Assembly: GCA_029210695.1 (NCBI GenBank)
Contig: JARGFH010000039.1
Coordinates: 1 to 35,073, forward strand
DNA from: Acidimicrobiia bacterium
GTDB lineage: Bacteria; Actinomycetota; Acidimicrobiia; Spongiisociales; JAHEDJ01
Length of the DNA: 35,073 bases
Direction of reading: 5' to 3'
Of the stretch, positions 1-35,073 are shown one piece after another. Each line of letters opens with the position of its first letter. Within the stretch, counting starts at the first letter, position 1. The notes under the pieces were generated by a model, which was not told the origin of the DNA, ran no database searches, and saw nothing but the letters and a program-made list of their open reading frames with translations. The translations under genes were made by a program, and so were the position numbers.

Positions 1-7
1 CCCCGGA

Positions 8-86
8 AGGTGGTCCCATCACTGGCGAGCAGGTGGTCCCATCCCCCTGGCGAAACTCATCTCAAGGTGGTCCCATCAAGCTGGCG
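8..86. repeat. Three direct repeats, probable IS21-type element end
   Basis: The 13-mer AGGTGGTCCCATC occurs at 8-20, 31-43 and 65-77, each followed after 1-3 bases by CTGGCG. Irregular spacing (23 and 34 bp between starts) of several short repeats beside a boundary is typical of the multiple terminal repeats of IS21-family (istA/istB) elements. No transposase lies inside the window, so it would be to the left. The family call is an inference from pattern only. Confidence 0.5.
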
Positions 87-460
87 GGCGACACCAGCAC
101 GACTAGGAGCGCTATGAATAATCTTCCTCTATTTCTCAAAATCCAACCTCCTTCGTGAACTCATTCGTTTTCGATTGCGTCGATGATCGCATGACTATAT
201 GCACGTCTCCTTGGGTCGGTCAGGTTGCGCCGAGGACACCCGTCTGCGAGTGAGGGAGCCCCGGCGAATAACTACTGCGCTCGCAGGTATACAGAAGGAA
301 GGTCGACGAGCAGTCAGGAAACAGATCGTCCTGCCGGTAGGGATCAGGTCGTGGGAGACCGCCGCGTTTTCATCGCGCCGCCGCAGCCGCCGAGAACGGT
401 GACTCGCTCCAGCGTGCCTGCCGAGGTCCGCTTGACCCTTCTCCATCCAGACCCTCCTCG
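87..460. other. Non-coding stretch left of the lacI control region
   Basis: I see no gene here. The part from about 115 to 200 is noticeably richer in A and T than the rest of the window. Short open frames on both strands lack ribosome binding sites and recognisable protein patterns. It lies between the IS-like repeats and the first operator and may be scar sequence left by insertion. Confidence 0.4.
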
Positions 461-474
461 TGGGAGCGTTCCCA
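461..474. promoter_or_regulatory. LacI-family operator O1 (CebR-box type)
   Basis: TGGGAGCGTTCCCA differs at one position from the perfect palindrome TGGGAGCGCTCCCA, the box bound by actinobacterial CebR/CelR regulators. It lies 22 bp, about two helical turns, upstream of O2. Confidence 0.75.
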
Positions 475-482
475 AGAAACGG

Positions 483-496
483 TGGGAGCGCTCCCA
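483..496. promoter_or_regulatory. LacI-family operator O2 (perfect CebR-box)
   Basis: TGGGAGCGCTCCCA is a perfect 14-bp palindrome, identical to the CebR box of Streptomyces cellobiose genes. It sits about 35 bp upstream of the -35 element and is probably bound by the regulator encoded directly downstream. Confidence 0.82.
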
Positions 497-529
497 GGAA
501 TATAGAAGCGATCGCGTCCCAGCGTCAAG

Positions 530-558
530 TTGACTATGTAATATGCCAGAAGTAGTTT
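530..558 (+). promoter_or_regulatory. Promoter of the laminarin operon (-35/-10)
   Basis: TTGACT (530-535) and TAGTTT (553-558) are separated by exactly 17 bp and fit the actinobacterial housekeeping pattern, including TAnnnT. The predicted start of transcription is near 565, just before operator O3, so a repressor on O3 would block it. Confidence 0.6.
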
Positions 559-572
559 CCTGGTGCGCTAAC

Positions 573-586
573 TGAGAGCGCTCCCA
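573..586. promoter_or_regulatory. LacI-family operator O3 at the transcription start
   Basis: TGAGAGCGCTCCCA differs at one position from the perfect box. It lies just after the predicted transcription start and 13 bp before the GTG start of the regulator gene. With O1 and O2 upstream, it could support repression by looping. Confidence 0.72.
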
Positions 587-599
587 AACGGAGGTCGTA

Positions 600-1634
600 G
601 TGAACCTCACACTCGAGGACATTGGTCGGCTGGCGGGAGTATCTCGCTCGACCGTTTCGCGTGTCATCAATGATCAGGCAAGTGTCAGCTCTGACGTTCG
701 CCAGCGGGTACAGGAGACGATCCGTCGGACCGGCTACACGCCGAACGTTGCTGCCCGATCGCTGGTCTCCGGACGGAGCGGCGTAATCGGGCTCGTCATT
801 CCCAGCCGGGTGCACAGGGTCTTCGAGGATCCGTACTTCTCGCGGCTGATCCAGGGTATCAGCGCGGCGAGCAACCGCTCGGGCACCGTCTTGTCTCTCT
901 TTCTGTTTCAGAACGAGGAGGAGGAGAGCGAGCTGTATCCGCGGGTTGTCACATCGCGGTTCCTGGATGGGCTGATTCTCACCGCAACACGGATGGCGGA
1001 TCCGCTCTTGGCCAGGGTGCCCAGTGGCGAGCTACCCATCGTGATGGTCGGGCGCCCGGACGTAGACGGCCTCAGCTATGTCAACGTCGACAACCGCGGC
1101 GGAGCCCTCCGGGCGGCGACCCACCTGTGCGGCCTCGGCTACGGACGCATCGGTCTAGTCGGAGCGCCCGTGTCCACGACGGCCGGCCTCGATCGACTGA
1201 ACGGTTTCGTCGAGGGGCTCGCCATCTGCGGAAAGGCCCTTCCGCCCAAGCTCCGGGCCGACGGGGACTTCTCAGAAGCAAGCGGATACCGGGCCATGCG
1301 GGAGTTGCTGCCGGGCAAACCCGACGCCGTATTCGCCGCTTCGGACACGATGGCGATCGGTGCTCTGCAGGCGTTGCGCGAGGAAGGGATCAGGGTCCCG
1401 CAGGACATAGCCTTAATGGGGTTCGACGGCCTACCGTCGTCTGAGACCTCCGTTCCGACGTTGACGACCATCCGCCAGCCCGTCATCGAGACGGGGGTGA
1501 GGGCCGTCCATCTCTTGAACGACCTCGTGACCGGGGTTTCGGTAGCACCGATCGTCGAGATCCTGCCGGTCGAACTCGTCGTTCGGGAGTCGTGTGGCGC
1601 GCTGCGCATGGCCCCGGCAACGGGAGTCGAATGA
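600..1634 (+). CDS. LacI-family transcriptional regulator of beta-glucan use
   Basis: This is a cytoplasmic sugar-responsive repressor of 344 residues, the usual LacI length. Residues 2-25 form the helix-turn-helix (LTLEDIGRLAGVSRSTVSRV), followed by the hinge and a periplasmic-binding-protein-like effector domain. The segment DAVFAASDTMAIGALQALRE and the GFDG stretch are family hallmarks. The GTG start is chosen because GGAGG lies five bases upstream and the helix-turn-helix begins at once. Three CebR-type operators surround its promoter, so autoregulation is likely. The genes downstream on the same strand point to a beta-1,3-gluco-oligosaccharide such as laminaribiose as inducer; that is an inference, and cellobiose is the known effector of CebR itself. 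Confidence 0.92.
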   Translation: MNLTLEDIGRLAGVSRSTVSRVINDQASVSSDVRQRVQETIRRTGYTPNVAARSLVSGRSGVIGLVIPSRVHRVFEDPYFSRLIQGISAASNRSGTVLSLFLFQNEEEESELYPRVVTSRFLDGLILTATRMADPLLARVPSGELPIVMVGRPDVDGLSYVNVDNRGGALRAATHLCGLGYGRIGLVGAPVSTTAGLDRLNGFVEGLAICGKALPPKLRADGDFSEASGYRAMRELLPGKPDAVFAASDTMAIGALQALREEGIRVPQDIALMGFDGLPSSETSVPTLTTIRQPVIETGVRAVHLLNDLVTGVSVAPIVEILPVELVVRESCGALRMAPATGVE

Positions 1635-1657
1635 GCAAGCAGTGAGCCGAAGGGAAA

Positions 1658-1678
1658 CGAGCCGGCCCTCGCGGCTCG
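1658..1678 (+). other. Short hairpin between lacI and the GH16 gene
   Basis: CGAGCCG (1658-1664) pairs with CGGCTCG (1672-1678) around a 7-base loop. No T-run follows. It may modulate read-through or stabilise the processed transcript; no second promoter or operator is visible in this gap. Confidence 0.35.
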
Positions 1679-1733
1679 GCGGGATTTGGAGACGGACGCC
1701 GGAGCGGTCCGCACCATGGAGAAGGAGAGACAA

Positions 1734-4700
1734 ATGAAGGGGTTGAACCAGAGGAGCCTCAAGGGTCTGGCAACGCTGGCCGTCATGGCTTTGATCACGT
1801 CGGTGCTTTTGGTGACGCCGGCGATGCCGGCGGCTGCGGACACGGCGGTCTTCGATGACATGGAACATGGTGATCCATTCGCGAACGGATGGTTCTCTTT
1901 CAACGGGGCGGTCGGCGGCGGTGGTATCGCGGCGAATACGGCCGACCTGCCTCCGGGTAACGGGGGCAGTTTCTCGCTCGAGACCGGCTGGGGGTCCGGC
2001 GGAGCTGCCGGCTTCTTCGGAGGATTCGGACGTACCAACCCGACCGACCTGTCGGGCGTCGACCACTTCAACTTCTGGATCAACCCGGACGCCGGTCAGG
2101 ATTACACCCTGGAGATCAACCTGCAGGACGACGACAACGCCGATGGCAACATAAGCTCTCCCGAAGACGACGAGTTTCAGTTCAACTGCGCCGTGTCGGA
2201 CTCGGGGCCGTGCGCCATTGCTGGAGGCGGCTGGCAGCTCGTGTCGATCCCGCTTGCCGGCTTTTTCGATGACAACTCCTTCCTGACCGGGGGCAACGGG
2301 ACACTCGACGCGACACCGTCAAACGGCGAGTTGATCAACGTAATCGTCGCTGTCATCAGCACCAGTGGCGCAGACGTGACATTCCGCACCGACTACTGGG
2401 CTTTCGACAGCCGTGTCGTCGACAACTTCGAAGGTGGCCTGCCGGCCGGCAGCGACGCCAACGGAAACGCCGTCGGTTTCTTCACCTTCCAGGACCCGGC
2501 CAGCACGGTCACGATCTCGACCACTGCTACTCCACCCGTTCCGGTGCCCGATTCGGATTCCTCGAACACGGTGCTTCAGGTGGAGACCAGCGTCAGCGGC
2601 AGCAACGGATTTGCCGGAGTTGTCCACGCCTTCGAGAACGAATCGGTCGACACATGGGTGACGCAGGACTGGAGCATGTTTGCGGGATTCAGCTTCTGGC
2701 TGTACGGCAACAACACCGGTTCAACCCTCTTCGTCGACCTCCTCGACAATCGGAATCCCGGCTCGACGACCGACGATGCCGAGCGCTTTTCGATCGATGT
2801 CGTCGACGACTTCTCCGGCTGGCGGCTCTTCGAGATCCCCTTCGCGAGTTTGAACCGGAAAGAGGTCGGCAACGGCGCTCCCAACGACGGGCTCAATCTC
2901 ACCGAGGTGCACGGCTGGGCGTTCGGTGTCTTCGACAGCGGGGTACCGTTCACCAACTACCTCGACGACGTTCAGTTGTTCGGAGTCGGCGAAGTACCCG
3001 AGCTGGCGGTGAGCTTCAGCGCCAACGACTTCGACGTGACCGAAGGAGACACCGGCCAGATCACGGTGGCGCTGAGTCGAGCACTCGGCGACGATGACCC
3101 CGATCGGGTGTCGATCGACTACTCGGTGGAGACGATCGTTCCGGTACCAGGCCGCGACTACGTCCAGCCTGCACCCGGCACGCTGACCTTCGTCAAGGAC
3201 GGACCTTCGGAGCTGTCCTTCTCAGTGCAGACGCTCGAAGACTCAAAGCACGAGAGCGCCGAGCGATTGATCCTGAAGTTGTCGAATCCCGTCGACGTGG
3301 CGGCCGGCTTCATCATGCAGGCCGCCCTCACCATCAGCGATGACGACCCCTTCGATCCGTTGCTGCTCGACGACTTCGAGCACTACCCGTACTTGTGGGA
3401 TGCGGCGGGCAATGTGGGGCTGGCCAATCCGGAACTGGAGTCCGGCGATCCTATGGCCGTGCCGGGACAGGGCCCCTATGAGCAGGTGCTCGAAGCGACC
3501 GTGCCCCTCCACGTGGACATCTCTATCGAAGGTCGCGTCTGCAATCGCGGAAGCGGCGTCATTCCGGTCGTCCTGTATTCCACCGATGAGTTCGACGCCA
3601 CGACGGTGGACCACACCACCGTCACACTCGGATCGGCGAGCGAGACGCACCTCAACCGCAAGACCGGCACGGCCGTGCGCCACGTGGAGGACGTCGACCG
3701 TGACGGAGATCTCGATCTGGTGTTCCATTTCCGATTCTCCGAAACCGGCCTGGAGTGCGATCCGTCGGTTGTGCCCTTCAACGGCCACACCTACGACGAC
3801 AAGCCCTTCACGGGCGGTGGCTCCGACGCTTCTTTCGGACGTGACTTCCCCGTCGGTCAGGACTGGACGGGTGCCGAGGCGCTGAGCTTCTGGTACTACG
3901 GGCAGAACACCGGAGATACGATCACACTGGACCTGCTCGACAATCGCGCCTCCGATCCCGGACCCGCCGGTTGGTCGCTGGTGTGGAGTGACGAATTCAA
4001 CGAACCGGCCGGCACTCCCCCGAACCCGGACAACTGGGGTTACGAGATAGGAGACGGCACCGTCAACGGCATTCCCGGCTGGGGCAACTCCGAGCTGCAG
4101 TACTACACGGACGACCCGGACAACGTCGCCACCGACGGCGCCGGGAATCTCGTAATCACGGCCGACGCGGCCGATGGTCAGGACTGCTACTACGGCCCCT
4201 GCGAATACACCTCGGCCCGATTGGCCACCACCAACCGGGCGGAGTTCGCCTACGGTCGGGTGGAATCCAGGATCCAGGTTCCCGACGGTGAAAATGGGCT
4301 GTGGCCGGCGTTCTGGAGCCTCGGTACCGACATCGACCGGGTGGACTGGCCTCAGACGGGCGAGATCGACATCATGGAGTACGTCAGCCGCCTCCCGGAC
4401 GAGATCTTCGGGACGATCCACGGCCCGGGATACTCAGGAGGTTCCTCCTTCGGCAATACATACCCGTTCCCCGGCGGTGTGGCAGCCGGCTATCACACGT
4501 TCGCGATCGAGTGGCAGCCGGATCTGATCGAGTGGTACGTGGACGGCATCGTCTATCACACGGCGACGCCGGCCGATGTCGCTCCCAACCAGTGGGTGTT
4601 CAACGACCCCGTCTACTTGCTCCTCAACCTGGCCGTCGGCGGCAACTTCGGCGGTGAAGTGAGCGACGCACTGACCTTCCCGCAGGAGTTGAAGGTCGAC

Positions 4701-6026
4701 TACGTGCGGGTCTACCAGGGCCCCGACACGGCTGAGCGGTTCGAGACGTCGTTCGTTGACGACTTCTCCGGCTGGCAGCAGGTCGTCGTACCGTTCGACG
4801 CCTTCGTGCGCAGTGCCGCTCAGCCGAATGGAGCGCCCGACGATGGCCTCAGCCTCAACGAAGTATGGGGTTACGGTTTCGACCTCCCGGACGCCGGTTC
4901 GAGCACCGGAACACTGTGGCTGGATCAGGTGCGGCTCGTCCCAGAGCCGCGCCTCGTAACAAATCTGAACGACGCGGGGCCGGGCTCGCTACGGCAGGCG
5001 ATCGCCGACGTCGTAGCCGGCGGAAACGTCGTGTTCGATCCCAGCCTCGCCGGCGGAACGATCACGCTCAGCTCCGGCCCGCTGGTCATTGGCAAAGCCG
5101 TCTCAATCGACGGCTCCGGTGCAGCCGGAATCGTGGTGAGCGGCGGCGGTGCAGACCGTGTCCTCATCGTCGGCCCCGGTGGGGTGGGCAACATCGGCCA
5201 TCTCACCCTGGCCGACGGCTACGGCTGGCAGCTGGCAGGATGCGTGCTCAACAACGGTTCGCTCACGCTCGACCACGCCACGGTGACTGGGTGCACCATG
5301 GCAACCGATGCCGGCGAGTTCTGGCAGGGCGGCGGTGGCATCTACAACGGTGACGGCGCAACGCTGAGCCTCGTTGACAGTACGGTGGCCGACAATCACG
5401 CCGCCTGGTCCGGTGGCGGTGTGTATTCGTTCCTCAACACGACCACCACAATCGTCCGAAGCACGATCAATGGAAATGTGTCGAATGATGTTGGGGGTGC
5501 CTTCCGCTCTCTCGGCAACGTGACGATCACGAACAGCACGATCAGCGGCAACACAGCAATCGGGTGGCACGGCGGTGCGATCTTCCAGACTGACGGAGAC
5601 GTCAGCATCTCGAATTCGACCGTAGCCAACAATGTTGGTCCGGACTGGGCACCCTCGACGTTCTTCATCGGTCAGTACGGTGGCGGATTTGTGCCAACGC
5701 TGACGCTGACCAACACGATCGTCACGGGTAATCAGTGGTACGCCTGTGAGAAGTTCGCATCGGGTACTCCCGGAAACGTCGTGTCCGGAGGTAGCAACCT
5801 GGTGCAGGACGACTCGTGCAACCCGGTCGGATCCGACCTGATCGGCGTCGACGCCCTGATCAGCCCTCTCGCCGACAACGGCGGCCCGACATTCACTCAC
5901 GCACTGCTGCCGGGCAGCCCGGCGATCGACGCGGCCAATGCGTCGGCGTGCCCGGCCACCGACCAGCGCGGAGTCACTCGGCCGCAGGGTGCCGGTTGCG
6001 ATGTCGGAGCGTTCGAACTCGAGTGA
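1734..6026 (+). CDS. Secreted multidomain GH16 laminarinase (endo-beta-1,3-glucanase)
   Basis: This exported 1430-residue enzyme is predicted to cut beta-1,3-glucan outside the cell. The ATG at 1734 is chosen because AAGGAG lies six bases upstream and a signal peptide (residues 1 to about 36) follows; an in-frame ATG at 1716 is less likely. Order: jelly-roll CBM-like domain (about 36-222), second CBM-like domain (226-420), Calx-beta domain (423-538), third CBM-like domain (543-1068), right-handed beta-helix of the SLRQAI type (1071-1430). The GH16 catalytic domain (747-996) lies inside the third CBM-like domain; its motif GEIDIMEY gives nucleophile E877, D879 and acid/base E882, the laminarinase form. 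A further domain (about 590-693, IPVVLYSTDEFDATTVD) is inserted earlier in the same CBM. It follows lacI in the operon. The activity class is firm; the exact substrate is inferred. Confidence 0.93.
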   Translation: MKGLNQRSLKGLATLAVMALITSVLLVTPAMPAAADTAVFDDMEHGDPFANGWFSFNGAVGGGGIAANTADLPPGNGGSFSLETGWGSGGAAGFFGGFGRTNPTDLSGVDHFNFWINPDAGQDYTLEINLQDDDNADGNISSPEDDEFQFNCAVSDSGPCAIAGGGWQLVSIPLAGFFDDNSFLTGGNGTLDATPSNGELINVIVAVISTSGADVTFRTDYWAFDSRVVDNFEGGLPAGSDANGNAVGFFTFQDPASTVTISTTATPPVPVPDSDSSNTVLQVETSVSGSNGFAGVVHAFENESVDTWVTQDWSMFAGFSFWLYGNNTGSTLFVDLLDNRNPGSTTDDAERFSIDVVDDFSGWRLFEIPFASLNRKEVGNGAPNDGLNLTEVHGWAFGVFDSGVPFTNYLDDVQLFGVGEVPELAVSFSANDFDVTEGDTGQITVALSRALGDDDPDRVSIDYSVETIVPVPGRDYVQPAPGTLTFVKDGPSELSFSVQTLEDSKHESAERLILKLSNPVDVAAGFIMQAALTISDDDPFDPLLLDDFEHYPYLWDAAGNVGLANPELESGDPMAVPGQGPYEQVLEATVPLHVDISIEGRVCNRGSGVIPVVLYSTDEFDATTVDHTTVTLGSASETHLNRKTGTAVRHVEDVDRDGDLDLVFHFRFSETGLECDPSVVPFNGHTYDDKPFTGGGSDASFGRDFPVGQDWTGAEALSFWYYGQNTGDTITLDLLDNRASDPGPAGWSLVWSDEFNEPAGTPPNPDNWGYEIGDGTVNGIPGWGNSELQYYTDDPDNVATDGAGNLVITADAADGQDCYYGPCEYTSARLATTNRAEFAYGRVESRIQVPDGENGLWPAFWSLGTDIDRVDWPQTGEIDIMEYVSRLPDEIFGTIHGPGYSGGSSFGNTYPFPGGVAAGYHTFAIEWQPDLIEWYVDGIVYHTATPADVAPNQWVFNDPVYLLLNLAVGGNFGGEVSDALTFPQELKVDYVRVYQGPDTAERFETSFVDDFSGWQQVVVPFDAFVRSAAQPNGAPDDGLSLNEVWGYGFDLPDAGSSTGTLWLDQVRLVPEPRLVTNLNDAGPGSLRQAIADVVAGGNVVFDPSLAGGTITLSSGPLVIGKAVSIDGSGAAGIVVSGGGADRVLIVGPGGVGNIGHLTLADGYGWQLAGCVLNNGSLTLDHATVTGCTMATDAGEFWQGGGGIYNGDGATLSLVDSTVADNHAAWSGGGVYSFLNTTTTIVRSTINGNVSNDVGGAFRSLGNVTITNSTISGNTAIGWHGGAIFQTDGDVSISNSTVANNVGPDWAPSTFFIGQYGGGFVPTLTLTNTIVTGNQWYACEKFASGTPGNVVSGGSNLVQDDSCNPVGSDLIGVDALISPLADNGGPTFTHALLPGSPAIDAANASACPATDQRGVTRPQGAGCDVGAFELE

Positions 6027-6047
6027 GGTTGTCAATCGTCCACCTCC

Positions 6048-6078
6048 GGGCTCCGGCCGGTTTCCCCGGCCGGAGCCC
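6048..6078 (+). other. Strong intercistronic hairpin between GH16 and GH3 genes
   Basis: A 13-bp perfect stem (GGGCTCCGGCCGG at 6048-6060 with CCGGCCGGAGCCC at 6066-6078) closes a 5-base loop. It starts 22 bases after the GH16 stop. No T-run follows, so it is more likely an mRNA stabiliser or partial terminator, separating expression of the secreted enzyme from that of the intracellular ones. Confidence 0.6.
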
Positions 6079-6102
6079 CTCCTCCAACAGGGACCTGAAG
6101 CC

Positions 6103-7899
6103 GTGATCTCCCACGATTCGACAATTGAACAGCTCATCGCGGGGATGACGCCGGCTGAGAAGATCGGCCAGATGACACAGGCATCAAATGAGGCCATCAC
6201 CCCTCGCGAGGTAGCGGATCTATCCATCGGATCGGTGCTGTCCGGTGGCAACGGCAACCCGACGCCGAACACCCCCTCGGTATGGGCCGACATGGTCGGG
6301 TCGTTTGTCGAAGCTGCCGGTCAATCGGGGATTCCACTGGTTTACGGCGTCGACGCGGTCCACGGCCACAGCAACGTGGGCGGGGCAACGATCTTCCCGC
6401 ACAACATCGGGCTCGGCTCGGCCGGAGACGAAGGTCTCGTCGAGCGAATCGGGCAGGCCACCGCCACCGAGATGCGGGCAACGGGAATCCGCTGGACATT
6501 TGCTCCGACGGTGGCGGTGCCACAGGACATCAGGTGGGGCAGGACCTATGAGGGTTACGGGCGGGATCCTGAATTGGTGGCCAAGCAGAGTGCCGCGTTG
6601 GTGAGAGGCCTGCAAGGATCCGGGCAAGGGCCCCTGTCCGTCCTGGCCTGCGCCAAGCACTTCGTGGGTGACGGAGCCACCACGTGGGGCACCGCGCCCC
6701 GTTTCAGCTGGGAGCACTGGTGGGACGGCTGGGGCGATAGCTGGCAGATCGATCAGGGCGACGCCCGGATCTCGGAGGAGCAACTCCGCTCAATCCACCT
6801 CCGCCCCTATATCGCCGCCCTCGAGGCGGGCGTCATGACCGTCATGGCCTCTTACAACTCGTGGAATGGCGAGAAACTGCATGCCCACCACGGCCTGCTA
6901 TCCGGCGTGCTGAAGGAAGAGCTCGGATTCCGGGGATTCGTGGTATCGGATTGGATGGGGGTCGACCAGATCGACTCGGACTACGAGACGAGCGTCGTCA
7001 GGGCCATCAACGCCGGCGTCGACATGGTGATGGTCCCCGATGACTATCTCAGGTTCATCGAGGTCATGAAACGAGTGACGGCCTCCGGACGGATCCCGGT
7101 AGAGAGGATCGATGACGCGGTGCGCAGGATCCTCAGAGCGAAGCTTGCAGCCGGGCTCTTCGACCCCCAACCTCCGACGCCTCCGCTCAGCGCTGTCGGC
7201 TCAACGGAGCATCGCGCCCTCGCCGCCGAAGCAGTGCGGGGCAGCGCCGTCTTGCTGAAGAACGACGGAGCACTTCCCCTCGCTGCCGGCGCCCGATCAA
7301 TTGAGGTGGCCGGCAGAGCAGCCGACGATATCGGCCTCCAATGCGGCGGCTGGACCGTGGGATGGCAGGGAGGTTCCGGACGAACCACCGCCGGGACGAC
7401 ACTGCTCGACGGGCTGCGAGCCTCCTCGCCACACGGCATCGAGTTCGACCCCTCCGGAGACTTCTCCAGTCCCAATCGCCCGGACATCGGGATTGTGTGC
7501 ATCGCCGAGCCACCGTACGCCGAGGGACCGGGTGATCGGGCCACACCCACCGCCTCCGATGAGGACAGGGCCGTCTTTGCACGGATGCGCGAACGCGCTG
7601 ATGTTTTGGTGCTGGTGGTCTACTCCGGCCGGCCACTGGTCATTCCGGACCTCATCGATCGGGCCGACGCCGTAGTAGCCGCCTGGCTTCCCGGCAGCGA
7701 AGGTGCCGCCCTGGGCGAAGTGTTGTCGGGTCTTCATCGGTTTTCCGCCCGGACCTCTCAGCCCTGGCCTCGCTCGTTTGAAGCCCTCGACGATCCGGAG
7801 CCCACCCCTCTGTTTCCGGCCGGACACGGCCTATCCCCCACCGCCGCCGATGCCGGCAGGAACTCAAAGACGACACCGCCAGAGCAAGTAAATGATTGA
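6103..7899 (+). CDS. GH3 beta-glucosidase (exo-beta-glucanase), cytoplasmic
   Basis: This 598-residue GH3 enzyme is predicted to release glucose from beta-gluco-oligosaccharides. The N-terminal barrel carries AKHFVGDG and GFVVSDWMGVDQ, where D283 in SDW is the catalytic nucleophile. The second alpha/beta domain ends with AAWLPGSEGAALGEVL and an FPAGHGLS closing motif, so the enzyme is complete but lacks the fibronectin-III domain of larger GH3 enzymes. There is no signal peptide. The GTG at 6103 is chosen because it lies after the upstream stop and directly before the first conserved segment (IAGMTPAEKIGQM); its ribosome binding site is weak. The gene's end overlaps a possible early start of the next gene, which suggests translational coupling. 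A laminari-oligosaccharide substrate is inferred from the operon. Confidence 0.92.
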   Translation: MISHDSTIEQLIAGMTPAEKIGQMTQASNEAITPREVADLSIGSVLSGGNGNPTPNTPSVWADMVGSFVEAAGQSGIPLVYGVDAVHGHSNVGGATIFPHNIGLGSAGDEGLVERIGQATATEMRATGIRWTFAPTVAVPQDIRWGRTYEGYGRDPELVAKQSAALVRGLQGSGQGPLSVLACAKHFVGDGATTWGTAPRFSWEHWWDGWGDSWQIDQGDARISEEQLRSIHLRPYIAALEAGVMTVMASYNSWNGEKLHAHHGLLSGVLKEELGFRGFVVSDWMGVDQIDSDYETSVVRAINAGVDMVMVPDDYLRFIEVMKRVTASGRIPVERIDDAVRRILRAKLAAGLFDPQPPTPPLSAVGSTEHRALAAEAVRGSAVLLKNDGALPLAAGARSIEVAGRAADDIGLQCGGWTVGWQGGSGRTTAGTTLLDGLRASSPHGIEFDPSGDFSSPNRPDIGIVCIAEPPYAEGPGDRATPTASDEDRAVFARMRERADVLVLVVYSGRPLVIPDLIDRADAVVAAWLPGSEGAALGEVLSGLHRFSARTSQPWPRSFEALDDPEPTPLFPAGHGLSPTAADAGRNSKTTPPEQVND

Positions 7900-7912
7900 G
7901 GAGACATTGCTG

Positions 7913-10900
7913 ATGAACCCCGAACCAGCCACAACTGCCGACCACCCGGTCGGTGAGGGCCTTATCGAGATCGACGGAGAAGGCTTCTATGCCATACCGG
8001 ACGTCGATCAGATTCCGCCCTTCCTGATGAGCGTGGTCAGCGACGGGGATCGCTGGATGTTCATCTCCAGCACCGGAGGCCTCACCGCCGGACGAGGTGA
8101 CTCCGCCGGAGCGATCTTCCGCTACGAAACCGACGACCGCCTGCACAACTCGGTGGGCTTCGCCGGACCGGTCACCGCTATTCGCATCTCCGGCGCAGAG
8201 GAGGGCGAGATGTGGACTCCGTTCCGCGGCAAGCCCCGATCGCAGGTTCATCGCAACCTCTACAAGGCGGTGGTCGGTGATTCGATCATCTTCGAAGAGA
8301 CCCACCGGGAACTGCACCTCACGTTTCGATACCGGTGGGCGAGCAGCGGTGAGTTCGGCTTCGTACGGACTGCAACGCTCGTCAACGACGGCGACCAAGC
8401 GGTACGCGCCGACCTGATCGACGGCTTGCTCGATGTGCTTCCGTTTGGCCTCGACCCGTCGGTGTACCAGAGCAAGAACAACCTCACCAACGCATACAAG
8501 CGGAGTGAAATCATCGACCCAATCAGCCGCCTGGCCGTCTTCTCGCTCGAAGCCGGAGTGGTCGATCGCCCGGAACCCTCCGAGGTTCTTCGCAGCACAA
8601 TCGCCTGGTCTGTGGGACTCGGCGAGTCTTCGGTGACGGTCGAGCCTTCCGCCCTGGCAAGTTTCGAAGCCGGGTATCCGCCGGCCGATGTCTCACTCCT
8701 CAAAGGCAGGCCGGGCGCCTACCTCCTGCGCGGCACCCTGGATCTCGCTCCCGGGGCCGACACTTCCTGGCACATCGTGGCCGATGCCGCCCAGGATCAG
8801 ATCGCCGTCGCCGCCCTGCGGACGCAACTCCACTCGGCGGGTGATCTTCCGGACGCCATTACCGCTTCGCTGCGGGCTGCCAACAATTCGTTCGTCCGGA
8901 TCATGGCACCGGCCGACGCGCTACAGCGGACCGGCGACCGTGTGGCCACGGCCCACCAGTTTGCCAACGTCACCTACAACGCCATGCGGGGCGGCGCTCC
9001 ACTCGCCGGATACCGCATCAACACCGATGACTTCTCGAGGTTCTTGTTCGACCGGAACCGGAAGGTGGCAGGCCGGCACCGGGATTGGCTCCGGTCACTG
9101 CCGGAGGTGATCGACCGACAGGCGCTGCTGGAACAGATCGGCCGGACGGGCGATCGAGACCTCGAGCGGCTCGGCCACGGGTACCTGCCGTTCGGCTTCT
9201 CGCGCCGCCACGGTGACCCCAGCAGACCGTGGAACGCCTTTTCGATACGAATACACGACGACGCCGGCCGGCCCGTCATCTACTACGAAGGCAACTGGCG
9301 CGACATCTTCCAGAACTGGGAAGCGATGTGCATGAGCTTCCCCGAGTATTACCCCGACGTAATCTCGGTGTTCGTCAACGCCTCCACCCCCGATGGGTTC
9401 AACCCCTATCGCATCACCCGCGACGGCGTTGACTGGGAAGCGCCCGATCCCCACGACCCGTGGAGCAACATCGGATACTGGGGTGACCACCAGATCGTCT
9501 ACCTGCTCCGCCTCCTCGAGGCTGCCGACCGCTTCCTGCCGGGGGAAGTGGGGCGTCTCCTCGGCGTATCGCGGTTCTCCTACGCCGACGTGCCCTACCG
9601 GATCGCCCCGTACCAACAACTCGTGGACGACCCGAAGGAAACGATCGACTACGACCAGGCGGCGGCGGCCCGGTCGGCCCGGCAAGTCGAACAGGTGGGC
9701 AACGATGGCAAGCTGATGCACGGAGAAGACGGCGAGGTTTACCACGTCACCTTGGCGGAGAAGATGCTGGTGCCCGCCCTCGCCAAGCTCTCCAACTTCG
9801 TGCCCGGCGGGGGTATCTGGATGAATACCCAGCGGCCGGAATGGAACGATGCCAACAACGCTTTGGTCGGATACGGCCTATCGATGGTGACTCTGTACCA
9901 CCTCCGCAAGTACCTTCAGCACTTCAGTTCGCTGATCCGCGCAACCGGCCCGGCAGATGTGGAAATGTCCACCGAGGTCGCAGAGTGGCTGGCGACCGTC
10001 ACCGCCGCCTTGCACGGGTCACCTGAACGTGGCTCCGACATCACGGACGGCTCCCGCAAGGAGCTCCTGGATAACCTCGGCGAGGCCTTCACCATCTACC
10101 GGTCCCGGGTCTACGAGTCCGGATTCTCGGGCCTCACGACGGTGGCGCTCGATTCGGTGGTTGAGCTCTGCGAGGTTGCCATCGAGCACCTTGACGGCGC
10201 CATTGGCGGCAACCGTCGGCCCGACGGCTTGTACCACTCCTACAACCTGATCCGGTTCGCGTCCGACGGGTCGGCTGCGTCGATAGAGCACCTACCGGAA
10301 ATGCTCGAGGGCCAGGTGGCCGCCCTGAGTTCGGGCGTGCTCACCGCAGAGGAAAAGGCCGACGTGATCGATGCCTTGTTCGCCGGTGCCATGTACCGGA
10401 CCGACCAGAACAGCTTCATGCTGTATCCGGCCCGACAGCTTCCATCGTTCCTCGACAAGAACGTCGTGCCTGCCGATGCGGTCGAAGGCAATCCGCTGCT
10501 CGGTGCGCTGCTCAAAGGGGGAGACCGTTCGGTTATCGCCGTCGACGTCGACGGCCGGTACCGGTTCAATGCCGCCTTCGCCAACCGGGACGACCTCGAA
10601 GCGCGGCTCGATCGTGTCGCCGGCGACGCGACATGGGGAAGCCTCGTGGCCGCCCACAGGGGGACGACTCTGGACACCTACGAGAAGGTTTTCCGCCACC
10701 ATGCCTACACGGGCCGCTCGGGATCGATGTACGGCTACGAGGGAATCGGCTCGATCTACTGGCACATGGTCGCCAAACTGCTGGTGGCGGTACAGGAAGC
10801 GGCGGTCGAAGCGGTGTCCACCGGGGCGCAGTCCGATACGATCGAGCGGCTCGTCGACGCCTACTGGCGAGTGCGATCGGGTTTGGGTTTCAACAAGTCG

Positions 10901-11368
10901 GCCGCGGAATTCGGGGCCATCCCGCTCGACCCATATTCACATACACCCGCCCATTCAGGCGCACAGCAGCCGGGCATGACCGGGCTGGTCAAGGAAGAAC
11001 TGCTGACCCGGCTGCTGGAAGTGGGGGTTCGGGTCGAGAGCGGGGAAATCCGGTTCGACCCTCGTTTCTTGCGACGGGAGGAGCTACTCGGCCAACCGGA
11101 GTCATGGCCGGTATACGACGTCGGGCTCGAACTGGGTGTGATTGAGCTCGAGGCGGGGTCGCTGGGTATGACCTTGTGCCAGGTGCCGGTTGTGGTGTCG
11201 GTGACATCTGGAGATGCCGGGATCGAGGTCGTGTTCGCCGACGGTACGGTCGAACACCAAGCCGGCCTGCGCCTGGATCGCCAGACCAGTGCCAGGGTCT
11301 TCGCCCGATCAGGCGAGGTAGCGCGGATCAATGCCCGGCTGCCGAAAGAGCTCGTCGAAGACAAGTAG
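7913..11368 (+). CDS. Beta-1,3-oligoglucan phosphorylase, GH149/GH161 type
   Basis: The 1151-residue cytoplasmic protein resembles the large inverting phosphorylases related to GH94. It would split laminari-oligosaccharides with phosphate to glucose 1-phosphate, saving ATP. The central alpha/alpha-barrel part has EGNWRDIFQNWEA, NPYRITRDGVDWE and IGYWGDHQIVYLL; D525 in YWGDHQ is my candidate catalytic acid. GH149 and GH161 enzymes have about this length, whereas GH94 cellobiose phosphorylases are about 800 residues. No signal peptide is present. The ATG at 7913 is chosen because TGAGGAG (7897-7903) lies before it; an in-frame ATG at 7892 overlaps the GH3 stop. GH16, GH3 and GH17 neighbours support a beta-1,3 linkage. 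The choice between GH149 and GH161 is open. Confidence 0.8.
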   Translation: MNPEPATTADHPVGEGLIEIDGEGFYAIPDVDQIPPFLMSVVSDGDRWMFISSTGGLTAGRGDSAGAIFRYETDDRLHNSVGFAGPVTAIRISGAEEGEMWTPFRGKPRSQVHRNLYKAVVGDSIIFEETHRELHLTFRYRWASSGEFGFVRTATLVNDGDQAVRADLIDGLLDVLPFGLDPSVYQSKNNLTNAYKRSEIIDPISRLAVFSLEAGVVDRPEPSEVLRSTIAWSVGLGESSVTVEPSALASFEAGYPPADVSLLKGRPGAYLLRGTLDLAPGADTSWHIVADAAQDQIAVAALRTQLHSAGDLPDAITASLRAANNSFVRIMAPADALQRTGDRVATAHQFANVTYNAMRGGAPLAGYRINTDDFSRFLFDRNRKVAGRHRDWLRSLPEVIDRQALLEQIGRTGDRDLERLGHGYLPFGFSRRHGDPSRPWNAFSIRIHDDAGRPVIYYEGNWRDIFQNWEAMCMSFPEYYPDVISVFVNASTPDGFNPYRITRDGVDWEAPDPHDPWSNIGYWGDHQIVYLLRLLEAADRFLPGEVGRLLGVSRFSYADVPYRIAPYQQLVDDPKETIDYDQAAAARSARQVEQVGNDGKLMHGEDGEVYHVTLAEKMLVPALAKLSNFVPGGGIWMNTQRPEWNDANNALVGYGLSMVTLYHLRKYLQHFSSLIRATGPADVEMSTEVAEWLATVTAALHGSPERGSDITDGSRKELLDNLGEAFTIYRSRVYESGFSGLTTVALDSVVELCEVAIEHLDGAIGGNRRPDGLYHSYNLIRFASDGSAASIEHLPEMLEGQVAALSSGVLTAEEKADVIDALFAGAMYRTDQNSFMLYPARQLPSFLDKNVVPADAVEGNPLLGALLKGGDRSVIAVDVDGRYRFNAAFANRDDLEARLDRVAGDATWGSLVAAHRGTTLDTYEKVFRHHAYTGRSGSMYGYEGIGSIYWHMVAKLLVAVQEAAVEAVSTGAQSDTIERLVDAYWRVRSGLGFNKSAAEFGAIPLDPYSHTPAHSGAQQPGMTGLVKEELLTRLLEVGVRVESGEIRFDPRFLRREELLGQPESWPVYDVGLELGVIELEAGSLGMTLCQVPVVVSVTSGDAGIEVVFADGTVEHQAGLRLDRQTSARVFARSGEVARINARLPKELVEDK

Positions 11369-11459
11369 GTTCCCGAGGTCGAAGCCGGCGCAAAGCCGGA
11401 AGGCATCGGAGCTTCGCCGCCCGGCAAAACCCTTAATTGAGTTGTTGAAGGAGATCGAA

Positions 11460-12347
11460 ATGTCATATCGCAACCAGAGGACCCTGTCTTTGACCGGAGT
11501 CGATGCCTCGAGGCTCTCAGTAGAGGACCTGCGGGAGCTGATTCGTGAGATTCTCGCGGCCGGAATCCACGGCCTCTGCTTCAGCCCCTACGTGGAGGGC
11601 CAGGGCCCCGGCACGGAAGTCGGCGCCGCGCAGATTCGTGATCGATTGGCCGTCATCCAGCCGTTTGTCGGTTGGATACGCTCATTCTCCGCACGGGAAG
11701 GGAACGAGTTGATTCCCGCGATAGCGAAGGAGCAGGGTCTGCAGACGCTGGTCGGTCTGTGGATAGACGACGATCTGGAGAAGAACGAGATCGAACTGGC
11801 CAACGCGATCGCTATCGCCCGGGCAGGCAACGCCGGACTCCTGGCCGTGGGCAACGAGGTGCTCCTGCGCGGCGATCTCTCCGAGGATCAGCTCATCGAT
11901 TACATCCAGCGCGTCAAGGCGGCAGTCCCCGGCGTAGATGTGGGTTACGTTGACGCCTATTTCGAGTTTGTGGACCACCCACGCGTAACTGAGGCCTGTG
12001 ATGTCATCCTCGCCAACTGCTATCCGTTCTGGGAAGGTTGTCCGGCCGACCATGCACTGCTGTACATGAAGGAGATGTACCGTCGCGCCACCGGGGCAGC
12101 CGGCGGAAAGAAGGTCATCATCAGTGAGACCGGCTGGCCGAACATCGGTACCCCGGAGAAGGGTGCAGTGCCTTCCTATGAGAACGCCATGAAGTTCTTC
12201 ATCGACACCTACCGGTGGGCCGAGGAGGAAGGCATTGAGGTCTTCTACTTCTCGGCATTCGACGAAGCCTGGAAGGTGGATGCTGAAGGAGACGTCGGCG
12301 CCTTCTGGGGCCTCTGGGACAAGGACGGCCGGCCGAAATATGTCTAA
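11460..12347 (+). CDS. GH17 beta-1,3-glucanase-like enzyme, first copy, no signal peptide
   Basis: This 295-residue GH17 (beta/alpha)8-barrel enzyme acts on beta-1,3-glucan chains, by hydrolysis or transglycosylation. LLAVGNEVLLRG contains the acid/base E133, and VIISETGWPN contains the nucleophile E223. AAGGAG lies six bases before the ATG, which fixes the start; no signal peptide or membrane segment precedes the barrel, so it is predicted to be cytoplasmic. Many GH17 enzymes are exported, so this location is notable. Its stop overlaps the start of the second GH17 gene by eight bases, indicating coupled translation. It may shorten imported laminari-oligosaccharides for the phosphorylase and GH3 enzyme; this role is inferred. 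Confidence 0.9.
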   Translation: MSYRNQRTLSLTGVDASRLSVEDLRELIREILAAGIHGLCFSPYVEGQGPGTEVGAAQIRDRLAVIQPFVGWIRSFSAREGNELIPAIAKEQGLQTLVGLWIDDDLEKNEIELANAIAIARAGNAGLLAVGNEVLLRGDLSEDQLIDYIQRVKAAVPGVDVGYVDAYFEFVDHPRVTEACDVILANCYPFWEGCPADHALLYMKEMYRRATGAAGGKKVIISETGWPNIGTPEKGAVPSYENAMKFFIDTYRWAEEEGIEVFYFSAFDEAWKVDAEGDVGAFWGLWDKDGRPKYV

Positions 12348-13302
12348 GTCACCAAGGGGAACCTTCAGCCGCGCCGATCCGTTGGTCCCGCACGGCAACG
12401 CTATCTGTTACTCGGGCTATCGAGAGAACCAGAGTCCCCGAACCGGCATGTACCCAAGCTATGCGGAGGTCAAAGAGGACCTTCTGATCCTGACTGCAAA
12501 CTGGGACCATCTCAGACTGTACGACAGCAGCCGGCACGCCGAAATCGTGCTCGACGTGATTGATCGGGAAGACCTTGGTTTCAAGGTCATGCTCGGCCTG
12601 GATCTGGCTGCCGAGATGAGCAACCCCGCTTGTCCCTGGGGTGCGGACTTCAGCGACGAGACCCTCATCGCCAACCGGCAGGACAACGACGGTCAAGTCG
12701 ACAAGGCGATCACACTGGCCAACCGCTACCGGGATATCGTGTCCTCCGTGGCGGTGGGCAATGAAGCCAGCGTCGAATGGACCGATCACATGGTGCCGTT
12801 GGAAAGCCTGATCGCCCGCGTCCAGAAGATCAAGAGCGAGATCGATCAACCGGTCACGTCTTGCGACAACTATGTCCCGTGGGCCGACAAGCTCGAACCG
12901 TTGGCAGCCGCTCTCGACTTCATCTCGGTGCACACATACCCGGTTTGGGAGTACCGGACCTTGTCGGACGCGCTCGCATACACGCAGCAGAACTACCAGT
13001 CCGTCGTCGATCGCTATCCCGGCAAGCCGGTCATGATCACGGAGGCCGGGTGGCCGACCGCCTCAAATGGGCGCGGCATCGATCCCTCGAATGCCTCCGA
13101 GGAACTCCAGGCGGAGTATTACGAAGAGCTCCTCGCCTGGACCAACGCCGAAGGGATCCTCACCTTCGTCTTCGAAGCATTCGACGAGCCCTGGAAAGGC
13201 TCACCTGATCCGTTGGAACCTGAGAAACACTGGGGCCTCTTCAGACTCGATCGCACTCCAAAGCTGGTGATGCAAGGGCTATACGGAGAACCTCACAGCT
13301 GA
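12340..13302 (+). CDS. GH17 beta-1,3-glucanase-like enzyme, second copy
   Basis: A second, clearly diverged GH17 enzyme of 320 residues. VSSVAVGNEASVEW holds the acid/base E142 and PVMITEAGWPTAS the nucleophile E235, so both catalytic residues are kept. The ATG at 12340 overlaps the end of the first GH17 gene by eight bases. No signal peptide is visible. The N-terminal segment GNAICYSGYR is typical of GH17 barrels starting at the first strand. Two coupled, diverged copies suggest a division of labour (for example hydrolysis and transglycosylation, or different chain lengths), which sequence alone cannot settle. It is the last gene of the operon before a hairpin terminator. Confidence 0.9.
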   Translation: MSKSPRGTFSRADPLVPHGNAICYSGYRENQSPRTGMYPSYAEVKEDLLILTANWDHLRLYDSSRHAEIVLDVIDREDLGFKVMLGLDLAAEMSNPACPWGADFSDETLIANRQDNDGQVDKAITLANRYRDIVSSVAVGNEASVEWTDHMVPLESLIARVQKIKSEIDQPVTSCDNYVPWADKLEPLAAALDFISVHTYPVWEYRTLSDALAYTQQNYQSVVDRYPGKPVMITEAGWPTASNGRGIDPSNASEELQAEYYEELLAWTNAEGILTFVFEAFDEPWKGSPDPLEPEKHWGLFRLDRTPKLVMQGLYGEPHS

Positions 13303-13366
13303 TCAAACACTGCCCCCGAAACAGGTATCCATCGACCTCGAGCACCCGAGCCGGGCCGTCGAGTGA

Positions 13367-13390
13367 GGTGGGGACCGCTAAGCCCCCACC
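13367..13390. terminator. Hairpin terminator between convergent genes
   Basis: GGTGGGG (13367-13373) pairs with CCCCACC (13384-13390) around a 10-base loop. It sits between the end of the laminarin operon and the end of the opposing VOC gene, so it may serve both directions. There is no clear T-run. Confidence 0.5.
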
Positions 13391-13399
13391 CCGCTCCGA

Positions 13400-13771
13400 T
13401 CACTCGCCTGCGGGGGTCTCAGCTTCGACCAAACCGACCAGGTTGCCGGCCGGATCGTGGAACATCCCGAAGGTGACCATCCCCGGTATGACCGTTCTCG
13501 GTACAGCCGTCGTGGCCCCACCCGCTTCAGCCTTGGCAAGGTGCTCGTCGATCGAGTCCACCTCAACATACATGGCCTGGTACGACGGCATGTGCTCGTC
13601 CCCGGCCCCGATCGCGCCGGCCACGCCGGTGTCATCGGCCGGGACCATGGTGTACCCGCCAAAACCAGGAACCTCCTCACCATTCCACCCGAACAGGTCG
13701 TGGTAGAAGGTGTTCAGTGCGGAAGCGTCAGGTCCCATGAGCTCCCAGTGCACGATCTTGTGCGATGCCAT
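13400..13771 (-). CDS. VOC-superfamily (glyoxalase/bleomycin-resistance-like) protein
   Basis: A 123-residue cytoplasmic protein with one vicinal-oxygen-chelate fold: HWELMGPDASALNTFYHDLFGW opens the first beta-alpha-beta-beta-beta unit and FHDPAGNLVGLVEA closes the second. Members bind a divalent metal and act as lyases, dioxygenases or drug-binding proteins; the substrate here is not predictable. The ATG at 13771 is chosen because GAGGAGG lies just before it. The next gene upstream on the same strand starts at 14332, so the two may be cotranscribed. Confidence 0.85.
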   Translation of the reverse strand: MASHKIVHWELMGPDASALNTFYHDLFGWNGEEVPGFGGYTMVPADDTGVAGAIGAGDEHMPSYQAMYVEVDSIDEHLAKAEAGGATTAVPRTVIPGMVTFGMFHDPAGNLVGLVEAETPAGE

Positions 13772-13861
13772 ACCTGCCTCCTCAGCTAGACGGCTCGAAC
13801 ATTTCCGAACACTATCCAAGCCTGCGAATTACGACGTCTGTGATAGGCGTCTTCTCTCGAG

Positions 13862-14332
13862 TCAGCTAGAAGGTTGCTCCGCAGCCGTCTTGAGTTGAGC
13901 AAGGCCCTTCTCGAAGTCGGGTCCAATCATCTTGTCCATGCTCTTGAAGATCCCTAGCAAGCGAGTCATCAACGTCTTTGGTCCGATCATCGTCCAGGTG
14001 ACCGAAGTCGATTCTCCTTCAGACCGCAGGTCGAAAGTGGTGGTACTGCTGGATTTGAAGGGCTTGAGGAATTCGAGAGCGATCTCCACGCTCGACGGCT
14101 CAATCGCCCCGGTGATCTCCATCGTCCCTTCGCCTGCCTTGCGGTTGCCCGCCCAGGCATACTTGGCTCCCTTACCCCGGTCGGCTCCAGAGTAAGTGCG
14201 CCGGAGATTCGGATCGAGGTCATCCCAAGGCGACCACGAAGTCCATCGACGGAGATCGACAATATGCGAGTAAACGGCTTGGGCCGGCGCGCCGATGGAC
14301 ACTGAGCGTTGGACGGTATACGTGTCGGGCAT
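13862..14332 (-). CDS. SRPBCC-family protein (polyketide cyclase/dehydrase-like)
   Basis: A 156-residue START/Bet v 1-like protein. The pattern VSIGAPAQAVYSHIVDLRRWTSWSPW at residues 10-35 is the usual N-terminal helix-grip segment, with strands and the long C-terminal helix (MTRLLGIFKSMDKMIGPDFEKGLAQLK) following. Such proteins bind hydrophobic ligands in a deep cavity; no function can be assigned. The ribosome binding site is weak. It lies 90 bp upstream of the VOC gene on the same strand. Confidence 0.85.
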   Translation of the reverse strand: MPDTYTVQRSVSIGAPAQAVYSHIVDLRRWTSWSPWDDLDPNLRRTYSGADRGKGAKYAWAGNRKAGEGTMEITGAIEPSSVEIALEFLKPFKSSSTTTFDLRSEGESTSVTWTMIGPKTLMTRLLGIFKSMDKMIGPDFEKGLAQLKTAAEQPSS

Positions 14333-14449
14333 CGGGTGAGACTAGGGCGGGAACGTCCGCTCGTCGAGGGATCCGAAGGCGTTGTGCCTTGCTCATCCAC
14401 GAGACCTTTGAGAACAGCGATGAACTGAAGTTTCATCTCTCAAAAGGCA

Positions 14450-14530
14450 CCAACTCGCTGGATAGCCCAGTTCGGGGTTGAGGGCACGCCGATTCTCCGA
14501 GGGCAGGACTCCCTGCCACTCCGCTTCCAT
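14450..14530 (-). pseudogene. 27-codon remnant of a penicillin-acylase-type gene
   Basis: Read on the minus strand, this open stretch encodes EAEWQGVLPSEN, then NPELGY and ASW. The intact acylase in this window has EAEWQGILPFSEN, NPEQGY and ASW in the same order. One residue (F) is missing and the middle differs. The match stops at both ends, so this is a decayed fragment of a relative, not an expressed gene. It overlaps the leader region of the gene that starts at 14658. Confidence 0.72.
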
Positions 14531-14657
14531 TGTTCTTGTCCTCGGCGTCGCGGTAGCGGGCTCTCACGTTGTGGCGAATCTGTTACATGCTCGTAGCGAG
14601 GGAGCACGTGGTGTCGGATTGTGGAATAAAGACAGACACCGAAGCTGGAGGTACATC

Positions 14658-15416
14658 GTGAAACGCACCACTGTTCTCATCATCGGGCCGGCGATCCTCG
14701 CCGCTGAGTGTGGATCGAGCGCGGTAGGAAGCGCCGGGAACGTTCCGGATGATTCGGACGATGCCAAAGCGAACTGGATACTCGGATACCTGTTGAGCGC
14801 ACAGGCAAGCGAGGCCGGGGAACCCTCCGAGCCGAAGATCGTTCTCACGGATACGTCGGGTGGGCAGACCACCGCCACAGCGGTGGACGCCGACCTCGAA
14901 GGAGACGACACGTTTGAAACCGATGAGCGGGTCACCGACCTGCTCTACGATCTGGCGAACACGATCGAAGCCCGAGGCGACCTCCGCCCGTTGGTCTCAA
15001 CCGGCGGCCTGTATCTCGTGTACAACGCGGCGCCGGCGTTGTATTCCCCGGCCGAGCTCGAAGGGGTTCTCAGCGATGAGACGACCTACCAGTGGCCGTC
15101 GCACGTGGTCGCCGACGATGACCCCGCCGCCGAACTGCCGTTCCACACGTTCGCCGAGGAGATCGGTGAGAGCTTCCTGGAGGCCTTCCACGATCCGGAC
15201 AATGAGTTCCCCCGCAACGAGTGGCGCGATCTCGCCGACCAGGGCATCCCCGATGAGGCGAACCCTATCCCCATCGAGCTGCGCGAATTCGACTCGATCT
15301 CAGTAGCCGACGGGGGTCATGACGGGATCGAGTGGTTCGTCTGGTACGTGTCGATCGACTACCAGAACGGCGAGCCGCGCATCGTCGGTCTGACCTTTCA
15401 CGCCTGGACTCCGTAA
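14658..15416 (+). CDS. Hypothetical exported protein
   Basis: I do not recognise this 252-residue protein. The GTG start is chosen because GGAGG lies six bases upstream. The N-terminus has a Lys-Arg pair, a hydrophobic run (TTVLIIGPAILAAEC) and a Cys at about residue 18. The -1 residue is Glu, a poor fit to a lipobox, so the lipoprotein signal is weak. The rest is acidic (many Asp and Glu), with DDSDDAKANWILGYLLSAQ near the start and EWFVWYVSIDYQNGEPRIVGL near the end, suggesting a compact soluble domain outside the membrane. An adjacent convergent hairpin at 15607-15639 probably ends its transcript. Confidence 0.7.
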   Translation: MKRTTVLIIGPAILAAECGSSAVGSAGNVPDDSDDAKANWILGYLLSAQASEAGEPSEPKIVLTDTSGGQTTATAVDADLEGDDTFETDERVTDLLYDLANTIEARGDLRPLVSTGGLYLVYNAAPALYSPAELEGVLSDETTYQWPSHVVADDDPAAELPFHTFAEEIGESFLEAFHDPDNEFPRNEWRDLADQGIPDEANPIPIELREFDSISVADGGHDGIEWFVWYVSIDYQNGEPRIVGLTFHAWTP

Positions 15417-15513
15417 CCGTCGCTCAGCACCTGAACCAGCCGCAGCGGTGGCTCCCATTCCGGCGCCAACGAATCACCAACCTTGGGTACCCGGCGACTC
15501 CCGAACTCACAGG

Positions 15514-15592
15514 CGTTCTCCCCTCACCGAAGGTGGGGGGAGTCCACCCGGCCGGAGGCCGGGTGGGAGGGGGGCAACACCAAACCAGCTCC
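15514..15592. repeat. Dispersed palindromic repeat, copy 1
   Basis: This 79-bp unit contains two hairpins: CTCCCC with GGGGAG, and CCACCCGGCC with GGCCGGGTGG. It ends with GGGGGCAACACCAAACCA. A copy with four substitutions and one gap lies at 28566-28643. It is intergenic and looks like a REP/MITE-type element of this genome. Confidence 0.75.
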
Positions 15593-15606
15593 CTAGAAGA
15601 GCGTGA

Positions 15607-15639
15607 ACGGAGGGGGCGCCACAACGGCGCCCCCTCCGT
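15607..15639. terminator. Strong bidirectional hairpin terminator
   Basis: ACGGAGGGGGCGCC (15607-15620) pairs perfectly with GGCGCCCCCTCCGT (15626-15639) around a 5-base loop, a 14-bp stem. It lies between two convergent genes, five bases from the stop of the acylase gene, and probably ends both transcripts. Confidence 0.75.
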
Positions 15640-15643
15640 CGAC

Positions 15644-17983
15644 TCACGGCAGGCGCAAAGTCACCGTCGACTCTATGAAGCCTCTGAGATCTGCCTTCGA
15701 CAACCTCATCGGCTTGTAGGTCCAGGTGGAGTACAGCGTCAGCTGGTCCGAGAAGTGCGGGCTGGACGCATCGCCACTCTGACCGGGCGAGATCACGTTC
15801 TGGGCGGTGACGTTGCCGCGCAGATGCACGATCTGGTTGTACGTACCGCGGTTCATCCAGATGGTATCCGGGAGCCCGGGCGTGAGCGGCAGCGGCGCCC
15901 AGTGGATCACCGAGATCGGCTGCTGCCAGAGGCTCATATCGGCCGTGCCGTAGTCGGCGGTCAGACCGTCGAGGGCACCGATCAACGCCCCGGTCACTGC
16001 GGCTCCCGGCGTAGCCCCTTCCAGGTAGTCGTACTGGAGGGGTAGACCGGCGTCTGCTCCCGCCAGCATCCGGTCGATCAGGTTGCCGACGATGAACCGG
16101 TTGCTGATACCGGCCACCTCGTCAAACACTCCGTCGGCCAGCGCCAACCACCAGGCGTTGAAGATGGCCCCGAAGGGATCGTCGTAGTACCCGTTATGGT
16201 CGAGGTCGACCTGCAAGTGATCCCATCCGGCCAGATCATCCACAACACCGGCGAGGCGAGCATCGGCCGAGGTGTCGACCAGAGCCAGGAGCTCATCGAG
16301 GTAGGTGGTGACGAACACCGAATTCGCCGCCCCGGTCGGGGTGTCGGTGGTCCAACCTCCGGTCCGGTTGATCGCCTCCACGGTCTCGACGGTGGCCGAT
16401 CGAGGCTCCAGCTCCCGCAGCTCGGCCAGGAACGTGTTGACCCGGTGAGCCGGCCCCCACATCCAGAAGTCGGCCGTCGAGTTCTCCCATCCCGGTGCGG
16501 GCTTGTTGTTCCAGCTCGCCAGATAACCCTGTTCGGGGTTGCGGGAATGCGGGTTCTCCGAAAACGGCAGGATGCCCTGCCACTCCGCTTCACCTGTTCC
16601 CGGGAGCGGGAAGAACCGGCTGAACCCATCGGCGCGCACCGGGATGTGCCCGATGTGCCAGTAGGCGATGTTGCCGGTCCGGTCGGCGTAGAGCACGTTG
16701 AAGTTGTAGGCCACGTCGTCGAGGGCTGCTTCGAACTCCCGGATGTTTCCGGCCCGGCCGAGGCTGCCCCACGCTTCGAGCGATTGCATCTCCTTGCCGT
16801 AGGTGACGTTCTTGAACGAAAGTGCGGTCGCCCCGTCGGATCCGAGGATCGGTCCGTGCACGCTAGTGCACAGCGTTTCGGTGTGGGTTCCGACGAAGGC
16901 CACTCCGATTTGCTCGTCTCGGCACTCGAGATCATGCCAGGCGCCCTCGAACCAGTACTGGCTCGGGTCGGAGGGGTTGAGCACCTCGACGTAGATGTCG
17001 CTGTTGTCGCTGCCACCCGAGGTCAAGGTCCAGGCATAGCCGTTGCCCACCCCGATCGGAACGAGAGGAAAGCCGGCGATCGTCATGCCGGTCACATCGA
17101 AACCCGCACCGTGCAGACCGACCTCGTGGTTGATCTGGGGGGTGCCGTACCCCATTTGGGGACCGCCCAACAGCAGTGCGGCCCCGTCGGCCGACAACCG
17201 CGGCGCAATGACCAGCGCGTTCGAAGCCCAGCCGTCGCCGGGGAGGTTGGCGTTGTCCCAGGCGGCACCGGGCATGCTCGCCACCGCAGCCGAGGTGGGC
17301 AGTTCCGCAGGCGGCCCACCGGCGCGCCGACCCTTCGGGCCGATGGCGCCGTCGGCCGGCACGGTGGTGGGAGCGTCGGGATCGTCGAGCCAGAACAGAT
17401 CACCGAACACGGTCCCGGCATCGACGGGCCCGAGGGCTGCTACGAGGGCGTCCCAGGAGGCGGCGTTGGTGAGCTCGTCCGATCCGAACCAGCCGAACTG
17501 ACTGCCGAGCAGCATGAAGACGGCGACCGAGTCGTCGACAGTCCACGGACGGGGCGGGCCGACCAACCCATACTGGGCCGGCAGATTGCCTTCGGCGATA
17601 CGGGCGTTGATACCGTCGGCATAGCCGGTCAGCATTGTCTTGAGATCATCAGAGGCGCCTGCGAAGGCGGCAGACCGCCGTTCGGCAGGACCGAACATCC
17701 GTCTTGCGTCGATGTCACCGTCCAGTACCGCCGGGCCGAACAGTTCCGCCAGCGTTCCGGTGGCGGACCGCCGAAGGATCTCCGCCTGCCAGAGGCGGTC
17801 GTCGGCGGCCACATACCCCATCCCGAAGAACAGCGCTTCCAGGCTGCCAGCGTAGAGGTGAGGGACGCCGTATTCGTCCCGGTGGATGGTGACGGTGTCT
17901 GGCCCCTTGGGGGCGGCTGCCGCCGGGATGATGAGCGTCCCGACCAGTAGCACGGACAACAACAAGACGAGCGAACGTCTCAT
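15644..17983 (-). CDS. Exported penicillin G acylase-type Ntn-hydrolase
   Basis: A 779-residue precursor of the penicillin acylase family, which hydrolyses amides such as beta-lactam side chains or acyl-homoserine lactones after self-cleavage into two chains. The start has GGAGG before the ATG at 17983 and a signal peptide ending near residue 24. DRLWQAEILRRSATG is the usual alpha-chain motif. DGWASNALVIAP holds Ser254, the likely N-terminal nucleophile of the beta chain, followed by GGPQMGYGTPQINHEVGLHG, close to the Escherichia coli enzyme at the same place. GILPFSENPHSRNPEQGYLA and VISPGQSG are also conserved. The natural substrate is unknown. A hairpin at 15607-15639 ends the transcript. 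Confidence 0.92.
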   Translation of the reverse strand: MRRSLVLLLSVLLVGTLIIPAAAAPKGPDTVTIHRDEYGVPHLYAGSLEALFFGMGYVAADDRLWQAEILRRSATGTLAELFGPAVLDGDIDARRMFGPAERRSAAFAGASDDLKTMLTGYADGINARIAEGNLPAQYGLVGPPRPWTVDDSVAVFMLLGSQFGWFGSDELTNAASWDALVAALGPVDAGTVFGDLFWLDDPDAPTTVPADGAIGPKGRRAGGPPAELPTSAAVASMPGAAWDNANLPGDGWASNALVIAPRLSADGAALLLGGPQMGYGTPQINHEVGLHGAGFDVTGMTIAGFPLVPIGVGNGYAWTLTSGGSDNSDIYVEVLNPSDPSQYWFEGAWHDLECRDEQIGVAFVGTHTETLCTSVHGPILGSDGATALSFKNVTYGKEMQSLEAWGSLGRAGNIREFEAALDDVAYNFNVLYADRTGNIAYWHIGHIPVRADGFSRFFPLPGTGEAEWQGILPFSENPHSRNPEQGYLASWNNKPAPGWENSTADFWMWGPAHRVNTFLAELRELEPRSATVETVEAINRTGGWTTDTPTGAANSVFVTTYLDELLALVDTSADARLAGVVDDLAGWDHLQVDLDHNGYYDDPFGAIFNAWWLALADGVFDEVAGISNRFIVGNLIDRMLAGADAGLPLQYDYLEGATPGAAVTGALIGALDGLTADYGTADMSLWQQPISVIHWAPLPLTPGLPDTIWMNRGTYNQIVHLRGNVTAQNVISPGQSGDASSPHFSDQLTLYSTWTYKPMRLSKADLRGFIESTVTLRLP

Positions 17984-18119
17984 GGCCTTCTCCTCCCTGT
18001 TCGTCTTTCGAAACCTACCCCCATGGCTGCCCCGGTGACGGCGAGGAAGCCGTTCGGTGTGAGACGCAGGGCCACCATCATCGTCCATCGAGGTGCGGGA
18101 GCCGTTCGGCGCGGGTGCT

Positions 18120-18263
18120 TCACTTCCTGGGCGGATCCCAGACATCCAGACCGTTCAAAATGCCGATGACTATCGTGACCAGAAAGATCACCATCGCCGA
18201 TCGGAATAGGAGCCGCGCAGGCTGACCACCGTTGCCGTCGATCCGGCGAGTTTGTCCGCCCAC
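18120..18263 (-). CDS. Putative small membrane protein (47 aa)
   Basis: A short frame beginning with GTG encodes a polar N-terminus (GGQTRRIDGNGGQPARLLFR), one hydrophobic segment (MVIFLVTIVIGILNGLDVW) and the tail DPPRK. The positive residues before the hydrophobic segment fit a single membrane span with the N-terminus inside. No clear ribosome binding site is visible and I do not recognise the family; an internal ATG at the start of the hydrophobic segment is an alternative start. It lies between the acylase gene and cysE on the same strand. Confidence 0.4.
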   Translation of the reverse strand: MGGQTRRIDGNGGQPARLLFRSAMVIFLVTIVIGILNGLDVWDPPRK

Positions 18264-18434
18264 CCTGTGAGTAGGACGCCGGCCATGTGAGCCCCACGCA
18301 CCGGCGATTCGCGCTGGCCCGCTCTAAGCGGTCGGAAGGGTGGCGCCACCGCCACGTTTCAGATGTGCGAAGCCGGCACAATCGACCTGGTCGAACAGAG
18401 CCACGGTCAACCGGCAGCGGCCGGCTTTTGAGTC

Positions 18435-19139
18435 TCAGATGCCGGCACCGCCGAGGTAGGTTTCCGTTCCGTTGCCGGGCACCGAGAGCATTGCGTCGTT
18501 GACGATCGACTCGAGGTCGCTGACCCGGTCGACCAGGACTTCGATCACTCGCACATCGTGATCTCCCTTGCTCTCGGCCAGGTTGACCCGGTGTTCGTCG
18601 TGGTGCTCGCGGTCGAGCACCCGGCCGGCCACCCCGACCACGGTGGCCCCGGGGGGAACGTCGCGGACCACGATCGCTCCGGCGCCGATCTTCGCTCCGG
18701 CACCGACGGTGACCGCGCCCAGCACTTTGGCTCCCGCGCCGACCACGACGCCGTCGCATAGGGTCGGATGCCGCTTCGTCTTTTCGAGGCTCGTCCCGCC
18801 GAGGGTCACTCCCTGGTAGAGCATCACGTCGTCGCCGATTTCGGTCGTCTCGCCGATGACCACCCCCATCCCGTGATCGATGATGAACCGCCGGCCGATG
18901 GTGGCGCCCGGGTGGATCTCGATCCCGGTGACCGCTCGATTCACGTGGCTCAACAGCCGGGCCCAGAATCGGAAGTTGTGTCTCCACAGCCGGTGGGCGA
19001 TGCGGTGCAGCCAGACGGCGTGCAGGCCCGGATAGCTGAACAGCACCTCCGGCACCGTCCGAGCGGCCGGATCGCGTTCGAACATCGCCCCGACGTCCTC
19101 GCGCAACCGGGTCATGATCCCGGGGCCGGCCGCGGTCAT
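18435..19139 (-). CDS. cysE: Serine O-acetyltransferase
   Basis: This 234-residue enzyme acetylates serine with acetyl-CoA to O-acetylserine, the substrate of CysK. Residues 1-60 form the helical N-domain; the left-handed beta-helix of hexapeptide repeats follows, with [30 protein letters not shown] and the loop [15 protein letters not shown] typical of CysE. The ATG overlaps the stop of cysK by four bases (ATGA), so the two are translationally coupled. The C-terminal tail after the helix is longer than in short CysE forms and ends in GGAGI; a terminal Ile is the residue that lets CysE tails bind in the CysK active site. Expression presumably follows the leader peptide before cysK. Confidence 0.95.
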
Positions 19140-20074
19140 CGGCCCACTCCTTCGAACAGGGCCGTTGAGAGGTAGCGCTCGGCCGCATCCGGCAGCACCA
19201 CGACGATCAGTCTCCCTTCGCTCCCGGGACGGGCGGCCACCTCGAGCGCCGCCTTCAAGGCGGCCCCTCCTGAGATGCCGGTGATGATGCCTTCAGTGCG
19301 GGCGAGCCGGCGGGAGGTCTCGAAGGCGTCCTCGTTCGACACCCGCACGACCTCGTCGATGATCTCCGTGTTGAGCACGACGGGCACGAACCCTGCGCCG
19401 ATCCCCTGGATCTTGTGCGGGCCCGGCGCCCCTCCGGATAGCACCGGCGAGTCGTCCGGTTCTACGGCCACCATCCGGACCGACGGCTTGCGTTCCTTCA
19501 GGGTCTCGCCGACCCCGGTGATCGTTCCCCCGGTGCCAACCCCGGCGACGACCACATCGACCTCGCCGTCGGTGTCCGTCCAGATCTCTTCGGCAGTCGT
19601 ACGCCGGTGAATGTCGGGGTTGGCGGGATTGGCGAACTGCTGGAGGATCACCGACCCGGGTATTTCGTCCCGGATCGACTCCGCCCTGGTGATCGCTCCA
19701 TTCATTCCCTGGTCGCCGGGGGTGAGGACCAGTTCCGCTCCGAGGAAAGCCAGCAGGCTGCGGCGTTCAACACTCATCGTGTCGGGCATGGTGAGGACCA
19801 GTCGATAGCCCTTGGCGGCCGAGGCGAAGGCGAGCGCAATCCCCGTATTACCCGAGGTCGGCTCGACCAGGGTCGTTTGGCCCGGAGTGATGCGGCCCTC
19901 GGCCTCCGCCACTTCGATCATGTTGACCCCGATGCGGTCTTTGACACTGGAGAGCGGATTGAACGATTCGAGTTTGACGACGACCCGGCCGCCGCCCGCC
20001 GGCGCCAGCCGTTGGAGTTCGATCAGGGGTGTGCGGCCGACGGTTTCTGTGATGTTTGAGTAGATGGCTGCCAT
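19136..20074 (-). CDS. cysK: Cysteine synthase A (O-acetylserine sulfhydrylase)
   Basis: This 312-residue PLP enzyme makes cysteine from O-acetylserine and sulfide in the cytoplasm. Lys45 in SSVKDR is the Schiff-base lysine; [13 protein letters not shown] binds the substrate carboxylate; [14 protein letters not shown] binds the PLP phosphate. Length and motifs match the CysK/CysM family and no key residue is missing. GGGAGG lies seven bases before the ATG. cysE follows with a four-base overlap. The transcript has a leader of about 140 bases with a polycysteine peptide and a hairpin, so control by cysteine supply is likely. Confidence 0.95.
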
Positions 20075-20094
20075 GAGGTTCCTCCCAAATTGAG

Positions 20095-20119
20095 AACGGC
20101 CCGTCTATTGCGGGCCGTT
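20095..20119 (-). promoter_or_regulatory. Leader hairpin before cysK (candidate attenuator)
   Basis: On the minus strand AACGGCCCG pairs with CGGGCCGTT, a 9-bp stem with a 7-base loop. It lies 24 bases after the leader-peptide stop and about 20 bases before the cysK start, next to the GGGAGG ribosome binding site. It could act as a terminator (followed by TTCTCAATTT) or control access to the ribosome binding site. Confidence 0.6.
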
Positions 20120-20143
20120 TAGTGGTGAGTCAGATCGGTCGGC

Positions 20144-20212
20144 TCAACATATTTCGCCCGCGGGGAAACCAACCGGGCAACAGCAGCAGCGGAAGGTCTG
20201 GGCGGACGACAT
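20144..20212 (-). CDS. Polycysteine leader peptide (22 aa) upstream of cysK
   Basis: A short frame on the cysK strand begins with ATG, encodes MSSAQTFR, then four consecutive Cys codons (TGC TGC TGT TGC at 20188-20177), and ends with a further Cys codon and TGA. Consecutive Cys codons in a short upstream ORF are the mark of the cysteine-responsive attenuation peptides described in mycobacteria: when charged tRNA-Cys is scarce, ribosomes stall there and change the leader fold. The stop lies 70 bases before the cysK start, with a hairpin between them. An extended -10 box ten bases upstream suggests a leaderless or nearly leaderless message. Confidence 0.82.
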   Translation of the reverse strand: MSSAQTFRCCCCPVGFPAGEIC

Positions 20213-20222
20213 CAGGGAAGTC

Positions 20223-20228
20223 ACGCTA
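20223..20228 (-). promoter_or_regulatory. Extended -10 box of the cysK-cysE transcript
   Basis: The minus strand reads TGCTAGCGT, that is TGn followed by TAGCGT (TAnnnT). The predicted transcription start is within about four bases of the leader-peptide ATG. No good -35 element was found. Confidence 0.5.
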
Positions 20229-20290
20229 GCACGGCAGTGTGGGCATCGGCCAGGAAGATTTCTCTAGCGGGCGATAGCAGAGGGTACGTC

Positions 20291-20662
20291 TCAGAACCTA
20301 GCCACCGCATACCGGGCAAACACCGGATCGCCGGTGACCACTGCCAGGTCCTCGACTTGGGCTTGGGCTATCAGCATCCGATCGAATGGATCCCGATGGT
20401 GCGGCGGAAGCTGCCCGACGGCTTCGGCGTGGGCGACGGTGATCGGCAACTGCTCGAGCTCACTCGAGATCAAGGCGGACACCAGATCGTCGGGAGCGTC
20501 CAGTTCGCCGAGTGCCTTCTTGATAGAGATTTCCCAGGCAGTGGCGGCGCTCACACAAACGATATTGGCCGGGTCGGCGATTGCGGCGCGGTGTTCGACG
20601 GAGAGCGCCGGATCATCGGACAGCCACCACAACAGGATGTGTGTGTCGAGCAGTAGCTTCAC
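20291..20662 (-). CDS. vapC: VapC-type PIN-domain toxin
   Basis: This 123-residue PIN-domain ribonuclease is the toxin of a type II module. LLLDTHILLWWL supplies the first acidic residue, TAWEISIKKALG the conserved Glu, and HRDPFDRMLIAQA with VVTGD the remaining metal-binding acids, so the active site looks complete. The ATG overlaps the antitoxin stop by four bases. Such toxins usually cut tRNA or rRNA; the target here is unknown. This sub-type, with a Phd-like partner, is widespread in actinobacteria and cyanobacteria. Confidence 0.92.
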   Translation of the reverse strand: MKLLLDTHILLWWLSDDPALSVEHRAAIADPANIVCVSAATAWEISIKKALGELDAPDDLVSALISSELEQLPITVAHAEAVGQLPPHHRDPFDRMLIAQAQVEDLAVVTGDPVFARYAVARF

Positions 20663-20889
20663 TCGCCGTCCTCAAAGGTGGCGATGACTTCATCGGGCGT
20701 GGTGTCGAAGTCGGCCGCGATTCGCACTCGCCCCTTCCACACCCCGGGCACCCTGGCGGTCTGCGTCTCGCGGAACGGGACGAGTTTGGCCATCGGCACT
20801 CCCGACCTGGTGATGATGATCTCTTCACCGGCCGCAGCCCGTTGCACGAGTTTCGAGAAGTGCGTCTTGGCCTCGTGGATGTTGGGCAT
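20659..20889 (-). CDS. Phd/YefM-family antitoxin paired with VapC
   Basis: The 76-residue protein starts with IHEAKTHFSKLVQRAAAGEE and continues IITRSGVPMAKLVPF, the standard Phd/YefM DNA-binding domain; the C-terminal third should bind and block the PIN toxin. The start MPNIHEAKTHF at 20889 is chosen because it matches the usual beginning of the family; an in-frame ATG further upstream lies beyond the palindrome. A perfect 16-bp palindrome directly before it is the likely operator for autoregulation. Confidence 0.88.
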   Translation of the reverse strand: MPNIHEAKTHFSKLVQRAAAGEEIIITRSGVPMAKLVPFRETQTARVPGVWKGRVRIAADFDTTPDEVIATFEDGE

Positions 20890-20893
20890 GATC

Positions 20894-20909
20894 GGACTAA
20901 GCTTAGTCC
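20894..20909. promoter_or_regulatory. Operator palindrome of the Phd/VapC module
   Basis: GGACTAAGCTTAGTCC is a perfect 16-bp palindrome ending four bases before the antitoxin ATG. It contains TAAGCT, which fits a -10 box (TAnnnT) on the minus strand, so bound antitoxin would cover the promoter of a near-leaderless message. Confidence 0.65.
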
Positions 20910-21251
20910 ACTTCATCACACTTCTCACTCCAGCTCTCGCGCCTCGGGTTCGGATTCCTAGCCCCTCGACTGCACTTATGCGGACCGGTCGGTTCGCGTT
21001 CATCGAAGTAGCCCGAAGCGAAGACAGGCGACGCGCAGGGCAGGTCAGTCACGCCTCACAACCTATGTCAGATCGAGGTATCCACCAAAGCTGGTTTTCG
21101 CGACCTTGTCGGCCCGCCAAAACCACCTCACTGCTGGCCGGCCCATTGCCGTACCGTTCCTGGGACGGCCGCCAAGAGCACCTATGCGCTGCAGGGGCCA
21201 TCCCTTGACCAACCTCTCGACTGCTGCATTGCGTTCCGGTATGCTGTTTGC
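20910..21251. other. Gap between divergent toxin-antitoxin modules
   Basis: No gene is recognised in these 342 bases. The right end holds a likely -10 box TATGCT (21240-21245), six bases before the ATG of the next gene, which suggests a leaderless transcript. The open frames present lack ribosome binding sites and family patterns. Confidence 0.45.
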
Positions 21252-21500
21252 ATGACACAGCTGGTTACGAGAGTCGACGAACGACTCGTCTTCCTCATCG
21301 ATGAACTCGTGAAGCAGGGCATCGTCGAGTCTCGCTCCGACGCCGTCCGACGCGGGCTCAAAGCGCTGATCGACGAGACACGGCGCAGTCGAACGGCCCA
21401 AGCGATCATCCGTGGTTACCAAGACCATCCCCAGCAGGAAGATGAAGTCGGGTGGGCCGATCAATCCACCATCTTCATGATTAGCGAGGAGTCGTGGTAA
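21252..21500 (+). CDS. Ribbon-helix-helix (CopG-like) antitoxin
   Basis: The 82-residue protein has VTRVDERLVFLIDELVKQG and ESRSDAVRRGLKALIDE, the ribbon and two helices of the RHH fold, which bind DNA as a dimer. The acidic C-terminal tail would wrap the toxin. Its stop overlaps the start of the MazF gene by seven bases. The -10 box six bases upstream and the absence of a ribosome binding site indicate leaderless translation. It is probably both antitoxin and autorepressor. Confidence 0.88.
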   Translation: MTQLVTRVDERLVFLIDELVKQGIVESRSDAVRRGLKALIDETRRSRTAQAIIRGYQDHPQQEDEVGWADQSTIFMISEESW

Positions 21501-21805
21501 CGCCCGCCCAGGGTGACATCTGGTGGGCCGAAGCCGAAGACAAGCGCCGGCCGGTGCTGATCGTCACGCGAACCGAGGCGATACCCGTCCTGCGCTGGAT
21601 CGTGGTTGCCCCGGTCACGCGGACCATCCGCGGGATTCCGACCGAGATCACTCTCGACGCCGACAACGGCCTGCCCGTCTCCTGTGTCGCCGCCTTCGAC
21701 AACCTCCAGCCGATCCGTAAGACGTTTCTCACCGAGCAAGTCGGTTCACTCGACCTGCGTCGGGCTGAGATCTGCAGGGCGTTGGCCGCCTTTTCGGACT
21801 GCTGA
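21494..21805 (+). CDS. mazF: MazF/PemK-type endoribonuclease toxin
   Basis: This 103-residue toxin of the MazF/PemK family cuts single-stranded mRNA at short motifs. QGDIWWAEAEDKRRPVLIVTR is the conserved N-terminal strand pair with the catalytic Arg, and VAPVTRTIRGIPTEI and SCVAAFDNLQPI complete the SH3-like barrel. The GTG start lies within the last codons of the antitoxin gene, and GAGG is just upstream, so the pair is coupled. The cleavage motif cannot be told from sequence. Confidence 0.92.
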   Translation: MVTPAQGDIWWAEAEDKRRPVLIVTRTEAIPVLRWIVVAPVTRTIRGIPTEITLDADNGLPVSCVAAFDNLQPIRKTFLTEQVGSLDLRRAEICRALAAFSDC

Positions 21806-21858
21806 CCCAGTCGGACCTCATCCAGTTGGGCCGGCAACGTCTCGATCCCCGGGAAACA

Positions 21859-22122
21859 CTATTGGGGCCGATACACGTCCCCCCGATGTTGCACGCGATG
21901 GATGAGGACTATCTGATCGTGCTCGAAGATCTCGTAGATGATGCGGTAGTCGCCGCGGCGGGCTGAATGAAGGCCTTCGAGTTCTCCGACCAGGGGTTTC
22001 TCGAGTCGTTGCTGGTTCTGCGCAAGTGGCCCGAAGATGGATGTCAGGGCCGCATCGCGTACCTTTGTCGGCAGACGGTTGAGATGCCGCAGACCCTCGG
22101 GCGTGATCTCAACCTCGTACAC
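21859..22122 (-). CDS. ParE/RelE-family toxin
   Basis: The 87-residue protein has the ParE/RelE fold: YEVEITPEGLRHLNRLP at the start, then LEGLHSARRGDYRIIYEI and a C-terminal strand with IHRVQHRGDVYR. These match RelE-type ribosome-dependent mRNA interferases, including the C-terminal basic strand with His and Arg residues; ParE gyrase poisons share the fold. It begins with GTG and lies ten bases downstream of its antitoxin gene on the same strand. Confidence 0.88.
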   Translation of the reverse strand: MYEVEITPEGLRHLNRLPTKVRDAALTSIFGPLAQNQQRLEKPLVGELEGLHSARRGDYRIIYEIFEHDQIVLIHRVQHRGDVYRPQ

Positions 22123-22132
22123 CGGCAGGCCC

Positions 22133-22387
22133 TCAGACGTGATCGCGCAGGCGGAATCGCTTGCCTTCGCCGGCTTCGGCCCGTGAACGACGCAGAGAAT
22201 CCATCAAGGCGTCATCCTTGAGAATGTCGAGGGACACCTCGAGAGACTCGAGGTCGTCGGGGCTCATCAGAACGAATGAGGGTCGACCGTTGCGAGTCAC
22301 CAGGATGCGGTCGTGTTGAACCTCGACTCGATCGGCGATTTCGGACAAGTGGGCCTTGACCTCCGAGAACGGCAACGTATCGCTCAT
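22133..22387 (-). CDS. Phd/YefM-family antitoxin paired with the ParE/RelE toxin
   Basis: An 84-residue antitoxin with LPFSEVKAHLSEIADRV and ILVTRNGRPSFVLMSPDDLESL, the YefM-type DNA-binding domain, followed by a helix ending in basic residues for toxin binding. The ATG at 22387 lies close behind a good promoter with an inverted repeat in its spacer, so the complex probably represses its own gene. It shares the fold but little sequence with the other Phd antitoxin in this window. Confidence 0.88.
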   Translation of the reverse strand: MSDTLPFSEVKAHLSEIADRVEVQHDRILVTRNGRPSFVLMSPDDLESLEVSLDILKDDALMDSLRRSRAEAGEGKRFRLRDHV

Positions 22388-22393
22388 AACCCC

Positions 22394-22421
22394 ACTATAG
22401 GTCAGAATCTTGACCAATCAA
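22394..22421 (-). promoter_or_regulatory. Promoter and operator of the Phd/ParE module
   Basis: On the minus strand TTGATT (22421-22416), a 16-base spacer and TATAGT (22399-22394) form a good -35/-10 pair. The spacer is itself an inverted repeat, GGTCA and TGACC separated by six bases (22400-22415), placed for repression by the antitoxin. Confidence 0.65.
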
Positions 22422-22467
22422 GACCTCCTTTCAACAGCGCGCCCTGCCGGGAGTCGCAGAGCACCAC

Positions 22468-22971
22468 CTACGCCCGGAATGTTCCCGGTCGGGGTTGCTT
22501 CTCCATTCCGGCGTGACCCTCAGCCCAGGGAAAACGCCCCTCTTCATCGGTATAGCTCAGCTGGAGCACCGGCACCGAGAACTCATCCGGCCGCCGGTAG
22601 AAGGCGTTGGCGCTGAAGACGATATCGCCCGGGTTGGGGACGACCTCAGGGATGACCCGGCGGTCCCATCCTTCGATCTCGACCTCTAGGCCCGGCAGCA
22701 ACGACTCCCCGGAGCGCACCCGTTCGCCGAGTGAGTTGAGAACGGTGACGGCCGACTCGGGCGAGACCCCGAAGAGCAGCAGTTCCGGATGATTCATCCC
22801 GAAGAGACCCACCGTGTAGGCGAAGGGCGGCCCGTCGTCGGGCGGGCATGGGCATCCCGGCCGCGAGCAGGTGTCGCCTCCTACGTATTCGATATACCAG
22901 CCGCACCGGCGGACGACACCGGTGATGTGGGCTTCCCGCTGATCGAGCCAGGCTTCGACGGAGGCTTCCAT
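22468..22971 (-). CDS. DUF4262 domain protein
   Basis: This 167-residue protein matches the DUF4262 pattern: FAYTVGLFGMNHPELLLFG in the middle and a C-terminal part ending LQLSYTDEEGRFPWAEGH. The function of the family is unknown. A Cys-rich stretch (CSRPGCPCPPDDG, near residue 35-48) precedes the core and could bind metal. The ATG at 22971 follows GAGGG. It sits between toxin-antitoxin modules but shows no toxin or antitoxin features itself. Confidence 0.75.
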   Translation of the reverse strand: MEASVEAWLDQREAHITGVVRRCGWYIEYVGGDTCSRPGCPCPPDDGPPFAYTVGLFGMNHPELLLFGVSPESAVTVLNSLGERVRSGESLLPGLEVEIEGWDRRVIPEVVPNPGDIVFSANAFYRRPDEFSVPVLQLSYTDEEGRFPWAEGHAGMEKQPRPGTFRA

Positions 22972-23160
22972 GTTTCCCTCTCTCGTTCGGATGTTGCGAA
23001 CGTATCTCCCCACAGGGACAGAAACACAGGATGGCGCTCGACGTGGGTCGATTGAGGATTCATCTCCATTGCGGCTCGCCGATTCATGATCGGATTCGTA
23101 GACCCTCGTGGAAACCGCAGTCGCTTGGCCAGACCTCGAAGCGCAGGACCCTTCGCCCGT

Positions 23161-23376
23161 TCAGGAGCCGTAGAGTGCCGGCCTGTATCGGGGCTTCGGG
23201 ATATCTCGACCCGTCTCGGCAGCCGCCTTCAGCCATGCGGCCTTCGCTTCCATAACGCCGGCCAAAGCGGTCTCTGGGGTTGGCCCGAAGGCCGAGCAGG
23301 AGGGGAGATCGGGAATGTCGGCTATGTAGCCGCCGTCTTCCTCGCTGAAGAACACATTGATGTGGTAGTCGCTCAT
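23161..23376 (-). CDS. hicB: HicB-family antitoxin, copy 1
   Basis: A 71-residue HicB protein with the partial RNase-H-like fold: YHINVFFSEEDGGYIADIPDLPSCSAFG, then PETALAGVMEAKAAWLKAA. It lacks the C-terminal DNA-binding domain of longer HicB proteins, so repression by it alone is doubtful. The start overlaps the end of hicA by four bases. A 283-bp segment containing this gene is duplicated at 29955-30237. Confidence 0.9.
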   Translation of the reverse strand: MSDYHINVFFSEEDGGYIADIPDLPSCSAFGPTPETALAGVMEAKAAWLKAAAETGRDIPKPRYRPALYGS

Positions 23377-23630
23377 AGGTCGCCCTCTATCCGAAGATTG
23401 TATCGCTCTACCAGCTTCACTAGTTGTCGCACCTGATAGGGCTTGGCATCACCATGCACTTCCTGGAGATTGAGCAACTCGGCGAAACCGTCGCGGGCAA
23501 GGATATGGTGGCTCCCGCTCACGCGAACAATCTCGAACCCGAGTTTGCGGCACAATCGTATGAGGTCCGAGAATCTCACGTTGTCAACCCTGCCTTGACC
23601 GATGCGGGCGAGCAGTTGGGCGGGTTTCAT
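23373..23630 (-). CDS. hicA: HicA-family mRNA interferase toxin
   Basis: An 85-residue HicA toxin with the double-stranded-RNA-binding-like fold. LIRLCRKLGFEIVRVSGSHHIL contains the Gly-Ser-His motif with the catalytic His; the basic C-terminus (VRQLVKLVERYNL) completes it. It precedes hicB with a four-base overlap, the usual hicAB order. The N-terminal 20 residues extend beyond the minimal HicA, so a later start is possible. The toxin looks intact, unlike the truncated second copy. Confidence 0.88.
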   Translation of the reverse strand: MKPAQLLARIGQGRVDNVRFSDLIRLCRKLGFEIVRVSGSHHILARDGFAELLNLQEVHGDAKPYQVRQLVKLVERYNLRIEGDL

Positions 23631-23670
23631 ACCGACAAGGTACGAACGGTCAGGGACAGTAAACCCACTT

Positions 23671-23853
23671 CTAGTCCGGAGCCGGCCAGCAGCCGGCCGC
23701 CATTGCCTGAGTTTCGGCGTAGGCGCTGGGGCATTCGGGTTTCACTTCGCGAGTGTTGTAGAAGTGGACAATTCCCTCCAACGACTTGAAGTAGCCGTTG
23801 TGGCCGAACGCCTTCACCGTCCCGGCCGACTGGAGGGCGACGTTGCGCAGGGC
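23671..23853 (-). pseudogene. C-terminal remnant of a di-haem cytochrome c peroxidase gene
   Basis: The minus strand encodes NVALQSAGTVKAFGHNGYFK, LEGIVHFYNTREVKPECP and AGCWPAPD before a TAG stop. The intact peroxidase gene at 33404-34633 has NVALQPAGTVKAFGHNGYFK, LEGIVHFYNTRDVKPECP and AGCWPAPE in the same order. Both haem motifs and everything N-terminal are missing, and the stop comes before the usual tail. No start lies upstream, so this is a fragment of a paralogue. Confidence 0.85.
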
Positions 23854-23911
23854 GATTCGGCGAAGACTGGTTCGCTATGGTCGTGGGGAAGCCGTTCGGG
23901 GAGATCGGATC

Positions 23912-24277
23912 GTGCCGGAAGCATCGGGCTATCAAGGCCCGCCTGAGGCGCTCGAGCAATACAAGGCGGTCGTCGAGGCCGGCTCCGGCGACGCGATCGT
24001 GAAGGGCGCCAAGAGTGCCTACACGTCGCGCAATGGGCACATGTTCAGCTTCCTCGACGCCGACGGTTCGATGGCTTTGCGCCTGTCGGACGAGCTCGGG
24101 GAGGAGTTCCGGTCGACCTACGACAGTGGTCCGGTGATTCAGTACGGGAGCGTGATGCGCGGGTACGTATCGGTCCCGCCGGAGCTCCTGGCCGATACCG
24201 CAGAGCTGGCAGTCTGGTTCGACAAGTCGTACGACTGGATCGGCACCCTGGCCCCAAAGCCGACCAAGAAGAAGTAG
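23912..24277 (+). CDS. TfoX-N-like domain protein
   Basis: A 121-residue cytoplasmic protein with SAYTSRNGHMFSFLDADGS, LALRL-type LRLSDELGEEF, and a VMRGYVSVPPELL strand-helix pair, reminiscent of TfoX/Sxy N-terminal-like small proteins. The C-terminal TLAPKPTKKK tail is typical for this group. The function is unknown. The GTG start is chosen because GGGGAG lies eight bases upstream; the open frame continues upstream but there runs antisense through the peroxidase remnant, which argues against an earlier start. Confidence 0.65.
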   Translation: MPEASGYQGPPEALEQYKAVVEAGSGDAIVKGAKSAYTSRNGHMFSFLDADGSMALRLSDELGEEFRSTYDSGPVIQYGSVMRGYVSVPPELLADTAELAVWFDKSYDWIGTLAPKPTKKK

Positions 24278-24378
24278 CTACTCCTACCGCCGGCCGGATC
24301 TCATGACCATCGGCCCTGGCCGCACCTTGCCGCCTCCCTGATAATGGATCAGGAGATACATCACGGTCGGGAGGGCGT

Positions 24379-26790
24379 ATGGCACAACGGCTGCTGATGG
24401 CAGCGATCCTGGTGGTGGTGCTGCTTGTGCCGGCGACGGTGGCCGCCCAGGATGCCACGATCGGAGACCCCCAGTGGATCCGCACAGGCGGGCCCATCGG
24501 CGGCCTCGGCTACGACGTGCGGATGCGTCCGGACAATCCCGACACGTTGTTGGTCACCGACGCCTGGGCCGGCATGTTCATGAGTACCGACGGAGGTGCG
24601 GTCTGGTTCCCGGTCAATGAGGGAATCACCACGCGCACCGGACCCACCGGAGACGCCATCCCGGTGTTCTGCGCGACAGTCGATCCGAATGATCCGGACA
24701 TCGTGTGGGCCGGCACCCAGAACCTGCGCGGCATCTTCAAGTCTGTCGACGGCGGGCATTCGTGGGTCGAGTTGGATCGTGGGGTCGTCGAAACCGACGG
24801 CATCACCTTCCGGGGCATCACCGTCGATCCCCACGACTCCGACGTCGTGTGGGCCGCCGCCGAAATCTCCAGCTGGGCAGGAGGGAGACCCGAACGAACC
24901 GGGAGGGGCTTCGATCTGGTCGAGGGAGTCGTTTATCTCACCACGAACGGCGGGGCCGACTGGACGGCGGTCTGGAGGGGCGACAACCTGGCCAGGTATA
25001 TCTGGATCGATCCCACCGATTCGGACACCGTCTACGTCTCCACCGGGATCTTCGACCGCGAAGCCGCCAACTCGGATCCGGAAACCGGGGTCCCCGGCGG
25101 CGAGGGAATCCTCAAGACCACGGATGGCGGTCGCACCTGGACAAATGCCAACCAAGGCCTCGGCAATCTCTACATCGGAAGCCTGTTCATGCATCCCGAC
25201 GATCCGCAGGTTCTCCTCGCAGCGGCGGGTAGCAACGTCTACTACGAAGGGACCGGCGTCTACCTCACCACCGACGGCGCGGCGACCTGGGAGCCCGTTC
25301 TCGTCGATCCCGACAAGGAGGCCGAGGGCTTCCACTCCGTCGAGTTCTCGCTTGCCGAACCCGACATCGCCTACGCCGCTTCGAGCGGTTCGGTGTACCG
25401 CAGCGAAGACGGCGGCCGCACCTGGGCGGCAATGACACCACCGGGTTCGGCCTGGGGAGACCCGCCGGTCCGCGGCGGCTTTCCCATCGATATCCAGGTT
25501 GATCCCCGGGATCCCGACCGGCTCTTCATCAATGCTTACGGCGGCGGCAACTTCCTCAGCCGCGACGGTGGCCGCTCCTGGACCGTGGCCAGTACGGGAT
25601 ATACCGGCGCCCAGATTCGCGGCGTCGTGGTCGACCCCGACAATCCCGGACGGGTCTGGGTCACCGGACGCAGCGGTCTCTTCGTCTCGACCGACGGCGG
25701 CACCACCTGGGTCGGGCAATCCCCGTTCGACCCCTACCCGACCTTCGAGGGCATGGCCCTGGCCATCGCCGCCGATGGCTCGATGCTGGAAGCGGACAAC
25801 GTCGGCCGGGGCATCGCCTACGGCGAAGGGCAGGATTGGAGCTACGCCGAACCGGCCTGGCCGTATCCCCAGGCGGTTGAAGCCTTTGCCTTCGCACCGT
25901 CGAATCCGGAGGTGGCGTACGCCGGACTTGGCGCCTTCTTCACACCCAGCTACTTCGACGACTTCATTCCCGGAGGCGGTGTCCTCCGATCCGACGACGG
26001 AGGCAGGACCTGGCAGCCGGCCAACGACAGCCTCTCGGAAACGGCCCACGTGACCGGAATCGCCGTGGACCCGAACGATCCCGCCCGGGTTTTCGCCTCC
26101 ACCCACAACGCCGGCCTGCTCCTCTCTCTCGACGGTGGAGCCTCATGGCAGACGGTCGGCGCTACCACCGACCTCCCGGTGGTTGCTGTGGCCATCCATC
26201 CAACCGACCCCCGGGTCGTTCTCTTCGGATCGCGGGGCGTTCACCGCAGTACCGATGGCGGTGAGACCTGGACGGCGGCGGCCGGCGGCGTCGCTCCGGA
26301 GTCGATGATCGTCGATTTCGTCTTTGATCCCACCGATCCCGGCGTTGTCTTCGCCGCCGATATCGGGAGCGGTGTCTACCGGTCGACGGATGCCGGGTTG
26401 TCCTGGGAGGCGATCAACCTCGGGCTCCGGACCCGGGCGGTCAACGACCTGGCGATCTCGCACGACGGTCGCCATCTGTATGCAGCTACCGAAGGCGAGG
26501 GCATTTACCGCCTCGACCTCGACGGGACTCCACCGGAAGCCGCGCCGTTGCCGACGATCCCCACGACCACGTCGACCACCAGCGCCCCCGCCACAGTCAC
26601 CACCACCTCCGTAGCCGGGGTCGCTTCTACCGGCACGTCGGTAACCACACCCGAGCCGCAGGCAGCCGACGGCAACCGCGACGAAGGGGTCTCATGGCTC
26701 CTTTGGGCGGGGGCCGGTGCTGCCTTGCTGGTCGTGTTCGGACTGGGGTTGGCGATCGGCCGGGCCCGCCGGGCGAGGAGCCCTGATTGA
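24379..26790 (+). CDS. Membrane-anchored beta-propeller with 12 Asp-boxes (sortilin/BNR type)
   Basis: This 803-residue protein has a signal peptide (residues 1-23, with GGGAGG before the ATG), a long propeller region, a Thr/Ser-rich linker (about 720-760) and a C-terminal membrane span ending in basic residues (GRARRARSPD). I count twelve Asp-box motifs of the form S-x-D-G-G-x-T-W (for example STDGGAVW, KTTDGGRTW, RSEDGGRTW, RSTDGGETW), as in Vps10/sortilin and glycosidase-like propellers. The boxes are structural; no sialidase active-site arginines are evident, so a catalytic role is not supported. It would display a binding platform outside the membrane. The next gene, a multihaem cytochrome, overlaps its stop by four bases, which suggests a joint function. 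Confidence 0.85.
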   Translation: MAQRLLMAAILVVVLLVPATVAAQDATIGDPQWIRTGGPIGGLGYDVRMRPDNPDTLLVTDAWAGMFMSTDGGAVWFPVNEGITTRTGPTGDAIPVFCATVDPNDPDIVWAGTQNLRGIFKSVDGGHSWVELDRGVVETDGITFRGITVDPHDSDVVWAAAEISSWAGGRPERTGRGFDLVEGVVYLTTNGGADWTAVWRGDNLARYIWIDPTDSDTVYVSTGIFDREAANSDPETGVPGGEGILKTTDGGRTWTNANQGLGNLYIGSLFMHPDDPQVLLAAAGSNVYYEGTGVYLTTDGAATWEPVLVDPDKEAEGFHSVEFSLAEPDIAYAASSGSVYRSEDGGRTWAAMTPPGSAWGDPPVRGGFPIDIQVDPRDPDRLFINAYGGGNFLSRDGGRSWTVASTGYTGAQIRGVVVDPDNPGRVWVTGRSGLFVSTDGGTTWVGQSPFDPYPTFEGMALAIAADGSMLEADNVGRGIAYGEGQDWSYAEPAWPYPQAVEAFAFAPSNPEVAYAGLGAFFTPSYFDDFIPGGGVLRSDDGGRTWQPANDSLSETAHVTGIAVDPNDPARVFASTHNAGLLLSLDGGASWQTVGATTDLPVVAVAIHPTDPRVVLFGSRGVHRSTDGGETWTAAAGGVAPESMIVDFVFDPTDPGVVFAADIGSGVYRSTDAGLSWEAINLGLRTRAVNDLAISHDGRHLYAATEGEGIYRLDLDGTPPEAAPLPTIPTTTSTTSAPATVTTTSVAGVASTGTSVTTPEPQAADGNRDEGVSWLLWAGAGAALLVVFGLGLAIGRARRARSPD

Positions 26791-28463
26791 TCCGCCGCCT
26801 CCGCCTTCCGGCCGGGTTGCTTGCCGGGCTGGTGGTGGTCGGCGGCATTCTGCTTTTCGCTCTTCCCGCCGATCGGACTATCCACGGCCGGGTACTGGCG
26901 GCGGACGGAACGCCGGTTGTCGACGCGATCGTTCGGATCCAGGCGACCGACGTTTCCGTGCGCACGGCTTCCGATGGCGGGTTTGTCCTCGAATCCGGCC
27001 AGAGCGTGCGATTGAGTGCCTGGGCTCCCGGTTTCTACATCGCCGGGGGCGAAGAACACGCCCCGGGCAGCGAGGCCACGTTCACCCTGTCGGCAGTCCC
27101 GGACGCCGACCATCCCGAGTACGAGTGGCTCGGTGTGGAGGCGGGCGGTGGAGGCGAGGCCCAGGGTTGTGCCGCCTGTCACAGTCGGGACGGTACCGAC
27201 CTTCCCTTCGCTCTGCCGGTCGACGAGTGGCGTCAAGACGCCCACGGCCAATCAGCCCAGAACCCCCGTTTCATCACCATGTATCTCGGGACGGACGTCG
27301 CCGGCCGGCTCAGTCCGTCGACCAGGTACGTCTCTAGTCGGGATTACGGGCGGGTGCCGCTGGCGCCCGACCCTTCCCGGCCCTATTACGGACCCGGCTA
27401 CAAACTCGACTTCCCCGACACGGCCGGCAACTGCGGCGCTTGCCACCTCCCCGTGGCGGCGGCCGACGATCCGTACGGGGTCGAGCCGGGCAATCTCGTC
27501 GGCGTTGCAGCCGAGGGGATCACCTGTGACTTCTGCCACAAGATATGGGACGTGTCGCTCGATGCCGACACGGCCATGCCGCTTCCCAACCGGCCCGGGG
27601 TGTTGTCGTTCGAGTTGCTTCGCCCTCCGGAGGGCCACCAGTTCTTCACCGGCCCGTTCGACGACGTCGCTCCCGGCGAGGACACCTACTCGCCCCTGCA
27701 GACCCAAAGCGCGTACTGTGCCCCCTGCCACCACGCCGTGTTCTGGGACACAGTCGTCTACGACTCCTACGGCGAGTGGCTTCGCAGTCCCTACAGCGAT
27801 CCTGAGACCGGACGGACCTGCCAGGACTGCCACACGCCGGCCACCGGCGCCACCGTGTTCGTCCGTCCCGACGCCGGTGGCTTGACCCGGGACCCGGAAA
27901 CGATCCGCAGCCATCTCATGCCGGGAGCCGGCGATGAGGAGTTGCTTGCCAACGCCGTCACGGTGACGGCGAGTGCGGTCGAGGAGGAGGGCCGGATTGC
28001 CATCGAGGTGACGATTACCAACGACCGGACGGGACATCATGTGCCCACCGATTCGCCGCTCCGTCACCTGATCCTGCTGGTCGCCGCAACGGATGGTGAC
28101 GGGACGGCCCTATCGCAGTTGGACGGTCCGGTCGTGCCCGACTGGGCCGGGCGGGGCGACCCCGAAACCGGCCACTTCGCCGGTCTGCCCGGCACCGCCT
28201 ATGCCAAGGTCCTGGAAGAGTTGTGGACGGAGGTGTCTCCCACCGGGGCGTACTGGAACCCGACCCGGGTGCTATCCGACAACCGCATCGCAGCGCTGGA
28301 CCGCGACACGACCCGATACGTGTTCGCAGCTCCCCCAACCGGACCGGTAGCCGTCGAGGTCACCCTGCTTTTCCGACGGGCCCACCTGGAGCTAATGGAG
28401 CAGAAAGGATGGGTTGTCCCCGATATCGAGATGGCCCATCTCACGGTGCGCGTGGACGGCTGA
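26787..28463 (+). CDS. Exported pentahaem cytochrome c
   Basis: This 558-residue protein starts with TTG inside the last codons of the propeller gene. An N-terminal hydrophobic segment (residues 8-28) anchors or exports it; a carboxypeptidase-regulatory-like beta-sandwich follows (about 32-95). Five CxxCH haem motifs begin at Cys128 (CAACH), 216 (CGACH), 247 (CDFCH), 311 (CAPCH) and 345 (CQDCH), resembling cytochrome c554-like multihaem proteins. The C-terminal third is beta-rich without haem motifs. It should carry electrons outside the membrane; donor and acceptor are unknown. Translational coupling with the Asp-box propeller suggests that the two form a complex. Confidence 0.88.
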   Translation: MIRRLRLPAGLLAGLVVVGGILLFALPADRTIHGRVLAADGTPVVDAIVRIQATDVSVRTASDGGFVLESGQSVRLSAWAPGFYIAGGEEHAPGSEATFTLSAVPDADHPEYEWLGVEAGGGGEAQGCAACHSRDGTDLPFALPVDEWRQDAHGQSAQNPRFITMYLGTDVAGRLSPSTRYVSSRDYGRVPLAPDPSRPYYGPGYKLDFPDTAGNCGACHLPVAAADDPYGVEPGNLVGVAAEGITCDFCHKIWDVSLDADTAMPLPNRPGVLSFELLRPPEGHQFFTGPFDDVAPGEDTYSPLQTQSAYCAPCHHAVFWDTVVYDSYGEWLRSPYSDPETGRTCQDCHTPATGATVFVRPDAGGLTRDPETIRSHLMPGAGDEELLANAVTVTASAVEEEGRIAIEVTITNDRTGHHVPTDSPLRHLILLVAATDGDGTALSQLDGPVVPDWAGRGDPETGHFAGLPGTAYAKVLEELWTEVSPTGAYWNPTRVLSDNRIAALDRDTTRYVFAAPPTGPVAVEVTLLFRRAHLELMEQKGWVVPDIEMAHLTVRVDG

Positions 28464-28565
28464 GCCGGGTGGGTTGGTTGCAGCGGCGGCATCCCTGGCT
28501 GTGACCGATTGGTTTCCGGAAGAAGATCGCGCGGGCAATGAGTCCCCGCGGACCGAACCCACATC

Positions 28566-28643
28566 CGTTCTCCCCTCACCGAAGGTGGGGGAGTCCGCCC
28601 GGTCGGAGGCCGGGTGGAAGGGGGGCAACACCAAACCAACTCC
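28566..28643. repeat. Dispersed palindromic repeat, copy 2
   Basis: This 78-bp unit matches 15514-15592 with four substitutions and one gap. It keeps the two hairpins and the end GGGGGCAACACCAAACCA. It occupies the gap between the cytochrome gene and the SRPBCC gene; I see nothing else in that gap apart from the next gene's ribosome binding site. Confidence 0.75.
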
Positions 28644-28705
28644 ACTTGGGACAGTGCGCCCGCGACGGGATTTGTTACTCTCGATGATCGAACGAAGGGG
28701 AACCC

Positions 28706-29161
28706 ATGAGAGAGCTTGTCGTGACTCACGACTCGAGCGCTGGACCGGAGCAGGTGTGGAGCGTGCTGACCGACCTCGACAACGCCGCCGTCGCCATCTC
28801 TGCAATTGAGAAGGTCGAGCGTCTCGACGGCGGCGGCGGATTCGAGCTGGGCACCACCTGGCGCGAAACCCGGACGATGTTTGGCAAGAAGGCCACAGAG
28901 GACATGACGGTCACAGAACTCGAGCCCGGCCGGTCGTACACAACCGAGGCGAGATCCCACGGCGCCCATTACCTATCAACCAACCGCGTGGAGCCGATCG
29001 AGGGCGGCAGTCGTATCACGGTCACTTTTGGTGCCGAGCCGACCAGTGCCATCTCCAAGGTCTTCGCGGCCACCATCGGCAGGTTGTTCGACAACGCCAC
29101 GCGCAAAGCCCTGGCGAAGGATTTGACCGAAATCGCCGCCGCCGCGGAGAGATCATCCTGA
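28706..29161 (+). CDS. SRPBCC-family protein (ligand-binding helix-grip fold)
   Basis: A 151-residue protein with the pattern HDSSAGPEQVWSVLTDLDNA at the N-terminus, a central beta-sheet with LEPGRSYTTEARSHG, and a long C-terminal helix (RKALAKDLTEIAAAAERS). The fold fits the polyketide cyclase/SRPBCC group, which binds lipids or aromatic compounds. A ribosome binding site (GAAGGGG) precedes the ATG. It shows no close resemblance to the other SRPBCC protein in this window at 13862-14332. Confidence 0.85.
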   Translation: MRELVVTHDSSAGPEQVWSVLTDLDNAAVAISAIEKVERLDGGGGFELGTTWRETRTMFGKKATEDMTVTELEPGRSYTTEARSHGAHYLSTNRVEPIEGGSRITVTFGAEPTSAISKVFAATIGRLFDNATRKALAKDLTEIAAAAERSS

Positions 29162-29254
29162 GGTTTGGAGAATCGGTAAGAGCCGCAGCGAGATAGCCCC
29201 TTATCAGCACCTCACGCGCGCCGTATTCTGTAGCCACGGGACAAAGGAGGTTCC

Positions 29255-29758
29255 ATGCGTAGGATCTGGCTACCCGTGCTCGTGAGCATCCTTCTGGTGG
29301 GAACGACAGCCGTGCCCGCCCTCGCCGGCAAGGATCTCCCATTCAAAGCGCACGCCGAGCGGGTGTGGGCTGGACCGCTCGGACCGAATCCCTCGTGCCC
29401 GGAGGGGTACGTCGGAGAGGACTCCGAGTCCATCGGCACCGGCACCCATCTGGGAAGATTCCATATTTTCGAGACCCTCTGTCTCGATTTCCGCACGCCG
29501 CCCATCGCGCCATTCGAGGTGTACGGCGAACTCGTAACCGCCAACGGCGACCACCTGACCTTTCACGTGGAAGGCGACTTCAATCTCATCTCCGGGGCAA
29601 TGACGAGCAGCGGGTGGACCTTTACCGGTGGTACCGGGAGATTTGAGTCTGCCGAAGGCCAAGCGGAGGACACGGTGATTCGCGATTCAGAGGGAACCCT
29701 CATCGGCGTGAAAGTTGTGGGCACGATCACCTTCAACGCGTCGGATCGCTCCGGCTGA
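29255..29758 (+). CDS. Small secreted protein of unknown function
   Basis: A 167-residue protein with a signal peptide (residues 1-25, ending VPALAG), behind a strong AAAGGAGG ribosome binding site. The mature part is beta-rich, with two Cys residues (in NPSCPEG and ETLCLDF) that could form a disulfide. The segment SSGWTFTGGTGRFESAEGQA followed by IGVKVVGTITF resembles the C-terminal strands of small secreted barrel proteins seen in many bacteria. I do not recognise a function. A hairpin terminator follows. Confidence 0.75.
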   Translation: MRRIWLPVLVSILLVGTTAVPALAGKDLPFKAHAERVWAGPLGPNPSCPEGYVGEDSESIGTGTHLGRFHIFETLCLDFRTPPIAPFEVYGELVTANGDHLTFHVEGDFNLISGAMTSSGWTFTGGTGRFESAEGQAEDTVIRDSEGTLIGVKVVGTITFNASDRSG

Positions 29759-29776
29759 AGTGCGACAACGCGGCTA

Positions 29777-29803
29777 GCCGAGCCCAGGATTACTGGGCTC
29801 GGC
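29777..29803 (+). terminator. Hairpin terminator after the small secreted protein gene
   Basis: GCCGAGCCCA (29777-29786) pairs perfectly with TGGGCTCGGC (29794-29803) around a 7-base loop, 19 bases after the stop. No T-run follows, as is common in actinobacteria. Confidence 0.65.
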
Positions 29804-29960
29804 CGCTGATCTTGGGTACCCGTGGCCTCTGCCGTGTCACAGCATCTCGAGGCAGTTGGCTGACCAGGGCGTTCGGACGGGATCGATCACACCGCCAGGC
29901 CCGGTCGTTGAGGCAAGACGAAAGAGGGCCGGCACCGCCTCTCCTTCGTTCGTCACCCGT

Positions 29961-30176
29961 TCAGGATCCGTAGAGCGCCGGCCTGTACCGGGGCTTCGGG
30001 ATCTCGCGCCCCGCCTCGGCGGCCGCCTTCAGCCAGGCGGCCTTCGCTTCCATAACTGCAGCCAAAGCGGTCTCTGGGGTTGGTCCGAAGGCCGAGCAGG
30101 AGGGGAGATCGGGAATGTCGGCTATGTAGCCGCCGTCTTCCTCGCCGAAGAACACATTGATGTGGTAGTCGCTCAT
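29961..30176 (-). CDS. HicB-family antitoxin, copy 2 (orphan)
   Basis: This is a second 71-residue HicB that differs from copy 1 at four residues (S to G, G to A, T to A, D to E). The reading frame is intact. Its partner hicA is reduced to the last 21 codons, so this is an orphan antitoxin. It might neutralise the HicA encoded near 23.5 kb, which would make it an anti-addiction gene; this is an inference. Confidence 0.82.
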   Translation of the reverse strand: MSDYHINVFFGEEDGGYIADIPDLPSCSAFGPTPETALAAVMEAKAAWLKAAAEAGREIPKPRYRPALYGS

Positions 30177-30237
30177 AGGTCGCCCTCTATCCGAAGATTG
30201 TATCGCTCTATCAGCTCCACTAGTTGTCGCACCTGAT
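30173..30237 (-). pseudogene. Truncated hicA (3-prime end only)
   Basis: The last 21 codons of hicA remain (QVRQLVELIERYNLRIEGDL before the stop), with two residues changed relative to the intact copy. Similarity to the intact module ends sharply after 30237, where unrelated sequence with a repeat fragment begins. The catalytic His is lost. Confidence 0.85.
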
Positions 30238-30279
30238 GGTCAGGGGCAAAGCCCCTCGCCACCAAAGCATCCATTGCTA

Positions 30280-30305
30280 GGTGGGAGGGCGGCACCACCA
30301 GACCA
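30280..30305. repeat. Degenerate fragment of the dispersed repeat
   Basis: These 26 bases match the right end of the repeat at 15514-15592 at 23 positions. It lies 43 bases from the breakpoint that truncates hicA and may mark the recombination event. Confidence 0.45.
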
Positions 30306-30359
30306 CGCCGCGGCAACAGCCTCAGCCCACCGGGAGCCGACGTTTCTTGGGCCAACAGC

Positions 30360-33188
30360 TCAGCAGATCTCCAGCACGTTCACCCAGATCGAATGGGTGG
30401 CGGTATGCCCGTCGGAGTCGGTCACGGTCAGGGTGATGACGTGCACGGTTGACGTGCAGCTATCTCCGCTGAGGGTGACCGTGATGGACTGTCCGGTCCC
30501 CAAGTTTCCATCCAGATCCGACTCCCACACGAGGCTGGCGTCCGACAGCGTTCCGTCCTCGGGGTCGGTGCCCATTCCGGTCAGCGTCACCGAATCGCCG
30601 ACCACAATGATGGTGGCGGTGGCCGGACTGGTGATCTGGGCACTCGGATAGCCGGCACCGGCCACAACCTCGACGCCAATCGTGTCGGTGCCCGTCAATC
30701 CGAAGCCGTCGGTCACCGTCAACGTGATGGTGTGCGTTCCGGCACTCAACTGGCTCGACACGGTCCATCCGCTCCCCAGGTTGCCGTCGAGGCTGGAACT
30801 CCAGACCAGATCGGAAGCTTGGATCGCCTCGTCGGGGTCGAATCCGAATCCGGAGAAGTTGACCGTTTGACTGGTGTAGAAAGTCGATCCGGTGGCCGGA
30901 TAGGTGATGGACGCGGTCGGTGCCGTGTTCACCACGAAAACCTGCACCTGATCGGTGGCGGTCGCTCCGAAGGCATCGGTGGCCGTGGCGGTGATCGTGT
31001 GGCTGCCAAGCTGGAGGGTCGGTGCCGCACAGCTGTAGGGTCCGATGACTCCGTTGTCTGCGCACAGCTCTCCCTGGCGGTCCGAGGTGAAGGTCACCGA
31101 CACATCGAACTGGTCGCCCCACGGCTTCGCCTTTTCGGGGTCGGTCACGTCGGCACCGAGGTACACGCCGTCGTAGGGCACCGGCTCACCGTTGGTGTGC
31201 GAGGTGATGTGGATGGTCGGCGGCTGATTGGGTTTCACCTGCTGTAGGGCCCTCAACGCATCCACGTAGCCGGTGGTCACCTTGGGGTCGGTACTGGTGT
31301 TAGCCGAGGCCTGGAGCATGGTGAGGATCTGGCTCTTGTACAGGTAGGGGTTGAGGGCCTTCATCAGCGCCACGATGCCAGACAGATACGGCGCCGAGCA
31401 GGAGGTGCCGTTGAAGAAGGCAAGTTCATCTTCGCCGGTGACGTTGATATCTTCGCCGGCGCTGACCCGGGTGAGGGTTGAGAAGAGCCCGGTGGGTGCC
31501 CACATGTCGACCGGCGTGCCGTAGTTCGAGCCGTCCCAGGCCAGGCCGTTCCTGACGATTGCTCCGACGCAGATGGCCCCGTCGAGTTCGCACGGATAGA
31601 TGTCGTTGTTGCCGATGTCGTCGCCGGCGTTGCCGGCCGAGGCCACGACGATGGCGCCGGTGTTGCGGGCGCTCCCGACTGCGGCCTTCAGCACATTGCC
31701 GTTGTCGAAGTTGCGACACATCCAGCCACAGTCGAAGTCGATGCTGGTGTTGACGACATGGGCGTTGTTGTAGGCGGCGTCGTAGACGCCCGAGGCGATC
31801 TCCCAGACGTCGGGTCCGACCCGGATCAGCAGGGTCTTGATCTCGGCGCCGGTCGTGCCTCCGCCGCTGGTTCCGGCCGTTCCGTAGAGGTTGCGGCCGT
31901 TGGCGCAACAGGTGCCGAAGGACATCTGTCCGTGCCAGCAACCTTTGGGACAGTTGGAGAACCCCATGGCGATCCCACCGGCCGTCCAGTCGTAGTCGAT
32001 CTCGTCGAGCTGGGGCGGTTTGCTGCCCGAGTAGAGGAAGTCATCGCTGCCCACCAGCGGGACTCCGGTGGTCGTGCTCAGGTCGAACCCGCTGTCGACC
32101 ACCGCCACCATGGTCGGGTAGTAGGCGGTGGTGGGCGGGAAGCCCTGGTAGCGCAGGTACTCCCAGGCCCGGATAACACCCACGGAAACCTCGTTTTCGC
32201 TCATCCACCACCAGTTGGCGGCGTCGAGGTAGCCCCCTCCGTCGGCGGGGTGTTCGCACACGGTGCAGTTGAAGTCGGCGATCTGGTTGAGAGTGATCTG
32301 GTGGTCGGCTCGCTCCCTGGCTACCAGCGCAGTCAATCGGGCGGCAGTATCAGTGGAGAAGGTCCACGCTCCGCGCAGTCCGGCGGTTTCCATGTTGACG
32401 GCGAAGTCGCCGAGCGGCGACGTGGTCGGGTCGACGCCGACGAGGACGAACCCGGTGGTGGGAGCCATGGCCGGGTTGGGGGTTTCGCCTTCGACCAGCA
32501 GCGGTGTGCCGTCCCGCAGGACGGTGCCCCCATAGGCAGAGAGGAGGGCGGCCAGCTCGGCCGGGTCATCGGTTTGGAGGATGACCTCGTCGGCTACGAA
32601 CGTTTCGGGAGTGCCGTCTGGTCCGACCGCCGCTTCCACGGTGCGGGCCGGTCCCCCGCTCAACCCGGGGATCTCGGCGACTTCGGGGGTAACGGTGGGG
32701 TCGATCTGGTAGGAGAAGTGACCGGCGATCAGGATGTCGATCAACTCCTGCACCTGGAGTTGAGCGTCACAGTCGACGATCCAGTCGTTGCGGTCGGGTT
32801 TGGGCGGGCACCCGTCGAAGCGTTTGCGGAGGTTCTTCAGACCGATCAAGCCCTCCTCGATGTGGCCGGCCGCGAAGGCGGCTTCGATGGCCGACAACCG
32901 GGCACTGGTCGCCGTCCGCAAGCCCGGTTCGCCATCTTCGAACACACCGTCGCCGAAACCTTCGATGAGCGCGATCAGAATGTCGGGATCGCCGCCGTCG
33001 ATAATGCCGTCACCGTCGGAGTCGGGATCGGCAGGATCGGTCCCCAACGCAACCTCGAGAGCATCGATGAGCCCGTCGTCATCGGAATCGACGACGGGCG
33101 CGGCGGGATCGAATGCGGCGCTCGGCGTCACCGAAGCGCCCAGGAACATGGTCAGACCGACGAGAAGAACGAGGGATTTCCGCTGCAT
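30360..33188 (-). CDS. Secreted subtilisin-type (S8) protease with PKD-like repeats
   Basis: This 942-residue exported protease has a signal peptide (about 1-25), a thrombospondin type 3-like calcium segment (DSDDDGLIDALEVALGTDP, then DSDGDGIIDGGD), a long pro-region, the S8 domain (about 350-650) and three immunoglobulin-like/PKD-type domains to the end. The triad is Asp365 in VAVVDSGFD, His419 in CWHGQMSFG and Ser596 in NGTSCSAPYLSG. The His motif (HGQMSFG) departs from the usual HGTxVAG. Several Cys pairs in the catalytic domain suggest disulfides. GGGAGG precedes the ATG. A 16-bp element 78 bases upstream of the start is shared with the peroxidase gene. It probably degrades proteins outside the cell. 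Confidence 0.92.
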   Translation of the reverse strand: MQRKSLVLLVGLTMFLGASVTPSAAFDPAAPVVDSDDDGLIDALEVALGTDPADPDSDGDGIIDGGDPDILIALIEGFGDGVFEDGEPGLRTATSARLSAIEAAFAAGHIEEGLIGLKNLRKRFDGCPPKPDRNDWIVDCDAQLQVQELIDILIAGHFSYQIDPTVTPEVAEIPGLSGGPARTVEAAVGPDGTPETFVADEVILQTDDPAELAALLSAYGGTVLRDGTPLLVEGETPNPAMAPTTGFVLVGVDPTTSPLGDFAVNMETAGLRGAWTFSTDTAARLTALVARERADHQITLNQIADFNCTVCEHPADGGGYLDAANWWWMSENEVSVGVIRAWEYLRYQGFPPTTAYYPTMVAVVDSGFDLSTTTGVPLVGSDDFLYSGSKPPQLDEIDYDWTAGGIAMGFSNCPKGCWHGQMSFGTCCANGRNLYGTAGTSGGGTTGAEIKTLLIRVGPDVWEIASGVYDAAYNNAHVVNTSIDFDCGWMCRNFDNGNVLKAAVGSARNTGAIVVASAGNAGDDIGNNDIYPCELDGAICVGAIVRNGLAWDGSNYGTPVDMWAPTGLFSTLTRVSAGEDINVTGEDELAFFNGTSCSAPYLSGIVALMKALNPYLYKSQILTMLQASANTSTDPKVTTGYVDALRALQQVKPNQPPTIHITSHTNGEPVPYDGVYLGADVTDPEKAKPWGDQFDVSVTFTSDRQGELCADNGVIGPYSCAAPTLQLGSHTITATATDAFGATATDQVQVFVVNTAPTASITYPATGSTFYTSQTVNFSGFGFDPDEAIQASDLVWSSSLDGNLGSGWTVSSQLSAGTHTITLTVTDGFGLTGTDTIGVEVVAGAGYPSAQITSPATATIIVVGDSVTLTGMGTDPEDGTLSDASLVWESDLDGNLGTGQSITVTLSGDSCTSTVHVITLTVTDSDGHTATHSIWVNVLEIC

Positions 33189-33265
33189 GACAACCTCCCG
33201 GCAATCGGAGTACTGCCCTCAGAGCATCAACTCCCCCCAGGTTCTCTCATTCGAATCGGGCGGTC

Positions 33266-33281
33266 TAGAGGAAAAGGCCAC
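33266..33281 (-). promoter_or_regulatory. Shared 16-bp element upstream of the S8 protease gene
   Basis: The minus strand reads GTGGCCTTTTCCTCTA, ending 77 bases before the ATG. The identical 16-mer lies upstream of the di-haem peroxidase gene at nearly the same distance. It may be a promoter element or an activator site. Confidence 0.45.
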
Positions 33282-33350
33282 CAACGTGGGCGCCGGCGCA
33301 AAGCGCGGCGGCCCCTGCGATTGACCGGAGGCCGGCGCCGGTGGGTTGCC

Positions 33351-33386
33351 GGCGGCGAGACCACGGACGGGCCAGGTCTCGCCGCC
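33351..33386 (-). terminator. Hairpin terminator of the peroxidase gene
   Basis: GGCGGCGAGACC (33351-33362) pairs perfectly with GGTCTCGCCGCC (33375-33386) around a 12-base loop. It lies 18 bases after the stop of the peroxidase gene and before the S8 gene's control region, so the two genes are separate transcripts. Confidence 0.7.
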
Positions 33387-33403
33387 GCTTCTGAGATTCC
33401 CTA

Positions 33404-34633
33404 TCAGCCGTCGGACAGAGTCCGGAGGAAGGCCACGATCGCCGCCTCCTCTGCCGGGGTCAGGCCCAGATCACCGAGTTCGTCGGTGTTGACGTTGTCG
33501 TCTATTTCCGGAGCCGGCCAGCATCCGGCCGACATCGCCTGGGCTTCGGTGTAGGCGCCGGGGCATTCGGGCTTCACGTCTCGAGTGTTGTAGAAGTGGA
33601 CGATTCCCTCCAGCGACTTGAAGTAGCCGTTGTGCCCGAACGCCTTCACCGTCCCGGCCGGCTGCAGGGCGACGTTGCGCAGGGTGGGAACCTTGAACTT
33701 CCCCATCTCTTCTTCGTAGACGTCTTCGTCGTAACCGGCATTCATGAGGAAGCCACCCAGACCAGGATCTCTGAAGTCGGGATCCGCCAGATAGGCCGGG
33801 TTCTCGGGGTTCACCGGGATGCCGAGGTTGTCGAAGGTGAAATCGGTGAACAGCGCATCCTGGCCGGTGGCGGAATGGCACGCCCGGCAGCCACCCTTGC
33901 CCTGAAACAGCGCGAAGCCTCTCTGCTCCTCTCTCGACAACTTGCCCAGATCGAACTTCGAGCTGAAGGCGTTGGAGGCCGTGGAGTCTTCGAACGCCGC
34001 AATCGCGAGGGCAATCTGGTCGTAGGCGCCATCGGAGATGGTACGGTCGGCGGCGGAAAGGGCCACCGTGGTGCCCTCGGTAGCGCACGTAGCCGCAATG
34101 CCTCCCGGCCAGGTGATACTGCAGGTGTCCGCCCCCCAGACGCTGGTGAAAAGCGTCCCGTAGCCACCGGTACACACCTTCCAGACCACGCACGCCGAGT
34201 CGGGAAGTGCCTGCTCCATCGGATTCAGGAAAGGTCCCTGCGCTTGATCGGCGGCCGGATTCCCCAGCTTCTCGCCCGTCGCCCGGCCGTCCCAGAAGTT
34301 GCCTCCCACGTACGTGCCCTTCTTGTCCACATGGAAGATCGGGCTCACCGTCGCGTAGGCGGAACTCGGCGGCTTGCGGTCCCCGAATCGGCCGGCGATG
34401 GAACCCTCGTACACAGCTCCGGCTGCGTTGATCGCTTCGTTCGGACCGGTCCAGCCCCAATCAGGATCGTGACAGCTCGCACACGACTGGTTTCCGTTGA
34501 TGGACAGGGCTTCGTCGAAGAAGATGCCCTCCCCTAGTTGCTCGATGGGTGTGAGCTCCTGGGCGCCGGCCGGAACGACGGCCGCCACCAGCAGGATTGC
34601 CATGAACAACAATCCCCATACCCTCGGTCTCAT
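33404..34633 (-). CDS. Di-haem cytochrome c peroxidase / MauG-family protein
   Basis: A 409-residue exported protein with a signal peptide (about 1-24) and GGGAGG before the ATG. Two haem motifs are present: CASCH at residues 51-55 and CRACH at 249-253, one per domain, as in bacterial cytochrome c peroxidases and MauG. LGEGIFFDEALSINGNQSC is the usual start of the N-domain; KVPTLRNVALQPAG and HNGYFKSLEGIVHFYN are the conserved C-domain motifs. It reduces peroxide or oxidises a partner protein outside the membrane. A central insertion with extra Cys residues (DSACVVWKVC, ADTC) is unusual and may be disulfide-bonded. A decayed C-terminal piece of a paralogue lies at 23671-23853. Confidence 0.93.
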   Translation of the reverse strand: MRPRVWGLLFMAILLVAAVVPAGAQELTPIEQLGEGIFFDEALSINGNQSCASCHDPDWGWTGPNEAINAAGAVYEGSIAGRFGDRKPPSSAYATVSPIFHVDKKGTYVGGNFWDGRATGEKLGNPAADQAQGPFLNPMEQALPDSACVVWKVCTGGYGTLFTSVWGADTCSITWPGGIAATCATEGTTVALSAADRTISDGAYDQIALAIAAFEDSTASNAFSSKFDLGKLSREEQRGFALFQGKGGCRACHSATGQDALFTDFTFDNLGIPVNPENPAYLADPDFRDPGLGGFLMNAGYDEDVYEEEMGKFKVPTLRNVALQPAGTVKAFGHNGYFKSLEGIVHFYNTRDVKPECPGAYTEAQAMSAGCWPAPEIDDNVNTDELGDLGLTPAEEAAIVAFLRTLSDG

Positions 34634-34708
34634 AATGCCTCCCGTATCTCTCGATGCGGTCGAGGCGCCTCCCGATTGGCATTATGCCGACCGCGTCCTT
34701 CGACTGGA

Positions 34709-34724
34709 TAGAGGAAAAGGCCAC
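34709..34724 (-). promoter_or_regulatory. Shared 16-bp element upstream of the peroxidase gene
   Basis: The minus strand reads GTGGCCTTTTCCTCTA, ending 75 bases before the peroxidase ATG. It is identical to the element 77 bases before the S8 protease gene. On the plus strand it also supplies the AGGAAAAGG before the remnant ORF at 34730, probably by chance. Confidence 0.45.
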
Positions 34725-34729
34725 ATTGG

Positions 34730-34909
34730 ATGGTGGCCCATCTGGGCCGGGTGGTGGTGCGACTGTCCGCCGACCGGGCACAGGAGTTCGTTGGCCGGAT
34801 GGACCGGCTGGTCTCCGACCTGCGGGAAGCCGACGACGAGCGAGAAGGCTCGGTCGGCTTCGCCTTGACCGCCGCGCTGGTACCCACCGACCTGGAGGAT
34901 GACCGATGA
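34730..34909 (+). pseudogene. C-terminal remnant of a winged-helix regulator
   Basis: The 59-residue frame encodes HLGRVVVRLSADRAQEFVGR followed by VGFALTAALVPTD. This resembles the C-terminal dimerisation part of ArsR-like winged-helix regulators that precede MFS exporters. The DNA-binding domain is absent and an in-frame stop lies just upstream, so it is a truncated gene. Its stop overlaps the start of the next frame (ATGA). Confidence 0.6.
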
Positions 34910-35001
34910 CCTCTGCCACTCCCCCGGGCCAGCCGGGGCCTCAGGCGTTTCGCCGCCCGATTCGCACGACCGCGTGGCCGGTGGGCTCCCTGCGGCACTA
35001 G
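34906..35001 (+). pseudogene. N-terminal remnant of a membrane transporter gene (probably MFS)
   Basis: Starting in the ATGA overlap, the frame encodes 31 residues: a Pro-rich polar head (SATPPGQPGPQAFRRPIR) and TTAWPVGSLRH, then TAG. The frame ends where the transposase end begins. A polar head with basic residues before the first span and the coupled wHTH gene fit an MFS exporter cut after about 30 codons. The family is inferred from context. Confidence 0.45.
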
Positions 35002-35073
35002 TGGTCTGTCGCGGATTCAGTGATCTGGTTGAGGGCGGCTCGTCCTCGTTTGACTTTGGCAATGATTTCTTCG
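34998..35073 (-). mobile_element. 3-prime end of an IS630-type transposase gene (partial)
   Basis: The minus strand, entering from the right edge, encodes EEIIAKVKRGRAALNQITES, then ATDH and a TAG stop. This is the tail pattern of IS630-family transposases as I know them. The stop overlaps a TA dinucleotide (34999-35000); IS630 elements insert at TA, so the element boundary is probably here. The rest of the element is outside the window. Confidence 0.65.

Follow-up and report, generated by a model that had tools for sequence, protein, structure and literature searches.

A predicted secreted laminarinase with its GH16 domain nested in a twice-interrupted CBM11 domain

Introduction

Enzymes and their sugar-binding modules are commonly depicted as a flexible string of beads. 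Nested arrangements of the two have been described: in BoPDA of Bacteroides ovatus, a CE4 deacetylase domain is inserted in a carbohydrate-binding module (CBM) (PMC11713874), and in the GH10 xylanases Xyn10C and Pm25, a CBM4 is inserted in the enzyme (PMC7848910). SusG with CBM58 is cited as a further case in PMC7848910. Inserted domains are generally smaller than their hosts (PMC13114784). Here we analysed a gene in a 35,073-nucleotide stretch of Acidimicrobiia DNA (hereafter, the window), in which a GH16 domain lies within a CBM11 domain.

Results

Gene and locus

The open reading frame starts with TTG at 1686, and an ATG at 1734 has an AAGGAGA-type ribosome site directly 5' of it. Residue numbers are counted from the TTG; those of the initial annotation are about 16 lower. 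The features are as follows.

600..1634, + strand, LacI-type regulator
1734..6026, + strand, whole gene, likely 1430 aa, predicted secreted multimodular laminarinase
1734..1838, + strand, probable signal peptide MKGLNQRSLKGLATLAVMALITSVLLVTPAMPAAA, from reading of the sequence
1842..2408, + strand, domain 1 (aa 53-241), CBM11-like, by weak similarity to the CBM11 copies of relatives
2409..2984, + strand, CBM11 copy 2 (aa 242-433), uninterrupted, by Pfam CBM_11 and predicted fold
2994..3344, + strand, Calx-beta domain (aa 437-553), 25.9 bits, slightly below the Pfam cut-off of 27
3351..3497, + strand, CBM11 copy 3, part 1 (aa 556-604), strands 1-5
3504..3824, + strand, insertion A (aa 607-713), a module of about 105 aa
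3825..3944, + strand, CBM11 copy 3, part 2 (aa 714-753), strands 6-8, with LLDN at its end
3945..3971, + strand, linker RASDPGPAG leading into GH16
3972..4718, + strand, GH16 catalytic domain (aa 763-1011), laminarinase type, closest solved relative 2hyk
4359..4382, + strand, GH16 catalytic motif GEIDIMEY (ExDxxE)
4719..4730, + strand, linker GPDT leaving GH16
4731..4943, + strand, CBM11 copy 3, part 3 (aa 1016-1086), strands 9-12
4947..6023, + strand, C-terminal repeat region (aa 1088-1446), putative right-handed beta-helix from reading of the repeats
5850-6020, + strand, choice-of-anchor Q domain at the end of the repeat region
5938..7899, + strand, GH3 beta-glucosidase-type, true start probably after 6026
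7892..11368, + strand, GH149 beta-1,3-glucan phosphorylase (NF058639, 1402 bits; cut-off 1150)
11331..12347, + strand, GH17
12235..13302, + strand, GH17, second copy

The genes for GH16, GH3, GH149, and two GH17 are lined up behind that of the LacI-type regulator, so that an endo-glucanase, an exo-glucosidase, and a phosphorylase are co-located. The locus is predicted to serve beta-1,3-glucan utilisation.

The GH16 domain scored 75.6 bits to PF00722 (cut-off 22), and its GEIDIME (aa 892-898) was invariant in 33 aligned rows. It shares 52% identity with 2hyk (Z 38.3, 235 aligned, rmsd 1.1), and its best sequence and fold matches were endo-beta-1,3-glucanases, not lichenases or carrageenases. 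Judged from these closest matches, the domain is of the laminarinase type, GH16_3-like, and its substrate is probably beta-1,3-glucan.

A CBM11 domain interrupted twice

CBM11 copy 3 (aa 556-1086) is broken by about 105 aa between strands 5 and 6 and by a complete GH16 domain between strands 8 and 9. The initial annotation had read this order from short signposts, and they lie where it had put them: FWLYGNN 337, LLDNR 352, and DAERF 364 in copy 2, and FWYYGQN 735, LLDNR 750, and TAERF 1015 in copy 3. When the halves of copy 3 were joined and the inserts removed, the score to Pfam CBM_11 (cut-off 27) rose to 62.3 bits, compared with 12.6 and 42.6 for the halves separately, and the GH16 break falls between positions 103 and 111 of this profile. 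In an HMM built from uninterrupted CBM11 copies only, positions 81-117 matched 5' of GH16 and positions 119-189 matched 3' of it. This agrees with the proposal of a single jelly-roll-type CBM11 domain in which GH16 occupies one loop and a further insertion another, and the earlier insertion of about 100 residues in the same domain is real (aa 607-713). The identical break recurs over 44 loci wherever both flanks were detected.

In the AlphaFold model of aa 553-1088 (pTM 0.73), pLDDT was high on both flanks and GH16 and just 30-50 across most of insertion A, and the strand order of copy 3 matches the CBM11 fold one-to-one. A fold search with the whole nested region found matches to GH16 alone. 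Because it was uninformative on the CBM halves, the uninterrupted copy 2 was folded and searched instead (pLDDT 88.6), which gave Z 19.9, rmsd 2.2, and 163 aligned residues against 6r31, a structure of CtCBM11 from Clostridium thermocellum; the sequence profile match to CtCBM11 had an E-value of 5.5e-7. Profile continuity and strand order suggest that the flanks of copy 3 may pack as a single jelly-roll, and by their sequences they are one CBM11 domain.

A search for the same order in other GH16 proteins, as the initial annotation had proposed, showed that the nested CBM11/GH16 arrangement is conserved in 45 loci; it occurs in at least 36 of 396 sampled genomes of one Chloroflexota class and in 6 of 396 of the phylum of the window. 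The nested GH16 domains cluster in one clade, separated by a single branch from tandem and plain GH16 domains, and share a common origin. These results indicate that the arrangement is no artefact and is not confined to the window genome.

Scaffold or binding surface

The catalytic site had been expected to be held rigidly against the sugar-binding surface. The first half of this idea is consistent with the links of 9 and 4 residues that flank GH16; such short links suggest a stiff joint, and the joint between the host CBM11 and GH16 may be rigid. The second half is not supported. Asp99 and Asp128-Tyr129 of CtCBM11 are presumably cleft or ligand residues. At the place of Asp128-Tyr129, the nested copies read RSxxQP (RSAAQP in copy 3 of the window against RLDYQP), and no readable one of the 41 nested copies had an aromatic residue at the Tyr129 place (6/41 were without a readable motif). 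The host CBM11 therefore may not bind glucan; loss of sugar binding appears likely, and the motif suggests that the domain is a scaffold. Copy 2 is also without the Asp128-Tyr129 motif, so glucan could be bound through other residues.

It is unlikely, though worth weighing, that the nested CBM11 functions in glucan binding and that nesting sets the catalytic cleft beside the binding cleft, with one glucan chain held by both. In the alignment, the loop carrying GH16 adjoins the position of Asp99, the linkers are short, and the CBM11 fold is retained and conserved in all relatives. Against this stand the missing cleft aromatic and the uninterrupted CBM11 copies in the same proteins, which are available for binding.

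Variable modules in the first loop

Both insertions had been treated alike in the initial annotation; however, GH16 is fixed in all members, whereas the strand 5/6 loop (site A) is variable. Among relatives, site A is empty or holds one of three unrelated inserts: the module of the window, a helical one, or a set of three SLH domains. Insertion A matched no Pfam or NCBIfam family. The helical module, which in L040 (the sister of the window protein) was considered a possible FIMAH domain, likewise had no match in Pfam or NCBIfam and was left unnamed. Elsewhere, window-type and other socket modules form the C-termini of unrelated secreted proteins.

The content of site A switches at least six times on the tree, a count that is blind to gain versus loss. 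Three sister pairs differ in content: the window (its own module) and L040 (helical; support 100/98), L011 (window-type) and L013 (SLH; 100/100), and L138 (helical) and L136 (window-type; 99/94). In one of the three, the DNA flanks are 85% and 88% identical around unrelated inserts. The swap borders are sharp, and the reading frame is kept. No repeats stood out at the L011/L013 borders in an alignment inspected by eye. The contig that carries L013 is small and belongs to a draft assembly; the genome with the SLH swap has 67 SLH matches, compared with 3 in its sister. No second copy of the window-type module was found in genomes G000 and G339, and the SLH paralogues in G348 were at most 59% identical; thus, no recent donor of either module was identified in the same genomes.

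That these differences are losses from an ancestor holding several modules, with no swaps, is quite improbable. The change counts give no direction, which leaves room for losses; however, no relative has two modules together at site A, the members that diverge most under the outgroup root have no module there, and in L011/L013 one module is substituted by another at an almost identical border. The comparisons show module exchange, and the first loop of the host CBM11 is a module socket, a feature new in the present analysis. The socket modules plausibly serve surface retention or anchoring. Since neither insertion A nor the helical module matches any family, this role is argued by analogy with SLH only. 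A further point against the overall explanation is that most relatives (34 of the 44) function with site A empty. We regard it as possible, but tentatively and at somewhat less than even odds, that the host CBM11 has abandoned sugar binding and become a chassis with two sockets, one fixed for the enzyme and the other swapping surface-retention modules that elsewhere are mainly terminal.

Tandem domains or artefact

CBM11 copies are often repeated in such proteins and CBM11-GH16 tandems exist, but it is very improbable that the flanks are two complete CBM domains with GH16 between them that merely resemble one split domain: in the uninterrupted-copy HMM, the first flank stops where the second begins, each without the strands of the other, whereas six tandem controls each gave a single contiguous, whole-length CBM11 match. 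An assembly or frameshift artefact has a negligible chance, although the window genome is a draft of 181 contigs and the relative L041 is frameshifted within GH16, because the gene is a single open frame with uniform GC and GC3 over all pieces and the same order recurs in 45 loci of two phyla and in many assemblies, among them Agromyces isolate genomes; the earlier view that this is not an assembly error therefore holds.

Discussion

The best overall explanation, to which we give a probability of about 0.7, is a secreted laminarinase whose GH16 was inserted once into a CBM11 scaffold bearing a module socket. The protein would act as a secreted endo-beta-1,3-glucanase serving the beta-1,3-glucan locus (LacI, GH16, GH3, GH149, and two GH17), and would digest laminarin, a sugar of algae and fungi. 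GH16 would have entered the strand 8/9 loop of CBM11 in the ancestor from which the whole family descends. In the GH16 jelly-roll, the N- and C-termini are close together, so the CBM could still fold around a two-stranded joint with short linkers. The host CBM11 would be mainly a scaffold that fixes the place and angle of GH16, with the CBM11/Calx-beta string upstream of it and the C-terminal repeats downstream. The strand 5/6 loop would be a permissive socket in which modules that are usually terminal are placed and exchanged, in one case for three SLH domains, plausibly for surface retention.

This family offers a natural example in which an enzyme is integrated into a CBM via two short joints, and it is conserved in two phyla. 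At about 249 aa, the insert exceeds the host (about 180 aa) in size, contrary to the general finding (PMC13114784). The second socket provides natural pairs of homologues differing by one swapped module, with which the role of the module could be tested, and the strand 5/6 loop is a candidate permissive loop for protein engineering.

Among known proteins, 2hyk of Nocardiopsis F96 and 3azx of Thermotoga maritima share the GH16 fold and catalytic motif; however, their GH16 domains are not in a CBM, so far as the chains show. CtCBM11 of Lic26A-Cel5E (1v0a, 6r31) has the fold of copy 2 and the strand order of copy 3, but it is uninterrupted and retains Asp128-Tyr129, whereas copy 3 is split twice and is without this motif. 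The Chloroflexota tandem proteins L162-L167 also carry CBM11 and GH16 in one secreted chain, but their GH16 is C-terminal after a whole CBM11 and belongs to a separate clade. In Xyn10C/Pm25 and SusG, enzyme and CBM are nested in one chain as in the window protein, but according to PMC7848910 the relation is opposite, the CBM being the insert and the enzyme the host. In the open-access literature, we found no report of this architecture, with GH16 in a CBM. The nearest precedent is BoPDA, whose crystal structures show a CBM-type beta-sandwich broken up by a catalytic domain, with the insert larger than the host (PMC11713874). The window protein likewise has an enzyme domain interrupting a CBM beta-sandwich, and with BoPDA solved, nesting of an enzyme in a CBM was already known in kind. 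BoPDA, however, is a CE4 enzyme whose architecture its authors term unique to it (PMC11713874), whereas the window protein has GH16 in CBM11, occurs with its relatives in two phyla, and has in its host CBM11 a further insertion that varies among relatives.

Domain organization of the nested protein

The nesting of GH16 within CBM11 in the secreted laminarinase-type protein is real and conserved, and, unexpectedly, the host CBM11 also contains a site at which modules are exchanged. As the initial annotation had claimed, the frame stays open throughout the gene. ATG 1734, preceded immediately by an AAGGAGA-type site, is the likely start codon, and the N-terminus is signal-peptide-like. Every sequence signpost quoted in the annotation was present in the protein, in which the second CBM copy is unbroken and the third is interrupted twice, as described there.

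1686-6026, + strand: ORF of the nested protein, single frame, 1446 aa
aa 242-433: CBM11-type copy 2, unbroken
aa 607-713: insertion A in copy 3, ca. 105 aa interrupting the CBM11 run
aa 763-1011: complete GH16 domain in copy 3, interrupting the CBM11 run

The proposal that these interruptions split a single CBM was borne out by profile searches: copy 3 joined without its inserts scored 62.3 bits with Pfam CBM_11, compared with 12.6 and 42.6 bits for the separate parts. With an HMM trained only on eleven uninterrupted CBM11 copies, the window protein matched positions 81-117 before GH16 and 119-189 after it. In every other nested locus for which the two parts were detected, the break had the same position, while CBM11 plus GH16 tandem proteins (n = 6) gave a single contiguous match.

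The AlphaFold model of aa 553-1088 (pLDDT 81, pTM 0.73) showed high confidence in both flanks and GH16, and low confidence across most of insertion A. The model of copy 2 (pLDDT 88.6, pTM 0.85) has the fold of CBM11, matching 6r31 with a Z of 19.9 and an rmsd of 2.2 across 163 aligned residues. In these models, the strands of copies 2 and 3 appear to match one to one, and comparison of the two strand lists would place insertion A between the fifth and sixth strands of the host CBM11 and GH16 between the eighth and ninth.

Distribution and origin of the nesting

The same order, sought in other GH16 proteins as the annotation had suggested, was found at 45 loci. It occurred in 6 of 396 sampled genomes of the window's phylum (its own included) and at least 36 of 396 of one Chloroflexota class; additional loci from a species-genome collection came from Anaerolineae and two Agromyces isolates. 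Both junctions were intact in 44 loci. The remaining one, L041 (Actinomycetales MAG UBA1383), has a frameshift inside GH16 at 6808-6887, giving two overlapping ORFs, due to either sequencing error or decay. A nested gene in a MAG labelled Gammaproteobacteria (L047) groups with Anaerolineae; this MAG is probably mis-binned or the gene transferred.

In trees built on the GH16 domain alone, all nested rows lay on one side of a single branch. The simplest reading is that GH16 was inserted into CBM11 once. Support for this branch was weak (47) for all 44 nested rows against a wide set, 88 for 43 rows without locus L161, and 100/100 against tandem outgroups. In the non-nested counterparts (L162-L167, Chloroflexota), a C-terminal GH16 comes after one to three intact CBM11 copies; their GH16 domains formed a clade of their own. 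Since the nearest relative of the window protein, L040, is in a Chloroflexota MAG (support 100/98), the nested gene has probably moved between phyla. The phylum of the window is probably Actinomycetota, judging from a different GH16 of its class that clusters with a named Acidimicrobiia sequence.

Module exchange at site A

Site A, the host CBM11 loop holding insertion A, contains only a hairpin-length short link in 34 of 44 relatives. The window-type module of ca. 105 aa was found in L011, L012, L041, L134, L135, and L136 besides the window, a helical module of ca. 160 aa (about 155-160) in L040, L137, and L138, and, in L013, a set of three SLH domains with a Pfam SLH score of 113.8 bits. These three modules are mutually unrelated.

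Regions in which the site A module differs between relatives
window 3504-3824
L040: 5574-7334
L013: ORF aa 297-502

The tree calls for no fewer than six changes of state at site A, and in three sister pairs with good support the two members hold different modules. L011 and L013 share 85% and 88% DNA identity on the two flanks; between them, the sequences are unrelated, with sharp borders and in frame.

Outside the nested family, unrelated secreted proteins carry the window-type module at their C-termini or close to them, and L181, an extracellular nuclease-like secreted protein, has the helical module at its C-terminus. Neither the helical module (L181, L040, L137, and L138) in family models nor the insertion-A module in Pfam or NCBIfam had a match. 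The C-termini of L171, L006, and L173-L178 carry the recurrent insertion-A module, GVIPVAILSTxxFDATTVD...DVNGDGxxDLxxHF. This distribution is consistent with a loop able to take in modules that elsewhere sit at protein termini. In the genome carrying the SLH swap there are 67 SLH matches, versus 3 in its sister genome. The modules may serve surface retention, an idea best founded for SLH. Two draft genomes of one genus (G348 and G406) have ca. 70 SLH-domain matches each, and sister-genus G339 has 3.

Sugar binding and predicted substrate

When the CBM11 profile was aligned to CtCBM11 (CBM11 of Clostridium thermocellum Lic26A-Cel5E), the GH16 loop coincided with the Asp99-bearing loop. The residue letters of the CtCBM11 ligand residues Tyr53, Asp99, Arg126, Asp128, Tyr129, Asp146, and Tyr152 were checked. 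An aromatic residue before QP is kept in some uninterrupted copies (RATDYQP, RDWAYQP, and RATDFQP). Nested copies read RSxxQP, and none of the 41 examined had the aromatic residue (6 had no readable motif). Because copy 2 likewise lacks the motif (RKEV), its loss is suggestive, not proof, that nested copies may not bind sugar. In the rigid placement of the catalytic site against a binding surface, proposed initially, the binding role of that surface is thus putative.

The inserted GH16 carries a GEIDIMEY motif and resembles the Nocardiopsis endo-β-1,3-glucanase 2hyk (52% identity, Z 38.3). Since the adjoining genes encode a LacI regulator, GH3, a GH149 β-1,3-glucan phosphorylase, and two GH17, the straightforward reading is that the predicted substrate is β-1,3-glucan (laminarin-like). 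Two more GH16 genes, adjacent and non-nested, lie elsewhere in the genome (L007 and L008, contig C81:6689-8142). Farther along the window are a gene for a large secreted Sortilin/BNR-repeat (β-propeller) protein with a membrane anchor-like C-terminal end (24379-26790) and, directly after it, a multihaem-cytochrome-like ORF (26787-28463).

Comparison with known nested enzymes

Domain insertions that are double or nested have been described before as a general phenomenon (PMC13114784). The literature library searched yielded no description of a GH16 within a CBM11, and precedents of related kinds exist; therefore, this arrangement is regarded as a variant of known nesting kinds. In BoPDA, for which crystal structures are known (PMC11713874), the catalytic domain sits inside a CBM, as in the window protein, but the enzyme is a CE4 deacetylase rather than GH16. 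GH10 xylanases and SusG (PMC7848910) show the reverse arrangement, with the CBM inserted in the enzyme, whereas in the window protein the enzyme is inserted in the CBM.

Follow-up and report, generated by a model that had tools for sequence, protein, structure and literature searches.

A conserved gene pair of a tandem Asp-box propeller and a pentahaem cytochrome suggests a possible extracytoplasmic redox machine of two proteins

The window analysed here is a stretch of 35,073 nucleotides from an acidimicrobial MAG. An open reading frame on its forward strand (24379-26790) codes for an Asp-box double-propeller protein of 803 amino acids with a signal sequence recognizable by eye, two propellers, a Thr-rich linker and a C-terminal hydrophobic helix. 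On the same strand lies the gene of a pentahaem cytochrome c with predicted c552/ExtKL-like PHC fold (26787-28463, 558 amino acids, TTG start). The two genes overlap by the four bases TTGA (26787-26790, + strand), as a preliminary description of this DNA had stated, and a ribosome-binding-site-like AGGAG is present on the + strand at 26776-26780, six bases 5´ of the cytochrome TTG.

Twelve Asp-boxes were counted in the propeller protein with the pattern [ST]x[DN][GA][GA]xx[WFY], whereas 2000 shuffled sequences gave 0.08 on average and never more than 3; the strict form SxDxGxxW gives nine. In the structure model (pLDDT 87), the N-terminal propeller spans approximately residues 30-445 (24466-25713, + strand) and is the better-conserved half, with an invariant D61. 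The C-terminal propeller, delimited by structure alignment, spans approximately residues 446-716 (25714-26526, + strand). A helix at residues 774-799 (26698-26775, + strand), modelled and hydrophobic by eye, is the likely transmembrane anchor; the earlier claim of a membrane-anchored propeller with 12 Asp-boxes agrees with the reading frame, the box count and the model. A crude lipobox rule flagged 12/33 cytochromes and 4/33 propellers. It was not relied on, because it overlooked at least one case that looks likely by eye (L055) and picked up another that is probably false (L104).

GH74 xyloglucanases (2cn2, 7kn8, 5fkq and others), likewise tandem Asp-box propellers, align to residues ~30-715 of the model with Z of 30.3-32.9 over 602-613 residues (rmsd ~5). 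Single WD40-type propellers reach similar Z (29-31), but over ~280 residues, so that the GH74 likeness is distinguished by alignment length and not by Z. Judged by the aligned length, the tandem of seven-bladed propellers characteristic of GH74 is present, and according to the model the protein is a GH74-like tandem fold. Among profile matches, Sortilin/VPS10 (PF15902) is a repeat-level one at 122 bits; Sortilin/VPS10 is a single ten-bladed propeller with a 10CC domain. The NCBIfam name "F510_1955 family glycosylhydrolase" (194 bits, cut-off 175) was judged a generic Asp-box match and set aside.

The window propeller differs from the GH74 xyloglucanases in its C-terminal hydrophobic helix, its cytochrome partner and its first catalytic position. 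The blade-1 catalytic Asp, which we take to be D35 of 1sqj/2ebs and D70 of 2cn2, falls in the HMMER alignment on column 62 (A62 in the window), where 40 propellers carry A (29), N (7), G (2), T (1) or S (1); a register error of one residue is possible, given that D61, directly before this column, is Asp in 40/40. Position 473, our guess for where the C-terminal propeller would carry the second catalytic Asp, is Asp in 9/40. The assignment as a GH74 enzyme was dropped because, in the HMMER register, the first position holds no Asp in any of the 40. GH74 propellers clamp xyloglucan, and one can imagine a glycan-directed oxidoreductase whose propeller clamps a polysaccharide while the cytochrome oxidises or reduces the glycan, or feeds an enzyme doing so. 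The fold would suit such a role, and so would the GH16/CBM11-GH3 cluster carried by the window and certain neighbours of other cytochrome subfamilies (CEMIP beta-helix/G8, heparinase II/III-like proteins, Opp-type transporters with GH4; based on one or two scanned cases each). Against this stand the first catalytic position, the low Asp count at the guessed second one and the distance of 16 kb between the pair and GH16/GH3; moreover, we know of no multihaem cytochrome acting on glycans, and we regard the proposal as very unlikely.

The cytochrome contains five CXXCH motifs, starting at residues 128, 216, 247, 311 and 345, where 5000 shuffles gave at most one; the five haems of the earlier account are thus borne out. 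The motifs, all on the + strand, are CAACH of haem 1 (27168-27182, proximal ligand H132, K or M in some relatives), CGACH of haem 2 (27432-27446), CDFCH of haem 3 (27525-27539), CAPCH of haem 4 (27717-27731) and CQDCH of haem 5 (27819-27833). The N-terminal beta-sandwich described previously corresponds, by profile and structure comparison, to a transthyretin/carboxypeptidase-D-like (CarboxypepD_reg) domain at residues 28-105 (26868-27101, + strand). A second, C-terminal Ig-like sandwich, overlooked in that description, is modelled at approximately residues 389-558 (27951-28460, + strand) and holds the invariant H417 (TGHHVPT).

The cytochrome model (pLDDT 93) aligns at residues 111-556 with c552 of Thermochromatium tepidum (5ze8; 335 residues superposed at rmsd 2.6, Z 26.2), which likewise has a five-haem domain followed by a C-terminal sandwich included in the alignment; the profile match for the fold has an E of 8.3e-27. 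Identity is 23%, and the window cytochrome differs by its transthyretin-like N-domain and its propeller partner gene. On the evidence of sequence and model, its core has the T. tepidum c552/ExtKL (PHC) fold, to which a transthyretin-like domain is added at the N-terminus. As in PHCs, five c-haem motifs lie in one domain. The ExtKL equivalog NF040886 is matched by all 51 of 51 A4 members at E <= 1e-3; we rejected the equivalog name itself for the window protein, which scores 22.7 bits against a curated cut-off of 250 and, unlike the described PHC family (Geobacter ExtKL, Gsu2801 and cable-bacteria sPHC/lPHC in the accessible part of PMC11976967), has a propeller partner. Viral contigs gave no match to the cytochrome patterns, and no c552-like fold appeared among the 50 matches listed in a search of viral structures. 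A profile match was further obtained to 6i5b (E 6.7e-7), which we take to be OcwA of Thermincola potens; we know of no propeller partner of OcwA. This protein is described in the accessible text of PMC6703420 as a Gram-positive surface multihaem terminal reductase.

The proximal ligand of haem 1 varies among relatives: it is H in 67, K in 10, M in 2 and unreadable in 2 of 81. The motifs of haems 2-5 are constant, and because haem 1 is the only one whose ligand changes among His, Lys and Met, we hypothesize that it is differentiated, probably open and substrate-facing. The window itself has the ordinary CXXCH (CAACH) of the majority and not the NrfA-type CXXCK. NrfA resembles our cytochrome in mode of working only: it too has five haems, and its active-site haem 1 is CXXCK in most clades and CXXCH in some, as far as the available portion of PMC8840924 goes, whereas the profile match is marginal (1qdb, E 0.052).

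One possibility, which we consider rather doubtful, is that the cytochrome is a pure relay or terminal wire of extracellular electron transfer, with all haems six-coordinate and possibly forming an AvECN-like polymer, while the propeller is a surface scaffold. PHC/ExtKL relatives are indeed tied to extracellular electron transfer, and the accessible text of PMC11976967 presents c552 as a proposed relative of the AvECN nanowire. Further multihaem cytochromes are encoded in the window's own genome. Beta-propellers are also encoded among multihaem cytochromes in D. ferrophilus IS5, although these are 6- and 7-bladed proteins within a 15-protein cluster, likened here by description only (PMC8322314, in part). 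However, it is not easy to see why a relay should switch its proximal ligand at haem 1 only, and the same part of PMC11976967 places sPHC/lPHC among cytochromes with at least one five-coordinate haem.

The pairing recurs in other genomes, mostly as adjacent genes; in the main, we found neither the lack of co-occurrence nor the wide separation that the preliminary description had named as contrary to its idea. Among 395 genomes of the window's class, the propeller gene is directly upstream in 4/4 full-length cytochrome orthologues. Five propeller orthologues exceed 800 bits (next best 82), four of them adjoining the cytochrome and the fifth (G338) running off a contig end. The pair is rare in this class (4/395 genomes, 0/4 congeners). 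Among the best 80 of at least 504 confirmed cytochrome relatives, a set biased to near relatives because only the best were taken, all of them named loci, 37 have a propeller relative (E <= 1e-5), which in 33 is the immediate neighbour on the same strand; about a dozen phylum labels are represented. Geometry of reading frames in 35 of the 37 placed the two genes side by side on one strand in 31, with the propeller leading in 24 and the cytochrome in 7; L070, cut by a contig end, and L075 are adjacent by relative search and stand outside the 35. Acidimicrobiia, Chloroflexota, Desulfobacteria and Nitrospinota are among the bacteria in which the unit occurs.

A less biased sample of 337 genomes (the class of an Anaerolineae MAG; the same genomes in both protein searches, judging by their labels) holds both in 6, propeller only in 1, cytochrome only in 40 and neither in 290 (Fisher 3e-5); misses are possible, as at most three propeller candidates (of up to 33 found) and four cytochrome candidates were scored per genome. 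The cytochrome is thus present in 6/7 propeller genomes, adjacent in four, and 5/6 genomes with cytochromes above 600 bits also have the propeller. Exceptions exist: 0.9 Mb separates the pair in G997, G1050 has the propeller but yielded no cytochrome at E <= 1e-60, G768 has a close cytochrome but yielded no propeller, and no propeller was found in the locus DNA searched around a clade of four close cytochromes (L067, L072, L073, L076). A mirror-tree comparison of 33 pairs showed weak co-evolution (r 0.355, 1/2000 permutations as high), which we count against the module proposed below.

The patchy distribution and the single-gene genomes might suggest mere co-inheritance, in which one promoter serves two exported proteins that have no joint function and the cassette has spread as a whole. 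This we hold to be highly improbable, since proximity is kept despite reversed order in eight named loci and one further divergent pair, at cytochrome identities of 38-59%. The propeller and cytochrome genes form a conserved, old unit.

The di-haem CCP/MauG gene mentioned previously does lie 4.9 kb from the pair, on the opposite strand (33404-34633, profile match). Its suggested participation was not upheld: tblastn (E <= 1e-5) gave no match in 40 loci (three other acidimicrobial stretches and 37 named propeller-type loci, some only 6-8 kb long), and it was dropped as a third member. The most recurrent further gene cluster of the 37 propeller loci is that of generic ABC ATPases (6/37), the next occurring in three. 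In L087, whose haem 1 is CXXCK, propeller, cytochrome, ResB, a CcsA-type gene and a second propeller follow in a row on one strand, and the G1050 propeller gene lies tail-to-tail with a gene for cytochrome c assembly. Such neighbours would fit a propeller that is an assembly or maturation factor of the cytochrome, outside the working enzyme. Ycf48/HCF136, an Asp-box propeller and assembly factor for photosystem II, is among its profile relatives. The modelled ~600-residue GH74-like tandem, not a single propeller, and several same-fold cytochromes with no propeller in the locus DNA searched make this role distinctly unlikely.

The two genes read most naturally as coding for an extracytoplasmic redox pair. 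Our preferred proposal, made tentatively and with somewhat less than even confidence, is a two-protein redox module outside the cytoplasmic membrane, in which haem 1 is differentiated, probably substrate-facing, and the cytochrome either docks onto a clamp formed by the propeller or is fed by it. Both proteins would be exported, judging by signal sequences seen by eye in each and, for the cytochrome, by the c-type haem, which implies export. The propeller may act as a clamp or receptor that brings the substrate, or a partner in electron transfer, close to the cytochrome. Electrons would pass through haems 2-5, with conserved H153, H376, H417 and H418 as candidate distal ligands, and haem 1 would be the open haem; His/Lys alternation also occurs at the active site of NrfA. 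Most likely, an extracytoplasmic acceptor is reduced. A bolder and, to us, unlikely version is a phylum-spanning respiratory or catalytic module whose GH74-like clamp offers some acceptor, such as an extracellular polymer, to the PHC cytochrome, haem 1 being a His/Lys/Met-switching active site.

The earlier statement that no system with this pair has been described agrees with our search: no described function of a propeller-pentahaem pair was found in the open-access literature searched. ExtI, perhaps with ExtKL, is linked to selenite reduction (PMC5877670), and an ExtKL homologue is reported from syntrophic bacteria (PMC10553843); the accessible portions of both papers make no mention of a propeller-cytochrome pair.

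Taken together, the c552 cytochrome fold, which earlier work ties to nanowires and to extracellular electron transfer, is now supplied with a partner, and the haem 1 ligand switch leads to a testable claim on the site of chemistry in the c552/PHC family. If haem 1 is truly an active site, then NrfA-like haem chemistry would have arisen, or been kept, on a second pentahaem fold, in some members with its own ResB-CcsA synthase. What the two-gene unit suggests is a redox machine of two proteins, so far undescribed, on the outer side of the membrane.

The two genes of the operon encode an Asp-box double propeller (24379-26790, with 12 Asp-boxes) and a pentahaem cytochrome c (26787-28463, with five CXXCH motifs); these counts and the TTGA overlap, as reported in the preliminary description, are all confirmed from sequence. 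The host genome (3.9 Mb in 181 contigs, the window being contig 39) carries cytochrome c assembly genes, seen as two PF01578 matches, and haem attachment is therefore plausible in the host. Other multihaem cytochromes are present as well, one combining a NapC-type domain with six CXXCH motifs and another carrying nine. A second cytochrome locus of this genome, L182 (G000:C8, 7268-12037), comprises a six-motif NapC-type protein, one protein with two motifs and one cytochrome with nine.

The pair had been proposed as a possible surface redox complex whose co-occurrence in other genomes should be checked, and such co-occurrence is indeed found. Among the best 80 of 504 confirmed cytochrome relatives from named genomes, where the closest to the window cytochrome come from Acidimicrobiia MAGs, propeller relatives occur at 37 loci, in 33 of them directly adjacent on one strand; some of the remaining 43 have too little flank to judge (locus L091, for example, has 63 bases upstream). 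ORF geometry, computed for 35 of the 37 loci and the window, gives 25 propeller-first arrangements (window counted) and seven cytochrome-first ones, each without a called ORF between. Two ORFs separate the genes at L057 and one at L068 and L092, and at L104 the genes are divergent; L070 and L075, outside this geometry set, have the pair adjacent according to the locus search. Paired loci bear the labels Actinomycetota, Chloroflexota, Bacteroidota, KSB1, Thermodesulfobacteriota, Bacillota, Armatimonadota, Bipolaricaulota, Acidobacteriota, Pseudomonadota, Nitrospinota and Myxococcota, several of which rest on single MAGs with binning taken as given. The paired loci include the named species Desulfamplus magnetovallimortis and Leptolinea tardivitalis. 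When mapped onto a tree of 81 cytochromes, the propeller label requires 7 changes, whereas shuffled labels average 27.1.

Within the window's class, cytochrome matches at E <= 1e-3 were obtained in 6 of 395 genomes (own genome counted). Four orthologues are full-length (G000, the own genome, G034, G255 and G377), all four with the propeller directly upstream; the matches in G056 and G389 are weak and partial. Reverse search from the propeller returned five orthologues, four at cytochrome loci and one, in G338, cut by a contig end. In other classes of the phylum, 18 of 396 genomes (own genome not counted) carry distant cytochromes, and no propeller relative at E <= 1e-4 was present around them (20 stretches of 3-17 kb). 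In 337 genomes from the class of G755 (the Anaerolineae MAG with locus L056), the cytochrome is found at E <= 1e-60 in 46, the propeller in 7 and both in 6 (Fisher, 3e-5); where the cytochrome exceeds 600 bits, five of six genomes also have the propeller. The genes adjoin in G755, G761, G765 and G1021; in G933 they are on two contigs, the propeller being cut by a contig end. Strict adjacency is thus common, not universal, given the exceptions G997 (0.9 Mb apart), G1050 (propeller alone, cytochrome absent at E <= 1e-60) and G768 (close cytochrome alone, propeller not found). At L169 (G1050:C145, 6608-10075) the propeller gene and one for cytochrome c assembly (PF01578) are arranged tail-to-tail, with ccmF-, ccmA- and ccmB-like neighbours recognized by eye.

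Little beyond the pair is common to the 37 loci: generic ABC ATPases recur at 6, a response-regulator-like cluster at 3 and others at 2. The di-haem peroxidase near the operon (33404-34633, opposite strand) is not supported as a partner, its protein having no relative in 40 loci. At L054 (4754-7338), an acidimicrobial relative, DUF1800 and DUF1501 genes directly follow the cytochrome. In the window itself, direct repeats flank the operon (23153-23437 and 29953-30237, 94%; 23675-23852 and 33507-33684, 92%), the first pair without further copy in the own genome. The left-hand pieces resemble a degraded copy of the 29.9-33.7 kb region that has suffered internal deletion and takes in part of the peroxidase gene. 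A LacI regulator, a GH16 protein with CBM11 and a GH3 protein (600-7899), 16 kb from the operon, possibly form a beta-glucan use cluster.

Other cytochrome subfamilies have neighbours of their own. Beside one, at seven loci (L088, L090, L097, L107, L113, L117, L126; Pfam on L097), stands a YNCE/YVTN propeller fused to a RoxA/MauG-like di-haem domain, a suggestive parallel to the present pair. Another, found for the most part in Caldilineaceae and Anaerolineae, lies in or beside Opp/Dpp-type ABC operons (16 loci: L086, L095, L096, L106, L108, L109, L112, L114, L115, L121, L122, L124, L128, L129, L132, L133), mostly between permease and ATPase genes (Pfam on L112); all 16 cytochromes have an extra CX4CH motif, and many of the loci a GH4-type gene (checked on L109). 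In deltaproteobacterial MAGs, a G8 and CEMIP beta-helix protein of 1235-1602 aa precedes the cytochrome (L093, L098, L099, L102, L123; two scanned), and a caspase-like protein was noted by eye at L093, L098 and L102.

The predicted propeller structure (pLDDT 87) matches GH74-type double propellers with Z 30.3-32.9 over 602-613 residues (rmsd ~5), covering most of 30-715; single propellers score nearly as high, but over ~280 residues. Glycosidase identity was not adopted: the position of the GH74 catalytic Asp is A62, and its column holds A 29, N 7, G 2, T 1 and S 1 in 40 propellers, the preceding D61 being Asp in all 40. In the same alignment, 50 of 51 invariant columns fall at or before residue 444, that is, in the N-terminal propeller; of the columns with at least 90% conservation, however, ~28 lie beyond it. 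The clustering of invariant columns suggests, rather than shows, a functional face in the N-terminal propeller.

The cytochrome model (pLDDT 93) has a transthyretin-like domain at residues 28-105, and its residues 111-556 match T. tepidum pentahaem c552 (Z 26.2, rmsd 2.6, 335 residues, 23% identity), in agreement with sequence profile matches. The proximal residue of haem 1, H132 in the window, varies among 81 cytochromes (H 67, K 10, M 2, unreadable 2); the remaining four motifs have His in 80 or 81. Six of the ten Lys cases are propeller-type loci, and the ligand needs 4 changes on the cytochrome tree. Judged by conservation, the non-motif histidines H153 (79 of 81), H376 (80), H417 (81) and H418 (74) could serve as distal ligands; they would roughly suffice for four haems and leave one open. 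In NrfA the active site is haem 1, with CXXCK in 15 of 18 clades and CXXCH in 3 (PMC8840924). We infer that haem 1 would be the catalytic haem in these cytochromes. In Bipolaricaulis (L087), ResB and a CcsA-type gene come after a CXXCK cytochrome, and a second propeller after them; none of these assembly genes was seen by eye at the other nine Lys loci. The CXXCK haem of E. coli reportedly involves the dedicated genes nrfEFG.

Taken together, the component proteins are of known kinds, and no account of the pair was found in the open-access papers searched. The partnership of propeller and cytochrome, its breadth and the ligand switch at haem 1 appear to be new. The best supported reading is that the pair represents a putative extracytoplasmic two-protein redox module, in which the propeller would act as clamp or receptor for a PHC cytochrome distinguished by its haem 1.
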